From: Herbidospora daliensis
Lineage (GTDB): Bacteria; Actinomycetota; Actinomycetes; Streptosporangiales; Streptosporangiaceae
Reading direction: 5' to 3'
NCBI RefSeq assembly: GCF_001570585.1
Contig: NZ_BBXF01000003.1
Span: 283,353-347,352 of the forward strand
DNA: 64,000 nucleotides
Below the pieces are notes generated by a model. It ran no database searches, was not told the origin of the DNA, and saw only the letters and a program-made list of their open reading frames with translations. Of this stretch, positions 1 to 64,000 are shown one piece after another (the stretch's first letter is position 1; each line of letters starts with the position of its first letter). A program made the translations under genes and the position numbers.

Positions 1-1
1 G

Positions 2-2374
2 CCCCTCCAGATCATCGTCGGCGCGTCCGACGCCGACGCCCGCCGCCCGGTCGGGGTCTTCGCCCGCGCCGGTTCGGCCTGGACGCGGCACGTGTCCGGG
101 CTCCTCGCCACCGGCTCGCCGGTCATGCCGGAACCGCCCGCCTGGGCGGCCACCTGGCCGCCCGCCGACGCCGAGCCGTTCCCCATCGACGGCGCCTACG
201 AGCGGCTGGCCGACCTCGGCTACGAGTACGGTCCCGCCTTCCAGGGCGTCCGCGCCATGTGGACCCGGGGGACCGAGCTGTTCGCCGAGATCAGCGCCGA
301 CGGCACCGACGTGACCGGCTTCGGCATCCACCCGGCCGTGCTGGACGCCGCCTTCCAGCCGATGGTGCTGGCCGCCGGGCCCGGCGCGCCGCGACTGCCG
401 TTCGCCTTCCGGGGCGTCGGCCTGCACGCCTCGGGCGCGACCCTGCTGCGGGTCCGGCTGGTGCCCTCGGGCGACGACGCGACCGTCGAGGCGGCGGACG
501 CGTCCGGCCACCCGGTGTTCTCCATCGCCGGCCTGCGGGTGCGGACCGCCCCGGCGCGCACGTCCGCCGCGCGGGGGCCCGTCCTCCACGGGACGGACTG
601 GGTGAAGGTGGCCGCGCCGGCCGGGGACGAGAGCGGATTCGTCTTCCTCGGCGCCGGCCCCCTCCCGGCCGACGTGCCGGGATTCGTCGTCGCCGTCGTC
701 GGCGCCGACCCGTCGAGCGGGCTCCCGGTCGCGCTGAGGGAGGAGTGCGGCCGGGCGCTCGACCTGGTCCGGATGTGGGCGGGCGACGAGCGGTTCGCCG
801 CCTCCCGCCTGGTGTTCGTGACCCGGCCGGGCGACCTGGCCGGCGCGGCGGTGCGCGGCCTGGTGCGCACCGCGATGTCGGAGCATCCCGGCCGGTTCGT
901 GCTCCTGGAGGCCGCGGAGGGCTTCGCCGACTGGTCGGCCGTGGCCGGGGCGGTCGCGGCGGGGGAGACGCAGCTCGCGGCCGTGGAGGGCGCGTTGCTG
1001 GCCCCCCGCCTGGCCCGCCGGCCCGCCGGACCCGCCGAACTCCCCGCCGGGATCGGCGAGGGCACGGTGCTGGTCACCGGCGGCACCGGCGGCCTCGGCA
1101 GGCTTGTCGCGCGGCGGCTGGTGGAGCGCCACGGCGTACAGGACCTGCTGCTGGTCTCCCGGCGCGGCCTCGACGCGCCCGGCGCGGAGGAGCTGGCCGG
1201 TGAGCTGGGCGCGCTCGGCGCGCGGGTCACGGTCGTGGCGGGCGACGTCGCCGACCGCGACACGCTGGCCGCCGCGCTCGCGCTGGTCCCGCCCGACCGG
1301 CCGCTGACCGGCGTCGTGCACACCGCCGGCGTCCTCGACGACGCGACCGTCGAGCACCTGGACGCCGGCCGATTCGCCACGGTGCTCGCGCCCAAGGCCG
1401 ACGCCGCCTGGCACCTGCACGAGCTCACCCGCGACCTGCCGCTGTCGGCCTTCGTGCTGTTCTCCTCGCTGGCCGGGACCCTCGGCAGCGCCGGCCAGGG
1501 CAACTACGCCGCCGCGAACGTGTTCCTGGACGCCCTCGCCGCGCACCGCCGCGAGGCCGGGCTGCCGGCCGTGTCGATCGCCTGGGGCCTGTGGGCCGTC
1601 GGCAGCGGCATGACCGGCGGGCTCACCGACGGCGACGTGGCCAGGATGGCCCGCTCCGGCGTCGCCCCGCTCACCGTCGACGCCGGCCTGGACCTGTTCG
1701 ACGCCGCCCTCGGCAGCGCCGAACCGCGGGTCGTCGCCGCCAGCTGGGACGTCGGCGGGCTCACCGCCCGCGCCGAACGGGGCGACCTGCCGCCGCTGCT
1801 GTCCGGCCTGGTCCGCGCCCCGCGCCGGCAGGCCGCGTCCGGCGTCGCCTCGGCCGCCCCCGCAGGCGACCTGAGCGGACGGCTGGCCGCGGTGCCCGAG
1901 ACCGAGGCCAGGCGGCTGCTGACCGACCTCGTCCGCGCCCACGTCGCCGCCGTGCTCGCCCACGGCAGCGCCGCCGGGATCGACGTGGACCGGGCGTTCA
2001 GCGAGCTCGGCTTCGACTCCCTGACCGCCGTCGAGCTCCGCAACCGGCTCAACGCCGAGACCGGCCTGCGGCTGCCCGCGACGCTCGTCTTCGACCACCC
2101 GACCGTCACCGCGCTGACCGGCTACCTGTTCCGGCACCTCGCCCCCGCCGCGCCCTCGCCCGAGGAGACGCTGCGCGGCGCGCTGGAGCGGATCGAGGCC
2201 GAGCTCGGCACCCTCAACGGCGAGGCGGACGCGGTCAGGCACAAGCTCGTCGCCATCCTCCAGACCGGCCTGACCCGGCTCTCGCCGGGCCCGGCCACCG
2301 CGACGGAAGTGGTGGCGAAGATCGGCTCGGCGTCCGACGAGGAGATCTTCGCGTTGATCGACAACGAACTCTGA
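2..2374 (+). CDS. Modular type I polyketide synthase, 3' part (DH-KR-ACP-docking), truncated by window start
   Basis: The reading frame is open from base 2, so the gene starts upstream; 790 residues are visible. Counting from base 2, residues 1-180 are the C-terminal part of a dehydratase, with the HPAVLD motif whose Asp (about 115) is catalytic. The ketoreductase spans about 350-590, with nucleotide-binding TGGTGGLG (359-366), an LDD motif (445-447) typical of B-type KRs, Ser489 and Tyr502. An ACP follows with phosphopantetheine Ser673 in a GFDSL motif. The last 70 residues form a helical tail typical of C-terminal docking domains. The KS, the AT and the N-terminal part of the DH must lie outside the window. 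The module should deliver a beta-hydroxy or, if the DH is active, an alpha,beta-unsaturated intermediate to the next protein, which starts 43 bp downstream with a matching N-terminal docking coiled coil. Confidence 0.95.
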
Positions 2375-2417
2375 CCACCGACCCGACCACCCCCTCGCTA
2401 CTGGAAAGGCTCGACAG

Positions 2418-5400
2418 ATGGGGAACGAGGAAAAACTCCGCGCCTACCTCAAGCGTGTGACCGTCGAACTGACCCAGACGCGCCGCCAGCTCGCCGCCGC
2501 CGAGGACCGCGCCCACGAACCGGTCGCGATCATCGGCATGGCCTGCCGCTTCCCGGGCGGCGGCGAGACGGTCGAGGGGTACTGGGACATGTTGTCGCAG
2601 GGCCGCAACGGGGTGACCGAGGTGCCGGCCTCCCGCTGGAACATCGACGACTACTACGACCCCGACCCGCGCACCCCGGGCGCGATCTACACCCGGGACG
2701 GCGCGTTCCTGCCGGAGATCACCACCTGGGACGCCGAGTTCTTCGGCCTGTCCCCGCGTGAGGCGATCCGCGTCGACCCGCACCACCGGCTCCTGCTGGA
2801 GCTGACCTGGGAGGGACTGGAGAACGCCGGCGTCTCGCCGACCCGGGTGGCGGGCAGCCGCACCGCCGTCATCGTCGGGCTGATGGAGACCCTCCAGTAC
2901 GGCCGTCTCCAGCTCGAACGCCAGGGCCTGGACGCGCTGGCCGACCCGTTGCTGGCCCCGGGGGTGTCCGCCAGCGTCGCCGCCGGGCGCATCGCCTACC
3001 AGTTCAACCTGTCGGGCCCGACGCTCACGGTCGACACCGCCTGCTCCTCCTCGCTGATCGCGGTGCACCTGGCCGCCGAGAGCCTGCGGCGCGGCGAGTG
3101 CGACCTGGCCATCGCGGCCGGGGCGTCGCTGACCATCCACCCCACCAACGTCATCCAGGCCTGCGCCGGCGGCATGCTCTGCCCCGACGGCAGGTGCAAG
3201 ACCTTCGACGAGGGCGCCGACGGCTACGTGATGGGCGAGGGCGGCGGCCTGGTCGTGCTCGAACCGCTCTCCAAGGCGATCGCCAACGGCCGCCGCATCC
3301 GGGCCGTGCTGCGCGGCTCCGCCGTCAACCAGGACGGCCGCAGCAACGGCCTCACCGCCCCCAGCCGCAGCGCCCAGGTCGCGGTCATCACCAGTGCCAT
3401 GGCCGCCGCCGGGGTGTCGCCCGACGACATCGACCACGTCGAGGCGCACGGCTCCGGCACCCACCTCGGCGATGCGATCGAGCTCGGCGCCCTGCACGAC
3501 GTCTTCGGCGGCCGGCCGGCCGAACGCCCCCTGCGGGTCGGCGCGGTCAAGACCAACATCGGCCACACCCAGGCCGCCGCGGGCGTCGCCGGGCTGATCA
3601 AGTCGGTGCTGATCCTGGAGAACCGGCTCATCCCGCAGACCCTCAACCTGACCCGGCCGTCCCCGGCCGTGCCCGCCGACGGCTCCATTCGGCCGGCCGT
3701 CGACGCGGTGCCGCTGCCCGGCGAGGGCGCCCCGCGCCTGGTCGGCGTCAGCTCCTTCGGCCTGTCCGGCACCAACGCCCACCTCGTGCTCGAATCGGCG
3801 CCGCGGCCCGAACCGGCGGCGGCCGCCGAGGGACCGCACGCGCTGCCCCTCTCGGCCGCCGGCGACGCGGCGTTCCGCGAGCACGCGGCCCGCCTCGCCG
3901 CCTGGCTGGAGGAGCACCCCGGCGCCGACCTGGCCGACGTCGCGCACACCCTGCGGGTCGGCCGGGCCGAGCACGACCACCGCCGCGTCGTGGTCTGCGA
4001 CGACGTGGCCGGGGCCGTGCGCGGCCTGCGGGCCGCCGCCGCGTCGGGGGCCGCCGCCCGCGTCAAGGGGCGGCCGCGCGTCGCCTTCCTGCTCCCGGGC
4101 GTCGGCGACCAGTACGCCGGCCTCGGCCGGGAGCTCTACCAGGCCGAACCCGTCTACGCCGAAGCGGTCGACCGCTGCGTCGAACTCGCCGGGGACGTCG
4201 ACCTGCGCCCGCTGTTCGACCAGCCCGCCGCCGCCTCCGGAGACCTGGCGATCCTGCTCGGCCGGGCGCAGGCCCCGTCGGGCGGTGACGACCGGCTCGC
4301 GCACGCCGAGGTCGCCCACCCGTTCCTGTTCACCGTCGAGTACGCGCTGGCCCAGCTGCTCGCCCACCGGGGCGTGCGCCCCGACGCGCTGCTCGGCTAC
4401 AGCCTCGGCGAGTACGTCGCCGCCACCCTGGCGGGCGTCTTCACCCTGGAGGACGCGCTGCGCGTCGTCACCGAACGCGCCCGCCTGATCAGCGCCATCC
4501 CGGCCGGCAAGATGGTCGCGGTCGCGGCCGGCGAGGAGCAGGTCCGCGCCTTCGGCGACGGGACCGGCACGAGCGTCGCCGCGCTGAACGGCCCGTCGAT
4601 GACCGTCCTCAGCGGCCTGCCCGACGAGATCGACGCCGTCACCCACCGGCTGCTGGAGGCGGGGATCGCCTGCCGCCCGCTGCGCTCCGCGCACGCCTTC
4701 CACTCCTCGCTGCTCGAACCGGCGCGGGAGAAACTGGCCGCGCTGATCGAGTCGGTGCCCCGGCAGGCCCCGTCCACCACGATTCTCTGCAACCTCACCG
4801 GCCTGCCGATGACCGCCGAACAGGCCACGAGCAGCGCCTACTGGGCCGACCAGCTCGTCAGCACCGTCAGGTTCGCCGACGCGGTCGGGCACTGCGTCGA
4901 GCAGGACGTCGACGTGTTCGTCGAACTCGGCGCGGGGCAGACGCTCGGCGGCCTCGTCCGGCAGAACCTCGCGGGCGGGTCGCGGGCCGCGGTCCTCGGC
5001 ACCCTGCCGGCCTCCTGGACCGGCGGAGCGCCGCGCGACTCCCGGGCCGAACTCCTGGACACCTGTTCCCGCCTGTGGGAACTGGGCGCGGGGGTGACCT
5101 GGGAGCGCGTCCAGCCGGGACCGGGCCGCGTCGTCAGCCTGCCGGCCTACCCGTTCCAGCGCACCCGCTACTGGCCCGAGATCACCGAGGGCAGCAGCGC
5201 GCCGGTGCCGTCGGCCCGCTCGGCCGAACCGGCCGACCTCTGCTTCGCGCCCGCCTGGCGGCGCGACCCGGCCCGCCGGGCCGTCCCAGCCGACCTGCGG
5301 CTCGACGGCTCGCTGATCGTGTTCGCCGACTCCGGCGGCGTCGGCACGGCGCTGGCCGACCGCGCCGCCGCCGGGGGCGCCCGGGTCGTGGAGGTGGTCG

Positions 5401-7121
5401 CCGGGACCGGGTTGCGCCGCGAGGGCCGCCGCCTGGTCATCGACCCGCGCGACCCCGCGCACTACGCCGAGGTGTTCGCCGCCGCCGAAGGCGACGGGCC
5501 GGTCCGGGTGGCCCACCTGTGGAGCCTGCTCGCCGACGACCCGCACACCGCCGTCGAGTGGGGCTTCGACAGCCTGCTGCTCGCCGCCCAGGCCCTCGGC
5601 GACCGGAAGGTACGCCTGCTGACCGTCACCCGGGGAGCCACCGAGATCCTCGGGGCCGACGCGACCGCTCCGTACCGGGCCGTGACGCACGGTCTGGGCC
5701 GCGCCGTCCGGCACGAGTACGCGGGCCTCGACTGGACCGGCGTCGACCTCGATCCCGACGCGACGGACGTGGCCGCCGAGGCCGCCCAGATCGGCGCCGA
5801 ACTGCTGCTGGACCCCGGCCCCGACGACGCCGTGGACGCGCACGACCGGGTCTCCGGCTGGCGGCGCGACCGCCGCTGGTCGCGCGGCTGGGCCGAGGCG
5901 CCCGCCGTGCCCGATCCGCCGTCGCCGTGGCGGGAGGACGGCGTCTACCTGATCACCGGCGGCGCCCGCGGCCTGGGCATGGCCCTGGCCAAGCACCTGG
6001 TGAGAAGCGGGGTGCGCAGGCTCGCGCTGGTCGGCCGGACCGCGCTCTCCCGCGACGCCGCGGCCGACCCCGGCAGCAGGGCCGGGCGCAGCCTGCGGGA
6101 CGTCGCCGACCTGGAGGCCGCCGGCGCCGAGGTGCTGCTGCTCACCGCCGACGCCGGCGTGCCCGCCCAGCTGCGGGCCGCGCTGGAGAGCTGCCGCGAC
6201 CACTTCGGCACGCTCACCGGCGTGATCCACGCCGCCGGGCTCCCGGCGGGTGGAATGGCCCAGCGCAGGGCGCTCGCCGACGCGGGCGCGGTGCTCGCCC
6301 CCAAGGTCCTGGCGATGGGCCCGCTGGCCGAACTGGTCGGACCGGGCACCCCCGCCGACCGGCGGCCCGAACTGCTCGTCCTGTACTCCTCGGCCGTCAC
6401 CGCGTTCGGCGGCATCGGCGAGAGCGACTACTGCGCCGCCAACACCGTCCTGGACGCCTACGGCGAGGCGCTCGCCGCCTCGGCCCCCTCCACCCGGGTC
6501 GTCTCGATCGCCTGGGGCCCCTGGCGGCACGACGACTGGCAGGCCGAGAGCCTGAAATCCGCCACCGGCCTGGCCGAGCGCGTGCGCGCCTACCGCGAGC
6601 GGTACGGCTTCGCCGACGACGCCGGCTGCGCCCTGCTCGACCGGATCCTGGCCGGCGGGCACGGCAGCGTCCTGGCGGTCCGGCAGCCGCTCGGCGAGGT
6701 GCTGCGCGACTGGTCGGCGATGGTCGACATCGACGCGCTGGTCGGCGCGACCACGGCGGTCTCGCTCAGCGAGCGGTTCCCGCGCCCCGAGCTGCGCACC
6801 GACTACGCGGCCCCCCGGACCGAGACGGAGACCGTCGTCGCCGAGGTGTGGGGCGCCTACCTCGGCATCGACCGGGTCGGCGTGCACGACCCGTTCTTCG
6901 ACCTCGGCGGCAACTCCCTGGTCGGCATGGCCATGGTGATCGCCATCGAGAAGGAACTCGGCGTGCCGATCGCGCCCGCCGTGCTGTTCGAACACCCGAC
7001 CGTGGCGGAGTTCGCCGCCGCGGTGGCCGGAGACGCCGCCGAAGGCGCCCGCCAGGCTTTGGACACCAGCTCGGCGCGGGGGTCGCGGCGTCGCCGCGCC
7101 CGCTCGGGGACGCGGAAGTGA
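2418..7121 (+). CDS. Modular type I polyketide synthase, one module: docking-KS-AT-KR-ACP
   Basis: 1567 residues. Residues 1-33 are a charged coiled coil of the N-terminal docking type, pairing with the preceding protein's tail. The ketosynthase (34-460) has the classical DTACSSS site (Cys209) with His344 and His383. The acyltransferase (550-860) has Ser662 in GYSLGE and an HAFH motif (759-762), the usual signature of malonyl selection. The ketoreductase (about 930-1400) has TGGARGLG, Ser1325 and Tyr1338. The ACP Ser1500 sits in LGGNSL. There is no DH or ER, so a beta-hydroxyl is left. No C-terminal docking helices are present; the protein ends in a strongly basic tail (SRRRRARSGTRK). The AT opens with GVGDQYAG rather than the common GQGSQ. 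This protein marks the switch from a classical actinomycete module upstream to the GGNSL-type modules downstream. Confidence 0.96.
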   Translation: MGNEEKLRAYLKRVTVELTQTRRQLAAAEDRAHEPVAIIGMACRFPGGGETVEGYWDMLSQGRNGVTEVPASRWNIDDYYDPDPRTPGAIYTRDGAFLPEITTWDAEFFGLSPREAIRVDPHHRLLLELTWEGLENAGVSPTRVAGSRTAVIVGLMETLQYGRLQLERQGLDALADPLLAPGVSASVAAGRIAYQFNLSGPTLTVDTACSSSLIAVHLAAESLRRGECDLAIAAGASLTIHPTNVIQACAGGMLCPDGRCKTFDEGADGYVMGEGGGLVVLEPLSKAIANGRRIRAVLRGSAVNQDGRSNGLTAPSRSAQVAVITSAMAAAGVSPDDIDHVEAHGSGTHLGDAIELGALHDVFGGRPAERPLRVGAVKTNIGHTQAAAGVAGLIKSVLILENRLIPQTLNLTRPSPAVPADGSIRPAVDAVPLPGEGAPRLVGVSSFGLSGTNAHLVLESAPRPEPAAAAEGPHALPLSAAGDAAFREHAARLAAWLEEHPGADLADVAHTLRVGRAEHDHRRVVVCDDVAGAVRGLRAAAASGAAARVKGRPRVAFLLPGVGDQYAGLGRELYQAEPVYAEAVDRCVELAGDVDLRPLFDQPAAASGDLAILLGRAQAPSGGDDRLAHAEVAHPFLFTVEYALAQLLAHRGVRPDALLGYSLGEYVAATLAGVFTLEDALRVVTERARLISAIPAGKMVAVAAGEEQVRAFGDGTGTSVAALNGPSMTVLSGLPDEIDAVTHRLLEAGIACRPLRSAHAFHSSLLEPAREKLAALIESVPRQAPSTTILCNLTGLPMTAEQATSSAYWADQLVSTVRFADAVGHCVEQDVDVFVELGAGQTLGGLVRQNLAGGSRAAVLGTLPASWTGGAPRDSRAELLDTCSRLWELGAGVTWERVQPGPGRVVSLPAYPFQRTRYWPEITEGSSAPVPSARSAEPADLCFAPAWRRDPARRAVPADLRLDGSLIVFADSGGVGTALADRAAAGGARVVEVVAGTGLRREGRRLVIDPRDPAHYAEVFAAAEGDGPVRVAHLWSLLADDPHTAVEWGFDSLLLAAQALGDRKVRLLTVTRGATEILGADATAPYRAVTHGLGRAVRHEYAGLDWTGVDLDPDATDVAAEAAQIGAELLLDPGPDDAVDAHDRVSGWRRDRRWSRGWAEAPAVPDPPSPWREDGVYLITGGARGLGMALAKHLVRSGVRRLALVGRTALSRDAAADPGSRAGRSLRDVADLEAAGAEVLLLTADAGVPAQLRAALESCRDHFGTLTGVIHAAGLPAGGMAQRRALADAGAVLAPKVLAMGPLAELVGPGTPADRRPELLVLYSSAVTAFGGIGESDYCAANTVLDAYGEALAASAPSTRVVSIAWGPWRHDDWQAESLKSATGLAERVRAYRERYGFADDAGCALLDRILAGGHGSVLAVRQPLGEVLRDWSAMVDIDALVGATTAVSLSERFPRPELRTDYAAPRTETETVVAEVWGAYLGIDRVGVHDPFFDLGGNSLVGMAMVIAIEKELGVPIAPAVLFEHPTVAEFAAAVAGDAAEGARQALDTSSARGSRRRRARSGTRK

Positions 7122-7132
7122 GGACGCCCGAC

Positions 7133-10100
7133 ATGGGAGCTGACGACGTGGTTGACGAAGAGAGCGCAGGCACCGACATCGCCATCGTCGGGATGTCCGG
7201 CCGGTTCCCCGGCGCGCCCGGTGTGGCCGAGTTGTGGGCCGCCATCCGGGCCGGGCGGTCCGGGGTGACCCGCTTCACCGACGAGGAGCTCCGGGCCGCG
7301 GGCGTGCCCGACGACCTGCTCGCCGACCCCGGGTACGTGAAGGCCGGGGCCGTGATCGACGGGGTGGAGCTGTTCGACGCGGGCTTCTTCGGGTTCAGCC
7401 CGAAGGAGGCGCAGATCCTCGACCCGCAGCACCGGCTCTTCCTGGAGCACAGCTGGGAGGCGCTGGAGGACGCGGGTTGCGACCCCACCCGCTTCGACGG
7501 CGCGATCGGCGTCTTCGGCGGCTCGGCGTGGAGCTCCTACCTGCAGAACAACCTGGTGCCCAGCGAGGTCAGCGCCATCATGGGCGAGCTCGCGGTGGGC
7601 CTGGCCAACGACAAGGACTCCCTCACCACCCGGGTCTCGCACACGCTCGGCCTGACCGGCCCCAGCTACTCGGTGCAGAGCTACTGCTCCACGTCGCTGG
7701 TCGCGATCTGCGCCGCCGCCAGCAGCCTGGCCGCCTTCGAGAGTGACCTCGCGCTGGCGGGCGGCGTGGCGGTCGGCGTGCCGCACCGGGTCGGCTACCT
7801 CTACCAGCAGGGCGGCATCGCCCCGCCCGACGGCGAGTGCCGCGCCTTCGACGCGGGCGGCCTCGGCGCGCCGCTCGGCAGCGGCGTGGGCGTGGTCGCG
7901 CTACGCCGCCTGGAGGACGCGCTCGCCGACGGCGACCAGATCTACGCGGTCATCCGCGGCTGGGCGGTCAACAACGACGCCGGCCGCAAGGTCGGCTTCA
8001 CCGCGCCCGGCGTGCAGGGCCAGGCGGCCGTGATGGCCGAGGCGCTCGCCGCCGCCGGTCTGACGCCCGCCGACATCGACTACGTGGAGGCGCACGGCAC
8101 CGGCACCGCGCTCGGCGACGCCGCCGAACTGGCCGCGCTCCAGCAGGTGTTCCGGGGCCAGGACCTGCTGATCGGCTCGGTCAAGCCCAACGTCGGCCAC
8201 CTCGACCGGGCCGCCGGCGTGACCAACCTGATCAAGGCGGCGCTCGCGCTCCGCAACGGCGAGATCCCGCCGACCCGCAACCTGTCGACGCCGAACGCGC
8301 AACTCGGCGCGGGCGAGGCCCGCCTCGACGTGGTCACCGACTTGCGCGCGTGGCCGGACGCGGCGGGCCGCACCCGGCGGGCCGGGGTCAGCGCCTTCGG
8401 CATCGGCGGCACCAACGCCCACGTCGTGCTGGAGCAGGCCCCGCGGACCGCCCGCCCGGCGGACGCCCCCCGGCCGCAGCTGCTCATCTGGTCGGCCCGC
8501 TCGGCGAAGGCCGCCGACGAGCTGACCGGCCGCCTCGCCGACCACCTGGCCGGCGCCCCCGATCTGCGGCTCGGCGACGTCGCCCACACCCTGGCGGCCG
8601 GCCGCCGCGTCTTCGAGCACCGCCGGTTCCTGGTCGCCGCCACGGCCGGGGAGGCCGCCGACGGCATGCGCGACGCCGGCGTGCTGGGCCGCGCCGAGAG
8701 CCGCGCCGACCGCCCGGTCGGCTTCCTGATCCCGGGCACCGGCGAGCAGTACCCGGGCCTGGCCGAGGACCTCTACGCCACCGAACCCGCGTTCCGGGCC
8801 GCCCTCGACGAGTGCCGCACGATCCTGCGCACCCGGATGGACGGCGCCGACCCGCTGGAGGAGATGCTCCGCCCCCGCGACACCCGCGCGGGCGGCGGCC
8901 TCGGCGCCCTGCTCGGCCGCGACGCCGCCCCCTCGGCCGCGATGCCCACCGCGCTGCTGCACCCCGCGCTCTTCTCCGTCGAGTACGCCCTGGCCACCAC
9001 CCTCATCGGCTGGGGGGTCACCCCGGCCGTGCTGGCCGGCTACAGCCTCGGCGAGTACGTCGCCGCCTGCCTGGCCGGGGTGCTCTCGCTGGAGTCGGCG
9101 CTCGCGCTGGTCGCGCACCGGGCCACCCTGATCGACGCGCTGCCCGAAGGCGTCATGAGCGCGGTCCCGCTCGGCGCGGCCGACCTGGCCGCCCGGATCG
9201 CCCGCGCGGGCGTCGCCGGGGTCGACGTGGCCGCCGAGAACGGCCCCGACCTGACCGTGCTCGCGGGCGAGCCCGCCGCCATGGACGAGGTCCGGGCGCT
9301 GCTGGCGGCCGACGGGATCCCGTGCCGCCCGCTGGCCACCGGGCACGCCTTCCACTCCCGGATGATGGAGCCGGTCCGCGCCGAACTGACGGCCTGGATC
9401 GCCGCCAACGTCGAGCTCGCCGCGCCGCGCATCCCGTACGTGTCGAACGTCACCGGCGAGCTGATCACCGACGCGCAGGCCGTCGACCCCGGATACTGGG
9501 CCGAGCACATGTGCGCGCCGGTCAGGTTCGACGCCGTGCTGGGCACGCTGCTGGCGCAGGGCGACCACGCCCTGCTGGAGCTGGGCCCCGGCCAGTCGCT
9601 CGGCGCGATGGTGCGGGCGCACCGCGACTGCCCGCGCGACCGCTGGCCGCTGGTGGTCCCCACCCTCCCGGCCGCCGCCGACCCGCGCCCGGCCGGGACG
9701 GTGCTCGCCGAGGCCGTCGGGCGGCTCTGGCTGGCCGGCGTCCCGATCGACTGGACCGGCTACCGGCACGACCGGCCGGCCGCCAAGGTCGGCCTGCCCA
9801 CCTACCCCTTCCAGCGCGAGCGCTACTGGATCGACGCCCCGGCCGGGCGGCCCGCCGAGGCCCCGCGCCTGGCGGCCGACCCCGACCACGTCCAGCTGCT
9901 GGAGACGCGCTGGGCCGCCGAGCCGCTGCCCGCCGAGACGGACGCCACCGGCCGCCACGTCCTGTTCGCCGACGGCACGGGTGTCGCCGACGCGCTGGCC
10001 CAGGCGCTGCGCGCTGACGGCGGCGACGTGGTGACCGTGCACGCGGGCGCCGCGTTCGCCGAGGTCCCCGGCGGCTTCACCATCGACCCCGCCTCGGCCG

Positions 10101-13100
10101 CCGACCACGTCGCGCTCGCCCGGCGGCTGGCCGAGGGCGGCCCCGCCGTCGTGACCGACCTGCGCCTCCTCGACCCCGGCGGCGGCCCGGACGGCCGGGC
10201 CGTCGTGCCGCTGGCCCGGCTCCTGGACGCCTTCGGCGACGAGGGCGGCGACCGCACCCGGGTCGTGATCGTCACGCAGGGCGGGCAGGCGGTCGCGCCG
10301 GGGGAGCGGGCCGACCCGGCCCAGGCCGCCGCCGCGACCCTGCCGATCATCGGCAACCAGGAGTACCTCGCCCTCGACTGCCGCGGCGTGGACCTCGACC
10401 CGCGCGCGGGCGCCGCCGGTCACGCCGGCGTCCTGGCCGCCGAGCTGCGGCGCGCGTCGTCCGACGTGCTCGCCGCCTACCGGAACGGCCGCCGCCACGT
10501 GCGCGAGTTCGCCGCGGCCAAGGCCGCCCCGGAGAAGAGGACCGGGGTGCGCCCCGGCGGCACCTACCTGATCACCGGCGGCCTCGGCGACGTCGGCCTG
10601 CTCGTCGGGGAGCACCTGATCCGGGCCGGCGCGGGCCGGCTGATCCTGACCAGCCGCAGCGGCCCGCGCGGCGACGGCGCCGACCGGCTGCGCGCGCTCG
10701 GCGCGGAGGTGCTCACCCCCCGCGTGGACGTCACCGACGCCGCCGCGATGCGCGCCATGCTGGCCGACGTCGGGCGGGTCGACGGGGTGGTGCACGCCGC
10801 CGCCGAGACCGGGCCCGACACCTTCCTCCCGCTCCGCGACGTCACCGAGGCCGCCGTCGAGCGCCACTTCAGCGCGAAGGTCACCGGCGCCCGCGTGCTC
10901 GCCGAGGTGCTGCCGGAGCTGGACTTCTGCGTCCTGTTCTCCTCCACCTCCGCCATCCTGGGCGGCATCGCGTTCGGCAGCTACTCGGCCGCCAACGCCG
11001 CGCTCACCGCCCTGGCCGGTCGTCCGGGCTGGACGGCCGCGAGCTGGGACACCTGGTCGGTCACGCTGGAGCGCCTCGAAGGCGGCATGGGCGCCAGCAT
11101 GGCCGCCCACTCGATGACCGCCGCCGAGTCCCTGGCCGCGCTCGACCAGGTGATCACGATCGGGCGGCCCGCCGTCGTGGTGGCCGCGGGCGGCCTGACC
11201 GACCGGCTGCCGGCGGTCGCCGCCGAGACCGGACCGGCGTACGCCGCCGAGCGGTTCCCCCGCCCCGAGCTGCCGCAGCCCTACAGCCCGCCGCTGACCG
11301 GCACCGAGCGCGGACTGGCCGAGTTGTGGTCGGAGGTGCTGGGCGTCGAGCCCGTCGGCACCCGCGACAACTTCTTCGACCTCGGCGGGAACTCGCTGGT
11401 CGCGCTCCAGATGCTGGCGCTGGTCAAGAAGCGGTTCGGGGTCGCCGTCCCGACCGTGCTGCTCTTCGAGGCCCCGACCGTCAACCGGCTCGCGGCCATC
11501 CTGGACGAACGCGGCGCCGCGACCCCCGTCGTCAAGCCCGCGGCCAAGCCCGCCGCGCCCGTCGCGGCGACCCGGAGCGACGACGACCGGCGGATCGCCA
11601 TCGTCGGCATGGCCGGCCGGTTCCCCGGCGCGGGCGACGTGGACGCCTTCTGGCGCAACCTGCACGACGGCGTCGAGTCGATCAGCTTCTTCACCCCGGA
11701 GGAGCTCCGAGCGGCCGGCGTCGACGAGGCCCTCGTCCACGACCCCTCGTATGTTCCGGCCCGCCCGATCCTGGACGACGTCGCCGGCTTCGACGCCCAG
11801 TTCTTCGGCATCAGCCCCCGCATGGCCGCGATCACCGACCCGCAGCAGCGCCTGTTCCTCGAAGTCTGCTGGGAGGCCCTGGAGCACGCCGGCTACGGCG
11901 CCCCCGAGCACCGGGGCCGGGTCGGCGTCTACGGCGGCGCCAACATCAGCACCTACCTCCTGCACATGGGCGAACGCCTGATGCGCGAGGACGAGGACGT
12001 CAGCCACTACGAGATCATCATGGGCAACGACAAGGACGCCCTCACCACCACCGTCTCCTACCTGTTCGACCTGCACGGCCCGAGCGTCGCCGTCCAGACG
12101 TTCTGCTCCACCTCCCTGGTCGCCACCCACCTGGCGGTGCAGAGCCTGCGCGCGGGCGACTGCGAGATGGCCCTGGCCGGAGGGGTCTCGATCCGGGTTC
12201 CCGACAAGGTCGGCCACGTCTTCGGCCCCGGCGGCATGGAGTCGCCCGACGGCCACGTCCGCACCTTCGACGCGCAGGCCCGGGGCAGCATGTTCGGCGA
12301 CGGGGCCGCCGTCGTCCTGCTCAAGCGCCTGTCGGACGCGATCAGGGACGGCGACCACGTCTGGGCCGTGATCCGCGGCTCCGCGATGAACAACGACGGC
12401 GCGCTCAAGGTCGGCTACACCGCGCCCAGCGTGGTCGGCCAGGCCCGGGTGATCGCCGACGCGATGGCCGACGCCGACGTCACCGGCGAGGACATCAGCT
12501 ACGTCGAGGCGCACGGCACCGCCACCGAACTCGGCGACCCGATCGAGGTGGCCGCGCTGACCCGCGCGTTCGGCCCGACCGGCGAGACGGGGTACTGCCC
12601 GATCGGCTCGGTCAAGACCAACGTCGGCCACCTCGACCGCGCGGCCGGCGCGAGCGGCCTGATCAAGACTTCCTACGCGCTGAAGAACCAGGTCATCCCG
12701 GCGAGCCTGCACTACACGGCCCCCAACCCCGAGATCGACTTCGACAACAGCCCCTTCTACGTGAACGCCGAGCTCTCCCCGTGGCGGACCCGCGACGGCC
12801 GCCCGCGCATCGCCGGGCTCAACTCGCTCGGGATGGGCGGCACCAACGTCCACATGGTCATCGAGGAGGCCCCGGCGCGGCCCGCCGCCGCCGAGGACGG
12901 GACGGGCCGCCGCCACCAGATCCTGCCGGTCTCGGCCCGCAACGCGGTCGCCGCCGAGGAGGCCGCCCGGCGGCTCGGCGAGCACCTGGCGGCCTCTCCC
13001 GGCACCCGGCTGGCCGACGCCGCGTACACGCTCCAGGTGGGCCGCAAGACCTTCGAGCACCGCAAGGTCGCCGTCGCCACCACCACCTCCGACGCCGTGC

Positions 13101-16100
13101 GCGTCCTCACGGGTGACGGGCTGCTGTCGCGGGTCGACACCGTGCAGGGCCGCCAGACGGCGTTCCTGTTCGCGGGCGTCGGCGAGCAGTACCCGGGCAT
13201 GGTCACCGAGATCCACCGGCGCGAGCCCGTGTTCCGCGCGGCCCTCGACGAGTGCCTGGAGGTGCTGCGCGGCCCGCTCGACGGCGTCGACCTGCCCGGC
13301 CTGGTCGCGGGCGGGCGCGGCGCGGCCGCCGACCTGGCCGTCTTGCTCGGCCGGGCCACCGGCGACAAGGCCGACGACCGGGCCGCCACGCTGCGGCGCA
13401 CCGAGATCGCCCAGCCGGCCCTGTTCGCCGTCGAGTACGCCCTGGCCCGCACCCTGATGGCCTGGGGCGTGCAGCCCCGGCTGATGCTCGGCTACAGCCT
13501 CGGCGAGTACGTCGCGGCCTGCCTGGCCGGGGTGCTCTCGCTGCCGGACGCGCTCGCCCTGGTCGCGCACCGGGCGGCGCTGATCTCCACGTTGCCCGCC
13601 GGGTCGATGGTCGCCGTCTCGATGCCCGCCGAGGACGTGCGCCGCAAGTTCCGGCTGGAGCGGCGCGGCCTCGACCTCGCCGCCGTCAACGGACCGCAGG
13701 TCTCGGTGGTCGCCGGTCCGGCCGACGAGATGGAGCGGCTGGTCGCCGAGCTGCGCCGGGCCGAGATCCCGTGCCGGGCGCTGGAGACCACGCACGCCTT
13801 CCACTCCCGGATGCTCCGGCCGGTCGCCGGGGAGCTGACCGACTGGGTGAAGGCCAACGTCCGGCTGAACCCGCCGGAGCTCCCCTACATCTCCAACCTG
13901 ACCGGCGAGCTCGCCGACGCCGACCTGGTCTGCGACCCGGGCTACTGGGCCGAGCACATGTGCGGGACGGTCCGGTTCGGCACCGGCGTCGAGACCCTGC
14001 TGGCCGACCCCGAGCTGGCCGTCGTCGAGATCGGGCCCGGCCAGTCGCTCGGCGCGCTGGTCCGCGGGGCGGGCTGCCCGCCCCAGCGGTGGCCGCTGAT
14101 CCTGCACGCGCTGCCCGGCGGCAGCGACCCGCGCCCCGACGACGAGGCGCTGGCCGGCTGCCTGGCCCGCCTCTGGCTGGTCGGCGCGGAGCTCGACTGG
14201 AACGCCTACCACGGGCGGCTGCCCGACGCCGGGACCGACGGCCTGCCGGGCCGGATCCCGCTGCCCACCTACCCGTTCCAGCGGCGCCGCTACTGGATCG
14301 AGGGGACGCCGGGCCCGGCCGGGCCGAAGACGAAGCCGTCGGCCCTGGAGAGCGGCAGCATCTTCGACGCGATCACCAGCCTGCCCAAGCTGCCCGAGGA
14401 GCAGTGGCTCCACCTGCCGGTCTGGCGGCAGACCGCGGCCCCCGCGCCCGGCGCGGACCAGCCGGCCACGTGGCTCGTCTTCACCCGCGAGGGCGCGGCC
14501 GACGAGGTGACCGCCGACCTCGCCGCGACCGGCGCGACCGTCGTCCAGGTCCGCCCCGGCGAGGGCTACGCCGCCACCGGCGACGGCCACACGGTCCGCC
14601 CGGGGAACGTGGCCGACGCGCTCGCCCTGCTGCGCGACCTGCGCGCCGCCGGGCGGGGGCTCGACCGGGTCGTGCACCTGTGGAACCTGGAGCCCGGCGA
14701 CGGCCCGGTCGAGAACACCGTCGAGTACGGCCTGCACACCCTGGTCGCCCTCGCCAGGGCGGCGGGGGAGTCGGGCGTCGACGGCTGGTCGCTGGACATC
14801 GCGGTCCGCGGCACCCAGGAGGTCCTCCCCGGCGAGGTCCGCGACCCCGACGGCTCGACGCTGCTCGGCCCGGCGCTGGTGATCCCCCTGGAGTACCCGA
14901 GGGTCACCACCCGCTTCATCGACCTCGACACCCCCTCGGGCCTGGCCGCCGAGCTGGCCCGCCCGCAGACCGACCGGATCGTGGCGCTGCGCCGGGGCCG
15001 CCGCTACCTGCCCGGCTACGAGACCATGGCCACCCCGGAGGCCGCGCCGCTGCGCGACGGCGGCGTCTACCTGATCACCGGCGGCCTGGGCGGCATCGCG
15101 CTCGGCCTGGCCGAACGCATGGCCCGCGACGTCAAGGCCCGGCTCGTCCTGCTCGCCCGGTCCGGCCTGTCGGGCCGGCCCGAGGCCGCCCGGCGGGTCG
15201 AGGCCATCGGCGACCTCGGCGGCGAGGTCGAGATCGTGGTCGGCGACGTGTCCGACCCGGCCGCGGTGAAGCGGGCGGTCGACACGGCGATCGAGCGGTT
15301 CGGCGCGCTCCACGGCGTCCTGCACGCGGCCGGCCTCCCGGCCATGGGCCTGATGCAGTTCAAGCGGCCCCGGGAACTGGACGCCGTGCTCGCCCCCAAG
15401 ATCGCCGGAACGCGGGCGCTGGAAGAGGCCCTGCGCATCGGCGAACCCGACGAGATCGAGCTGGACTTCCTGGCGCTGTTCTCCTCGATCACCTCCGCCA
15501 CCGGCGGCGGCCCCGGCCAGGTGGACTACTGCGCCGCCAACGCCTACCTCGACGGCTACGCCCTCCGGCTGGCCGCGACCGGCCGCAACGTCGTGTCGAT
15601 CGACTGGGGCGAGTGGACCTGGAACGCCTGGGAGGCCGGCCTGGCCGGCTACGACGAGGGCCTGCAGACCTTCTTCAAGGAGAACCGGGCCCGGGTCGGC
15701 ATCGGCTTCGAGGAGGGGTACCGCTCGCTGCTGCGCGCCCTGGCCAGCGGCGAACCGCGAGTGGTCGTCTCCACCCAGGACTTCGAGACCGTCGTCACCG
15801 GCAGCGCGCTGTTCAACCTGGAGGCGGTGACCGCGCCCGCCGGCGCGGGCGCCCCCGGCGACCGGCACCCCCGGCCCGAGCTGGTCACCCCCTACCAGGA
15901 GCCGTCGGGGCCGAAGGAGGAGGCCATCGCGGCCATCTGGGGCGAGGCGCTGCGCCTCGACCGGATCGGCGTGCTCGACAACTTCTTCGAGCTGGGCGGC
16001 AACTCGCTGCTGGGCGTCAGCATCGTGGCCGCCCTGCGCCGCGAGTTCGCCCTCGCCGAGCTCCCGCCGCACATCCTGTACGAGGCCCCGACCGTGGCCG

Positions 16101-16228
16101 CGCTGGCCACGACCATCGAGGCCCTCACCTCCGGACCGAAACCGGCGGGCGAGAACGGGGGCAGCCACGTCCGCGCGCAGCTCCGCCGCTCGGGCCTGGA
16201 GTCGTCGGCCTCCCGCCGACGCAGATGA
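7133..16228 (+). CDS. Bimodular type I polyketide synthase: KS-AT-KR-ACP-KS-AT-KR-ACP
   Basis: 3031 residues from ATG 7133, chosen because GAGGA lies about 8 bp upstream; an in-frame GTG at 7118 overlapping the previous stop is the alternative. Module 1: KS Cys185 in SYCSTS, AT Ser638 (GYSLGE) with HAFH at 738, KR near 1140-1380 with an intact Ser/Tyr pair, ACP Ser1421. Module 2: KS from about 1487 with Cys1658 in TFCSTS, AT Ser2122 with HAFH at 2221, KR from about 2645 with Tyr2799, ACP Ser2958. The KS sites have CSTS instead of the usual DTACSSS. In the second KR the third glycine of the nucleotide motif is Ala (TGGLGGIA). The N-terminus is acidic (ADDVVDEES) and the C-terminus basic (SASRRRR), with no recognisable docking helices. 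Each module should add a malonyl-type unit and leave a hydroxyl. Confidence 0.95.
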   Translation: MGADDVVDEESAGTDIAIVGMSGRFPGAPGVAELWAAIRAGRSGVTRFTDEELRAAGVPDDLLADPGYVKAGAVIDGVELFDAGFFGFSPKEAQILDPQHRLFLEHSWEALEDAGCDPTRFDGAIGVFGGSAWSSYLQNNLVPSEVSAIMGELAVGLANDKDSLTTRVSHTLGLTGPSYSVQSYCSTSLVAICAAASSLAAFESDLALAGGVAVGVPHRVGYLYQQGGIAPPDGECRAFDAGGLGAPLGSGVGVVALRRLEDALADGDQIYAVIRGWAVNNDAGRKVGFTAPGVQGQAAVMAEALAAAGLTPADIDYVEAHGTGTALGDAAELAALQQVFRGQDLLIGSVKPNVGHLDRAAGVTNLIKAALALRNGEIPPTRNLSTPNAQLGAGEARLDVVTDLRAWPDAAGRTRRAGVSAFGIGGTNAHVVLEQAPRTARPADAPRPQLLIWSARSAKAADELTGRLADHLAGAPDLRLGDVAHTLAAGRRVFEHRRFLVAATAGEAADGMRDAGVLGRAESRADRPVGFLIPGTGEQYPGLAEDLYATEPAFRAALDECRTILRTRMDGADPLEEMLRPRDTRAGGGLGALLGRDAAPSAAMPTALLHPALFSVEYALATTLIGWGVTPAVLAGYSLGEYVAACLAGVLSLESALALVAHRATLIDALPEGVMSAVPLGAADLAARIARAGVAGVDVAAENGPDLTVLAGEPAAMDEVRALLAADGIPCRPLATGHAFHSRMMEPVRAELTAWIAANVELAAPRIPYVSNVTGELITDAQAVDPGYWAEHMCAPVRFDAVLGTLLAQGDHALLELGPGQSLGAMVRAHRDCPRDRWPLVVPTLPAAADPRPAGTVLAEAVGRLWLAGVPIDWTGYRHDRPAAKVGLPTYPFQRERYWIDAPAGRPAEAPRLAADPDHVQLLETRWAAEPLPAETDATGRHVLFADGTGVADALAQALRADGGDVVTVHAGAAFAEVPGGFTIDPASAADHVALARRLAEGGPAVVTDLRLLDPGGGPDGRAVVPLARLLDAFGDEGGDRTRVVIVTQGGQAVAPGERADPAQAAAATLPIIGNQEYLALDCRGVDLDPRAGAAGHAGVLAAELRRASSDVLAAYRNGRRHVREFAAAKAAPEKRTGVRPGGTYLITGGLGDVGLLVGEHLIRAGAGRLILTSRSGPRGDGADRLRALGAEVLTPRVDVTDAAAMRAMLADVGRVDGVVHAAAETGPDTFLPLRDVTEAAVERHFSAKVTGARVLAEVLPELDFCVLFSSTSAILGGIAFGSYSAANAALTALAGRPGWTAASWDTWSVTLERLEGGMGASMAAHSMTAAESLAALDQVITIGRPAVVVAAGGLTDRLPAVAAETGPAYAAERFPRPELPQPYSPPLTGTERGLAELWSEVLGVEPVGTRDNFFDLGGNSLVALQMLALVKKRFGVAVPTVLLFEAPTVNRLAAILDERGAATPVVKPAAKPAAPVAATRSDDDRRIAIVGMAGRFPGAGDVDAFWRNLHDGVESISFFTPEELRAAGVDEALVHDPSYVPARPILDDVAGFDAQFFGISPRMAAITDPQQRLFLEVCWEALEHAGYGAPEHRGRVGVYGGANISTYLLHMGERLMREDEDVSHYEIIMGNDKDALTTTVSYLFDLHGPSVAVQTFCSTSLVATHLAVQSLRAGDCEMALAGGVSIRVPDKVGHVFGPGGMESPDGHVRTFDAQARGSMFGDGAAVVLLKRLSDAIRDGDHVWAVIRGSAMNNDGALKVGYTAPSVVGQARVIADAMADADVTGEDISYVEAHGTATELGDPIEVAALTRAFGPTGETGYCPIGSVKTNVGHLDRAAGASGLIKTSYALKNQVIPASLHYTAPNPEIDFDNSPFYVNAELSPWRTRDGRPRIAGLNSLGMGGTNVHMVIEEAPARPAAAEDGTGRRHQILPVSARNAVAAEEAARRLGEHLAASPGTRLADAAYTLQVGRKTFEHRKVAVATTTSDAVRVLTGDGLLSRVDTVQGRQTAFLFAGVGEQYPGMVTEIHRREPVFRAALDECLEVLRGPLDGVDLPGLVAGGRGAAADLAVLLGRATGDKADDRAATLRRTEIAQPALFAVEYALARTLMAWGVQPRLMLGYSLGEYVAACLAGVLSLPDALALVAHRAALISTLPAGSMVAVSMPAEDVRRKFRLERRGLDLAAVNGPQVSVVAGPADEMERLVAELRRAEIPCRALETTHAFHSRMLRPVAGELTDWVKANVRLNPPELPYISNLTGELADADLVCDPGYWAEHMCGTVRFGTGVETLLADPELAVVEIGPGQSLGALVRGAGCPPQRWPLILHALPGGSDPRPDDEALAGCLARLWLVGAELDWNAYHGRLPDAGTDGLPGRIPLPTYPFQRRRYWIEGTPGPAGPKTKPSALESGSIFDAITSLPKLPEEQWLHLPVWRQTAAPAPGADQPATWLVFTREGAADEVTADLAATGATVVQVRPGEGYAATGDGHTVRPGNVADALALLRDLRAAGRGLDRVVHLWNLEPGDGPVENTVEYGLHTLVALARAAGESGVDGWSLDIAVRGTQEVLPGEVRDPDGSTLLGPALVIPLEYPRVTTRFIDLDTPSGLAAELARPQTDRIVALRRGRRYLPGYETMATPEAAPLRDGGVYLITGGLGGIALGLAERMARDVKARLVLLARSGLSGRPEAARRVEAIGDLGGEVEIVVGDVSDPAAVKRAVDTAIERFGALHGVLHAAGLPAMGLMQFKRPRELDAVLAPKIAGTRALEEALRIGEPDEIELDFLALFSSITSATGGGPGQVDYCAANAYLDGYALRLAATGRNVVSIDWGEWTWNAWEAGLAGYDEGLQTFFKENRARVGIGFEEGYRSLLRALASGEPRVVVSTQDFETVVTGSALFNLEAVTAPAGAGAPGDRHPRPELVTPYQEPSGPKEEAIAAIWGEALRLDRIGVLDNFFELGGNSLLGVSIVAALRREFALAELPPHILYEAPTVAALATTIEALTSGPKPAGENGGSHVRAQLRRSGLESSASRRRR

Positions 16229-16256
16229 AGCCATCTTTCACAGAAACGGAGAGGTC

Positions 16257-17105
16257 ATGACCCTTATCGGTGTGGTGGGCGCCGGCGTGATGGGCGTCGG
16301 CGTGGCCCAGAACCTGGCCCAGACCGGCCACGAGGTGGTCCTGGTGGACAAGGACGAGGAGATCCTCGCCGCGGCCCGCGCCACCATCTGGCGCAACGCC
16401 AGGATGAGCCGCCTGATGGGCGGCCCGGCGCTGGACCCCGATGACGTGCTGTCCCGGATCACCACCGCGGTGGGCGCCGAGGCGGTCGCCAAGGCCGACG
16501 TCGTCATCGAGAACGTGACGGAGAACTGGGACGTCAAGCGGGCGGTCTACGAGACGATGGACGCGGTCTGCGGGCCCGACACCGTCTTCGTGGTCAACAC
16601 CTCGGCGATCCCGATCACCAAGGTCGCCGCCGTCACCGGCCGCCCCGACAAGGTCGTCGGGGTGCACTTCATGAACCCGGTCCCGGCCAAGCCGGCGTGC
16701 GAGCTGATCCCCGGCTTCCACACCACCGCCGAGACCGTCGAGCGGGTCCGCGACCTGCTGTCGGCGATGGGCAAGAAGGCCATCGACGTCAAGGACGCCT
16801 GCGGCTTCGTCTCCAACCGCGTCCTGATGCTCACCGTGAACGAGGCCGCGTTCCTCGTCCACGAGGGCGTCGCCACCGCCGAGTCGGTCGACGAGGTGTT
16901 CCGGAGCTGCTTCGGCCACCCGATGGGCCCGCTGGAGACGGCCGACCTGATCGGCGTCGACACGATCCTCTACAGCGTCGAGGTGCTCTACGAGCACTAC
17001 GCCGACAGCAAGTACCGGCCCTGCCCGCTGCTCAAGCAGATGACCGACGCGGGCCTGCACGGCCGCAAGTCGGGCCGCGGTTTCTACACCTACGACGCCA
17101 ACTAA
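16257..17105 (+). CDS. 3-hydroxyacyl-CoA dehydrogenase-like enzyme of hydroxymalonyl/methoxymalonyl-ACP synthesis (FkbK-like)
   Basis: 282 residues, the size of the 3-hydroxybutyryl-CoA dehydrogenase family. The NAD-binding motif GAGVMG is at 8-13, and the family motif around NPVPAK is present in the middle. In FK520-, ansamitocin- and zwittermicin-type clusters this family oxidises the C3 hydroxyl of ACP-bound glycerate on the way to an alpha-hydroxylated malonyl-ACP. The assignment rests on the gene order: it directly precedes a free ACP, an acyl-CoA dehydrogenase and an FkbH-like protein. It starts 28 bp after the bimodular PKS gene, with GGAGAGG before the ATG, so it is probably co-transcribed with it. 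An unrelated fatty-acid role is unlikely in this context. Confidence 0.9.
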   Translation: MTLIGVVGAGVMGVGVAQNLAQTGHEVVLVDKDEEILAAARATIWRNARMSRLMGGPALDPDDVLSRITTAVGAEAVAKADVVIENVTENWDVKRAVYETMDAVCGPDTVFVVNTSAIPITKVAAVTGRPDKVVGVHFMNPVPAKPACELIPGFHTTAETVERVRDLLSAMGKKAIDVKDACGFVSNRVLMLTVNEAAFLVHEGVATAESVDEVFRSCFGHPMGPLETADLIGVDTILYSVEVLYEHYADSKYRPCPLLKQMTDAGLHGRKSGRGFYTYDAN

Positions 17106-17115
17106 GGAGCCAGAC

Positions 17116-17364
17116 ATGTCCGCCAACGCCAAAGAGCAGATCCTCGACTTCGTGCGCGCCCGCTACCCGCAGGCGGAGATCGACGAGACCCAGGACATCT
17201 TCGCCCTGGGCTTCGTGAACTCGCTGTTCGCCATGGAGCTGGTGATGTTCATCGAGAAGACGTTCGAGGTCACCATCCCCAACGACGAGTTGAAGATCGA
17301 CAACTTCCGGTCGGCCGAGACCATGTCGGAGCTGGTCGACCGGCTTTCGCCCGCACGAGTCTGA
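17116..17364 (+). CDS. Free-standing acyl carrier protein for extender-unit synthesis (FkbJ-like)
   Basis: 82 residues, one carrier domain. The predicted phosphopantetheine attachment residue is Ser36 in GFVNSLFAM, a variant of the usual GxDS typical of the FkbJ group of ACPs, rather than of PKS or fatty-acid ACPs. It lies 10 bp after the dehydrogenase and 1 bp before the acyl-CoA dehydrogenase gene. Its expected role is to carry the glyceryl unit loaded by the FkbH-like protein and to present the finished hydroxymalonyl unit to a PKS acyltransferase. It needs activation by a phosphopantetheinyl transferase, for which the Sfp-type gene 3 kb downstream is a candidate. Confidence 0.92.
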   Translation: MSANAKEQILDFVRARYPQAEIDETQDIFALGFVNSLFAMELVMFIEKTFEVTIPNDELKIDNFRSAETMSELVDRLSPARV

Positions 17365-17365
17365 C

Positions 17366-18514
17366 ATGACGACCCAGGCTGAGATCGCGCCGGGCGTGCT
17401 CCAGGTCACCGACCGGAAGTCCGCCCGGGCGTTCGTCGACACCCACATCGTCCCGTACGCCGACGCGTACGACCGGCAGGGCCGGGTCCCCGAGGAGCTC
17501 CTGGAGCGGATGACCGCCGCCGGGCTCTGGGCCCCCTTCCTCCCCCGGGACACCGGGGGAGGGGGCATGGACCTGGTCACCCTCGGCGAGGTCCACGAGG
17601 AGGTCGGCCGAGGCTGCTCCTCGGTGCGCAGCCTGCTGACCGTCCACACGATGGTGTCGTGGGCGGTGCAGCGGTGGGGCAGCCCGGCGCAGCGCGAGCA
17701 GTGGGTGCCGGCGCTCGGCCGGGGAGACGTGCTCGCCGCGTTCTGCCTGTCCGAGCCCGGCGCCGGCAGCGACGCCTCCGGGATCGCCAGCAACGTCGTG
17801 GAGAAGAACGGCGGCTGGGTGCTCAACGGCGTCAAGAAGTGGATCACCAACGGCCAGCGGGCCGACCTGTTCCTGGTCTTCGCCCGCACGGCCACCAGCA
17901 TCGGGGCGTTCCTGGTCCCCAGGGACACCCCCGGCGTCGAGGTGACGCCGATCGAGGACGTGCTCGGCACCCGGGCGTCGATGATCGCGGAGATCTCCTT
18001 CCGCGACGTCGCGCTCGGCCCCGACGCGCTGCTCGGCCCGAGCGGCTTCACCGCCGGCATGGTGCTGACGGGCACCCTGGACCTCGGCCGCTACAGCGTG
18101 GCGACCGGCTCGGTCGGCATCATCCAGGCGGCGCTGGAGGCCTGCGCCGCGTACGCCTCCCGCCGCACCGTCGGCGGGTCGCTCCTCAAGGATCTGCCGC
18201 TGATCCAGGCGAAGCTCTCCGACATGGTCACCGACGCGCGGGCGGCCCGGCTGCTCGTCGCGGAGGCCGGCCGCCTCAAGGACGCCGGGGAGGCGTCCAC
18301 GATCATGGCGACCTGGGTGGCGAAGTACTTCGCCTCCACCGCCGCCGCCCGGCACGCGTCCGAGGCGGTCCAGATCCACGGCGCGAACGGCTGCGGCCAC
18401 GACTACCCGGTGGCGCGGCTGTACCGGGACGCCAAGGTCATGGAGATCATCGAGGGCAGCAACGAGATCCAGCGCATCACCATCGCCGGCCAGGCAGAAC
18501 GGGAGATCATCTGA
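17366..18514 (+). CDS. Acyl-CoA/acyl-ACP dehydrogenase of the hydroxymalonyl-ACP pathway (FkbI-like)
   Basis: 382 residues, the normal length for a single-domain FAD acyl-CoA dehydrogenase. Family motifs include LSEPGAGSDASG for FAD and substrate binding and, near the C-terminus, EGSNEIQR with the probable catalytic base Glu363. In FkbI-type pathways this flavoprotein works on the ACP-bound glyceryl-derived intermediate to give the carboxylated, alpha-hydroxylated unit. The start ATG lies 1 bp after the ACP stop, and the stop overlaps the next start (TGATG), so translation of the cassette is tightly coupled. Confidence 0.92.
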   Translation: MTTQAEIAPGVLQVTDRKSARAFVDTHIVPYADAYDRQGRVPEELLERMTAAGLWAPFLPRDTGGGGMDLVTLGEVHEEVGRGCSSVRSLLTVHTMVSWAVQRWGSPAQREQWVPALGRGDVLAAFCLSEPGAGSDASGIASNVVEKNGGWVLNGVKKWITNGQRADLFLVFARTATSIGAFLVPRDTPGVEVTPIEDVLGTRASMIAEISFRDVALGPDALLGPSGFTAGMVLTGTLDLGRYSVATGSVGIIQAALEACAAYASRRTVGGSLLKDLPLIQAKLSDMVTDARAARLLVAEAGRLKDAGEASTIMATWVAKYFASTAAARHASEAVQIHGANGCGHDYPVARLYRDAKVMEIIEGSNEIQRITIAGQAEREII

Positions 18515-19575
18515 TGACCGTGATTGACCTCAGAAAACCGGCGCAGGGCCGGATCAAATGCGTGGTCTGGGACCTGGACAACACGCTCTGGGACGGCGTG
18601 CTGCTGGAGGACGGCGACGTCGCCCTGCGGCCCGAGGTGGTGGCGCACATCCACCGGCTCGACCAGATGGGAGTGCTGCACTCGATCGCCAGCAAGAACG
18701 ACGGCGCCGCCGCGCGGGAGAAGCTGCGCGAGTTCGGCCTCGACGAGATGTTCCTGCACCCGCAGATCAACTGGAACGCCAAGTCCGAGTCCATCGCGCG
18801 CATCGCGAAGGCGCTCAACCTCGGGCTCGACGCCTTCGCCTTCGTCGACGACCAGGAGTTCGAGCGCGGCGAGGTCGGCCACAGCCTGCCGGCCGTCACC
18901 CTGGTCGACATCGTGGATCTGGAGGAGGCGCTGGCCCGGCCGGAGTTCATCCCCCGGTTCGTCACCGACGAGTCGGCCCAGCGCCGCCCCATGTACCAGG
19001 CGCAGGCCGCGCGCGACGACCTGGAGTCGGGCTTCGTCGGCACCAACGAGGAGTTCCTGGCCGGGCTGGAGATGCACTTCACGATCGCCCCCGCCGTACG
19101 GGACGACCTCCAGCGGGCCGAGGAGCTGACGGTCCGCACCAACCAGCTCAACTCGACCGGCCGCACCTACTCCTACGAGGAGCTCGACGAGCTGCGCGGC
19201 TCGCCCGACCACCTGCTGCTGGTCGCCTCCCTGACCGACCGGTTCGGCAGCTACGGCAAGATCGGCCTCGCCCTGGTGGAGAAGGGCGAGCAGGTGTGGC
19301 GGCTCAACATGATGCTGATGTCCTGCCGGGTGATGTCCCGCGGCGTCGGCATGGTGCTGCTCAACCACATCATGCGGCTGGCCCAGGCGGCCGGGGTGAG
19401 CGTGCGCGCCGACTTCGTCGAGACCGGCCGCAACCGGATGATGCAGATCACCTACGCCTTCGCGGGCTTCCGCGAGGTGAGCAGAGACGGCGTCCACGTG
19501 GTGCTGGAGGCCGACCTGAGCACCGTCCAGCCGCCACCGCCCTACGTCCACTTGGAGATCGTCGATGAGCTTTGA
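18514..19575 (+). CDS. FkbH-like HAD-superfamily glyceryl-ACP forming protein
   Basis: 353 residues. The HAD nucleophile motif DLDNT is at 20-24 (Asp20, Asp22), followed by SKND and FVDDQ, as in FkbH, and a C-terminal half that fits the acyltransferase-like part of the family. FkbH proteins take the glyceryl group from 1,3-bisphosphoglycerate and load it on the dedicated ACP, the committed step towards methoxymalonyl- or hydroxymalonyl-ACP. Its start overlaps the stop of the dehydrogenase gene (TGATG), and its end overlaps the thioesterase start by 11 bp. The FkbG-type O-methyltransferase that usually accompanies this set is absent here. Confidence 0.94.
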   Translation: MTVIDLRKPAQGRIKCVVWDLDNTLWDGVLLEDGDVALRPEVVAHIHRLDQMGVLHSIASKNDGAAAREKLREFGLDEMFLHPQINWNAKSESIARIAKALNLGLDAFAFVDDQEFERGEVGHSLPAVTLVDIVDLEEALARPEFIPRFVTDESAQRRPMYQAQAARDDLESGFVGTNEEFLAGLEMHFTIAPAVRDDLQRAEELTVRTNQLNSTGRTYSYEELDELRGSPDHLLLVASLTDRFGSYGKIGLALVEKGEQVWRLNMMLMSCRVMSRGVGMVLLNHIMRLAQAAGVSVRADFVETGRNRMMQITYAFAGFREVSRDGVHVVLEADLSTVQPPPPYVHLEIVDEL

Positions 19576-20344
19576 CGACGCGGCATCCCGGTGGATGCCG
19601 TTCGCGGGCCAGACCGGCGCCGGTCCCGGCGCGCTCGCGCTGTACTGCCTGCCGCACGCCGGCGGCGCCGCCTCCACCTTCCGGAGCTGGCAGCGCGTCC
19701 TGCCGGGCGTGGCCGTGCAGCCCATCCAGCTCCCGGGCCGCGACAGCAGGCTCAGGGAGCCGGCCTACGACCGGATGGGGCCGCTGGTCGCCGACCTCGC
19801 CGAGATCATCCAGGCGGACGTCTCGCTCGGCTCGATCGACCGCAGGTACGCCCTGTACGGCCACAGCCTCGGCGCGCTCGTCGCGTTCGAGCTGGCCCGC
19901 GAGATCCGCCGCCGCGGCGGACCGCCGCCGGTCCACCTGTTCGTCTCCGGATCCGTCGCCCCGCAGCTCGCCTACGAGGACGGCAAGCCGGTCGGGCAGA
20001 TGTCCCGGCCGGAGGTGGTCTCGATGCTCCGCGAGCTCGGCGGCACGCCGGAGTGGCTGCTGACCGACCCCGGCGTGCTCGACATGATCCTCCCGGCCGT
20101 GGTCGCCGACTTCACCATCAAGGAGACCTACGAGTACCGGGAGGAGAAGCCGCTGGACCTGCCCATCACGGCCATGCCCAGCACCGACGACTCCCGGATC
20201 AAGGCCGAGACCGTGACGCCCTGGGGGGAGCAGACCACCAGGGAGTACGAGCTCCAGCCGTTCGTCGGCGGCCACTTCGCGGTGTTCGAGCAGGCCGCGC
20301 TGGCCCACAAGCTCATCTCCAAAGCCCTGCTCAAATGGATGTGA
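19565..20344 (+). CDS. Type II thioesterase of the polyketide cluster
   Basis: 259 residues with the alpha/beta-hydrolase fold typical of stand-alone PKS/NRPS editing thioesterases. The nucleophile is Ser101 in GHSLG and the catalytic histidine is His237 in GGHF. Such enzymes remove aberrant acyl groups from carrier domains. No PKS protein in the window carries an integrated thioesterase, so a role in release cannot be excluded, but the sequence type is the editing one. It overlaps the FkbH-like gene by 11 bp and the phosphopantetheinyl transferase gene by 10 bp, so all three are probably made from one transcript. Confidence 0.93.
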   Translation: MSFDDAASRWMPFAGQTGAGPGALALYCLPHAGGAASTFRSWQRVLPGVAVQPIQLPGRDSRLREPAYDRMGPLVADLAEIIQADVSLGSIDRRYALYGHSLGALVAFELAREIRRRGGPPPVHLFVSGSVAPQLAYEDGKPVGQMSRPEVVSMLRELGGTPEWLLTDPGVLDMILPAVVADFTIKETYEYREEKPLDLPITAMPSTDDSRIKAETVTPWGEQTTREYELQPFVGGHFAVFEQAALAHKLISKALLKWM

Positions 20345-20967
20345 CGGAACCCTTCGTGTGGCGGGTCCACCTCGATCAGCCTGACGGCGCGAGGTGGGCC
20401 CCGCTGCTTTCCGGGCCCGAACGCGACCGCGCGGCGGCGCTGGCGACCCCGGTCGAGCGCCGCCGTTTCACGGTCGCGCACGGCGTCCTGCGGGCCGTCC
20501 TCGGACGGCTCACCGGCCGGCCGCCGGCCGAACTCGTTCTCGACGCGGAGGATAACGGCCGGCCCTTCCTCGTCGGCCGCCCGGTCGACTTCAACCTGTC
20601 GCACTCCGCGGAGTGGGCGCTGATCGGGGCGGTCGGCCCGCACCTGCGGGTCGGCGTCGACGTCGAGCAGGTCCGCGACGACCTCGACCACCTGGCCATG
20701 GCCCGGCACCTCTACCAGCCGGCCGAGGTCGAGCGCCTGACCCGGGCCGCCTCGCCCCGGGAGGAGTACTTCCGGCTCTGGTGCGCCAAGGAGGCGTACG
20801 TCAAGGCGACCGGGGAGGGCCTGCCCGGCCTGCGGAACGCCCTGGTGACGCACGAAGGGAACGCGACGGTGGGTTCGTCGCGTTCCCTTCGCTGGATCGA
20901 GGTGGCGCCCGGCTACGCGGGCGCCGTCGTCACGACCGCTGGGAGACCGGCACCACGTACCGGTTGA
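20335..20967 (+). CDS. Sfp-type 4'-phosphopantetheinyl transferase
   Basis: 210 residues from ATG 20335, the usual size of the Sfp family. The magnesium-binding motif VGVDVE (Asp109) and the downstream WCAKEAYVK motif (Glu153, Lys157) are intact, as is the NLSHS substrate motif. It should convert apo-carrier domains of the PKS and the free ACP to the holo form using coenzyme A. It is the last gene of the + strand PKS operon. Its 3' end overlaps the end of the converging acyl-CoA dehydrogenase gene by 38 bp. The start chosen gives a 10-bp overlap with the thioesterase; a GTG at 20341 is an alternative. Confidence 0.93.
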
Positions 20968-22090
20968 ACACCAGGTCGCGCAGCACGTCGTCACCGCCCT
21001 CCACGATCGACACGTACCGCACGTCCCGCAGCAGCTTGCCGATCACCGCGTCGTGGGTGTAGCCGACGCCGCCGAACATCTCGGAGGCGGCCGAGGCGAT
21101 CTGCCAGCCGATCTGGCCGCAGAACATCTTCGTGGTCAGCGCCGCCTTCAGCGTGCCGACCCGGAGGAACTCCGCGGCCGCGTCGGGCCGGGCCGCGATC
21201 TCGTCGTAGCGGCGGGCCGCCGCCAGGCACTGGTTCGCCATCACGTCGATCTGCATCTCGAACTGGCCCAGCTTGGCGGCGAACACCGCGTTGCCGGCCA
21301 GGATGGCGCCCTTGACCTGCTTGGACCTGCCGTACTCCAGGCACACGTCCCGGATCCGGCGGGCGATGCCGAGCGCCGTGGTGGCGATCAGGATGCGGCT
21401 GGCGTTCAGCCCCACCTCCAGCAGCCGCAGCCCGTTGCCGCGCAGCACGTTCTCCGCCGGCACCCGCACGTCGGTCAGCGTCACCTGGTAGGTCGCCGAG
21501 GAGCGCAGCCCCAGCACGTCCCAGCGTTTGTCGATCCGGATGCCCGGCGTGTCCCGGGGGACCAGCACCGCGAGGTACCCGGCCGGGTCGTGCTCGGCGC
21601 GGGCGACCACCACCAGGAACTCGGCGAAGTCGGCGTTCGTGGAGAACGCCTTCTCCCCGTTCAGCACGACGTCGGTCCCGTCGCGGCGGGCCGTCGTGGT
21701 GATCCTGGCCAGCTCGCTGCCCGCCGCGTGCTCGCTGCCGAGCGTCGCGCAGAAGCCGCTCCCGGCCACCAGCTTGCCCAGGTAGTGCTCCCGCAGGCCG
21801 GGGGAGCCGTACCAGGACACCATGCTGGTGGTCAGGACCGGGATGAACAGGGTGAACGCGGCGCCGGCGTCGGCGTAGGCGAGTTCGGCGACGATCTGCA
21901 CGCCGTCCTCCAGGCCGAGGCCGGGGCCGCCGTACTCCTTCGGCACCCACCAGTTCGCCAGGCCGGTGTCGGCGAACCGCTCGTACAGCGGGAGCGGCGC
22001 CTCGGCCAGCGAGTCGAGGTAGGCGTCCTTGCCGATGAGCTCCCGGCGCGCGAACGCCTGGACGGCCCGCACGTGCTCCGGCTGCCTCAT
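20930..22090 (-). CDS. Acyl-CoA dehydrogenase family flavoprotein linked to the PKS
   Basis: 386 residues with a full acyl-CoA dehydrogenase domain. It has [11 protein letters not shown] in the FAD/substrate region and, near the C-terminus, EGGDDVLRD with the probable catalytic Glu. It differs clearly from the FkbI-like protein of the same cluster. It is the third gene of a - strand operon: its ATG overlaps the stop of the AT-less PKS gene (ATGA), so it is translationally coupled to it. In other PKS clusters such enzymes desaturate a carrier-bound acyl chain or starter; which of these applies here cannot be read from the sequence. The 3' end overlaps the converging phosphopantetheinyl transferase gene by 38 bp. 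Confidence 0.9.
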
Positions 22091-25000
22091 CCGGTCTCCC
22101 GTTCGTCGAGCAGCTCGGCCAGCATGCGCACCGTCGGGCACTCCAGCAGTCCCGTCACCGGGACCGACGCGTTCAGCGACTTGCGGATCCGGGTGGTCAG
22201 CTCGATCGCGAGCAGCGAGTGGCCGCCCAGCTCGAAGAAGTTGTCGGTGGCGCCGATCGGCTCGATGCCCAGCACGCGCGACCAGATCTCGGCCAGCGCC
22301 GCCTCGGTGCCCTCCTTCGGCTCCACGTAGGGGTTGTTGAGGTCGGGTCTCGGGTGGCGTTCCTGGTCGTCGGGGCTGTCGTCGGCGCCGTGGATGTCGC
22401 CGGTGACCCACTGCGCCAGCCGGCCCTCCAGCGGGCCGGTCGAGATGACCAGGTGGCCGACCCGGTCGGTGGAGGCCAGGGCCCGCTCGAAGACGTCGAC
22501 GCCTTCGGCCGGGGCCATCGCGAAGCCGACGACGGCCTCGCTGTGGCCTTCGAGACGGGTGGCGTCGATGCTCCAGGTGTCCCAGTCGACGGTCACCCAG
22601 CGGCCGCCGCCCGCCACCCGGGCCTGGCGGATGTAGGCGTCCAGCGCCGCGTTGGCCGCCGCGTACGGCGCGAGCGTCATGCCGCCCAGCACCGCCGCGA
22701 TGGACGACAACGTGATCCGCCGGCCGGCCGCGTGCCCGCCGAGCACCTTCTCCAGCACGTGGAAGCCCTTGACCTTGGTGGCCAGGTGGGCGTCGCACTG
22801 GGCGCGGTCCATCAGGTGGGCGAAGTTGAAGTACGCCCCGTCCTGCACGCCCGCGCCGTGCACCGCCACGTCGATCCCGCCGAACCGCTCGACCGCGGCC
22901 TCGACCACGGCCGCCATGCGCTCCTCGTCGGCCACGTCGGCCGACAGGCAGAGCACGGTCGCGCCCCGGCTCTCCAGGTCCTGGATGTTGCGGATGTGCC
23001 GGGCGGTGCGCTCGCCCCCGGAGGGCGTCTCCGCCAGGAACGACTCCCACTCCTCGCGGGGCGGCAGCGGCGACCGGGCGGTGAGCACCAGGTTGCAGCG
23101 GTACGCGGCGGCCAGGTGGCGGGCGAGCACGAGCCCGACGTCGCCGAGGCCGCCGGTGATCAGCACGGTCTCGCCGTCCTTGATCGGGCGGGTCTCGTCG
23201 GTCAGCTCCTCGGTCGGGAACTGCTCGTAGGCCCGCGCCCAGGTCTCGCCGGCGCGGACCGCGACCGGGCCCTCGTGCGGGGCCAGGATCGCGGCGAGGA
23301 TCTGCACCGACTCGTCGCCGGCCGGAGAGGGGTCGGCGTCGATCGTGCGGGCCCGGATCCGCGGGTTCTCCTGGGCCAGGCTGGGGGCCAGCGCCGCGAG
23401 AGTGGCGTGCTCCGGGTGGCGCAGGTCCGAGCCGAGCACGCCGACCGCCCCCGAGGTGAGCAGGGCGAGCTCGGCGCGCGGCGCGGAGCCGCTGTTGTCG
23501 ACCAGTTCCCTGGCCAGCGCCAGCACGGAGTAGAAGCCGCGGCGCTGCTCGGCGTCGAAGTGCGCCGACGGGTCGTCGTCCGCCCCCGGCTCGGCCGAGG
23601 CCAGGCTGAACGCGTGGACGATCGCACGGGGCGCGGCCAGCAGCGAGTACATGAGTTCGGCCATGTCGTCGGGCTGGTCCAGCCTGACGGTGAAGTCGCC
23701 CGCGTCGTCCTGCTCGAAGCTCTCGCCGCTCCGCACGGCCGTGACCTCGGCGCCGGCCGCGTTCAGCCGGTCGATCAGGGCCTCGCCCCGGGCGTCGTCG
23801 GCGAAGACCAGCCAGGGGCCGGCCGCGCGCAGCCGCTCGTCCAGGCCGGCGACCGGGAACGGGCGCTGCTTCCAGGTCGGCAGGTACGTCCACTTCGACC
23901 GGTCGAACGTCTTGTCGTTGCTCACCGGCGCGGCCTGCGCGTTCGGGCTGGCCTTCACCCAGTAACGGCGCTTCTGCCACGGGTAGGTGGGCAGCTCGAC
24001 GCGGCGGCCCGCGCCCCGGTGCAGCGCGGTCCAGTCGATCGTGCTGCCGGCCTGCCACAACCGGGCCAGCGTGGCCAGCAGCCACTCGGCCGCGGGCACC
24101 CCGTCGACGGGGGCGACGACGATCTCCTCCGACGCCTGGCCGGCGTCGTCGCGCGTCACCTGCACGCCGAGCCGGCGCAGCCCGTCGGCCAGCGCGCCGA
24201 CCGCGTCGTGCCGGTCGGTGCCGTCCTCGATGCCGATCACGGCGTCGACCGCCGCGAGCAGCTCCGGCCCCCAGGTCTCCGGCACGGCCTCCGGCGTGAC
24301 CAGGCGCACCTTCGGGTTGCGGCGCTGGGTCTTGGCGTTGATCCAGCGGGCGGGGTCGGTCAGCGCCACGACCGCGTCGTCGCGGTCGGCGACCACGATC
24401 GCGCGCCGCAGCGCGAACCCGCCGCGCGACATCTGCAGGGTGAACGCCACGTCCGCGACGTCCTCGCCGGAGTCGCCGGCCAGATATCCGGCCAGCCGCT
24501 CGCCGAGCGCGTTGAGCGCGTTCTCGTCGCCCGCCGAGAAGGTCAGCAGGTGCGGGCCCGGCCGGTTCGGGCGGGCCTCGCGCGGCGGCGCCTGCTCCAG
24601 CACCACGTGCGCGTTGGTGCCGCCGAGGCCGAACGAGCTGACCCCGGCCCGGCGCGGGTGCGGGCCCTCCGGCCACGGCCGGTGCTCGGTCAGCACGGTG
24701 AAGCGGTCCTGCGCGGTGGCCAGCGCCGGGTTCGGCTGGGCGTAGTCGGGCACCCCCTGGAGCAGCTCGTGCTTGAGGCTCAGCGCCGCCCGCATCAAGC
24801 CGGTCACGCCGGAGGCGCGGTCGAGGTGGCCCAGGCTCGGCTTCAGCGAACCGAGCACGGCCGGGGTCTCGCGCGGCTGGGTGAACACCCGGTTCATCGC
24901 GGCCAGCTCGATCGAGTCGCCCAGCATGGTGCCGGTGGCGTGGCACTCGACGTACCCGATGGTGTCGGGCTTGACCCCGGCCACGCCGAGCGCCGTCTCG

Positions 25001-25881
25001 ATCACGTCGGCCTGGCCGTCGACGCCCGGCGCGGTGTACCCGGCCCGCATGCGGCCGTCGTTGTTGGACGCCGACCCGAGGATGACGGCGTGGATCACGT
25101 CGCCGTCGGCGAGCGCGTCGGCCATGCGCTTGAGCGCCACCGTGCCGACGCCGCTGCCCATCACGGTGCCGCCCGCCTCGGCGTCGAAGCTGCGGACCTT
25201 CCCGTCGGGCGACATGATGCCGCCCTGCTCGTACAGGTACCCGGCGGGCTGGGGGAGCGGGGTGAACGCGCCGCCGGCCAGCGCCATGTCGCACTCGTAG
25301 GTCAGCAGGCTCTGGCAGGCCAGGTGCACCGCCACCAGCGACGTGGAGCAGAACGTCTGCACCGACACCGCCGGCCCGCGCAGCCCCAGCTTGTACGACA
25401 CCAGGTTCGCCAGCGAGTCGCGCTCGTTGCCGATCGCCATCAGCATCGCGCCGCCGGGCTGGCTCGCCTGGTGGAAGATGTTCTTCACGACGTAGTCGGG
25501 GAACCCGCAGCCGCCGAACACCGCGACCTGCCCCGGCACGTCGGTGGGGCAGTAGCCGGCCGCCTCCAGGGCCTCCCACGAGCACTCCAGGAACAGCCGG
25601 TGCTGCGGGTCCATCATCTCGGCCTCGCGCGGGTTGATGCCGAAGACCCCCGCGTCGAAGTGCTCCAGGTCGGCCAGCGGGCCGCCGATCCGCACGTAGC
25701 GCGGGTCGGCGATCTGGCCGGGCTCGACGCCGGTCTCGCGCAGCTCCGCGTCGGTGATCTCGCGCAGCCCCTTGATCCCGGACAGTACGTTGCGCCACAG
25801 GTCGGCGACGCTGTCGGCGCCGGGGAATCGACCGGACATGCCGATCAGCGCCACCGCCGAGGCGTAGTCGGTTTCCGTCAT
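22087..25881 (-). CDS. Type I polyketide synthase module lacking an acyltransferase: KS-KR-ACP
   Basis: 1264 residues. The ketosynthase (about 8-435) has Cys178 in TFCSTS, His314 in ECHATGT and His352 in GHLDR. The usual KS-AT linker follows (to about 510), and the post-AT linker ([13 protein letters not shown], then [12 protein letters not shown]) begins near 600. Only about 90 residues lie between them, where the sister protein has about 350. No GxSxG nucleophile, HAFH motif or AT opening motif is present, so the AT has been deleted cleanly. The ketoreductase (about 885-1110) has TGGLGDVG and an intact Ser/Tyr pair; the ACP Ser1222 is in LGGHSL. The module must be loaded in trans or act without extension. 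Start and stop overlap both neighbours by ATGA. The N-terminus is acidic (MTETDYAS). Confidence 0.95.
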
Positions 25882-28800
25882 GACGTCCTTCCGCTCCGGA
25901 GCATGTTCCGCCGCTGTTCGATGCGCGAGGTGCGCTGCTGTTCGCGCACGTCGGCCGTCTGCTCTTCGTTGGCCTCGCCCGCGGTGGCCGCTTCGGCCAG
26001 CGACGAGATGGTGGGCGACTGGTAGAGGATGTGCGGGGGGAGGTAGGTCAGGCCGAGCGTCTTGCGCACGTCCGCGATGATCTCCATGCCGAGCAGCGAG
26101 TTGCCGCCGAGCTCGAAGAAGTTGTCGTGGACGCCGACCGATTCGAGGCCGAGCGCCTCGGTCCACACCTCGGCGATCTTCTCCTCGGTCTCGTTCTGGG
26201 GCTCGACGAACGCGGTCGACAGGTCGGGCCGGGGGTGCCGGCCGAACGCGTCCCTGAGCTTCTTGACCGTCGCCTGGTGGCTCTCGATCGACGACTTGCG
26301 GCTCATCGCGACCAGCGGAGCGAAGTCCTGCGTCGAGGTGACCACGTGCCGCTCACCGCTGTTCAGCACCCGTACCAGCGCCTCGAAGCCGTCCTCGAAG
26401 CTGAGCCCGAACAGGCCCCGGTACCAGGTGAAGTACTGCTTGGAGCCCTCGTCGTAGTTCTCCAGGCCCTCGGTCCAGCCGTTCCACGTCCACTCGCACC
26501 AGTCGACCGAGGTGACCAGCGCGCCGGGCAGCGGGTCGCTGAGCGCGAAGGAGTCGAGGAACGCGTTGGCCGCGCAGTAGTCGACCTGGCCGGCGCCGCC
26601 GCCGGTGGCGGAGGTGGTGGAGGAGTAGAGGGCCAGGAAGTCGACCGGCACGTCCTTGAGCACCTCGGCCAGGGCCAGCGAACCGGCCACCTTCGGCGCG
26701 AGCGTGCGCTCGATGTCGGCCACGGTCTTGAACTGCATCAGGCCGACCGCCGGCACGCCCGCGCAGTGCAGGACTCCGTTGAGCCCGCCGAACCGCTCGA
26801 CCGCCGCGTCGACCGCCCGCCGCACGTCGGCGACCTTCGACACGTCGCCCGCCACCGTGACGACCCCGACGCCGCGCGCCTCCAGCCGGCGCAGCCCCTC
26901 GACGCGCCGCCGCACCTCGTCTGCGGTGCCGGGGGCGGCCAGGATCTGGTTCCACTGGTCCTTCGGCGGCACCGGGGTGCGGCCCAGGAGGACCAGGTTG
27001 GCCTGGTACTTCTCGGCCAGCAGCTCGGCCATGCCCAGGCCGATGCCGCCCAGGCCGCCGGTGACCAGGTAGGTCCCGCCGCGCCGGACGTCCACGACCG
27101 GGTCGGTCCTGTCGATGTTGGCGGCGTCCAGCACCTCGTAGCCCGGCGTCCAGCGGCGGCCCTCGCGCAGCGCGACGACCTGGTCGGCCGGGTCGGCCCG
27201 CAGCTCGGCCAGCAGCCCGCGCAGGGCGGCCGGCGAGGTGCCGGCGTCGGCGTCGATGAGACGGGTCTTGACCCTCGGGTACTCGACCGGGATGAGCCGG
27301 GTCGGGCCGAGCAGCGTGTTGCGCTCCGGGATGACGTCGTCGCCGGTCAGCACCTTCTGGCTGCCGACGGTGACGATGTCCAGCGCCCAGGTCGGCAGGC
27401 CGAGGTCGACCGCGGCGCGGGCGAAGGAGACCAGCGTGTAGAGGCCGCGCTTCAGGCACTCCTGGGTGGCGTCGCCCTCGGCGGGGGCCGGGTCGGCGGT
27501 CCAGAGGTGGACGACCCGCTCCGGCTGGAAGCCCCGCTCGCCCAGGGCGCGCAGCGCGGCGACGACGTCCTCCTGCGAGCCGGGCCGCACGACGAACGCG
27601 TCAGGGTCCTCCCGGTAGGCGTCGCCGGGCCGGACCAGCACGACCTCGTGGCCGAGGGCGTCGAGCGCGGCGCGCACCGAGCCGGTCAGCGTGTCGGCCA
27701 GGCCGGCGTCGGTGAAGAGCAGCCACTTGGTCTGCTCCTCCTCGCGCACCAGCTGGGGCGCGGTCTGCCGCCACACCGGGACGTTGATCCACCGCTCGTC
27801 CGGCAGGCGCGGCAGCGCGGTCGCGATGCTGGTGGGGTCGCTCTCGTCGAGCATGGGCACGCCGGTGCCGAGCGCCGCCTGGTCGATCTCCAGCCAGTAG
27901 TCCTGGCGGTCGAACGGGTAGGTCGGCAGCGGCACCCGGCCGGGATCCCAGCCGTCGTGGAGGGCGTCCCAGTCGATCGGCACGCCGGCCAGCCAGAGCT
28001 TGCCGACGGCGGTCGCGGTGGCGGCGAGCGTCTCCACCTGGTCGCCCTGGCCGGGCAGGGTGGTGACGATCAGCGGCCACTGGTTGCGGTCGCAGTCGGG
28101 GTGGCCGCGGGTCAGCGCGCCGAGCGACTGGCCGGGGCCGATCTCGGTCAGGGTCATGTCGCCGCCGCGCAGCACGTGCGCGAGCCCGGCGCCGAACTCG
28201 ACCGTCTCGCACATGTGGCGGGCCCAGTAGCCGGGGTCGGTGACCAGGTCGGCGGTGGCGATCTCGCCGGTGACGTTGCTGACGTACGGGATGACCGGCG
28301 GGTTCAGCGTCACGTTGGCGGTGATCCAGGAGGTCAGCTCGGCCGCGACGGGGTCGAGCATGCGCGAGTGGAACGCGTGCGTGGTCTGGAGGCGGCGGCA
28401 GCCGATCTCGGCCGCCCGCAGCCGCTCGGCGGCGGCCTCGACGGCGTCCTCCGGCCCGGCCAGCACGAGCTGCGAGCCGGTGCGGACCGCGACGTCGAGG
28501 CCGAGGTCGCCGAGCACCGCCTTCAGCCGCTTCTCGTCGGCGGCCACGGCCAGCATGCCGCCCTCCGGCTGGGAGGTGATCAGCTTGGCCCGGTAGGCGA
28601 CCAGCTTGAGCGCGTCGGCCAGCGACAACACCCCGGACAGGCAGGCCGCGACGTACTCGCCGAGGCTGTAGCCGACCATGATCTCCGGCTTGACGCCCCA
28701 GCTCATCAGCAGGCGGGCCAGCGCGTACTCGGCGACGAAGACGGCGGGCTGGATGAGGTGCGCGTTCGGGTCCGACGCGGGGGCGGCGGTTCCGGTCCGC

Positions 28801-30599
28801 CCGAGCAGCGCGGCCAGGTCGGGGGCGCTCGCGGGCCCGGCCGGCACGAAGACGTCGGACAGCTGGGACGCCTCGGTGAGGCCCAGCAGGCTGACGCACT
28901 CGTCGACGTCGGCCCGGAAGCGCGGCTCGGTCTCGTACAGGGCGGCGACCATGCCCGGGTACTGCTCGCCGACGCCGGCGATCAGGAACCCGGTCTTGCG
29001 GCCGACCGCCGTGTCGGTCCGGCCCAGTGGCCCGGCCGGGTCGGTGAGCAGCGCGGCGGCTTTGGCGTTGCCGTCGGCGACGACCACCTTGCGGTGGTTG
29101 AAGACCTTGCGGCCCTTCTGGAGGGTGTACGCGACGTCGCCCAGGTCCACGCCGGGGTCCGCGGCGATGCTCTCGCCCAGACGCACGGCCATCCGCTCGG
29201 CGGAGGCGGCCGACCGGGCCGACACCGGGAGGATCTGCCAGCGGCGCGGCCGTTCCGGGCGCGGGGCCGGAACGGGCGCCTCGACGATGATCGCGTGCGC
29301 GTTCGTGCCGCCCATGCCGAGCGAGCTGATCCCGGCGATGCGCGGCCGCTCGGCGCTGCGCGGCCAGGGAGTCGGGGTGGCCGTGACGTAGAACGGGCTG
29401 GTCTCGAAGTCGATCTCGGGGTTCGGCGAGGTGTAGTGCAGCGTCCCGGGGATCAGCTCGTGCCGCAGCGACTGGACGACCTTGATCAGGCCCGTCACGC
29501 CGGAGGCGCGGTCGAGGTGGCCGACGTTCGGCTTGATCGAGCCGAGCACGCAGTACTGCTTCTTCTCCGTCTGGCCGAACGCCTTGGTCAGCGCCGCGAC
29601 CTCCATCGGGTCGCCGACCTCGGTGGCGGTGCCGTGCGCCTCGACGTAGCCGATCTGCGACGGGTCGACGCCCGCCTTCTCGATCGCCTTGGACACGCAG
29701 CGGCGCTGGCCGTCGATGCTGGGGGCCAGGTAGCTGAACTTCATCGCGCCGTCGTTGTTGATGGCCGAGGCGCGGATCACCGCGAGCACGGTGTCGCGGT
29801 CCTCGATCGCCTTGCCCAGGCGCTTCAGCGCGACCACGGCAGCGCCGTCGCCGAACATGCTGCCCCGGCCCTGCGCGTCGAAGGTGCGCACGTGGCCGTC
29901 GGGCGACTCCTGGCCGCCCTCCTCCCACAGGTAGCCGGTCCGGTCCGGGATGCGGACCGAGACGCCGCCCGCGAGCGCCATGTCGCACTCGTCGCGGCGC
30001 AGCGCCTCGCTCGCCAGGTGCACCGCGACCAGCGAGGTCGAGCAGAACGTCTGCACGGTCACGCTCGGCCCCGACAGGTCGAGCCGGAACGAGACGTTCG
30101 TGGCGAGCGAGTCCTTGTCGTTGCCGATCATCAGCGCGGACGTGTCGATGCCCATGGCGAACGCCTGGAGCCGGGTCAGCAGGTAGCCGCTGATGTTCAT
30201 GCCGGCGAACACGCCGACCGAGCCGCGGCTCTCCGGCGAGCCGTACCCGGCCGACTCCAGCACCTCCCACACGCATTCGAGGAAGAGCCGCTGCTGCGGA
30301 TCGGCCAGCGTGGCCTCGCGCGGGTTGTAACCGAAGAACGCCGCGTCGAAGCCGCGGATCTCGTCGAGAACCGGCCGGCTCCGGACGTAGTTCGGCTTCG
30401 AGAACGTCGCCGCCGGCACGCCCGCCTCGATGAGTTCCTCATCGGAGAAACGCGTGAAGGATTCGACCCCGGTGCTGATGTTCCGCCAGAAAGTCTGGAC
30501 GTCATTTGCTCCCGGGAATCGACCGGCCATGCCGATGATCGCAATATCGGACTCGTCCGCGGGGTATTGCGAGCCGCCAGGTGGATGTTGCTGATCCAT
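25878..30599 (-). CDS. Modular type I polyketide synthase, one module: KS-AT-KR-ACP
   Basis: 1573 residues from ATG 30599, preferred over the in-frame GTG at 30617 because AGGGG lies 7 bp before the ATG. KS: Cys186 in TFCSTS, followed by EAHGTAT and NVGHLDR. AT: opens with GVGEQYPG, Ser645 in GYSLGE, HAFH at 741-744, so malonyl-type selection is expected. [10 protein letters not shown] near 1160, with intact Ser and Tyr (QVDYCAAN). ACP: Ser1501 in LGGNSL. The C-terminal tail is long, charged and basic at its end ([13 protein letters not shown]), with no standard docking helices. It is the first PKS gene of the - strand operon and is coupled to the AT-less module by ATGA. Its domain order and motifs are very close to module 2 of the bimodular + strand protein, suggesting duplication. 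Confidence 0.95.
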
Positions 30600-30641
30600 C
30601 AACACGCCCCTATTCACCGAATTTTTTAAGTGGGAATTCTT

Positions 30642-31436
30642 TTAGAGCAGCCCGCCGCGGCCCCAGCCGCGGGTGAGCCGGCGAATCGCGAAAACGCCGC
30701 AGACGAGCGCGATCCCCAGCAGGATCGCCGCGGGCAGCATCGTCCCGGCCGTGTCGCCGACGACGGCGGCCTGCAGCATCTTCAGGGCCCAGTAGCCCGG
30801 GGACAGCTGCGCGGCGACCTGCGCCCACTCGGGCATCAGGCTCAGCGGCACCAGCGCCCCGCCCAGGGAGCTGAGCGTCAGCGCGCCCACGTCGGCGATC
30901 ACGCTGAGCTCGCCGTGGCTGCGCACGATCGCGGCCAGCAGCGCGCCGATCGCCAGCAGCGTGAACGCCCAGACCAGGATCGACCCCAGGACCAGCGGGA
31001 CGTTCCCGGGCACGGGCAGGCCGATGACCAGGCAGCCGTACACCAGCAGGATGCTCTGCTGCGCGATCATCACCACGTAGATCGGCAGGGTCTTGCCGAT
31101 CAGCAGCTCGGCGGCCGGCGCCCGGCTCACCCGGAGCCGGTCCCAGGTCTTCCAGGTGCGCTCGGCCAGGATCGCGTTGCCCGCGATGGAGATCGCGAAC
31201 ACCGAGAACATGACCAGCAGCCCGGTCACCACCTTGGTGGTGCCGCCCTCGACCGCGCGGACGTACAGCGGCTTCAGGACCAGCATCAGGACCATCGGCA
31301 TGACCACGTAGCTGATCGTCTGGCCGGGGTCTCGGAGCCGGATGAGCGTGTTGTTGCCCGCCAGGGCGCGGATCCGGTAGAGGGACTCGCGCAGGGCGGC
31401 GGTCGGCCCCGGTCGGTAGCCGGTGTCAAGGAGCAT
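30642..31436 (-). CDS. ABC-2 type transporter permease of a drug/metabolite exporter (DrrB-like)
   Basis: 264 residues with about six hydrophobic segments and the layout of ABC-2 export permeases (a long cytoplasmic N-terminus, then paired membrane helices). It overlaps the end of the ATPase gene by 11 bp and stops about 40 bp before the PKS start, so exporter and PKS genes form one - strand operon. Export of, and self-resistance to, the polyketide is the natural inference; the substrate is not shown by the sequence. Confidence 0.88.
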   Translation of the reverse strand: MLLDTGYRPGPTAALRESLYRIRALAGNNTLIRLRDPGQTISYVVMPMVLMLVLKPLYVRAVEGGTTKVVTGLLVMFSVFAISIAGNAILAERTWKTWDRLRVSRAPAAELLIGKTLPIYVVMIAQQSILLVYGCLVIGLPVPGNVPLVLGSILVWAFTLLAIGALLAAIVRSHGELSVIADVGALTLSSLGGALVPLSLMPEWAQVAAQLSPGYWALKMLQAAVVGDTAGTMLPAAILLGIALVCGVFAIRRLTRGWGRGGLL

Positions 31437-32262
31437 CGCTGACCGCCAGGGATCGGTAGAGGTCGTCCAAGGAGGGGTTGTGGACCTCGATCGTGCTGAT
31501 GGGCCGCTCGGCGCGGCCCAGCAGGTCGATCAGGGTGGCGGCCGGCTGCGTGGTGGAGACGCGGACCTCCTCCTCGTTGTCGTGGATCAGCCGCACCTCC
31601 CCGGGCAGCCCGTCGACCAGCTCGTCGTAGGTGCCCCGCGCGATGATCTTCCCGCTGCGGGCCACCGCGATGGTCGCCTGCAGCTCGACCAGTTCGGGCA
31701 GGTAGTGGGTGGTGTAGACGATGGCCGCGCCGTCGCCCGCCCGCTGCTTGACGACGTCGAGCATCGCCTCGCGGGTCTCCAGGTCGGCGCCGGCGGTCGG
31801 CTCGTCGAGCAGCAGCAGACCGGGCCGGTGGATCAGCGCGGTGGCCGCCTGGACCCGCCGCTGCTGCCCGCCCGACAGGCCCGCCGTCCTGCGGTCGATG
31901 AACGAGCCGAGCCGCAGCGCCACGGTCAGCTCCTCGATGGCGCCGTCGAGCGCGGCCCGGCGCAGCCCCGCGAGCTTCCCGAACAGGTTGAGGTGCTCGC
32001 GCACGGTGACGGACGGGTAGAGCGCGATGTGCTGCGGCGCGACGCCCACCCGCCCCCGGCTCGCCGACGGCGGACGCCCGTCGATGGTCACGTGACCGGC
32101 GTCCTGACGGATCAGGTACGACACGATCTCCACGAAGGTCGTCTTGCCCGCGCCGTTGTGCCCGACCAGGCCGACGATCTCCCCGGCCGCCACACTCAGG
32201 CTGAATCCGTCCAGCGCCAGGACCGGGCCGTATCGCTTGACAAGATCGATGGCGTGCAGCAA
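31426..32262 (-). CDS. ABC transporter ATP-binding protein of a drug/metabolite exporter (DrrA-like)
   Basis: 278 residues from a TTG start at 32262, chosen because a ten-base perfect Shine-Dalgarno sequence lies 7 bp upstream and the conserved domain begins right after it. Walker A is GHNGAGKTT (near residue 35), the signature LSGGQQRR and Walker B LLLLDEPTAG; a C-terminal extension of about 70 residues is typical of DrrA-like subunits. It should energise the adjacent ABC-2 permease. As the first gene of the - strand PKS operon it is probably transcribed from the AT-rich region upstream. Upstream in-frame extension is possible but lacks conserved sequence. Confidence 0.9.
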   Translation of the reverse strand: MLHAIDLVKRYGPVLALDGFSLSVAAGEIVGLVGHNGAGKTTFVEIVSYLIRQDAGHVTIDGRPPSASRGRVGVAPQHIALYPSVTVREHLNLFGKLAGLRRAALDGAIEELTVALRLGSFIDRRTAGLSGGQQRRVQAATALIHRPGLLLLDEPTAGADLETREAMLDVVKQRAGDGAAIVYTTHYLPELVELQATIAVARSGKIIARGTYDELVDGLPGEVRLIHDNEEEVRVSTTQPAATLIDLLGRAERPISTIEVHNPSLDDLYRSLAVSDAP

Positions 32263-32266
32263 CGTG

Positions 32267-32276
32267 TCACCTCCTT
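32267..32276 (-). promoter_or_regulatory. Full-length Shine-Dalgarno sequence ahead of a TTG start
   Basis: Read on the - strand this is AAGGAGGTGA, a ten-base complement of the conserved end of 16S rRNA. It ends 4 bp, and its GGAGG core 7 bp, before the TTG at 32262. It fixes the start of the exporter ATPase. A maximal ribosome-binding site paired with a weak start codon suggests that initiation rate is set by the start codon or by leader structure. Confidence 0.85.
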
Positions 32277-32305
32277 GATTATTCACCTCGAAAAGACGCT
32301 TGCTT

Positions 32306-32321
32306 TTCGCGGGCCCGCGAA
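32306..32321. promoter_or_regulatory. Perfect 16-bp palindrome, possible operator of the PKS/exporter operon
   Basis: TTCGCGGGCCCGCGAA is a perfect palindrome. It overlaps one arm of another inverted repeat, a 7-bp stem at 32289-32295 and 32303-32309. It lies 44 bp upstream of the ATPase start, where a repressor would block transcription or where the RNA would fold into a leader hairpin. No adjacent TetR or MarR gene identifies a binding protein. Confidence 0.5.
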
Positions 32322-32357
32322 TTTGATAATTCGAATTCGACTGAAGAAATCGAGTTA

Positions 32358-32372
32358 CCGCTACAGTAGCGG
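32358..32372. promoter_or_regulatory. 15-bp inverted repeat, possible operator
   Basis: CCGCTAC-A-GTAGCGG has two perfect 7-bp arms around one base, the size and form of a small dimeric repressor site. It lies about 95 bp upstream of the exporter ATPase start and 225 bp upstream of the GT39 gene, so it more likely serves the - strand operon. Confidence 0.45.
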
Positions 32373-32597
32373 CGGCGGGCCCGGCCGCCATTGGCAGGAA
32401 GTGGCCGGGGAGAACCGGCCAGCGGCGGGCGGCTTGTCGCCGACAGGGGTCACCCCTACGCCCCGGCGGCGCAAAGACAGGGGTTGCGCGCGGCGCCGGG
32501 CCCGGCCCATTTCTGGCAGGCTGACCTGCGAGGACGGCCATTCTTGCTTGACATAAACCCGCTGTTCATATTGACCGGTTGATGTCAGAATCTTCGG

Positions 32598-34106
32598 GTG
32601 ACTATCGAACGCTCTGACACGAAGTTGCCGGAGGAAGGCGACAGTCGCCCCAGGGGGCTGCCATCCCTCGCGGCAGGCCCGCTCACCGCGGTCGCGGCGG
32701 CGCTCGCGGCCGTGCTGACCGCCCTGTCCGGCCGGTACGGATTCCACCGCGACGAGCTCTACTTCATGGTCGCCGGCGACCACCCCGACTTCGGCTACGT
32801 CGACCAGCCGCCGCTCACCCCCCTGCTCGCCCGCGCGAGCACCGCCCTGTTCGGCGACACCCCGTCGGCGCTGCGCGTCGTCGCCACGGTCTTCTGCGTG
32901 GCCTCGGTCGTGACCGTCGCCCTGATCGCCCGCGAACTCGGCGGCGACCGCCGGGTGCAGACCGTCGCCGCCTGCTGCGCGGCCACCTCCGGGATCGTCC
33001 TGGGCCTCGGCCACCTGCTCGCCACCGCGACCTTCGACATGCTCGCCTGGCTGGTCATCAGCCTGCTCGTGCTGCGCCTGCTGCGCACCGGCGACGGCCG
33101 GTGGTTCGTGGCGATCGGCGTCGCGGTCGGCGTCGGCATGGAGAACAAGCAGCTGCTCGGGCTGCTGGTGGTGGTCCTATTCGCGGCGCTGCTGCTGGTC
33201 GGGCCGCGCGACGTGCTGCGCACCCGCTGGTTGCCGATCGGCGCGCTCATCGCCCTGGTCCTCGCCGCGCCCAACCTGATCTGGAGCGCCGCCAACGGCT
33301 GGCCCCAGTTCGCGGTCGCGGCCGGCATCAGCGAAGACGGCGCCGACGACCGCGCGATGCTCCTGCCGCTGCTGATCGCGCAGCTCTCCCCGCTGTACCT
33401 GCCGCTCTGGGCGGCCGGGCTGGTCCGCCTGTGGCGCGACCCGTCGGTCCGGTGGGCCCGGCTGATCCCGGTGGCGACCCTGCTGCTCGTCGCCGCCGTG
33501 CAGATCGCGGGCGGCAAGTCCTACTACGTGCTGCCGCTGCTGATGGTGTCGATGGCGGCCGGCGTGGCGCCCGTCGTCCAGTGGGCCCGCACGCGCGTGC
33601 TGGTCGTCTGCATCGCGGTCGCGGCGGCCGTCAACGTCGTCATCGGGCTCCCGGTCCTGCCGCCCGCCGCCGCCGGGTTGCCGAACGCGCTCAACGCCGA
33701 GGTGGGGGAGCAGATCGGCTGGCCGGAGTTCGCCGACTCGGTCGCCGCCGCCTGGCAGCAGATCCCCGAAGCCGACCGCGCCCGCGCCGTCATCTTCGCC
33801 CAGAACTACGGCGAAGCCGCCGCCATCGCCCTGTACGGCCCCGAGCGCGGCCTCCCCGCCGCCTATTCGGGCCACATGAGCTACGCCGACTGGGGCCCGC
33901 CCCCCGACACCGCGAACGGCCCCGTCCTCCTCGTCCACGCCGCCGAGAACCGCCGCATCCCCGCGCGGTTCACCGACTGCCGCCTCATCGGCCCGGTCGA
34001 CGTCGGCCACGACCTCGACAACCAGGTCAGCGAGAACGTCATCCGCCTCTGCGGAGCCGCTCCCGTCCCCTGGTCCGCCCTCTGGCCGAGCCTCCGGAGC
34101 ACCTGA
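32598..34106 (+). CDS. Membrane glycosyltransferase, GT39/ArnT-like family
   Basis: 502 residues, GTG start. The protein has about ten hydrophobic segments. The first periplasmic loop carries FHRDELYF and a downstream DFGYVDQPPLTP, the conserved acidic motif of GT-C enzymes of the PMT/ArnT family, which transfer a sugar from a polyprenyl-phosphate donor on the outer face of the membrane. A C-terminal soluble part of about 130 residues follows. Donor and acceptor are unknown. It is divergent from the PKS/exporter operon, so it may belong to either the cluster (glycosylation-linked resistance) or the housekeeping background; the envelope locus 13 kb away could supply a polyprenyl-linked donor. 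Confidence 0.82.
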   Translation: MTIERSDTKLPEEGDSRPRGLPSLAAGPLTAVAAALAAVLTALSGRYGFHRDELYFMVAGDHPDFGYVDQPPLTPLLARASTALFGDTPSALRVVATVFCVASVVTVALIARELGGDRRVQTVAACCAATSGIVLGLGHLLATATFDMLAWLVISLLVLRLLRTGDGRWFVAIGVAVGVGMENKQLLGLLVVVLFAALLLVGPRDVLRTRWLPIGALIALVLAAPNLIWSAANGWPQFAVAAGISEDGADDRAMLLPLLIAQLSPLYLPLWAAGLVRLWRDPSVRWARLIPVATLLLVAAVQIAGGKSYYVLPLLMVSMAAGVAPVVQWARTRVLVVCIAVAAAVNVVIGLPVLPPAAAGLPNALNAEVGEQIGWPEFADSVAAAWQQIPEADRARAVIFAQNYGEAAAIALYGPERGLPAAYSGHMSYADWGPPPDTANGPVLLVHAAENRRIPARFTDCRLIGPVDVGHDLDNQVSENVIRLCGAAPVPWSALWPSLRST

Positions 34107-34185
34107 TGACGACCCCGATGAGCGGTGAGAAGATGTCACCGGCACGCCCGCCTATTGCGGCGCCGAAACCCTTAGCCTGGCTACC

Positions 34186-34875
34186 ATGCGCGTAGGTTGC
34201 CTGATCGGGTCGGGCCGCGACTGCGACATCTACGAGGCCGGAGCGGGCAAGGTCATCCGGCGGGCCAAAGACGGCCGCAGCCTCGAACGCGAAGCGTCCG
34301 TCATGCGCCACGCCAGCCGCGGCGGCTTCCCCGCGCCGCAGGTCTACGACGCCGACGGCCCCGACATCCTGATGGAGCGCCTCGACGGCCCGAGCCTCTT
34401 CCAGGACGCCGCCGCCCACCCGCGCAAGGTCCGCGACCACGGCCGGCTCCTCGCCGACCTGCTCACGAAGTTGTCCGCCGTCCGCGCCCCCGGCTGGCTG
34501 CCCGCCGTCTGCGTCGGCCACCACCTGCTCCACCTCGACCTCCACCCGCACAACGTCCTGCTCACCGGCGACGGCCCCCGCGTCATCGACTGGGCGACCG
34601 CCCGCCGGGGAGCCTGCGCCGCCGACGTCGCCGCCACCTGGCTGGCGCTCGCCTCCGGCCACGTCGACCCCCCGCTGCGCCGCAGCCGCGACCAGATGCT
34701 GGCGGCCTTCCTCGACCGCGTCGACCGCGAGGCGGCCCGGCCCTACCTGACCGTTATGGCGGACCGCCGCCGTACCGACCGAAACGCCGACGACGCGGAG
34801 ACGGCCGCCATCGACCGCCTCCTCGCCCGCGAACACACGACCCTCGAGGAGGCAGCCAATGGCAGATCGACGTGA
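34186..34875 (+). CDS. Small APH/kinase-fold phosphotransferase-like protein
   Basis: 229 residues. It contains the catalytic loop HLDLHPHN and a following VIDW, the aminoglycoside phosphotransferase/choline kinase arrangement for ATP and magnesium, and an N-terminal glycine-rich IGSGRDCDIYE strand. The substrate cannot be told. TAGCCT ends 7 bp before the ATG, which would fit a leaderless promoter, and no clear ribosome-binding site is visible. Its last 17 bp overlap the DUF1707 gene. Confidence 0.8.
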   Translation: MRVGCLIGSGRDCDIYEAGAGKVIRRAKDGRSLEREASVMRHASRGGFPAPQVYDADGPDILMERLDGPSLFQDAAAHPRKVRDHGRLLADLLTKLSAVRAPGWLPAVCVGHHLLHLDLHPHNVLLTGDGPRVIDWATARRGACAADVAATWLALASGHVDPPLRRSRDQMLAAFLDRVDREAARPYLTVMADRRRTDRNADDAETAAIDRLLAREHTTLEEAANGRST

Positions 34876-35299
34876 AGTCCGGGTATCCGACGCTGATCGC
34901 GAGGCCGCAGTCGCCCATCTGCTGGCCGCCGTCGACGAGGGCCGTCTCAGCCTCGACGAATACAACGACCGCATGAGCCGCGCCTACACCTCGGTCACCT
35001 TCGCCGACCTCGACAACCTCCTGGTCGACCTGCCCGACGCCCAGGCCGCGCCGACCGTCACCGCCACCCAGACCAGGGCCCCGGCGGTGGCGACGGGCGC
35101 GTTACCCCGCTGGCTCCGGGTGGTCTGGATCGCCTGGGTCGCCAAGGTCGCCCTCAACCTGGTGATCTGGGTCCTGCTCAGCGTGACCGAGGGCGAACTG
35201 CTCTACTTCTGGCCGATGTGGGTCATCATCCCGCCGGGCCTGGCCCTGCTCGCCGTCAGCTACGCCGTCACCGCTTCGCGGAAGAGCGTGGGCTCCTAA
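34859..35299 (+). CDS. DUF1707 (SHOCT-like) membrane protein
   Basis: 146 residues. Residues 5-60 match the actinobacterial DUF1707 domain (REVRVSDADREAAVAHL, then EGRLSLDEYNDR), a short helical module found at the N-terminus of small membrane proteins. Two hydrophobic segments follow in the last 60 residues. The function of the domain is not established. The start is supported by GAGGAGG about 7 bp upstream and lies inside the kinase-like gene, so the two are co-translated. Codon 82 is the rare leucine codon TTA. Confidence 0.85.
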   Translation: MADRREVRVSDADREAAVAHLLAAVDEGRLSLDEYNDRMSRAYTSVTFADLDNLLVDLPDAQAAPTVTATQTRAPAVATGALPRWLRVVWIAWVAKVALNLVIWVLLSVTEGELLYFWPMWVIIPPGLALLAVSYAVTASRKSVGS

Positions 35300-35316
35300 C
35301 GGCGAACGTCGATCAT

Positions 35317-35336
35317 CCCGGCGGGATCCCGCCGGG
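35317..35336. terminator. Bidirectional hairpin between convergent genes
   Basis: A 20-bp perfect palindrome (CCCGGCGG, GATC loop, CCGCCGGG) sits 18 bp after the DUF1707 stop and 15 bp before the end of the converging reductase gene. The stem is eight GC-rich pairs without a U-run, as is common for actinomycete terminators, and would act on both strands. Confidence 0.7.
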
Positions 35337-35350
35337 TGGTCGAGGCCACC

Positions 35351-35977
35351 TCAGACCCGGGTGAACGTCAGATGCGTGACCCCTGACGGCGTCGAAACCG
35401 CCTCGATCGTGTACGTCTCCTCCAGCGCCTCCAGCCCGTCCCAGAGCCTGACCCCACGGCCGAGCAGGATCGGCACCTGCACCACGTGCAGATGATCGAC
35501 CAGCCCCGCGGCGAGGAAGTCCCGGATGACCGTGGCCCCGCCGCCGACCCGCACGTCCAGGCCCCCGGCGGCCTCCCTGGCGACCGCGAGCGCCTCGGCG
35601 GGCGAGGCGTCCAGGAAGTGGTAGGTCGTGCCGCCGCCCATCTCGATCGACGGCCGCGGCCGGTGCGTGAGCACGAAGACGGGCGACCGGAACACCGGCG
35701 TGTCCCCCCACCACCCCCGCCAGTCGGGGTCGTCCTGCCAGCCGGGCGGCCCGAACTTCCCGGCCCCCATGATCTCCGCGCCGATTCCCTGCTCGTGCCG
35801 AGCCGCGAAGACGTGGTCGACGCCGGCGGCTCCCGTCTCGTGCCAGAAGCGGGTGGCGAACATCCACTCGTGCAGCCGTTCCCCGGCGTGCCCGAACGGC
35901 GCGTCGAGGGCCTGGCCGTCGCCGGTGCCGAAACCGTCGAGCGAGATCGAGAAGTTGTGCACGCGTACCGCGGACAT
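35351..35977 (-). CDS. Dihydrofolate reductase-family (RibD C-terminal-like) protein
   Basis: 208 residues. The sequence follows the RibD C-terminal/DHFR-like pattern: an N-terminal strand with FSISLDGFG, a central PVFVLTHRPR segment, a glycine-rich DVRVGGGATVIRDFL motif for the nucleotide, and VPILLGRGVRLW near the C-terminus. Such proteins are NADPH-dependent reductases of pterin- or riboflavin-like substrates, but most have no known substrate. The ATG has AAGGAG 7 bp upstream and its own upstream region of 140 bp, so it is probably a single-gene unit ended by the shared hairpin. Confidence 0.85.
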   Translation of the reverse strand: MSAVRVHNFSISLDGFGTGDGQALDAPFGHAGERLHEWMFATRFWHETGAAGVDHVFAARHEQGIGAEIMGAGKFGPPGWQDDPDWRGWWGDTPVFRSPVFVLTHRPRPSIEMGGGTTYHFLDASPAEALAVAREAAGGLDVRVGGGATVIRDFLAAGLVDHLHVVQVPILLGRGVRLWDGLEALEETYTIEAVSTPSGVTHLTFTRV

Positions 35978-36117
35978 GAGCGGGCTCCTTAGGTCGGGCT
36001 CTCACCGATGAGTCGGAGCCGCCGACCGGTTCTCTACCACCACGACGAACTTTTTCCGACCTGCTCGGCACCGGCACCAGCGGCCCCGAGTCGACCGCCA
36101 GAGCCGATCCCGTTCGG

Positions 36118-37275
36118 TCACGAGCCCGCGATGATCCGCCGCAGGTCGATGAACACGAGTTCCTGGCCGCGCTGGTAGGCGATGACGTCCCGGGTCGTGA
36201 CCTCGACCAAGAGCTCCTCGTGGGCTTCGCCCGTGTACTCGGGGATCACCACCCCGAGGTCGGCGACCTTCCCGGTCCGCAGGTCGATCAGTCTCCCGGT
36301 CCCCTCTTTGAGGTGCAGGAAGCGGTCGGCGGCCGGTGCGAGCCCGAGGCCCGGGATGGGGCGTTCATCCGATCCGTCACGGTTGCGCACGAACGACTGC
36401 TGCTCGCGCGAACCCGTGCAGACGGTCACCCCGCACTGCACGTAGAGTTCGCCGGGCCCGACGACGGCGTCGGCCGTCGCACCGGTCTCCAGGTCGACCA
36501 GATGACGGAACAGGAATTTGTCCTCCCCGCTCACGTCGGACGGCGTCCCCGCCCACGGCCACTCCAGCAGCGTCAGCCCCTGCCCGCCCGGCACCGGTGA
36601 CACCGTCCCACCCTCGACGGGCACGCTCAGCACGTCGCCGCCCTGCAGCGAGTAGATCAGCCGGTCGCCGACGAGCTGGATGCGCCCGAACGCGCCACGC
36701 GGCGACTGAGCCAACCGGACCGGCGGCCCTCCGGAGAACGGCGCCGCCCACACCTCGCCGTTCGTGTAACCGGCCTCGTTGACCCACCAGACGAGCCGGT
36801 CACCCGCCATCGCGTAACCACCGGAGAACCGCTCCTCCGGCTCGTTCACGTCGGTGATCTTGCGAAACCGCTTCGCGGCCAGGTCGTAGGCGTAGAAGGC
36901 GGCCGTACGTTCCAGGTCGATCCGGCTCCGCAACACGACGGTCCCGCGGTCGGCGAACAGGAGCCCTTCGAGAACGGTCCCGTCGTCCAGTTTCCGCGGC
37001 ACCGTCACCACGGCCTCCGGCCACACCTCCTCCACCAGCCCGAGGGTGGTCTGCGCGGGTGAGCCCGTCGTCGACGGAACCGCCTGCGGACCGACTGCCG
37101 GCTCGCCGCCGATCCCCGAAGCCGGATCCAGACGGACCACCTCCGGGCGGATCACGGTCACCGCCACGACGGCGACCGCCACGACGGCGGCCACGACCAG
37201 AACCGAGGCGAGCAACCGAGGCCGACCGATCGGATCCCGATCGGAGGTGGCGCGCAGGTCGTCGTCGACGGTCAC
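36118..37275 (-). CDS. Membrane-anchored propeller-like protein of unknown function
   Basis: 385 residues from GTG 37275, chosen because AGGAG lies 6 bp upstream. A single membrane segment is at about 22-45 (LLASVLVVAAVVAVAVVAV), then a Pro/Thr/Ser-rich linker. The remaining 290 residues have repeated short strands with GDRLVWWV-, GDRLIYSL- and KFLFRHLV-type motifs, as in TolB- or WD-like beta-propellers. The bulk should be outside the cytoplasm. It is divergent from the ECF sigma gene, separated by 162 bp, so it may belong to that regulon as a sensor or output; this is inference from position only. Confidence 0.7.
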   Translation of the reverse strand: MTVDDDLRATSDRDPIGRPRLLASVLVVAAVVAVAVVAVTVIRPEVVRLDPASGIGGEPAVGPQAVPSTTGSPAQTTLGLVEEVWPEAVVTVPRKLDDGTVLEGLLFADRGTVVLRSRIDLERTAAFYAYDLAAKRFRKITDVNEPEERFSGGYAMAGDRLVWWVNEAGYTNGEVWAAPFSGGPPVRLAQSPRGAFGRIQLVGDRLIYSLQGGDVLSVPVEGGTVSPVPGGQGLTLLEWPWAGTPSDVSGEDKFLFRHLVDLETGATADAVVGPGELYVQCGVTVCTGSREQQSFVRNRDGSDERPIPGLGLAPAADRFLHLKEGTGRLIDLRTGKVADLGVVIPEYTGEAHEELLVEVTTRDVIAYQRGQELVFIDLRRIIAGS

Positions 37276-37401
37276 CGAAGGCTCCTGTCGTCGGGGGAGT
37301 CTCGCCGCTGGCAGCTCGAAGCCTAGCCAGACCGTCGGCCGCGCAGGTGATCTCGCGCGCCTGCATCGGGAACGACGTTCTCCGTCGATTTCACTCGTCT
37401 T

Positions 37402-37429
37402 GGAACCTTTTCGCCTGCTGCTCGCGATA
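37402..37429 (+). promoter_or_regulatory. Candidate ECF-type promoter of the sigma factor operon
   Basis: GGAAC at 37402-37406 is the typical -35 element of many ECF sigma factors, and CGATA at 37425-37429 could be the -10 element. The spacing (18 bp) is longer than the usual 16-17 and the -10 is not perfect. If used, transcription would begin almost at the ATG at 37438, giving autoregulation of the operon from a nearly leaderless message. Confidence 0.4.
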
Positions 37430-37437
37430 GAGGACAC

Positions 37438-37956
37438 ATGACCCCCGACAGCGACGCCGCTCTGCTGGCCGCCGTGGCCGAGGGCAGGCTGGAGGCGCTG
37501 CGTGTGCTGCACCATCGGCACGCGCCCTGGTTGCGGGCCCGGCTGGCCCGCCGGTGCGGCGATCCCGACCTGGTCCAGAGCGCCCTGCAGGACACCTTCG
37601 TCGCGGTCTGGCAGGACGCGGGCCGCTACCGCCCCTCGGAGGGCGCGGCGGGGGCCTGGTTGTGGACGATCGCCATCCGCAAGCTGGTCAGCGCCCTGCG
37701 CGGGCGGCCGGCTCCGGTCGCCGCCGAGGCCGCCGTCACCGAGTCGGCCGAGGACCTGGTGCTGCGCGCGGTCGAGCACGGCGACCTGGGGACCGCGCTG
37801 AACCGGCTGTCGCCCGAGTTGCGGGCGGCCATCCGGGCCACCGTCCTCGACGGGCTGACCGTCAAGGAGGCCGCGCGGCTGCTCGGCGTGCCCGAGGGCA
37901 CCGTGAAGACCCGCGTCATGCGGGCCAAGGCCCAGCTGAGGGAGTTGCTCACATGA
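37438..37956 (+). CDS. ECF-family RNA polymerase sigma factor
   Basis: 172 residues, the usual length of an ECF sigma factor. Region 2 (about 20-90) includes DLVQSALQDTFVAVWQDAGRY and region 4 (110-170) ends with LTVKEAARLLGVPEGTVKTR, a helix-turn-helix for the -35 element. The gene is coupled by ATGA to a zinc-finger membrane protein and followed by ABC transporter genes, the layout of a sigma/anti-sigma pair controlling a transport response. Region 3 is absent, as expected for the family. Confidence 0.92.
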   Translation: MTPDSDAALLAAVAEGRLEALRVLHHRHAPWLRARLARRCGDPDLVQSALQDTFVAVWQDAGRYRPSEGAAGAWLWTIAIRKLVSALRGRPAPVAAEAAVTESAEDLVLRAVEHGDLGTALNRLSPELRAAIRATVLDGLTVKEAARLLGVPEGTVKTRVMRAKAQLRELLT

Positions 37957-38720
37957 ACGGGTGGCACGTGCCCGACGACCTGCGGGCGGCCTATCTCGAC
38001 GGTGGTCTGCCGGAGGCGGCGGCGATGTCGGTCGAGGTCCACGTGGCCTCGTGCCAGGGGTGCCAGGCCGCTTTCCCCGTACAGGAGGAGTGGCTTGAGG
38101 AGAGCTGGGCGGCGATCGCCGACGTCGTCGACCGGCCCGCGCCTCGGCCGCTGACCCGAGGGCTGACCGCGCTCGGGATGCCTGAGCACGTGGCGGTGTT
38201 CCTGGCGGCGACGCCGGGGCTGACGCGGTCGTGGCTGCTCGGGGTGGCGGGCGCGCTCGGGTTCGCGGTGGCGGCCGCGCACGCCGCCGACCGGTCGATG
38301 CTGGTCTTCCTCGCGGTCGCGCCGGTGCTGCCGCTGCTCGGCATCGCCGCCGCCTACGGTGCGCGGGTCGACGCCCTGTACGAGGTCGCGAGCGCCGCGC
38401 CGATCAGCGGCGGCCGGGTGCTGCTGCTGCGCGCGATGGCCGTGCTGGTCGCCGCGCTGCTGGTCACCGGGGCGGCGACCCCGGCGTTGCCTGCGTTCAC
38501 CGCGGCGTGGTTGTTGCCGTCGCTGGCCCTCACGGGGGCGGCGCTCGCCCTCGGCCCGCTCCTGGCGCCGCACCGCGCCTCGGCGCTGCTGGCCGCGGGC
38601 TGGCTGGCGGCGGTGCCGGCCGGCCGGGAGGCCGTGTTCGGGGCGCCCGCGCAGGCCGCGTACGCGATGGCTCTGATCCCGTTCGTCTATCTGGGGGCAC
38701 GTCGATGGAACCGACTCTGA
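37953..38720 (+). CDS. Zinc-finger (zf-HC2-like) membrane anti-sigma factor
   Basis: 255 residues. The N-terminal 45 residues carry His30-x3-Cys34-x2-Cys37, the ZAS/zf-HC2 motif of anti-sigma factors that hold ECF sigma factors. The remaining 170 residues contain about five to six hydrophobic segments rather than a single anchor. It overlaps the sigma gene by ATGA and the following ABC ATPase by 16 bp, supporting equimolar synthesis with both. The polytopic C-terminus may itself sense the membrane or interact with the transporter; this is inference. Confidence 0.85.
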   Translation: MNGWHVPDDLRAAYLDGGLPEAAAMSVEVHVASCQGCQAAFPVQEEWLEESWAAIADVVDRPAPRPLTRGLTALGMPEHVAVFLAATPGLTRSWLLGVAGALGFAVAAAHAADRSMLVFLAVAPVLPLLGIAAAYGARVDALYEVASAAPISGGRVLLLRAMAVLVAALLVTGAATPALPAFTAAWLLPSLALTGAALALGPLLAPHRASALLAAGWLAAVPAGREAVFGAPAQAAYAMALIPFVYLGARRWNRL

Positions 38721-39553
38721 CCGTCCGCGAACTGACCCGGCGGTTCGGCCGCCGGACCGCGCTCGACCGGGTGTCGCTGGAGTTCGGCACCGGCGTGACC
38801 GGGCTACTCGGCCCCAACGGCGCCGGGAAGACCACGCTGATCCGGATCCTGGCGACCACGCTCGCGCCCGACGGCGGCGGGGTGCGGGCGTTCGGGCTCG
38901 ACCCGGCCGACCGCGAGCAGCGGCGGGCGCTGCGCCGCCGTCTGGGCTACCTGCCGCAGAACCCGGGGGTGTACGCCCACTTCACCGCCTTCGAACTGGT
39001 CGAGTACGTCGCGATCCTGAAGGAGATGAACGACCGGCGGGCCCGGCACGACGAGGTGCGGCGGGTGCTGGCCGAGGTCGACCTGGGCGACCGCGCCCGC
39101 ACGAAGGTCCGCAGGTTGTCGGGCGGCATGCGGCAGCGGCTCGCGCTCGCGCAGGCGCTGCTGGGCGACCCCGACCTGATCGTCTTGGACGAGCCGACGG
39201 TGGGGCTCGATCCGGAGCAGCGGATGCGGTTCCGGGCGCTGCTGTCGAGGCTGGGCGAGAGCCGTACCGTCCTGCTGTCGACCCACCAGACCGAGGACGT
39301 CACGACGCTGTGCGGACGCGTCGTGGTGCTGAAGGCGGGATCGGTGGTGTTCGAAGGGGGCCCGGGGGAGCTCGCGGCCCGGGCGGCCGGGCGGGTGTGG
39401 CTGACCACCGCGCCGCCCGCCGGCACGTACTGGCGCACCCCTGACGGCCGTTACCGGACCCTGGGCGACCGGCCGCCGGAGGCGGTGCCGGGGGAGCCGG
39501 GCGTCGAAGACGGCTACCTGCTGCTGCTCGGCGCCGAGGGGGTGCCGGCGTGA
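38705..39553 (+). CDS. ABC transporter ATP-binding protein
   Basis: 282 residues from ATG 38705, which lies inside the end of the anti-sigma gene. Walker A is GPNGAGKTT, the signature LSGGMRQR and Walker B IVLDEPTVG, followed by a switch histidine in LSTHQTED. The C-terminal 60 residues resemble the extension of ABC-2 exporter ATPases. The partners are the next two membrane proteins. The substrate is unknown; the sigma/anti-sigma genes in the same operon suggest a stress- or antibiotic-responsive system. Confidence 0.9.
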   Translation: MEPTLTVRELTRRFGRRTALDRVSLEFGTGVTGLLGPNGAGKTTLIRILATTLAPDGGGVRAFGLDPADREQRRALRRRLGYLPQNPGVYAHFTAFELVEYVAILKEMNDRRARHDEVRRVLAEVDLGDRARTKVRRLSGGMRQRLALAQALLGDPDLIVLDEPTVGLDPEQRMRFRALLSRLGESRTVLLSTHQTEDVTTLCGRVVVLKAGSVVFEGGPGELAARAAGRVWLTTAPPAGTYWRTPDGRYRTLGDRPPEAVPGEPGVEDGYLLLLGAEGVPA

Positions 39554-40911
39554 CGCTGGCCGTGTTCGAGCTGCGCCGCATGGTGCGCAACCCGCTGATC
39601 TGGGCGGCCGTTGTGATCGCGGTGGTCGTGGAGGGGGCGCGCGCTTCGCAGTGGTGGCCTGACCTGACGTTCGTGACGGTGCGCGCGGTGACGGCGTCCA
39701 CGCTGGTGGCCGGGGCGGTGCTGGTCGCCGCGAACCTCGCCGCGGGCCGCGACCGCCGGGGCGGCCTGCCGGAGTCGCTCGGCGCGCTGCCGAGCCGGGC
39801 GCCCGCCCGCACCCGCGCGGTCCTGCTCGCCGCCCCGCTCGCCGGGGCGCTGGCCGCCGCCGCGGTGATCGTCCCTCTGGTCGGGTACGCCCTGCTGCGC
39901 GGCCCCGTGGCCGGGACCTTCGACGGCTGGGAGGCCCTCAACGGCGTGGCCCTGGCCGCGCTGGCGGCGACCGCCGGCGCGGCGCTGGCCCGCTGGACGC
40001 CCTGGCCCTTCACCTCCCTGCTGGTGATCTTCGGGTTCGCCTTCCTCCTCGTCGCCAATCCCCGGGGCGAGTACGGCGGCTGGGCGCTGCCGTGGATCGC
40101 CACGCACGACGCGACCCTCGGCCCGCGCCCCTCGGCGGCGCACCTGCTCTACCTGGTGGCGGTCGCGGTGGCGGTGGGCGCCGTGGCGCTGTTGCGGCAC
40201 GGGCCGCGGCCGGTCCCGGCGGCGGTCGCGGCGGTGTCGCTGGCGGTCGCGGTCCCGGTGGTGGCGCAGGCCGCCCACCTGCCCAAACCCGCGCCGGTGG
40301 CGTGCCGGGACCACGACGGGCTGACCTTCTGCCCGCGCCCGGGTCACGAGCCGTGGGTGGCGGGGTGGGCGGCGGCGCTGCGCCCGATCACCTCGGTCGT
40401 GCCGCCGCGGGCGCTGGCCCGGGTGCCGGAACTGCGCCAGGAGCTCTACGGCACGCTGCCGCTGGTCTGGCGGCCGGGCGTCAGCGAGACGGGCGTCGCG
40501 GGCGCGGTCGCCGAGAGCGCGGCCGGTCTGGAACCGGGCCCGGGGTGCGGACGGGCCCGCACGGTGGTGGCGTTGTGGCTGACCGGCCGGGTCGCCGCAC
40601 TGGACCACGAGCGGGCGCCGGCGAACTGGTCGTGGCCTCCGGGGGCGGCCGGGCCGGGCGACGGCTGGCACGTGTACCCCTTGACCGAGAGCGGCCACAC
40701 GGCCGTCGTCCCCGGGCGGCTGAACGGCGCCTTCTACGACGACGCCGACCTGGCCAACGCCCGCGCGCTGCTCCGCGACCCCGGCGCGGCCGACCGGGTG
40801 CGGGCCCACTGGACGACGCTCACCGATCCGGCCACCACCACCGTCGATGCCGCGCCGCTGCTCGGCATCGAGGCGGTCACCGGTCGCGGGCTGTGCGGGG
40901 AACCGAGGTGA
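39550..40911 (+). CDS. ABC transporter membrane protein
   Basis: 453 residues, GTG start overlapping the ATPase stop (GTGA). The N-terminal 230 residues hold about six hydrophobic segments with short loops, like ABC-2 permeases (FELRRMVRNPLIW start). The C-terminal 200 residues are soluble, with two cysteine-containing segments (VACRDHDGLTFC and GCGRARTV), and probably lie outside the cytoplasm. This large extracytoplasmic domain is not usual for ABC-2 permeases and may bind a ligand. Confidence 0.75.
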   Translation: MTLAVFELRRMVRNPLIWAAVVIAVVVEGARASQWWPDLTFVTVRAVTASTLVAGAVLVAANLAAGRDRRGGLPESLGALPSRAPARTRAVLLAAPLAGALAAAAVIVPLVGYALLRGPVAGTFDGWEALNGVALAALAATAGAALARWTPWPFTSLLVIFGFAFLLVANPRGEYGGWALPWIATHDATLGPRPSAAHLLYLVAVAVAVGAVALLRHGPRPVPAAVAAVSLAVAVPVVAQAAHLPKPAPVACRDHDGLTFCPRPGHEPWVAGWAAALRPITSVVPPRALARVPELRQELYGTLPLVWRPGVSETGVAGAVAESAAGLEPGPGCGRARTVVALWLTGRVAALDHERAPANWSWPPGAAGPGDGWHVYPLTESGHTAVVPGRLNGAFYDDADLANARALLRDPGAADRVRAHWTTLTDPATTTVDAAPLLGIEAVTGRGLCGEPR

Positions 40912-41432
40912 GGGCGCTGGCCCTCCCGCTGATCCGGGCCGTCGACTGGCTGCCGCTGGCGGCGACGGTCCCGGCGGTGCTGGTCGGGGCGTGGCTGGTT
41001 CCGGCCGAGTTCGCGGTCGCGGTGGTGCGGCTGGCGGCGGCTCTGCTCGCCGCCGCTGCGGCGTTCACGCTGGTGGACGCCATGGCCGCGACGACGGCCG
41101 CCACCCCGGTGCCGCGCCGGGTGCGGCAGTGGGCGCGCACGCTGCTGGCCGCCCTGGCGGCGGGCGGGGCGTGGACGGCGGCCTGGTGGCTGGCCGGCGT
41201 GCCCGGGTCGCCGGTCGGCCCGGCCGGGGAGACGGTGGCGGCGCTGCTGCTGGCGTTCGCCGGGGCCGGCTGGGCGGTGCGGCGCGCGGAGGGCCGGGCG
41301 GTGGCGCTGGCGGGGGCCGCGCCACTGCTGGCCTGCGGCGCGGGCACCTGGGCTCCTGCGGGGGTCGGCTGGTGGTGGGCGGTGGGCCCGCTCCTGCTCC
41401 TGGTGGCCGCCGTCCACGACGACGTGACCTGA
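40908..41432 (+). CDS. Small polytopic membrane protein of the ABC operon
   Basis: 174 residues from a GTG that overlaps the previous stop (GTGA). It consists of about five alanine/valine/leucine-rich membrane segments with short arginine-rich loops (RRVRQWAR), following the positive-inside rule. No family motif was recognised. Its position at the end of the sigma/anti-sigma/ABC operon suggests an accessory subunit of the transporter. Confidence 0.7.
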   Translation: MRALALPLIRAVDWLPLAATVPAVLVGAWLVPAEFAVAVVRLAAALLAAAAAFTLVDAMAATTAATPVPRRVRQWARTLLAALAAGGAWTAAWWLAGVPGSPVGPAGETVAALLLAFAGAGWAVRRAEGRAVALAGAAPLLACGAGTWAPAGVGWWWAVGPLLLLVAAVHDDVT

Positions 41433-41452
41433 CGGCCGCTACCCTCCGAGCC

Positions 41453-42184
41453 ATGATCATGAAATTAGCCGGTGCCGCCGTGGCGGCGCTCGTCCTGTTC
41501 GCCGGGCCCGCGCACGCCGCCCCCGTCAAGGGTCAGCCCAGGCTGACCAACAACGCGATCTACAAGAAGCCCGCGCTCAAGAAGGTCTCCTGCAAGGCGG
41601 TCAAGGGCACCACCAAGGCGTCGACCGAGAAGTACGTCAAGAAGGTCGTCTCCTGCCTGAACACCGCCTGGAAGGGCGCGATCGACGGCTTCCAGCCAGT
41701 CAAGGTGCACTTCAAGCAGGACAAGCAGGCGTGCGCCAGCGGGAACGACATCGCCGGTTCCTACGCCGAGATCTGCACCCAGGCCGTGGACGTCCGGCTC
41801 GCCGACGACTGGATCAGGGCCAAGAGCGACGCGATGGCGTTCGCGGCCCTGCTCGACGCCTGGAACGGCGTCGTCCAGGGCATGACGGGCATCGGTTCGG
41901 CCTTCCGGTCCATGCCGAACGACCGGACCGGTGAGGACATGGCGGAGCAGACGCACCGCTACTTCCTGCAGGGCGACTGCTTCGCCGGGGTGTCGGCCCG
42001 CGCCCTGGGCCGCAAGATCACCGACTTCAAGCAGGTGATCGCGGGCCTGGAGCCGCCGGAGTACTCCTACCTCAAGCACAACGGCAAGCTCGCCAACCGC
42101 GTGTACTGGATGAAGAAGGGCTACCAGTCGGGCAGGCCCGGCGCCTGCAACACCTGGACGGCCCCCGCGGCGAAGGTCGCCTAG
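41453..42184 (+). CDS. Secreted protein resembling a neutral zinc metallopeptidase (YpfJ-like) with lost zinc site
   Basis: 243 residues, or 241 from the second ATG at 41459. A signal peptide ends near residue 23 (AHA-AP). The body follows the YpfJ-like metallopeptidase pattern: CLNTAWKGAI near the start of the domain, a cysteine pair in the middle and GDCFAGVSA near 174-182. Where active members have the zinc motif HEYGHxxQ, this protein has DAWNGVVQ (135-142), so both His ligands and the catalytic Glu are gone. The third-ligand Glu before QADCFAGV is Phe. It is therefore predicted not to be a zinc protease; a binding or inhibitory role is possible. The fifth codon is the rare TTA. Confidence 0.7.
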   Translation: MIMKLAGAAVAALVLFAGPAHAAPVKGQPRLTNNAIYKKPALKKVSCKAVKGTTKASTEKYVKKVVSCLNTAWKGAIDGFQPVKVHFKQDKQACASGNDIAGSYAEICTQAVDVRLADDWIRAKSDAMAFAALLDAWNGVVQGMTGIGSAFRSMPNDRTGEDMAEQTHRYFLQGDCFAGVSARALGRKITDFKQVIAGLEPPEYSYLKHNGKLANRVYWMKKGYQSGRPGACNTWTAPAAKVA

Positions 42185-42254
42185 GAATCCGGCGGCGGGC
42201 ATGTCGAGAACCGGCGACCGGCTCCGTCCCCGCTCCGAGACGAAGGAGCAGGAC

Positions 42255-42740
42255 ATGAACCGACACGACGTCACCGAGGTGCTCGCCCAGCCGATCGCGC
42301 GCGACCTGCTGGCTTCCCCGATCCCCGCCCGCCTGGCCTACACCGGCCTCGACGGCGCACCCCGCGCGATCCCCATCGGGTTCTGGTGGGACGGCGCGCA
42401 CGTCGTCATGGCGACCGTGCCCGCCTCGGCCAAGGTCGGGGCGCTGCGCCGCGATCCCCGGGTGGCCGTGACCATCGACACCGAGCGGGCGTGGCCGCCG
42501 AGGGCGCTGCTGATCCGGGGCACGGCCCGGCTCGAAACGGTGGAGGGGGTGCCCGGCTCGTACATCGAGGCGGCCCGCAAGCTCGTCCCGGCCGAGCACT
42601 TCGCGGGCTGGGAACAGGGGGTGCGGGAGCTGTACGACCAGATGGTCGTCATCTGCGTCGACCCCGAGTGGGCCAAGCTCCTCGACTTCGAGACCACCTT
42701 GCCCAAAGCCGTCGAAGACCTGCTCCTGGCCCGAGCCTGA
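42255..42740 (+). CDS. Pyridoxamine 5'-phosphate oxidase-like FMN-binding protein
   Basis: 161 residues from ATG 42255, chosen for AAGGAG 6 bp upstream. The split-barrel pattern is clear: GAPRAIPIGFWWDGAHVVMATV, then KVGALRRDPRVAVTID and a late VVICVDPEWAKLLDF. Proteins of this group bind FMN or F420 as small dimers, and many act on unknown substrates. It is preceded by 70 bp of spacer and probably forms its own unit or is read through from the secreted protein. Confidence 0.85.
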   Translation: MNRHDVTEVLAQPIARDLLASPIPARLAYTGLDGAPRAIPIGFWWDGAHVVMATVPASAKVGALRRDPRVAVTIDTERAWPPRALLIRGTARLETVEGVPGSYIEAARKLVPAEHFAGWEQGVRELYDQMVVICVDPEWAKLLDFETTLPKAVEDLLLARA

Positions 42741-42766
42741 GGAACGGGGCGGAACGGGATGGAACG

Positions 42767-42817
42767 CCTTATCTGTGAGGCGGCCGCGACCGGCCGTCTC
42801 TCATCATCGATAAGGAC
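42767..42817 (+). promoter_or_regulatory. Structured leader that could hide the ribosome-binding site
   Basis: CCTTATC (42767-42773) can pair with GATAAGG (42809-42815). Inside lies a second hairpin, CGGCCG-cgac-CGGCCG (42781-42796). The 3' arm of the outer stem contains the AAGGA (42813-42817) used by the next gene, whose ATG is at 42823. Folding would mask this site. No known riboswitch class is recognised. Confidence 0.45.
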
Positions 42818-42822
42818 AGATC

Positions 42823-43305
42823 ATGAAAAGCGTTCTCAAGCGGCTGGCCGCCGTCGTCGTGGCCGGCGTCGGCGTCGTCAGCCTGGCCACCGCGCCCGCG
42901 CAGGCCGCGACCGTCATCACCGCCCACCTGGAGATCGGGTTCAACACCGGCGTGCCGGCCGCCCGGACCATCAACCTGAACGTCCACGTCCCCATGAACG
43001 AGTACGACGCCAACGGCTACCTCATCCACGGCGCCAGGATCCAGGTCCGCTTCTACGGCAGCGACCCGGGCAGCGACCCGATGATCTACGGGCCGATCAC
43101 CTGGTACAGGGGCGACTACGGGCTGACCGCCGGGGCCGACGGCATCCACCTCGACTACGGCTGGGAGGTCCCGCAGGGCTCCTTCCTCAACGAGGACAGC
43201 GGCTTCGCCAACAACGGCGACGAGGTCTACATCGTCGCGAAGTTCATCGACGGCGACGGCGCGACCATCAGCGCCACGTCCAACACCGAAGAGGGCATCT
43301 ACTAG
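42823..43305 (+). CDS. Small secreted protein of unknown function
   Basis: 160 residues. A signal peptide of about 28 residues (KRLAAVVVAGVGVVSLATA, cleavage after AQA) is followed by a mature domain rich in Tyr, Gly and Asp and without cysteine. Its alternating pattern (TINLNVHVPMNE, ARIQVRFYGSD, VYIVAKFIDG) suggests an all-beta fold. No family was recognised. It has its own leader with possible secondary structure and ends 3 bp before the stop of the converging AfsR-like gene. Export is the only confident prediction. Confidence 0.75.
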   Translation: MKSVLKRLAAVVVAGVGVVSLATAPAQAATVITAHLEIGFNTGVPAARTINLNVHVPMNEYDANGYLIHGARIQVRFYGSDPGSDPMIYGPITWYRGDYGLTAGADGIHLDYGWEVPQGSFLNEDSGFANNGDEVYIVAKFIDGDGATISATSNTEEGIY

Positions 43306-43307
43306 GT

Positions 43308-45437
43308 TCACTCCACGGCGGCCGTCCCCACCATCTTCAGCGCCCGTTCGAAGTACTCCGCCGCCGGGCCGAACCGCCCCTGCGTCAGATGGTCGTCCCC
43401 CATGTCGCACAGTGCCGCGATCGTCCTCGCCGCGTGTACGGCGGTGCGGTGCAGGACCCGCGCGTCGTCGTAGCGCGCGCACTCGTGCAGGTGCCGGTGG
43501 AGCGTCGCCGACAGCTCCAGCGCGTGCGCCGGCCAGCCGTGCCGGGCCGCGTGCACGGCCACCGCGAGCAGGTTGGCCAGTTCGGTCTCCACCGCCGCCG
43601 ACGCCGTCTGCACGTAGTGGTCGAACAGGCGCGTCAGCGCCGACCGGCGGTCGTGGTCGGTGTCCTCGTCGGCCAGGGTCGCGGTCGCGTGGGCGCGGGG
43701 CAGGTCGTGGAAGCGGTAGCGCCCGGGGGCGGGTTCCTGGAGCAGGTGGGCGTCGACCAGATCGTCCAGGAGACGGCCCGCGTGTTCGACGGTGGTGCCG
43801 ACCAGCGCGGCGGCCGCCAGGCGTTCGATGTCCGGTCCGGGGTGGAGGCCGAGCAGGCGGTACATGTCCTGCTGGCCGGGCGGCAGGTGGTGGTACGACA
43901 GGTCGAGCGCCGCCGCGATGCTCAGCGGGCCGACCTCCAGTTCGCCCAGCCGGTGCTGGTGGTCGCGCATCCGGTCGGCGAGGTGGGCGGGGGTCCAGCC
44001 GGGGCGGATGCGCAGGCGGGCGGCCGCGATCCGGATCGCCAGCGGCAGCCGGCCGCACAGTTCCACGATCTCCGTGAGCAGCCCCGGAGCCTCTCCGCTG
44101 ACGCGCTGCTCCCCGGCCGTGCGGGCGAACAGCGTGAGGGCGTCGGGGCGCGGGAGCACGTCCAGGGAGAGCGGGCGCACGTCCTCCAGGCCGGCCAGCC
44201 GGCGGCGGCCGGTGATCAGGACCAGGCAGGTCGGTGAGCCCGGAAGCAGCGGGCGGACCTGCGCTTCGGTCGCCACGTTGTCGAGCAGCACCAGGACGCG
44301 GCGCCCGGCCAGCCGGGTGCGGTAGAGGGCCGCGCGGGCGCCCGGGTCGTGCGGGATGCGGTCGCCGGGGACGCCGAGCGAGCGGAGCAGCTGGTCGAGG
44401 GCGTCGCCGGGGTCGACGGGGGCGCCGCCCCGGGTGAAGCCGCGCAGGTCGACGAAGAGCTGGCCGTCGGGGTAGCGGTCGGCCAGCCGGTGGGCGACGT
44501 GCACGGCCAGGGTCGTCTTGCCGACGCCGGCCATGCCGTCGACCGCGGCGATCACCGGGCCTCCTTCGCGGGTGGTGGCGAGGTCGTCCAGGAAGGCGAT
44601 CTCGGCGGTCCGGCCGGTGAAGCTGGCGATGTCGCGCGGCAACTCCCGGGGGACGACCGTCGGGGCGCCCGTCGGGGCGGCCAGGTCGGCGTGGCCGCCG
44701 AGGATCTGGTGGTGCAGGCGCTGGAGCGGCGGGCTCGGGTCGATGCCCAGGTCGACGTTGAGGCGCCGGCGCAGGTCGCGGTAGACGCGGAGCGCCTCGG
44801 CCTGGCGGCCGGAGCGGTAGAGGGCCAGCATCCACTGGGCGTGCAGGTGCTCGCGCAGCGGTTGTTCGGCGACGAGGGCGGCCAGGTCGGCGAGCAGGTC
44901 GTCGTGGTGGCCGAGGGCCAGGCGCGACTCGATCCACGTCTCCTGGGCGGCCAGCTTGCTCTCCTCCAGGCGGATGCGCTCGGCGTCGAGCAGCGGGTCG
45001 AGGGCGACGTCCTCGAAAGGGCGGCCTCGCCACAGGCCCAGCGCGCCGCGCAGCCGCTCCGACGCCAGGCCCGGTCTGCCCGCCGTCAGGGCGCGGCGGC
45101 CCTGGGCGGCGAGGTCCTCGAAGGTGAGCAGGTCGAGATCGGCGGGGGTCAGCCGGATCTCGTAGCCGCTCGGGACCGTCGACAACAGCGGCGGTTCGGC
45201 GCGGCCGGCCAGGCCGAGCACCTGCCGCAGCGCCGACACGTAGGTCCGCAGGGCCACGGCGGCGGTTCTGGGCGGGCGTTGCGGCCACAGGGCGTCGACC
45301 AGCCGGTCTACGTGGACCGGCCGGTTGACGTGCAGCAACAGGACGGCCAGCAGGACCCGCTGTTTGGCCGCGCCCAGCCGGACCACTCGGTGGCCGTCGG
45401 AGCGGACTTCCAGTGTGCCGAGGACACGAAACCGCAT
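43308..45437 (-). CDS. SARP/AfsR-family transcriptional regulator with NB-ARC ATPase domain
   Basis: 709 residues from ATG 45437, just ahead of the conserved start of the DNA-binding domain (MRFRVLG). Residues 1-95 form the OmpR-like winged helix, about 100-245 the BTAD helical domain (ERLRGALGLWRGRPFEDV), and 280-560 an NB-ARC/STAND ATPase with Walker A GMAGVGKTT and VLVLLDNV. The remaining 150 residues are helical but shorter than the TPR array of full AfsR. Such proteins activate secondary-metabolism genes on DNA direct repeats near -35. It is divergent from the aminotransferase operon and 11 kb from the PKS operon, either of which could be its target. Confidence 0.9.
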   Translation of the reverse strand: MRFRVLGTLEVRSDGHRVVRLGAAKQRVLLAVLLLHVNRPVHVDRLVDALWPQRPPRTAAVALRTYVSALRQVLGLAGRAEPPLLSTVPSGYEIRLTPADLDLLTFEDLAAQGRRALTAGRPGLASERLRGALGLWRGRPFEDVALDPLLDAERIRLEESKLAAQETWIESRLALGHHDDLLADLAALVAEQPLREHLHAQWMLALYRSGRQAEALRVYRDLRRRLNVDLGIDPSPPLQRLHHQILGGHADLAAPTGAPTVVPRELPRDIASFTGRTAEIAFLDDLATTREGGPVIAAVDGMAGVGKTTLAVHVAHRLADRYPDGQLFVDLRGFTRGGAPVDPGDALDQLLRSLGVPGDRIPHDPGARAALYRTRLAGRRVLVLLDNVATEAQVRPLLPGSPTCLVLITGRRRLAGLEDVRPLSLDVLPRPDALTLFARTAGEQRVSGEAPGLLTEIVELCGRLPLAIRIAAARLRIRPGWTPAHLADRMRDHQHRLGELEVGPLSIAAALDLSYHHLPPGQQDMYRLLGLHPGPDIERLAAAALVGTTVEHAGRLLDDLVDAHLLQEPAPGRYRFHDLPRAHATATLADEDTDHDRRSALTRLFDHYVQTASAAVETELANLLAVAVHAARHGWPAHALELSATLHRHLHECARYDDARVLHRTAVHAARTIAALCDMGDDHLTQGRFGPAAEYFERALKMVGTAAVE

Positions 45438-45572
45438 AGACCGGCAATACCACATATTGTTCACATACTGGGATCCTTGTTCCATTCTTCAGTTCAGGCA
45501 CTTGGGGCCCGGGGGCGTCGCCGGATTTCGTGCCCTACACAATCCGGGTTTCCGGACAAAATCGCCGAACTC

Positions 45573-45602
45573 TGTCAAGCCACGCCTTTACCGGCTTTTT
45601 AT
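45573..45602 (+). promoter_or_regulatory. Weak candidate promoter of the envelope-glycan operon
   Basis: TGTCAA at 45573-45578 and TTTTAT at 45597-45602, with an 18-bp spacer, could form a sigma-70-type promoter for the operon starting at 45625. The 187-bp divergent region also holds a short inverted repeat, CAATA-ccaca-TATTG, at 45445-45459 on the side of the AfsR-like gene. Neither is strong. Confidence 0.3.
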
Positions 45603-45624
45603 GGCCGGGCCGCAAAGTGGCCGC

Positions 45625-47034
45625 ATGTCTGATCTGATCAGCGTCGACGAATGCGAGCAGCTCACCCCCGACCACGTCCACGACCTCTACCGCCGGCACG
45701 TCAACCGCAGCCAGGTGTCCCTGATGACCTCCTTCGGCTTCGGCCGTGAACTGGTCGAACGCGCCGAGGGCGCCTACCTCTGGACCCGGTCGGGACGGCG
45801 GATCCTCGACTTCACCGGGGGAGTCGGGGTGCTCAACCACGGCCACAACCACCCCCGGATCCTGGCCGCCCGAAAAAGGTTCCAGGAGCGGCAGCGGATG
45901 GAGGTGCACAAGACCTATTTCTCTCCGTACGTCGCCGCGCTCGGCCACAATCTCGCCCAGCTGCTCCCGGGCGACTTGAACATGTCCTTCTTTCCCAATT
46001 CGGGCGCCGAGGCGGTCGAGGGGGCGGTGAAACTGGCGTACAAGTACCACCGGGGGCGCCGGCACCGGATCCTGCGCGCCGACATCGCCTTCCACGGCAA
46101 GCTGCTCGGCTCGGGCAGCCTCACCGGGGCCCACCAGAACTTCACCTTCCCCGGCATCCCGGGCGTCGAGGTCTTCCCGTACGGCGACCTCGACGCCGTC
46201 AGGCGGCTGGCCGGGAAGGACGTCTACGCGATCCTGATCGAGCCGTTCAGCGCGTCCACCATGACGGCCTGCTCCGAGGAGTTCCTGCGCGGGCTGCGCG
46301 AGATCTGCGACGCCCACGACATCGTGCTCATCTTCGACGAGATCTACACGGGCTGGGGCAAGACCGGCAGCCTCTTCTACTTCATGCGCTACCCCGGCCT
46401 GGTGCCCGACGTCGTCACCACCTCGAAGTCGTTCGGCGGCGGCAAGTCGTCCATCTCCGCCTACATCGCCCGGGAGCCCGTCTTCAAGAAGGCGTACGAC
46501 AACCTCGGCGACTCCCTGATGAACAGCACCAGCACCACCTACTACGGGTTCGGCGAGGAGACCGCCACCGCGATCGAGGCGGTCAACATCGCCGTCGACG
46601 ACGACTACCCGGCCCGCGCCCGCGCGATCGAGCGGGTGCTCGCGCCCGGCCTCGACCGGATCAGGAAGACCTACCCCGACACGGTGGCCCGGGTCAGCGG
46701 GGCCGGCGCGCTCTACGGCGTCTTCCTCGACGGCGGCCCGAAGCTGCTCGACCGGGTGGCGAAGCTGGCCCCCGTCGGGCTGGCCCGCGACCCCAACTTC
46801 CGGGTCAAGCTCATCACCTGCGCCGTGATCGACGCCCTCTACCGCGACCACGGCGTCTACGCCTACTACACCCTCAACGGCGCGAACCCGCTGGTCGCCG
46901 CCCCGCCGCTGGTGGCGGAGCCGGCCGACGTGGAGTACTTCCTCGACAGCCTCGACCAGACCCTCGCCCAGGGGCTGCTCCGGCTGGTGACCCGATTCGT
47001 GAAGGAGAAGGTGGCGCCGCGATGGGGATCGTAG
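45625..47034 (+). CDS. Class III (PLP-dependent) aminotransferase
   Basis: 469 residues from ATG 45625, preceded by a weak AAGTGG; an in-frame ATG at 45601 adds eight residues. The fold-type I pattern is complete: GGVGVLNHGHNHP, FFPNSGAEAVEGAVKLA, LIFDEIYTG (Asp238 for the PLP ring nitrogen) and Lys268 in TSKSFGGG for the Schiff base. It transfers an amino group to an aldehyde or ketone; the substrate is unknown. It is the first gene of the ten-gene envelope operon and overlaps the epimerase gene by 13 bp, which suggests an amino-sugar or amino-alcohol precursor. A role in the polyketide pathway is the alternative. Confidence 0.9.
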   Translation: MSDLISVDECEQLTPDHVHDLYRRHVNRSQVSLMTSFGFGRELVERAEGAYLWTRSGRRILDFTGGVGVLNHGHNHPRILAARKRFQERQRMEVHKTYFSPYVAALGHNLAQLLPGDLNMSFFPNSGAEAVEGAVKLAYKYHRGRRHRILRADIAFHGKLLGSGSLTGAHQNFTFPGIPGVEVFPYGDLDAVRRLAGKDVYAILIEPFSASTMTACSEEFLRGLREICDAHDIVLIFDEIYTGWGKTGSLFYFMRYPGLVPDVVTTSKSFGGGKSSISAYIAREPVFKKAYDNLGDSLMNSTSTTYYGFGEETATAIEAVNIAVDDDYPARARAIERVLAPGLDRIRKTYPDTVARVSGAGALYGVFLDGGPKLLDRVAKLAPVGLARDPNFRVKLITCAVIDALYRDHGVYAYYTLNGANPLVAAPPLVAEPADVEYFLDSLDQTLAQGLLRLVTRFVKEKVAPRWGS

Positions 47035-48026
47035 TCACGGGCAGCGCGGGCATGCTGGGCTCGACCCTGCTCCGCCGCCTCCACGAGACCGGCCGACCCG
47101 CCTCGGGCGTCGACCTCAACCCGGCCGACGGCGTGGCCGCCGACATCCGCGACACCGCCCGGATGACCCGGTTGTTCGACGGGGCCGACGCCGTCGTCCA
47201 CACCGCATCGGCGCTGCCCAGCTACCCCGACGCCGAGATCCACAGCGTCATCGTCGAGGGCACCCGCAGCGTGCTGACCGCCGCGCGCGACGCGGGCGTG
47301 CCCCGGGTGGTGCACATCTCCTCCACCGCCGTGTACGGCCTGCCGAAGCTGGTCCCCACCCCGGAGGACCATCCCCGCGAACCCGTCGACCCCTACAGCC
47401 GGGCCAAGACCGCCGCAGAGGAGGTCGCGGAGAAGTTCCGGGCCGACGGAATGTGCGTGCCGATCATCCGGCCGAAGACCTTCCTCGGCCCGGGACGGAT
47501 GGGCCTGTTCGCGATGCTCTTCGAGTGGGCCGAGGAGGGCCATGGCTTCCCCATCCTCGGCAGGGGCGGGGCGCGCATCCAGATGCTCGCGATCGACGAC
47601 CTCGTCGACGCGATCCTGCTGGTCCTCGACGCGCCCGCCGACGTCGCGGGCGACACCTACAACATCGCCGCCGCCGAGTTCGCCACCCTGCGCGAGGACT
47701 TCCAGGCCGTGCTCGACGCCGCCGGGCACGGCCGTCGCGTGCGGTCGGTCCCGGCCGGTCCCGCGCTCGCGGTGCTGCGCCTGCTCGGCCGCACCGGCCT
47801 GTCCCCGGTGTACGACCGGCTGCTCTACAAGCTGCTCGACGACTCCTACGTCGACATCGCCAAGGCGCGCGACCGGCTCGGCTTCGCGCCGCGCCACGCC
47901 AACCGCGACGCCATCCTCGACGCCTACGCGTGGTGGCGGGAGAACGCGCGGGGCCAGAGCGCCGGGCGCACCAGCCGCGACGCCTGGCGGCAGGGCGCGT
48001 TGTCCTTCGTCAAGTTCCTCTTCTGA
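47022..48026 (+). CDS. NAD-dependent epimerase/dehydratase (extended SDR)
   Basis: 334 residues. The Rossmann motif TGSAGMLG is at 6-13, with the acidic residue of DLNPAD after strand 2, and the catalytic YSRAK motif is at 125-129 (Tyr125, Lys129) with Ser100/Ser101 upstream. This is the family of nucleotide-sugar epimerases and of sterol/prenol-type dehydrogenases; the substrate is not shown. It overlaps the aminotransferase gene and is followed 17 bp later by the UbiA-like gene, so oxidation or epimerisation of a sugar on a lipid carrier before amination is a reasonable guess. Confidence 0.88.
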   Translation: MGIVVTGSAGMLGSTLLRRLHETGRPASGVDLNPADGVAADIRDTARMTRLFDGADAVVHTASALPSYPDAEIHSVIVEGTRSVLTAARDAGVPRVVHISSTAVYGLPKLVPTPEDHPREPVDPYSRAKTAAEEVAEKFRADGMCVPIIRPKTFLGPGRMGLFAMLFEWAEEGHGFPILGRGGARIQMLAIDDLVDAILLVLDAPADVAGDTYNIAAAEFATLREDFQAVLDAAGHGRRVRSVPAGPALAVLRLLGRTGLSPVYDRLLYKLLDDSYVDIAKARDRLGFAPRHANRDAILDAYAWWRENARGQSAGRTSRDAWRQGALSFVKFLF

Positions 48027-48043
48027 CGGCGGGGAGACGCCAC

Positions 48044-48985
48044 ATGGGTGTCATCGAGGCGGATCTCGCCGCCCGCGCGCGGCCGGGCCGGATCGGCGAT
48101 CTGGTCACGCTGCTGCGGCCGCTGCACAGCGTCAAGAGCCTGCTGCTGGTGCCGCTGCCCCTGCTGGACGCCGGCCACTGGACCCTCACCGCGCTCGCCC
48201 AGGTCGCGTGGGCGGTCGCCGGGTTCGTGCTGGCCGGGGCCTGCGTCTACGTGGGCAACGACCTGGCCGACCGGCACCGCGACCGGCTGCATCCCGTCAA
48301 ACGGCACCGGCCGATCGCCGCCGGGCGGATCTCGGTGCGGGCCGCCCACCTCTACCGGACCCTGCTCGTCGTGCTGCTCGCGCTGATCGTCGCCGTGGGG
48401 CCCGGCCGGCCCTACTGGCCGCTGCTGGCCTACCTGGCCCTCAACGTGGCCTACAGCCGGTCGCTCAAGCACGTGCCGCTGGTCGACGTCGGCGCGGTCG
48501 CGCTGGGGTTCGCGCTGCGGGTCGTGCAGGGGTACGCCGCCATCGGCGCGCCGATCTCCGGATGGCTGGTGGTGACGGTGTTCGCGCTGTCGCTGCTGCT
48601 CATCGTCGGCAAACGCCGCCGGGAACTGCTCGACAGCGGCCCCGACCACCGGCCGGCGCTGCGCGGCTACTCGGTCGAGCTGACCGGCCACCTGCTCCAG
48701 TTCGCCGCCGTCCTGTCGGCCGTCGCCGGGCTGGTGTACGTGCGGACCGAGGCGCCGCTCGGGCCCTACGGGCCGGGGGCGCTGGTGCTGGCCACCCCGT
48801 TCGTGCTGTTCGCCCTGTTCCGCTACCTGCAGGTGGTGCTCGTCGACGGCGGGGGAGGCGACCCGGTGCGCGGCCTGCTCGGCGACCGGGGGCTCGCGGT
48901 CACGGCGCTGGGGCTGGCCATCGTGCTCGGGACCGCCTTCGTCCTGGCCCGCAACCCCGCCCTGGCCGACGTCCTGGTGCGGTGA
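48044..48985 (+). CDS. UbiA-family prenyltransferase, decaprenyl-phosphate phosphoribosyltransferase-like
   Basis: 313 residues with about nine membrane segments. The first aspartate motif is NDLADRHRDR (Asn72, Asp73, Asp76, Asp80). The second region reads YSRSLKHVPLVDV, and KRRRELL follows later, resembling the DPPR synthases of mycobacterial arabinan synthesis more than quinone-type UbiA proteins. DPPR synthase moves 5-phosphoribose from PRPP to decaprenyl phosphate. The reaction here could be the same or a variant. GGGGAGA precedes the ATG. The other genes of the mycobacterial pathway (DprE1/DprE2) are not in the window; the SDR next door could act instead. Confidence 0.85.
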   Translation: MGVIEADLAARARPGRIGDLVTLLRPLHSVKSLLLVPLPLLDAGHWTLTALAQVAWAVAGFVLAGACVYVGNDLADRHRDRLHPVKRHRPIAAGRISVRAAHLYRTLLVVLLALIVAVGPGRPYWPLLAYLALNVAYSRSLKHVPLVDVGAVALGFALRVVQGYAAIGAPISGWLVVTVFALSLLLIVGKRRRELLDSGPDHRPALRGYSVELTGHLLQFAAVLSAVAGLVYVRTEAPLGPYGPGALVLATPFVLFALFRYLQVVLVDGGGGDPVRGLLGDRGLAVTALGLAIVLGTAFVLARNPALADVLVR

Positions 48986-48995
48986 AGGAGACCCG

Positions 48996-49946
48996 ATGAC
49001 CCTCGTGTCGATCGTCATCCCGGCCTACAACGCCGCCAAGACCCTCCGGCTCTGCCTGGCCTCGGCGCTGGCCCAGACCCACCGTCCCCTCGAAGTCATC
49101 GTCGTCGACGACGCCAGCACCGACGGCACCCCCGAGACAGCCGCCGAATACCCGTGCGTGGTGGTCCGGCAGCCGTACAACCAGGGGGTGTCGGCGGCCC
49201 GCAACAGCGGGGCCGCGCGGGCCCGCGGCGAGGTGCTGTTCTTCCTCGACTCCGATGTCGCCCTCGCGCCCGACGCGGTTGCCGCCGCCGTGCGCCTGCT
49301 CGCCGCCGACCCCGGCTGCGGCTGCGTCTACGGGGTGTACGACCGGGAGCCGCTCATCGACGACGGCCCCGTCGAGGTCTACCGCACCCTCCACCTGCAC
49401 CACGCGCTCAGCCGGGGGGCGGGCCCGACGGCGACGGCGGTCTTCGCCCTCGCCGCCCTGCCCCGGACGGTGTTCGAGCAGGTCGGCCCGTTCGACGTCA
49501 CCCTGCGCGCGGCCGAGGACGACGAGTACAGCGAACGGCTGCTGGCCGGGCACCGCATCCGCCTGTCGGGCGCGATCACCGGCCGGCACGACGAGGCCGA
49601 CCGGCTGCTGCCGCTGCTCGCCGAGCAGTTCCGGCGGGCGCGGCTGCTGCGCCGGTCGGCCCGCAACCGCCTGCGCAAGGACGCGCTCGTGGTCAACCGC
49701 GTGAGCGGCGTCGCCGCCGCCGCGCTCACCCTCGCCACCCTCCCGCTCGGCCCGTTCGTCCCGGCGCTGCCGGTGCTCTTCCTGCTGGCGTTCGCGGCGG
49801 CCGATCCGCCGCTGGCCCGGTTCGTCTGGCGCGAGCGCGGGCCCGCCTTCCTCCTCTACTTCGTCGCGGTGCACTTCCTCGTCCACACGGCCCTGCTCGC
49901 CGGGGCGGCGGCCGGATGGCTCCCCAGAAAGGCCGGTGACTCATGA
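48996..49946 (+). CDS. Family 2 glycosyltransferase with C-terminal membrane segments
   Basis: 316 residues. The N-terminal 220 residues are a GT-A domain: VSIVIPAYNAAKTL start, VVDDASTDGT, then FFLDSDVAL with the metal-binding DSD. The last 90 residues carry two to three hydrophobic helices that tie it to the inner membrane. AAGGAG precedes the ATG. The stop overlaps the next gene (ATGA). It is one of three paralogues in this operon. Confidence 0.9.
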   Translation: MTLVSIVIPAYNAAKTLRLCLASALAQTHRPLEVIVVDDASTDGTPETAAEYPCVVVRQPYNQGVSAARNSGAARARGEVLFFLDSDVALAPDAVAAAVRLLAADPGCGCVYGVYDREPLIDDGPVEVYRTLHLHHALSRGAGPTATAVFALAALPRTVFEQVGPFDVTLRAAEDDEYSERLLAGHRIRLSGAITGRHDEADRLLPLLAEQFRRARLLRRSARNRLRKDALVVNRVSGVAAAALTLATLPLGPFVPALPVLFLLAFAAADPPLARFVWRERGPAFLLYFVAVHFLVHTALLAGAAAGWLPRKAGDS

Positions 49947-50950
49947 GACCGCTGGTCTCCGTGATCATCCCCAACTACAACTACGGCTACGTGCTCGGCC
50001 AGTGCCTGGAGGCGGTCCGCGCGCAGACCTACCCGAACGTCGAGATCGTCCTGGTGGACGACTGCAGCACCGACGACAGCGTGGCCGTCGCCCGCGCCAT
50101 GGGCGTCGAACCGCTCAGCACCCCCCGCAACGGCGGCGTGTGCGTCGCCCGCAACCTCGGCGTCGAGCACGCCCGGGGCGAGATCCTGTTCTTCCTCGAC
50201 TCCGACGTCGCCCTCGCCCCCGACGCCGTCGCCGAGGCGGTCGCGATGCTAGCGGCCGACCCCGCGATCGGCGCGGTCAGCGGCAACTACGAGGCGATCC
50301 CGCTCAACCGGGTCAGCCTGGTCCGCGAATACCGCAACCTCTACCGCCACTACTGGTATCTGGTCGCCGAGGGCCCGATCACCGGCTTCCTGCCGGTCGC
50401 CATCATCGCCTTCCCGGCCCGCGTCTGGGCCGAGGTCGGGCCGTGGACCGACGCGCTCAAGCAGTCGGAGGGCGCCGACGTCGGCGAACGCCTCGCCGAC
50501 CGCGGCTACACGGTGGTGCTCACCTCGGCCGTGCGCGGCCGCCACGACGACGACGCCGAGGTGCGCACCGCGCTCTGGAAGGTCTTCACCCGCACCCGCA
50601 TGCACGTGCCGTTCTTCCTGCAACGCCGCTACGCCGCCGGCGTCGTCGGCTCGCCCGAGTCGGGCGCGAGCCTGGCCGCCGCGCTGGCCGCCGCCACCCT
50701 GCCGGTCCCCCTGCTGACCGGCCTGCCCTGGACGGCCGCGCTGCCCGTCCTGCTGCTGCTGTCGTGGTTCTGGATCGACCGCCGCATGTACCGGTTCGTG
50801 CTGAGCAGCCGCGGCGCCGCCTTCACGCTCTACTTCGCCGCGATGCACTTCCTGATCAACCTCACCATCGCCGCCGGGGCGGGTGCCGGCATCCTCCAGT
50901 GGCTGACCTCCCGCTCCTTCCGCCGCCTCTACACGCGGGTGCCCGCGTGA
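49943..50950 (+). CDS. Family 2 glycosyltransferase with C-terminal membrane segments
   Basis: 335 residues, paralogue of the preceding gene. The GT-A motifs are VSVIIPNYNYGYVL, VDDCSTDDS and FFLDSDVAL, and the acceptor region has RGRHDDDAEVRT. The C-terminal 100 residues hold two to three membrane helices and end with LQWLTSRSFRRLY, a tail nearly repeated in the third paralogue at 54.1-55.1 kb. Start and stop overlap both neighbours (ATGA and GTGA), so a fixed stoichiometry with the flippase-like protein is likely. Donor and acceptor are unknown; a polyprenyl-linked intermediate is expected from the context. Confidence 0.9.
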   Translation: MRPLVSVIIPNYNYGYVLGQCLEAVRAQTYPNVEIVLVDDCSTDDSVAVARAMGVEPLSTPRNGGVCVARNLGVEHARGEILFFLDSDVALAPDAVAEAVAMLAADPAIGAVSGNYEAIPLNRVSLVREYRNLYRHYWYLVAEGPITGFLPVAIIAFPARVWAEVGPWTDALKQSEGADVGERLADRGYTVVLTSAVRGRHDDDAEVRTALWKVFTRTRMHVPFFLQRRYAAGVVGSPESGASLAAALAAATLPVPLLTGLPWTAALPVLLLLSWFWIDRRMYRFVLSSRGAAFTLYFAAMHFLINLTIAAGAGAGILQWLTSRSFRRLYTRVPA

Positions 50951-51873
50951 AGCGGGTGCTGCGCTGGACCGCCGTCGTGCTCGTGCTCGCCTTCCTCGGC
51001 TGGCAGCTGTGGCGGGTGCGGCACGGCGTCGGCGACAGCCTGCGCCAGGTCGGCTGGTCGACCTCGATCCTGGCCGCCGTGCTCGCGGCGGTCGGCGGGC
51101 TGCCCGGGTTCTTCGCGTGGCGGCTGCTGCTCGCCGGGCTCGGCACCCGGCTCACGCTGCCGGTCGCCGCCCGCGTCTTCTTCCTGGCCGGGATCACCCG
51201 GTACCTGCCCGGCGGGGTCTGGCCGGCGGTCGCGCACGCGGCGATGGCCCGTCCGCTCGGCGCGCCGCCCGCCCGGCTGGCCGGGGCGTTCGTGGCCACG
51301 CAGGGGCTCGGGGTGGTGTCCGGGCTGCTGGTGGGGCTGATCGCACTGCCGTGGCTGGTGGCCGCCGAGCCGATCTGGTGGGCGCTGCTGCCGCTCCTGG
51401 GCGCCTCGCTCATCCCCCTGGTGGCCCCCCGGCTGCTGGAACGGCTGCTCGGCGTGGCCCAGCGGGTGCTGCGCCGGGGCGGGGGAGAACCGGTGACCCT
51501 GCCGGGGCGGCGCACGCTGCTCACCGTCACCGGGCTGCTGTCCGTCGGCTGGCTGATCAGCGGGCTGCACGTCGGCGTGCTCGCCGTCGCGCTCGGGGCC
51601 TCGCCCGCCGGGGCGCTGTCGGTGGGGATCGGCGGGTTCGCGCTCTCCACCGTGGCCGGGATCTTCACGCTCGTCATGCCGTCGGGGCTCGGCCCGCGCG
51701 AGGTCGTGCTCGGGCTCACCCTCGCCACCCTGCTGACCGGGCCCGCGCTGATCACCCTGGTCGCGCTGAGCCGGGTGCTGATCACCGTCGTCGACCTCAT
51801 CTCGACCGCCGTCGTCCTGGCGGCGCTGTCCCGGACCCGTATCGCCCCTCTCGCCGAAGGAGTGTCGTCATGA
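50947..51873 (+). CDS. Polytopic membrane protein of the LPG-synthase transmembrane (flippase-like) family
   Basis: 308 residues from a GTG overlapping the previous stop. About eight membrane helices and the conserved features of the family (AGITRYLPGGVWP, then FTLVMPSGLGPREVVLGL) match the membrane domain found in lysylphosphatidylglycerol synthase and in stand-alone flippase-like proteins of envelope gene clusters. The soluble aminoacyl-transfer domain is absent. In this operon it could move a lipid-linked glycan across the membrane; this is inferred from family and context. Its end overlaps the methyltransferase start (ATGA). Confidence 0.85.
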   Translation: MKRVLRWTAVVLVLAFLGWQLWRVRHGVGDSLRQVGWSTSILAAVLAAVGGLPGFFAWRLLLAGLGTRLTLPVAARVFFLAGITRYLPGGVWPAVAHAAMARPLGAPPARLAGAFVATQGLGVVSGLLVGLIALPWLVAAEPIWWALLPLLGASLIPLVAPRLLERLLGVAQRVLRRGGGEPVTLPGRRTLLTVTGLLSVGWLISGLHVGVLAVALGASPAGALSVGIGGFALSTVAGIFTLVMPSGLGPREVVLGLTLATLLTGPALITLVALSRVLITVVDLISTAVVLAALSRTRIAPLAEGVSS

Positions 51874-52835
51874 CGTCTCAGCTCAAGCACCTTTCCCGGC
51901 AGGTGCCGGCCGGGCCGGTGTCGGGGGCGCTGCTGCGGATGATCAGCGCCGTGCCGTTCGCCGACCGGCCGTTCGCCTGGCTCGAACGGCACCCGGGGGT
52001 GCACGGGGTGGTGCTGTCGGCGTTCGGGCTGCGCCGCCCGATCTTCATCGACCACCCGATCGACCCCGAGCCCCGGTTCGGCCACGGCCGCCCCGCGCAC
52101 GCCGAGCTGACCGCCCTCATCGAGCGGGGCCGCGACCGCTACGCCGACCGGCTGACCCGCTTCCGAGACCTCGCCCCCGCGCTGGCCGGCATCCCGGTCC
52201 GCGACCGGCCGTCCGGCACCACGCCGTACTGGGACAACGGCTGGTTGCCGCCGCTCGACGCGCTCGGCCTCTACGGCCTGCTCGCCGAGACCGACCCGCG
52301 CCGCTACGTGGAGATCGGCTCCGGCAACTCGACGAAGTTCGCCCGCCGCGCCATCGCCGACCACGGCCTGCGCACCCGCATCACGTCGATCGACCCGGCC
52401 CCCCGCGCGAACGTCGACGCCCTGTGCGACGTGGTGGTGCGCAGCCCGCTCGAACGCGCCGACCTGTCGGTCTTCACCGGCCTCGAACCGGGCGACGTCG
52501 TCTTCCTCGACGGCTCCCACCGGGTGCTGATGGGCTCCGACGTGACGGTGTTCTTCTTCGAGGTGCTGCCGCTGCTGCCGCCCGGCGTGCTGGTGCACCT
52601 GCACGACATCATGCTGCCCTTCGACTACCCGCCCGAGTGGCGCTGGCGGCACTACTCGGAGCAGTACCTGCTGGCCGCCTTCCTCCTCGGCGACCCCGGC
52701 CGTCACGAGATCGAGCTGCCCAGCGCGTTCGTCCAGCACGACCCGGAACTGCGCGGGCTGCTGCGCCCGCTGTGGGAACGGCTCGGCGTCACCCAGCACT
52801 ACCTGCCCGCGTCGTTCTGGTTCCGGCGGACGTGA
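51870..52835 (+). CDS. Class I SAM-dependent methyltransferase-like protein
   Basis: 321 residues. After a 150-residue N-terminal region, the Rossmann motif I reads YVEIGSGNSTKF, followed by TSIDPAPRANVD and VVFLDGSHRV with HLHDI downstream, the pattern of the Methyltransf_24/CmcI-like group that acts on small molecules or sugars. AAGGAG lies 7 bp before the ATG. It is embedded in the operon through 4-bp and 1-bp overlaps. It might methylate the glycan or its lipid carrier. It is too distant from the FkbH cassette (33 kb) to be assumed the missing FkbG-type O-methyltransferase. Confidence 0.82.
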   Translation: MTSQLKHLSRQVPAGPVSGALLRMISAVPFADRPFAWLERHPGVHGVVLSAFGLRRPIFIDHPIDPEPRFGHGRPAHAELTALIERGRDRYADRLTRFRDLAPALAGIPVRDRPSGTTPYWDNGWLPPLDALGLYGLLAETDPRRYVEIGSGNSTKFARRAIADHGLRTRITSIDPAPRANVDALCDVVVRSPLERADLSVFTGLEPGDVVFLDGSHRVLMGSDVTVFFFEVLPLLPPGVLVHLHDIMLPFDYPPEWRWRHYSEQYLLAAFLLGDPGRHEIELPSAFVQHDPELRGLLRPLWERLGVTQHYLPASFWFRRT

Positions 52836-54073
52836 TGCTCGACTCGGCGGAGCGCCGGGAGGCCCCTGAGAAGGGCGGTCCCGGCGCGGTCCGGACCCTC
52901 CGGTGGGCGGCCGTCGCCGTGCCGGTGGCCTGGCTGGCGGTCACCGTCGTCAACTGGCTGAGCGGGGACTTCTGGTGGTGGGGCGGCGCGGCGCCGCTGG
53001 TGGTGTTCTTCGCCGTCCCGCTGCTGGTCGTCGCGGCCGTGCCGATGCTGACGCTGCGGCGGCGGGTGCCGTCGCGGCGCGACCGGGCGCTGGTCAGCCT
53101 GGCGGCGGCCGCGCTGGTGCTCATCGCGGCGCGCCTGGTGCTGAGCGGCCGGACCTGGCTCTGGGTCGTGCCCGACCTGGTGATCCCGCCCGTCCTGTTC
53201 CTGCTGGTCCCGGCGGTCCTGCTGCTGGCCGTGCCGCTGGCGGGCAGGACCCGGTGGTGGACGGCCGCCCTCGCCGCCGCGGCCCTGGCACTGGGCGCGA
53301 CCCAGGCCGGGATTCACGTCGGCGCGGCCGGCGGCCCGGCCCCGCCGGGCGCGGTGAAGATCGTCTCCTGGGACGCCTACTGCTGGGACACCGACGACGA
53401 CCCCGACCGGTTCCTGCGCTACCTCAAGCAGTGGCGGGCCGACGTCTACCTGCTCCAGGAGCACTCGGGCTGCGGCCCGGGCGCGCCCACCCCCATCGAC
53501 GACGCCGACCGGCTGCGCCGCGAGTTCCCCGGCCACCACATCGCCACCCTCGACGGCCTCCTCACCGTCTCGCGCTTCCCGGTGGCCGGGCAGGCGGCGG
53601 TGGGGGAGGCGGTCAACCCGTACGCGCCGAGCTGGCGGCACGCCGCGCTGCGCACCGACCTCGCCATCGGCGGGCGCACCGTCTCGGTCTACAACGTGCA
53701 CCTGTTCGACATGCTCTACCTGAGCGCCAGCCCGCTGTCCCCGCGCTTCTACGAGGCCATCGCGACCCTCGACACCGCCCGCAAGAAGCAGTTCGACGCG
53801 CTGGCCGCCGACCTCGCCGCCAACCCGAACCCGGTCGTGGCCTCCGGCAACCTCAACACCCTGCCCGGCATGGGACACCTGCGCGCCCTCGACGGCCTGA
53901 CGGCCGCGCAGGGCCCGCTCCTCCCGGCGTCCCTGTCGTTCGCCGGGTTGCGCCTGTGGCGCATGGACTGGACCTTCACCTCCCCGGAGCTGGCCGTCCA
54001 CGGCTACGACCTGCACTCCCCGGACGGCCTGTCCACCCACCACCTGCAAGAGCTGTTCGTCTCGGAGGCGTGA
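52835..54073 (+). CDS. Membrane-anchored EEP-family protein with degraded catalytic site
   Basis: 412 residues; the ATG overlaps the previous stop by one base (TGATG). Residues 20-160 contain about five membrane helices. Residues 172-412 are an endonuclease/exonuclease/phosphatase domain. The metal-binding Glu209 (LLQEH), Asn287/His289 (YNVHL) and Asp378 (MDWT) remain. The first Asn of the fold is Asp180 (SWDAYC), the GDFN motif is GNLN (338-341), and the SDH motif is STH (400-402), so the catalytic Asp and its partners are missing. The paralogue 1 kb downstream has the intact motifs. A pseudoenzyme that binds rather than cleaves a phosphate ester is the best reading. Confidence 0.85.
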   Translation: MLDSAERREAPEKGGPGAVRTLRWAAVAVPVAWLAVTVVNWLSGDFWWWGGAAPLVVFFAVPLLVVAAVPMLTLRRRVPSRRDRALVSLAAAALVLIAARLVLSGRTWLWVVPDLVIPPVLFLLVPAVLLLAVPLAGRTRWWTAALAAAALALGATQAGIHVGAAGGPAPPGAVKIVSWDAYCWDTDDDPDRFLRYLKQWRADVYLLQEHSGCGPGAPTPIDDADRLRREFPGHHIATLDGLLTVSRFPVAGQAAVGEAVNPYAPSWRHAALRTDLAIGGRTVSVYNVHLFDMLYLSASPLSPRFYEAIATLDTARKKQFDALAADLAANPNPVVASGNLNTLPGMGHLRALDGLTAAQGPLLPASLSFAGLRLWRMDWTFTSPELAVHGYDLHSPDGLSTHHLQELFVSEA

Positions 54074-54078
54074 CACCG

Positions 54079-55095
54079 ATGGAAGCCCCCCTGGTCACCG
54101 TGATCGTGCCGACCTACAACCACGCCCGGTTCCTCCCGCTGGTCCTGGCGGCGATCCGGGATCAGACCCACACGCCGCTGGAGGTCGTCGTCGTGGACGA
54201 CTGCAGCACCGACGGCTCGGCCGGCGTCGCCGCGTCGGCGGGCGTGCCGGTGCTGCGCACCCCCGGCAACAGCGGCCCCGCCGTCGCCAGGAACCTGGGC
54301 GCGGCGCACGCGAACGGGGAGATCCTCTTCTTCGTCGACTCCGACGTCGCCCTGGCCCCCGACGCGGTCGCCACCGCCGTGGCGATGCTGGCGGCCGACC
54401 CGGCGCTCGGCGCGGTCTGCGGCATCGAGGACCCCGACCCGCTGATCCGCTCGACCCGCGTCGAGGACTACCGCGCCCACCAGCACCACTACTGGTCGAT
54501 CGCGTCGGAGGGCGAGGTGTCGTTCCTGTGGTCGGCGATGTTCGCCATCCGCGCCTCGGTGTTCCGCGAGACCGGCCCGTTCAACCCCGATCTGCGCCAC
54601 ACCGAGGAGGTCGACTACGGGCGTCGTCTCAGCGATCATTACCGGGTGCGGATCACGCGCGCCGTCCGCGGCCGGATGGGCCACGACCGCGAACTCCCGA
54701 CCCTGCTGCGCAAGCTGTTCCAGCGCGGCCGCATGCGCGTCCCCCTCTACGCCCGCCGCCGCCGCTTCGCCCAGGGCTACGAGACCCCCGCGCGGGCGCT
54801 GGCGTCACTGGCGTCGGCGCTCGCGGTGCTCACCCTCCCCGCGCCGTTCCTGCTGGGCCCGTGGTGGGCGGCGCTCCCGGCCGCGTTCCTGGCCGCCTGG
54901 GCGCTCGGCGACGCGGGCATGTTCCGGTTCGTCTTCGCCCGCAAGTGCCCGCTGTTCGGCGCCTACTTCGTCGCCGTCCACTTCGTGGTCGGCCTCGCCA
55001 TCCTCGCGGGCGTCGCGGCCGGCGCCCTCCAGTGGCTGGCGTCCCCTTCCTTCCGGCGCCTGTACGACGCCCGCACCCCCGAGCCGGCCCGTTGA
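54079..55095 (+). CDS. Family 2 glycosyltransferase with C-terminal membrane segments
   Basis: 338 residues, third GT2 paralogue of the operon. Motifs: VTVIVPTYNHARFL, VVDDCSTDGS, FFVDSDVAL (metal-binding DSD), then TEEVDYGRRL in the acceptor region. Two to three membrane helices occupy the C-terminal 100 residues, ending in LQWLASPSFRRLY like the second paralogue. It lies 5 bp after one EEP gene and overlaps the next by TTGA, so the order EEP-GT2-EEP looks like a partial duplication of a GT2-EEP pair. Confidence 0.9.
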   Translation: MEAPLVTVIVPTYNHARFLPLVLAAIRDQTHTPLEVVVVDDCSTDGSAGVAASAGVPVLRTPGNSGPAVARNLGAAHANGEILFFVDSDVALAPDAVATAVAMLAADPALGAVCGIEDPDPLIRSTRVEDYRAHQHHYWSIASEGEVSFLWSAMFAIRASVFRETGPFNPDLRHTEEVDYGRRLSDHYRVRITRAVRGRMGHDRELPTLLRKLFQRGRMRVPLYARRRRFAQGYETPARALASLASALAVLTLPAPFLLGPWWAALPAAFLAAWALGDAGMFRFVFARKCPLFGAYFVAVHFVVGLAILAGVAAGALQWLASPSFRRLYDARTPEPAR

Positions 55096-56120
55096 GGAAG
55101 GCGGCCGGGATCGCGGCGGCCGGCTGGCTCGGCTTCGTGATCCTGCACCACCTGCTCAGCGGCCGGTTCTGGTTGTGGCTGATCCCCGACCTGATCCCGC
55201 CCGCCCTCTATCTGGCCGTCCCGGTGACCCTGCTGGCGGCCGCCCGGTGCCGAGGCCGCGCGGCCCTGCTGGCCGCCGGTTCGCTGCTGCTGGGAGTCCC
55301 GCACGGCGGCCTCAACCCCGCCGCCCTGACCGCCCCCGGCGGCCCGCCCCCGGCCGGAGCGGTGCGGGTCTTCTCGTGGAACACCGAATACTGGCACCAG
55401 GACGACGACCCGGCGGCCTTCTACCGCTTCCTCACCGACCAGCACGCCGACGTCTACGTGCTCCAGGAGTACCTGAACTGGGTCGGCGACCGCCCCCGCG
55501 AGGTCGACGACCTGGCGGCCCTGAAACGGGAGTTCCCCGGCTACCACCTCGCGGCCGAGGGCGAACTCGTCACGGTGTCGCGCTTCCCCATCGTGGCCGC
55601 CCGCCCGGTCGTCGACCCGGCCGGCCCGTCGTGGCAGGCGGCCTTCGACCTCGCCAAGATCCTCCGCACCGACCTGCGGATCGGCCCGTCGACGCTGTCG
55701 GTCTACAACGTGCACATCCCGGCCCAGTACGTCCTGAACGAGAACCCGTTCACCACCCGCTTCTACACCGAGCTGCGCAGCCGCGGCGACCGCCGCGACA
55801 CCCAGTTCGGCGCACTGCTGGCCGACCTCGCCGCCAACCCGTCGGCGGCCCTGGTCAGCGGCGACTTCAACAGCACCGGCGCGATGGGGGAGCTGCGCCC
55901 GCTGTTCGACCGGCTGACGAGCGCCAACACGGCGAACCGTTCGATCTTCCCGACGTCGTGGTACGCGGGCGTGCTCCCCCTGTGGCAACTCGACTGGACG
56001 TTCACGAGAGGGCTGACGATCCACCAGAGCGACCTTTCAGACCCGCGCGGCCTGTCCGACCACCGGGCCCAGTCAGTGACGATCAGTACGGATCGCGGCG
56101 CCGAGGACCGGCCGGCGTAG
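55092..56120 (+). CDS. Membrane-anchored EEP-family phosphatase/phosphodiesterase, intact active site
   Basis: 342 residues from TTG 55092, which overlaps the preceding stop. Residues 5-70 hold two to three membrane helices. The EEP domain (93-335) keeps every key motif: Asn97 (SWNTEY), Glu126 (LQEY), Asn206/His208 (YNVH), Asp258/Asn260 (GDFN), Asp301 (DWT) and Asp323/His324 (SDH). The family hydrolyses phosphodiesters or phosphomonoesters with magnesium. Membrane location and gene context suggest a lipid-linked phosphate as substrate rather than DNA. The last 48 bp overlap the end of the converging DUF6461-like gene. Confidence 0.87.
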   Translation: MRKAAGIAAAGWLGFVILHHLLSGRFWLWLIPDLIPPALYLAVPVTLLAAARCRGRAALLAAGSLLLGVPHGGLNPAALTAPGGPPPAGAVRVFSWNTEYWHQDDDPAAFYRFLTDQHADVYVLQEYLNWVGDRPREVDDLAALKREFPGYHLAAEGELVTVSRFPIVAARPVVDPAGPSWQAAFDLAKILRTDLRIGPSTLSVYNVHIPAQYVLNENPFTTRFYTELRSRGDRRDTQFGALLADLAANPSAALVSGDFNSTGAMGELRPLFDRLTSANTANRSIFPTSWYAGVLPLWQLDWTFTRGLTIHQSDLSDPRGLSDHRAQSVTISTDRGAEDRPA

Positions 56121-56870
56121 GTCGGCCGGGGTGATCACCACACCCGTCACCCGGGAGGCGAGAGCCAGGGCCATCGGGTGGGCGTTGTCGAGGGAGTCGT
56201 CGGCGGCCGGGTCGACGCCCAGCTCGCGCAGATGCCGGTCGAGCCGGCCGGGGTCGGTCCCTGACCGGCGGACGGGGTAGCCCGGGTCGAGGGCGGTCAC
56301 GACGTGGCCGTCGACGGCGTAGGAGAGCCGATGGTGGGCGTAGTCGTGCCGGAGCACCGACACGGCCTCGCCCCCGTCGCGTGAGAGGGCGGACAGGGTC
56401 TCGGGCTCGGAGCCGCGCCAGCCGAAGTCCTCGACGGCGACGGTCCAGCCGCCGATCCGGCGGACGGTGACGATCTGGGGGCCCTCGGGGTAGTAGGTGT
56501 GGTCGTCGACGTCGATCTGCCGGATGTCCGCGTCGGCCGCGCCGAGCCGCCGCAGCGTCTCGTGTTCGTCGAGGTCGCGGACGAAGACGACGGTGTAGAC
56601 GTCGCCGAGCTCGCTCCGGCTCTCCCACGCGTAGTCGTCCGGCGACGGGCCGGGGGTCCGGGCGGTGGCGTGGACCAGCTCGTACGTGTCGGCCTCGTCC
56701 CAGACCTCCGGGTGGGCGGCGAGGAAGGCGTCCACGAACACCTGGGCGACCCGGCCGCGTTCGCTGACCGGGTGGCCCTGGTCCTTGGCCCAGGCGCGGA
56801 TGCGGTCGGAGACGTCCCGTCCGAGTGTCCGGTGGGTCACCCGGAGGGGGGTGAAGTCGACGTCGCTCAC
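56073..56870 (-). CDS. Lsr2-like DNA-binding segment fused to a DUF6461-like domain
   Basis: 265 residues from GTG 56870, which overlaps the upstream hydrolase stop (GTGA). Residues 24-41 (IRAWAKDQGHPVSERGRV) closely resemble the C-terminal DNA-binding part of the xenogeneic silencer Lsr2, whose core contains an RGR that enters the minor groove of AT-rich DNA. The rest (about 85-240) resembles DUF6461-type proteins (TVVFVRDLDEHETLRRLG, then GGWTVAVEDFGWRG), of unknown function. The Lsr2 N-terminal oligomerisation part is missing. The role cannot be named; DNA-linked sensing or defence is speculation. The 3' end overlaps the converging EEP gene by 48 bp. Confidence 0.65.
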   Translation of the reverse strand: MSDVDFTPLRVTHRTLGRDVSDRIRAWAKDQGHPVSERGRVAQVFVDAFLAAHPEVWDEADTYELVHATARTPGPSPDDYAWESRSELGDVYTVVFVRDLDEHETLRRLGAADADIRQIDVDDHTYYPEGPQIVTVRRIGGWTVAVEDFGWRGSEPETLSALSRDGGEAVSVLRHDYAHHRLSYAVDGHVVTALDPGYPVRRSGTDPGRLDRHLRELGVDPAADDSLDNAHPMALALASRVTGVVITPADLRRPVLGAAIRTDRH

Positions 56871-57823
56871 AGGGTGGTCAGCCAGTCGGTCAGGATGCGG
56901 TTGACCTCTTCGGGGCGTTCCTGCTGGATCCAGTGGCCGCAGCCGTCGAGCACGTGGGAGGAGACCAGGCCCGGCAGCGTGGTCGGGTAGGCGGCGATGG
57001 CGCCGGCCATCCACGTCACGGTGGCGTCGAGGGCGCCGGCGGCGAACAGCGACGGCTGGGTGATGGGGGCGCCGTCGAACTCGGCCAGGTCCTCCCAGTC
57101 GCGGTCCATGTTCCGGTAGCGGTTGAGGGCGCCGCGCAGGCCGGTGCGTTCGAACTCGGCGGCGTAGACGTCGAGGTCGGCTTCGCTCAGCCAGGCGGGC
57201 AGCCGGTCGGCGGGGAACCGGTCGCGCAGCCTGCCGCCCCCGGAGACGAAGTGGGGGTCGGTCGTGTGCGGCATCGTGTCGGCCGACAGGGCGGCGTAGA
57301 AGCCGGCGAGCCAGCCGCGCACGTCGGGTTCGATCTCGGCCTCGGCCCGGCCGGGCTCCTGGAAGTAGCTGATGTAGAACTCGTCGTCGCCGCCCATCGC
57401 CGCGAAGATCTCGGTGGGGCGGGGCCCGCCGCGCGGGGCGTAGGCGACGCTCAGCAGGCCGACCGCGCGGAAGACGTCGGGCCGCAGGAGGGCGGAGTGG
57501 GCGGCGATCGACGAGCCCCAGTCGTGCCCGACGACCACCGCCGACTGTTCGCCCAGCGCCTGGACCACCGCGACGTTGTCCTCGACCAGCTCCACCATCC
57601 GGTAGGCCGCCACGTCGTGGGGCTTGGACGAGCGGCCGTAACCCCGCACGTCGACGGCCGCGACGCGGTATCCGGCCTCGGCCAGCACCGGGATCTGCCG
57701 CCGCCACGAGTACCACGACTCGGGGAACCCGTGCACGAGCAGCACCAGCGGCCCCGACCCCTGCTCCACCAGGTGGATGCGGCCGGCGGCGGTCTCGACC
57801 AGGCGATGGGTGAGTGCGTTCAT
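56867..57823 (-). CDS. Alpha/beta hydrolase, epoxide hydrolase-like
   Basis: 318 residues. The family motifs are HGFPE (31-35, oxyanion hole), the nucleophile Asp101 in GHDWGS and the catalytic His297 in GCGHW; an Asp nucleophile separates it from esterases and fits epoxide hydrolases or dehalogenases. A cap region of about 100 residues contains tyrosines that may activate the epoxide. GGAGGG lies directly before the ATG. It follows the PEP-mutase-like pseudogene by 7 bp and overlaps the DUF6461-like gene. Confidence 0.88.
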   Translation of the reverse strand: MNALTHRLVETAAGRIHLVEQGSGPLVLLVHGFPESWYSWRRQIPVLAEAGYRVAAVDVRGYGRSSKPHDVAAYRMVELVEDNVAVVQALGEQSAVVVGHDWGSSIAAHSALLRPDVFRAVGLLSVAYAPRGGPRPTEIFAAMGGDDEFYISYFQEPGRAEAEIEPDVRGWLAGFYAALSADTMPHTTDPHFVSGGGRLRDRFPADRLPAWLSEADLDVYAAEFERTGLRGALNRYRNMDRDWEDLAEFDGAPITQPSLFAAGALDATVTWMAGAIAAYPTTLPGLVSSHVLDGCGHWIQQERPEEVNRILTDWLTTL

Positions 57824-57830
57824 CCCTCCA

Positions 57831-58650
57831 TCATCCGACGGATTCGAACGCGCTGTTCACCACCCCGAAGTCCGCCGCGTCCGCGAGCGCCCCGTACGTG
57901 CCCGACGTGAGGATCTCGGCGGCGGCCCTCCCGGCCAGGCCGTAGGCCGCCTGCGAGATCGACGACCCGAGGCTGACCCGCCGCACGCCCGCCTTCCGCA
58001 GCGCCTCGACGTCCGGGGCGCCGGGGCCGGCCATCGCGTTGACCGGCAGCGACGTCCGGGACACGAGTTCGGCCAGCGTCGCCAGGTCGAGGAGGCCGGG
58101 CACGAGCAGGCTGTCGGCGCCCGCCTCCGCGTAGGCGGCGGCGCGGGTCACCACGTCGTCGAGGCGGCCGGCCGGGTCGCCGATCCCGAACAGGAAGACG
58201 TCCGTGCGGGCGTTGATCAGCAGTTCGGGCAGGCCCGCGTCGGCGGCCGCCTGACGGGCCGCGCGGATACGTCCGGCCTGGTCGGCGACGTCGAAGAGCG
58301 GGCCGCCGGGCGCGGTGCAGTCCTCCAGGTTGACGCCGACCGCGCCGATCACCGCTGTCACGCTCTCGGCGACGTCCTCCGGGCCGGGGCCGTAGCCGCC
58401 CTCGATGTCGGCCGTGACGGGCAGCTCGACGGCGGCGGTGATGCGGGCGACGGCGTCGGCGGCCTCGGCGCGGGTCAGGTGCTGGTCGTCGGGGCGGCCG
58501 AGGGCCCACGACACCCCGGCGCTGGTGCCTTGGCCCCGGCGGCGGCGATCATCGCGGCGCTGCCGGCGTCCCAGGCGTTGGGCAGCAGCAGGATCCCGTC
58601 GGCGTGCAGGTCGCGAACGCGCGGGCCTTGGCGTGCAGGTCGTCGGTCAT
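57831..58650 (-). pseudogene. PEP mutase/isocitrate lyase-family gene broken by two frameshifts near its start
   Basis: The family start is at ATG 58650 with AGGGGG 8 bp upstream, and it reads MTDDLHAKARAF in one frame. At about 58613-58618 the frame must shift by one base to continue with RDLHADGILLLPNAWDAGS. At about 58525-58532 a second shift is needed to reach SWALGRPDDQHL, and roughly ten bases of the usual AGAKA-x-x-TTSAG stretch seem missing. The remaining 227 residues up to 57831 are intact, including DIEGGYG and NARTD. A product starting at the GTG near 58514 would lack the NAWD active-site segment. Either the gene has decayed or the assembly has errors in this GC-rich stretch. Confidence 0.75.
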
Positions 58651-58677
58651 GGTCGTCCCCCTGAGATGCAACCCACG

Positions 58678-58726
58678 GGTTACAGTCGCTCCGTAACCTG
58701 TCAAATGAGATAAAGAGGGTTACACT
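58678..58726. promoter_or_regulatory. Divergent promoter region with three GGTTAC half-sites and leaderless start for the CGNR gene
   Basis: TGTCAA (58699-58704) and TACACT (58721-58726) with a 16-bp spacer form a + strand promoter whose -10 box ends 6 bp before the GTG at 58733, the geometry of a leaderless transcript. The same TGTCAA reads TTGACA on the - strand and can serve as the -35 box for the PEP-mutase-like gene. GGTTAC occurs at 58678-58683, inverted at 58693-58698, and again at 58718-58723 over the -10 box. Autoregulation by the CGNR protein is possible. Confidence 0.6.
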
Positions 58727-58732
58727 GGGAGG

Positions 58733-59320
58733 GTGCAGCCGGACACGCTGATCGGACTGGGCGGACACCCCGCCCTCGATTTCCTCAACAGCCACCTCGT
58801 CTTCCACCGGGAGACGTTCGAGCTCCTCGGCGACGGCACGGCCTACCTCGACTGGCTGGAAGCCGAACACCTCGTCGACGCCGGCGACAGGGCGGCCGCC
58901 GAGACCGACCCGGGCCTCGACGCCGCCGCCCGCGCCGCCGTCGGCCTGCGCGACACGCTGCGCCCGGTGATCGCCGCGTGGGCGGCCGGCACGCCCGGCG
59001 CCCCCGATGACGCGACCCTGGCCGCGCTGAACGGGCTGGTCCGGGTCGGCCGGCGCTGGGACGAGGTCGTGCCCGCCGACGGCGGGCTCGCCTACCGGCC
59101 GCGCCGCGCGTGGGGGAGCCCCGAGGCGCTGCTCGCCCCGGTCGCGGAGGCGGTCGCCGACCTGTTCGTCCACGGCGACCGGGCGCTGGTCCGGGTGTGC
59201 GACGACGTGACCTGCGGCCTGTGGTTCTACGACACCACCAAGTCCCGCCGCAGGCGCTGGTGCTCCATGGCGATCTGCGGCAACCGGGCCAAGGTCCGCC
59301 GCCACCGGATGGCGACGTGA
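58733..59320 (+). CDS. CGNR zinc-finger (ABATE-type) transcriptional regulator
   Basis: 195 residues, GTG start. The N-terminal 145 residues follow the ABATE domain (GHPALDFLNSHL, then VGLRDTLRPVI). The C-terminus has Cys-x4-Cys (CDDVTC) and WCSMAICGNRAKVRRHR, the CGNR zinc finger thought to bind DNA. There is no spaced ribosome-binding site; the promoter geometry suggests a leaderless message. It overlaps the glycosylase gene by GTGA. Its targets are unknown, but repeated GGTTAC sites lie directly upstream. Confidence 0.9.
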   Translation: MQPDTLIGLGGHPALDFLNSHLVFHRETFELLGDGTAYLDWLEAEHLVDAGDRAAAETDPGLDAAARAAVGLRDTLRPVIAAWAAGTPGAPDDATLAALNGLVRVGRRWDEVVPADGGLAYRPRRAWGSPEALLAPVAEAVADLFVHGDRALVRVCDDVTCGLWFYDTTKSRRRRWCSMAICGNRAKVRRHRMAT

Positions 59321-59862
59321 ACCCGCTGCCCGACGTCCTCGCCGAAGACCTGGACGTCGTCTTCGTCGGCATCAACCCCGGCCTCACCTCGGCCGCGCGG
59401 GGGCACAGCTTCGCCACCCCGGGGAACCGGATGTGGCCCGCCCTGCACCGCTCCGGGTTCACGCCCCGGCTGCTGCGCCCCGAGGACGAACGCGACCTGC
59501 TGCCCCTCGGCCTCGGGCTGACCACGATCGTCCGCCGGGCGACGTCCAAGGCCGCCGACCTCGCCACCGGGGAGTACGTCGCCGGCGGCCGCGACCTGGT
59601 CGCCCGCATGGCGCCCCTGCGCCCGCGATGGCTGGCCCTGCTGGGCGTCACCGGCTACCGCCGGGCCTTCGGCGTGCCGGGCGCGACCATCGGCCCGCAG
59701 CCCGGCCGCCTCGCCGGGGCGCGGGTGTGGGTGCTGCCGAACCCCAGCGGGCTGAACGCCCACTACCCGCCCGAGGCGCTCGCCGCCGAGTTCACCCGGT
59801 TCCGGCTGGCGGCTTGCATCCGGTACCCACGTACAGCCTTACCGTCGGGGCATGACGCCTGA
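59317..59862 (+). CDS. Mismatch-specific uracil/thymine-DNA glycosylase (Mug-like)
   Basis: 181 residues, GTG start overlapping the CGNR stop. The two Mug/TDG motifs are present: GINPG (18-22) near the N-terminus, which positions the attacking water, and NPSGLNAHY near 145-153, which wedges into the helix. The protein removes U or T mispaired with G in base-excision repair. Its end carries the promoter of the following MerR-controlled genes, so its last codons, including a rare TTA at 59839, overlap regulatory DNA. Confidence 0.9.
   Translation: MNPLPDVLAEDLDVVFVGINPGLTSAARGHSFATPGNRMWPALHRSGFTPRLLRPEDERDLLPLGLGLTTIVRRATSKAADLATGEYVAGGRDLVARMAPLRPRWLALLGVTGYRRAFGVPGATIGPQPGRLAGARVWVLPNPSGLNAHYPPEALAAEFTRFRLAACIRYPRTALPSGHDA
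59814..59845 (+). promoter_or_regulatory. MerR-type promoter and operator inside the end of the glycosylase gene
   Basis: A -35 box TTGCAT (59814-59819) and a -10 box TACCGT (59840-59845) are separated by 20 bp, the over-long spacing typical of MerR-controlled promoters. The spacer holds GTAC-ccac-GTAC (59823-59834), the same GTAC-N4-GTAC core as the mercury operator of Tn501. The -10 ends 6 bp before the ATG at 59852, so the message would be leaderless. The merR gene is 330 bp downstream in the same unit. Confidence 0.7.
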
Positions 59863-60166
59863 CATCTCCGCCTGCACCCTGCCCACCGCCGAACGGCCGC
59901 TGCGCGTCGCCGAGTTCGACACGTTGTTCGCCGAGGCGGTGCGCGGCGTGCGGCGCGAAAGCCCGGAGCGGCTGCGGTTCGAGCTCGCCCACGAACCCGG
60001 GTACGCTGCCCGCGCCGCCCACCTGGCGGTCCGGGAGCACGGCTGCTGCTCGTTCTTCACCTTCACCCTCACCGTCGCCGACGGCGGCCTCACGCTGGAC
60101 GCGACGGTGCCACCCGGGCACGAAGACGTGCTCGACGCGATCGAGGCCCGCGCCGCCGGCCGCTGA
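59852..60166 (+). CDS. Small cysteine-containing protein encoded with merR
   Basis: 104 residues, one globular domain without signal peptide or membrane segment. A conserved-looking EHGCCSFFTFTL motif carries two adjacent cysteines (about 62-63) suited to binding a thiophilic metal; Cys8 is a third. The mixture of helix (LAVREHG) and strands (FTFTLTVADGGLTLDAT) suggests a small alpha/beta protein. No function is established. It is the first gene under the MerR-type promoter and sits 17 bp before merR, so a metal-binding or metal-transfer role is a fair inference. Confidence 0.7.
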   Translation: MTPDISACTLPTAERPLRVAEFDTLFAEAVRGVRRESPERLRFELAHEPGYAARAAHLAVREHGCCSFFTFTLTVADGGLTLDATVPPGHEDVLDAIEARAAGR

Positions 60167-60183
60167 CGAGAGGAGAATCCGCG

Positions 60184-60564
60184 ATGGACGGGTCGTACCT
60201 GCGCACCGGGCAGGTGGCCGAACGGGCCGGGGTGAACGTCCAGACGCTGCGCTACTACGAGCGGCGCGGACTGATCGCCGAGCCGGGCCGCAGCCTCGGC
60301 GGCCACCGCTGCTATCCGCCCGACACGGTCGCCCTCGTCGGCGCGATCAAGGCCGCGCAGCGGCTCGGCTTCACCCTCGACGAGGTGGCCGGCCTGCTGG
60401 CGACCGGCCGGTCGACCCCGGACCTCCGCGACCGGGCCCGCGCCAAGATCGCCGAGATCGACGCGAAGATCGCCGGCCTGGCCGGCGTCCGGCGGGCGCT
60501 GAGCCGGGTGGTCGCCGCCCGCTGCGACAGCCTGACCGACTGCACCTGCCCCGAGCTCGCATGA
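60184..60564 (+). CDS. MerR-family metal-responsive transcriptional regulator
   Basis: 126 residues. The N-terminal helix-turn-helix is canonical (LRTGQVAERAGVNVQTLRYYERRGL). A long dimerisation helix follows (DRARAKIAEIDAKIAGLAGV). The C-terminal loop has Cys114, Cys120 and Cys122 (CDSLTDCTC), the type of cysteine cluster used by metal-sensing members such as ZntR and MerR; Cys43 is an additional one. GAGAGGA precedes the ATG. It probably acts at the GTAC-N4-GTAC operator upstream of the preceding gene. The metal is not certain: the next gene suggests an oxyanion, the site suggests a soft metal cation. Confidence 0.92.
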   Translation: MDGSYLRTGQVAERAGVNVQTLRYYERRGLIAEPGRSLGGHRCYPPDTVALVGAIKAAQRLGFTLDEVAGLLATGRSTPDLRDRARAKIAEIDAKIAGLAGVRRALSRVVAARCDSLTDCTCPELA

Positions 60565-61691
60565 CGGGCCGCCACCGGCTGGGCGAGGTGACGGCCGTCT
60601 TCCTCAAGCTGGGTGTCATCGCCTTCGGCGGGCCCGCCGCGCACACCGCGATGATGCGCGACGAACTGGTGCGCCGCCGGGGCTGGGTGAGCGACCAGCG
60701 GTTCGTCGACCTGATGGGCGCGACCAACCTCATCCCCGGCCCCAACTCCACCGAGCTGGCCATCCACCTCGGCTACGACCGGGCCCGCTGGCGCGGGCTG
60801 CTGGTGGCCGGGGTCTGCTTCATCGTGCCGGCCGCGCTCATGGTGACGGCCCTGGCCTGGGTGTACGTCACCTACGGCGGCACCCCCGAGATCCGGGGCG
60901 TGCTCTACGGGGTGGTGCCGGCCGTCATCGCGATCATCGTGCACGCGCTGACCGGCCTGCTGCGCACCGCGATCAAGAACCTCTGGCTCGCGGTCCTGGC
61001 GGTCGCGGCCCTGGCCGCCTACTTCCTCGGCGTCAACGAGCTGCTGATCCTGGCCTCGGGCGCGCTGCTGGCCGCCGCCACGACGGCCGCCCGCCGGGGC
61101 CTGCTCGCCGTGCCGCTCCTCGGGCCGGTGGCCGGCGGCCTGCCCGTCTTCCCCGACCCGACCGGCGGGCAGCTCACGCAGCTGTTCCTGACCATGCTGA
61201 AGATCGGTTCGGTCCTGTACGGCAGCGGCTACGTCCTGCTCGCCTTCCTGCGCGGCGACTTCGTCGAACGGCTCGGCTGGATCAGCGGCCGGCAGCTCGC
61301 CGACGCCGTCTCCATCGGCCAGGTGACCCCCGGGCCCGTCTTCACCACCGCGACCTTCATCGGCTACCTGGTCGCCGGTCCGCTCGGCGCGTTCCTGGCC
61401 ACCGTGGCGATCTTCCTGCCGTCGTTCGTCTTCGTCGGCCTGCTCACCCGGCTCACCGACCGGCTCCGCGCCGCCGAGTGGACCTCCGCGCTCCTCGACG
61501 GCCTCAACGCCGCCGCCCTCGCCCTCATGGCCGGGGTCTCCTGGCAACTCGGCGTCACCGCGATCGTCGACCCGCTGACCGTCGCCGTCGCCGCGGTCAC
61601 GCTGGTGCTGCTCTGGACGACCCGGCTCAACAACGCCTGGTTCATCGCCGCGGGGGCCGCGATCGGCCTGGCCCACACCCTGCTCACCTGA
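60561..61691 (+). CDS. chrA: Chromate transporter, ChrA family
   Basis: 376 residues with two homologous halves of about five to six membrane helices. The N-terminal half has the family motif FGGPAAHTAMMRDELVRRRGW and GATNLIPGPNSTE; the second half repeats it as VLYGSGYVLLAFLRGDFV and SIGQVTPGPVFTTATFIGY. ChrA proteins expel chromate from the cytoplasm, giving resistance. The start overlaps the merR stop (ATGA), so it is part of the MerR-controlled unit. The stop (TGA) abuts the stop of the converging ThiF-like gene directly, with no spacer. Confidence 0.93.
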   Translation: MTGRHRLGEVTAVFLKLGVIAFGGPAAHTAMMRDELVRRRGWVSDQRFVDLMGATNLIPGPNSTELAIHLGYDRARWRGLLVAGVCFIVPAALMVTALAWVYVTYGGTPEIRGVLYGVVPAVIAIIVHALTGLLRTAIKNLWLAVLAVAALAAYFLGVNELLILASGALLAAATTAARRGLLAVPLLGPVAGGLPVFPDPTGGQLTQLFLTMLKIGSVLYGSGYVLLAFLRGDFVERLGWISGRQLADAVSIGQVTPGPVFTTATFIGYLVAGPLGAFLATVAIFLPSFVFVGLLTRLTDRLRAAEWTSALLDGLNAAALALMAGVSWQLGVTAIVDPLTVAVAAVTLVLLWTTRLNNAWFIAAGAAIGLAHTLLT

Positions 61692-62612
61692 TCACCCGTA
61701 CAGCGCGGCCGGGTCGAGGTGGTAACGCCCCGACGCGACCGGTTCGCCGAGCAGCAGCCGCCGGGCGGCGTCGGTGACCGCGCCCGCGCCCACCGCCACG
61801 TCGGAGGCCAGCTGCGGCCAGCTCGCCAGGGTCCGGCCGACCTCCGGCAGGGACGCCCGCATCCGGGGGCTCAGCGAGTCGAACATCGCCAGGACGTACC
61901 GGATCTTGTCCTTGGGCGCCAGCCCGATCAGGTCGTCGGCGCTGACGTCGCCGAGGCGGCCGTGGAAGATCGGGCGGCCGGGTTCGAGGTCGAAGCGCTC
62001 GACGTCGAGCATGCCGCGGTCGCTCGTGCTCATCAGCACCGGGATGCGCAGGTCGCGTGCGCGTTCGCGCACGGCCACCTTCGCGTAGAGGTCGTCGCAC
62101 TCCTCGACGACGAGGTCGAGGCCGTCGAGGAACACCTCGACGTTGGCCGGGGTGACCCCTTCGGGGAAGGTCTCGACGTCGAGGTAGGGGTCGATCTCGT
62201 ACATCTGGCGGGCGGTCACGACCGTCTTCTCCAGGCCGAGGTCGGGCAGCCCGGCGCGGATCCGGTTGAGGTTCGTCAGGTCGAGCCGGTCGAAGTCGGC
62301 GATCCTGAACGACCCGCCGACGCCCTCCATCGTCAGGGTGAGCGCGGTGCCGTTGCCGACCGACAGGCCGACCACGCCGATCCGGGCCGCGCCGAGCCGC
62401 CGCTGCTCCGCGGGGGTGATCTTGTTCCGGTTGCGGTCGGTGCGCAGCCGCCGGAACTCCTCGGCCGGGTGGGTGCGCACCAGCACCGCCGACCACGGGT
62501 ACCAGACCCAGGTCCCGTCGCCGAGAGGGTCGTGGACGCGGCGGACCGCACCCGAGCCGAGCAGTTCCTCGGCCTGGGTCTCGGTCAGCAGGGCGGGGCG
62601 CCATTCGTCCAC
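61692..62612 (-). CDS. ThiF/MoeB-like adenylating (E1-like) protein
   Basis: 306 residues, GTG start. The E1-like nucleotide site is VVGLSVGNGTALTLTMEGVG (about 79-98), followed by DFDRLDLTNLNRI, which holds the acidic and Arg residues for ATP. No Cys-x-x-Cys zinc knuckle is seen. The N-terminal 70 residues (RTHPAEEFRRLRTDRNRNKI) resemble the MoeY/Rv1355c-type proteins, in which a nitroreductase-like half normally follows; here the protein ends soon after the ThiF domain. Its substrate, usually the C-terminus of a small sulphur carrier, is not identifiable. It starts 1 bp after the GNAT gene. Confidence 0.82.
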   Translation of the reverse strand: MDEWRPALLTETQAEELLGSGAVRRVHDPLGDGTWVWYPWSAVLVRTHPAEEFRRLRTDRNRNKITPAEQRRLGAARIGVVGLSVGNGTALTLTMEGVGGSFRIADFDRLDLTNLNRIRAGLPDLGLEKTVVTARQMYEIDPYLDVETFPEGVTPANVEVFLDGLDLVVEECDDLYAKVAVRERARDLRIPVLMSTSDRGMLDVERFDLEPGRPIFHGRLGDVSADDLIGLAPKDKIRYVLAMFDSLSPRMRASLPEVGRTLASWPQLASDVAVGAGAVTDAARRLLLGEPVASGRYHLDPAALYG

Positions 62613-62613
62613 G

Positions 62614-63291
62614 TCACACCGCCGTGTAGCCGACGGTGCCGCGCACGACGTCCAGGACCTGGGCGCCGGTCGCGTAGCTGAGGAAGACCCGCTCGGCGCG
62701 CCCGCGCGGCGGGAAGAAGCCGTCGACGCACAGGACCGTCGTGGCCGTGCCGTAGGTGGACCGGAACGCGACGTCCTCGAAGGCGACCCAGGTGTCCCAG
62801 TCGGCGTCGAACAGGTCGAGCGCCGTCGCGCGGATCAGCCGCGCCATCGTGCGCGACAACCCCGAGCCGCGCAACCGGGGATGCACCCACAACCCGCCGA
62901 CGTGGGCGATCCGGCCCGACAACGCGGGCACCGGCGTGGCGAGCTCGATCCCGGCCGCCATCTCGGGCGGGACCGGGTCGAACCACAACGCGAGCGACTC
63001 GACCAGCGCGGCGAAGTCGCGGGTCACGAACACCCGCCCCGCGCCGCAGGCGACCACCTCGCCGCCCGCGTCGAGCGCGGACAGGTGGAAGGCCGAGCCG
63101 GGGACGATCCGGCTGCGGGCGGGGTCGAAGGTCGGGTTGACGCCGTCGGCCCCCATGGCCGCGCCGACGACCTCGGCCCAGCGGTGCAGGTCGCCGGTCA
63201 GCCGCAGCCGCAGGCCGCGCCGCCCGGCCCATTCGGCGGACGCGGTCGCGAGCTCGCGGACCTCGGGCCGCCGGAAGAAGATCCCCCTCAT
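62614..63291 (-). CDS. GNAT-like acetyltransferase
   Basis: 225 residues from ATG 63291. The GNAT acetyl-CoA motif is visible as HVGGLWVHPRLRGSGLSRTM (about 140-160), with RGSG forming the pyrophosphate loop. The rest is less conserved, with a large N-terminal region (VNPTFDPARSRIVPGSAFHL). The acceptor is unknown. It is joined almost without gap to the ThiF-like gene downstream, so the two proteins probably work in one pathway. A hairpin lies 19 bp before the start. Confidence 0.72.
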   Translation of the reverse strand: MRGIFFRRPEVRELATASAEWAGRRGLRLRLTGDLHRWAEVVGAAMGADGVNPTFDPARSRIVPGSAFHLSALDAGGEVVACGAGRVFVTRDFAALVESLALWFDPVPPEMAAGIELATPVPALSGRIAHVGGLWVHPRLRGSGLSRTMARLIRATALDLFDADWDTWVAFEDVAFRSTYGTATTVLCVDGFFPPRGRAERVFLSYATGAQVLDVVRGTVGYTAV

Positions 63292-63309
63292 GGCCACCAG
63301 GCTCGCCGC

Positions 63310-63328
63310 TCGCCCCGAAGCGGGGCGA
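63310..63328. terminator. Hairpin between the methyltransferase and GNAT genes
   Basis: TCGCCCCG-AAG-CGGGGCGA forms an 8-bp stem with a three-base loop, 18 bp after the methyltransferase stop on the - strand. It lacks a U-run. It could end the upstream transcript or be an attenuating leader hairpin for the GNAT gene. Confidence 0.5.
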
Positions 63329-63346
63329 TAGCCGCGAGCGGGACAA

Positions 63347-64000
63347 TCAGGTAGACGCGGCCCCGGGCCGCCGCGCCACGAAGACGAGCTCCATGCCGGG
63401 CCGGTCGGGCGCGCCGCGCACCTCGTCGACGGCGAAACCGTGCTCCCGCAGGTCGGCCTCGACCTCGGCGCGCTCACGGAACCGCAGCGTCGATTCGGAG
63501 ACCACCACCGCCCCGTCGGACGCGAACACGTGCACGCCCCGGAAGCTCACCAGCGGCAGGCGCACCCCGGTCAGCTCGCGCCAGGTCTCGACCCGGCCGG
63601 CACCCGGGATGTCGGTCACGCGGTGGGTGGTCGCGCGGCTCCACCCGGCCCACTCCTCCCACACCCGCCGCGCCGGGTCGCGCGTCTCGAAGACGAACCG
63701 CCCGCCGGGCCGCAGCGCCCGGAACACGCCGCGCAGCGTCCGGCGCCACGCGTCGGCGTCGACGATCGCCTGGACGGCGTTGCCGGTCATCGTCGCCAGG
63801 TCGGCCCCCAGGGGCGGCAGGTCGCCCGCGTCGCCGTCGAGCCAGCGCACCTGTTCGGCGCCCGGCTTGCCCCGCGCGACGTCGACCGACGCCTTCGCGG
63901 GATCGATCGCGGTGACCGCGATCCCGCGTCCGGCCAGCAGCAACGCGAACACGCCGGTGCCGCACCCGACGTCCACGACCGACCGCGCGCCGAACTCCGC
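63347..64000 (-). CDS. SAM-dependent methyltransferase, 5' end cut by the window
   Basis: The frame is open to the window edge; 217 residues are visible, preceded by an unknown number. Motif I (VDVGCGTGVFALLLA) is near the visible start, followed by AIDPAKASVD, a LDGDAGDLPP motif and LRPGGRFVFETRD, the classical class I methyltransferase order (Methyltransf_25-like). The C-terminal part has VRLPLVSFRGVHVF. The substrate is unknown. It is followed by a hairpin and then the GNAT and ThiF-like genes. Confidence 0.85.
   Translation of the reverse strand, partial: AEFGARSVVDVGCGTGVFALLLAGRGIAVTAIDPAKASVDVARGKPGAEQVRWLDGDAGDLPPLGADLATMTGNAVQAIVDADAWRRTLRGVFRALRPGGRFVFETRDPARRVWEEWAGWSRATTHRVTDIPGAGRVETWRELTGVRLPLVSFRGVHVFASDGAVVVSESTLRFRERAEVEADLREHGFAVDEVRGAPDRPGMELVFVARRPGAAST

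Follow-up and report, generated by a model that had tools for sequence, protein, structure and literature searches.

A polyketide synthase module without an acyltransferase may borrow its loading domain from sibling modules that use a rare hydroxylated unit

RESULTS

An AT-less module lies near a hydroxymalonyl-ACP cassette

The DNA analyzed here (the window, a 64-kb stretch from Herbidospora daliensis) encodes polyketide synthase (PKS) modules of an assembly line that probably makes a polyhydroxylated polyketide, and a hydroxymalonyl-ACP cassette (FkbK-J-I-H) adjoins them. The features, by position in the window, are as follows.

2 to 2374, plus strand: end of the preceding module (PKS C), with DH, KR, and ACP
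2418 to 7121, plus strand: module M1, KS-AT-KR-ACP, AT motif GYSLG
7121 to 16228, plus strand: modules M2 and M3, two KS-AT-KR-ACP, ATs with GYSLG (start codon not certain)
16257 to 17105, plus strand: FkbK-like 3-hydroxyacyl-CoA dehydrogenase
17116 to 17364, plus strand: FkbJ-like free ACP
17366 to 18514, plus strand: FkbI-like acyl-CoA dehydrogenase
18514 to 19575, plus strand: FkbH (TIGR01686, 286 bits against a cutoff of 146.65)
19565 to 20344, plus strand: free-standing thioesterase
20341 to 20967, plus strand: phosphopantetheinyl transferase
20930 to 22090, minus strand: acyl-CoA-dehydrogenase-like protein (ACAD2)
22087 to 25881, minus strand: AT-less KS-KR-ACP protein, 1,264 amino acids (Pfam domains, ORF)
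22102 to 22308, minus strand: its ACP, with Ser1222
22564 to 23175, minus strand: its KR domain
23902 to 24081, minus strand: its post-AT linker including LPTYP, residues 601 to 660
24082 to 24360, minus strand: remnant at the expected AT site, residues 508 to 600 (conservation, dN/dS, AlphaFold model)
24361 to 24591, minus strand: retained KS-to-AT linker, residues 431 to 507 (PF22621, PF16197)
24586 to 25860, minus strand: its KS domain, with Cys178, His314, and His352 intact
25878 to 30617, minus strand: sister module KS-AT-KR-ACP, AT signature GYSLG/HAFH/GCR
30642 to 32541, minus strand: ABC permease and ATPase

The AT-less protein was originally predicted to keep both linkers with about 90 residues and no AT motif between them, and the absence of an AT from this module was confirmed. 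Pfam assigned a KS (residues 8 to 374), the KS C-terminal extension with the KS-AT linker (383 to 507), a KR (905 to 1104), and a PP-binding domain (1195 to 1258), but not the Acyl_transf_1 domain that the adjoining sister gene carries at residues 544 to 829. The span from FTLQxxR to LPTYP is 150 residues, compared with 398 to 412 in the window's four AT-bearing siblings, so that about 250 residues are gone and about 93 are left. This length, together with the Pfam result, rules out an intact but divergent AT hidden at residues 510 to 600. The AlphaFold model, with block-mean pLDDT values of 76 to 91 across the remnant, gives these roughly 93 residues some fold; the remnant is not plainly unstructured, which counts somewhat against a simple leftover of a lost AT.

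The module is conserved and travels with the cassette

A first scan returned 74 loci, 31 of them orthologous and 43 (L085 to L127; 28 to 52% identity) representing other KSs. The alignment comprised 29 rows, with L077 (frame change) and L081 and L084 (partial) left out of the orthologous loci. All 28 orthologues aligned with the AT-less protein lack the AT. The 12 residues checked are kept in 29/29 sequences, as are the catalytic residues of the KS (Cys178, His314, and His352), KR (Ser1060, Tyr1073, and Asn1077), and ACP (Ser1222). Mean identity among orthologues is 0.89 for the KS and likewise 0.89 for the ACP, which is among the most conserved parts of the protein; the remnant, at 0.63, is the least conserved stretch and differs in length between orthologues. 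The KS is under purifying selection (dN/dS of 0.06 to 0.14 in four pairs), with values of 0.30 to 0.58 for the KR, 0.07 to 0.55 for the ACP, and 0.35 to 1.65 for the remnant. The conserved catalytic residues and the selection on the KS rule out a dead gene, as had been expected, and the module is maintained intact in several bacterial groups. In G193, a contig break at the remnant splits the match, and the AT is only presumably absent from this genome's gene.

Of 30 genomes with the AT-less gene, 29 also have the cassette, which lies within the fetched locus in 27 and elsewhere in the genome in 2; for the remaining one, L061, the search covered only a 13.7-kb contig. FkbH itself is present at 27 of the 31 orthologous loci. 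An ACAD2 homologue lies downstream of the AT-less gene in 29/30 loci reaching that side (the query being 20 residues short at its end), and ABC permease/ATPase homologues were found at 30 of the 31 loci, the thirty-first not extending to that side. Each of the five clusters read through the corresponding region has counterparts of M2 and M3. Modules A, B (via L010), C, M1 to M3, and the sister all carry ATs, and the line thus differs from trans-AT PKSs, most of whose modules lack one.

The polyol block is homologous to a butyrolactol-like cluster

In a KS tree of 59 rows (including, of the 43 other KSs, only L085, L092, and L094), the AT-less KSs of this family fall into a single clade with those of the terminal modules of two genomes, G886 and G832 (12 rows; 100/100), and an AT-bearing Tengunoibacter module adjoins this clade. 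The position of L191_15726 is meaningless because of its very long branch. M1, M2, and M3 each pair with one G886 module, so the polyol-block modules correspond one to one, the terminal one being AT-less in G886 as well. The terminal ORF of G886, read from its first Met, has 1,169 amino acids, equal to butyrolactol orf10-18; our comparison with the butyrolactol PKS was made through this look-alike, whose presumed identity with the butyrolactol cluster rests on its layout and this one exact length.

The available parts of the butyrolactol reports describe two AT-less modules among the last four, KS/KR/ACP and KS/DH/KR/ACP, and labelling of C1 to C8 from glucose and not from acetate, which their authors attributed to "possibly hydroxymalonyl-ACP" (PMC5355916, PMC5932044). 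By colinearity, the last four modules would account for C1 to C8, and the published labelling thus supports hydroxymalonyl use at the position homologous to the AT-less module. The same data bear on the idea that loading of this module falls to the general FabD or to some other malonyl-CoA AT, in which case the module would add plain malonyl. FabD-size AT frames are present in all four genomes checked, and few discrete ATs with non-malonyl specificity are known (PMC6164871, in the part available). However, the homologous butyrolactol module would, by colinearity, add C1/C2, which took no acetate label (PMC5355916, PMC5932044), and the cassette travels with the AT-less gene; we regard plain-malonyl loading as unlikely.

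We consider it very unlikely that no AT is involved, with the KS taking hydroxymalonyl for condensation straight from the free FkbJ-like ACP or the chain being passed on unextended. The extender is already ACP bound, as direct condensation would need, and the intact KS Cys and both His residues fit that variant but not unextended passing. Both variants explain poorly why a built-in ACP with Ser1222 is so strongly conserved, and the butyrolactol carbon count requires the module to extend (PMC5355916 and PMC5932044, as far as available).

A discrete AT is not a constant companion of the AT-less gene

No stand-alone AT was found in the window as far as searched, as originally noted, and a search of the genome revealed one at G000:C3:248889-249791, on the same contig, 34 kb to the left of the window and 58 kb from the AT-less gene. 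It could be a dedicated trans-AT, making this an ordinary mixed cis/trans-AT line. We favored it as donor at first: among AT-less-gene genomes of the host's order it occurs in 29 of 31 (the host's own copy plus 28 at 75 to 95% identity), and in 16 of those 29 it lies on the same contig, 57 to 62 kb from the AT-less gene. Exceptions in both directions then lowered this assessment. The carriers Sphaerisporangium album (G213/G347), Labedaea, Actinokineospora, and a Catenulisporales bin have best matches of only 34 to 40%, below orthologue level; the carrier G193 (74% complete) has none, and 60 kb read of the Actinokineospora cluster contain no discrete AT. Conversely, the discrete AT is present in 5 of 314 genomes without the AT-less gene, including G301 and G312 (74% identity), where the surrounding 20 kb contain KS and GcvT-like genes but lack any PKS module. 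Its signature (GHSVG/NAFH/KIV) resembles that of the malonyl-CoA FabD of Streptomyces coelicolor, unlike that of ZmaF. A dedicated role for this AT is therefore quite unlikely.

The original prediction had proposed a separate or neighboring AT as the donor of an unusual unit made by the cassette. The tie to the cassette is supported (29 of 30 genomes, and the labelling of homologous butyrolactol positions in the available parts of PMC5355916 and PMC5932044), and since some carriers lack the discrete AT, a neighboring AT is the more likely donor of the two. The immediate neighbor, however, cannot be the sole universal donor, since L075, L076, and L084 have no sister-type module upstream of the AT-less gene.

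Sibling ATs share a GYSLG signature

Across five clusters, GYS[LV]G with a non-basic first carrier residue occurs in 15/15 resolved polyol-block ATs; in the upstream ATs of the same clusters, GYS occurs in 0/10 resolved and a non-basic first residue in 1/10 (Gln, in PKS C). Of the 20 ATs in the host genome, 4 have GYSLGE, and every one of these belongs to the AT-less gene's cluster; three of the others have GHS. The sibling ATs carry HAFH, and they fit the carrier pattern of ZmaA/ZmaF, with a hydrophobic residue at each of the two carrier positions preceding YASH/HAFH, only by half, because their second carrier position is still Arg. The parts available of PMC4599437 and PMC5932044 give such ATs as malonyl type. 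Among solved matches, ZmaA-AT heads the list for the M3 AT and comes third with the AT of the sister, fifth with that of M2, and seventh with that of M1 (M1 and M2 being nearer to other solved ATs), compared with 28th for a control AT from PKS B. GYSLG alone is no proof of hydroxymalonyl, since in Tengunoibacter these module types also carry GYSLG ATs, yet the closest FkbH lies about 200 kb away.

DISCUSSION

We think it probable that the AT-less protein is a working extension module at or near the end of a butyrolactol-type polyol line and that sibling in-line ATs load its Ser1222 in trans with hydroxymalonyl. FkbH, FkbJ, FkbK, and FkbI, judging from their families, would build hydroxymalonyl on the free ACP, from which the in-line ATs of M1 to M3 and the sister would take it to load their own ACPs. 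The same ATs would also charge Ser1222 of the AT-less module, which would stand at or near the end of the line and is presumably its last module. Its KS would then condense and its KR reduce, lengthening the chain by one pair of oxygenated carbons.

More tentatively, ATs may be a shared service in hydroxymalonyl-polyol lines, with as few as two in-line ATs loading four modules and relaxed selection leading to repeated AT decay. Two further decayed ATs were seen, one in the butyrolactol-like G886 (GHGVG, the catalytic Ser gone) and one in G566 (GQGVG). It is equally tentative that a single, early event removed the AT of the terminal module, the line drifting from cis-AT toward AT-less modules without recruiting a discrete AT. 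If sibling ATs do load the AT-less module, the delivery of extenders is not tied to single modules in these lines; this would account for a rare ACP-bound extender at several consecutive positions, exemplify such a drift, and give engineers a natural example of several ACPs sharing one AT. A butyrolactol-like polyol is also predicted from an uncharacterized cluster common in many Streptosporangiaceae. To our knowledge, no product of the Herbidospora cluster has been isolated.

A limited literature search found no report of AT sharing or of how the AT-less butyrolactol modules are loaded. In the Herbidospora pks-1 cluster, this gene itself is recorded from five type strains, printed as s03-orf266, "KS/KR/ACP," 1264 aa; the pks-1 sections covered do not discuss the missing AT, and the word hydroxymalonyl is absent from the paper as available (PMC4599437). 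Two AT-less KSs of oxazolomycin synthase, OzmQ KS1 and OzmN KS2 (PDB 4oqj and 4wky), rank within the top four solved sequence relatives of the AT-less protein, and OzmQ KS1 is its top fold match (TM-score, 0.39). Unlike the route proposed here, oxazolomycin uses a discrete methoxymalonyl-ACP AT, OzmC (PMC6164871, in the part available). ACP-bound extenders, as proposed here, are handled in zwittermicin biosynthesis by two ATs: the in-line ZmaA-AT takes hydroxymalonyl-ACP, and the discrete ZmaF takes aminomalonyl-ACP (available parts of PMC6164871 and PMC4207774). Of the solved relatives of the M3 AT, ZmaA-AT (motif GYSFG) is the closest, and the sibling carrier motif matches the zwittermicin ATs by half only.

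The butyrolactol PKS of Streptomyces sp. TP-A0882 (orf10-16 second module, orf10-17, and orf10-18), as far as described in the available parts of PMC5355916 and PMC5932044, differs in its starter and upstream modules; the Herbidospora line also stands apart by an AT-less gene on the opposite strand, an M1 that still has its AT, and the presence of the sister module and ACAD2. Even the remnant seen in Herbidospora is missing from the G886 terminal module. The two systems share an AT-less terminal module, the cassette order HADH-ACP-ACAD-FkbH-thioesterase with an ABC pair and, through G886, module-for-module KS homology.

Architecture of the AT-less module

The assembly line is composed of the following genes, with unprefixed coordinates referring to the window.

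Left of the window: KSQ-type loading module (motif TGQSSS)
PKS A (left of the window) and PKS C (left of the window, its end at 2-2374): DH and KR in each (Pfam)
PKS B (left of the window): make-up as given in the available text of PMC4599437
2418-16228, plus strand, after PKS A, B and C: M1, M2 and M3, each KS-AT-KR-ACP
16257-19575, plus strand, after M1-M3: FkbK-J-I-H cassette (predicted hydroxymalonyl-ACP supply), then thioesterase and PPTase
Strand opposite to M1-M3 and the cassette: ABC pair
25878-30617, minus strand: sister module, KS-AT-KR-ACP
25881 to 22087, minus strand: AT-less protein, 1264 residues
20930-22090, minus strand: ACAD2, acyl-CoA-dehydrogenase-like

Left of the window, G000:C3:259605-263077 encodes two proteins, one condensation-domain-like and one an acyl-AMP ligase, that may be part of the pathway: the clusters of G346 and G968 have homologues of them, and a homologue of the ligase also lies near locus L075. 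To the right of the cluster, 43308-50950 encodes a BTAD-type regulator, an NAD-dependent epimerase, and two glycosyltransferases.

Pfam detects KS, KS-AT linker, KR, and ACP domains in the AT-less protein and no acyltransferase domain; one is present in the sister, whose gene overlaps the AT-less gene from upstream. Alignment with the window's four AT-bearing modules showed that, as first noted, the linkers on both sides of the missing AT (KS-AT linker; post-AT linker with LPTYP) are kept. Their landmark motifs are 150 residues apart, compared to 398 to 412 in those four modules; the remaining space is too small for an AT. The remnant between them (residues 508 to 600) is the least conserved part of the protein and variable in length; a model from 21 sequences predicts a small alpha/beta piece with fair confidence. 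The whole-protein model reaches no more than fair confidence (mean pLDDT, 60.8); among known folds, OzmQ KS1 of the oxazolomycin system matches it best (TM-score, 0.39).

Conservation and selection

Of the 345 genomes in the host's order, 31 contain the AT-less stretch (52 to 100% identity); it is in two pieces in G147, G169, G171, and G193 (in G193, on either side of a contig break). Among 74 loci from GTDB contigs, 31 (30 genomes) hold orthologues; the carriers are Herbidospora, Acrocarpospora, Nonomuraea, Planobispora, Planomonospora, Microbispora, Sphaerisporangium, Actinokineospora, Labedaea, and a Catenulisporales bin. FkbK, J, I, and H lie inside the fetched locus in 27 of the 31, and FkbI and FkbH elsewhere in the genome or bin for L072 and L081/L084, leaving L061, a short contig, as the sole locus without a cassette call. 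The sister is immediately upstream in 27 of the 30 loci reaching that side, and ACAD2 is downstream in 29 of 30.

The catalytic residues, first noted as intact, are so: all 12 residues checked are invariant in 29 sequences. Against four congeners, dN/dS was 0.21 to 0.30 overall, 0.06 to 0.14 for KS, 0.30 to 0.58 for KR, 0.07 to 0.55 for ACP, and 0.35 to 1.65 for the remnant. In Nonomuraea dietziae, the frame changes inside the match (L077:10732-10749), a possible frameshift or sequencing error. G140, which carries the main stretch, has a second, more distant AT-less-like one (G140:C51:126001-127032; 41 to 51% identity).

Candidate loaders of the AT-less module

No stand-alone AT had been seen in the window, which holds as far as searched, and the genome search proposed at that time found a discrete AT 58 kb from the AT-less gene (G000:C3:248889-249791). 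It occurs in 29 of the order's 31 genomes with the AT-less gene (16 of the 29 on the same contig, 57 to 62 kb apart) and also in 5 of the 314 genomes without it (E ≤ 1e-50). In two of these five it has 74% identity and is accompanied by KS and GcvT-like genes of its own, with no PKS module in the 20 kb fetched around it. Sphaerisporangium, Labedaea, Actinokineospora, and the Catenulisporales bin gave no match of >40% identity; G346, G832, G886, and G968 each have one or two AT-size free frames (AT search). The signature of the discrete AT agrees with malonyl-CoA enzymes in published signature tables. This AT belongs to a type-II-like set (G000:C3:241220-249794; L021:6220-14794) that also comprises an SDR, an ACP, a GcvT-like protein, and a 746-aa KS protein; the end of the set lies ∼17 kb to the left of the PKS genes.

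The other candidates are the polyol block's in-line ATs (M1-M3-type modules and sister). All 15 resolved ones from five clusters have GYS[LV]G and a non-basic first carrier residue, and GYS is found in none of the 10 resolved upstream ATs of the same clusters. All 53 ATs found in orthologous loci read GYSLG, as do 4 of 20 in the own genome, all four within this cluster. Among solved relatives, ZmaA-AT ranks first for the M3 AT, third for the sister, fifth for M2, and seventh for M1; for a control AT it ranks 28th. Two features genuinely weaken the case for these ATs: they match the carrier motif only by half, and their HAFH is malonyl-like.

Comparison with known systems

A close FkbH was found in 14 of 392 genomes of G406's genus (presumed Streptomyces), and the surrounding DNA was fetched for 12. 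G968 has the window's layout minus the sister. G832 and G886 have KS-AT-KR-ACP, KS-AT-KR-ACP, KS-KR-ACP, FkbK-J-I-H, and thioesterase, an arrangement that is also that of butyrolactol orf10-16 to orf10-18 as far as the available texts describe them (PMC5355916, PMC5932044), with an exact agreement in size in one case. The terminal ORF of G886 has 1,169 aa counted from the first Met, and the gene preceding its two-module gene ends in a module (L204:11560 into L185) whose truncated AT has the motif GHGVG. In G566, the terminal module, which adjoins the hydroxymalonyl cassette (L194:6529-8430), has a shortened AT without the catalytic serine (GxSxG reads GQGVG), possibly an intermediate in AT decay. 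In the remaining eight loci, the cassette adjoins other PKS or NRPS-like genes. Six presumed Streptomyces genomes (L187-L192) have an 835- to 925-codon frame with a GYSLG AT and ACP immediately before FkbK-J-I-H.

In the KS tree, AT-less KSs form a single clade (support, 100/100), and M1, M2, and M3 pair with the three preceding G886 modules (99/96, 100/100, and 98/85). The PKS of Tengunoibacter tsumagoiensis (Chloroflexota; L085) has the KS types of M2, M3, and the AT-less module, with a GYSLG AT in all four modules and the closest FkbH ∼200 kb off.

Butyrolactol C1-C8 is described as labelled from a glycolytic three-carbon source, possibly hydroxymalonyl-ACP (PMC5355916, available text). By our colinearity assignment, these carbons would come from the final four modules, of which two have no AT. 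Read in this way, the labelling is the strongest evidence on the AT-less module's extender, though from a homologue.

The case is interesting because an old AT-less module, tied to an ACP-bound extender, persists without a discrete AT common to all carriers, and its loading is easy to test, which adds to the interest. It is ordinary in that the architecture had already been published and that lines mixing cis- and trans-AT modules are a known kind: the available text of PMC10394414 counts, among 8,799 catalogued, 122 such PKSs and 351 such PKS-NRPS hybrids.
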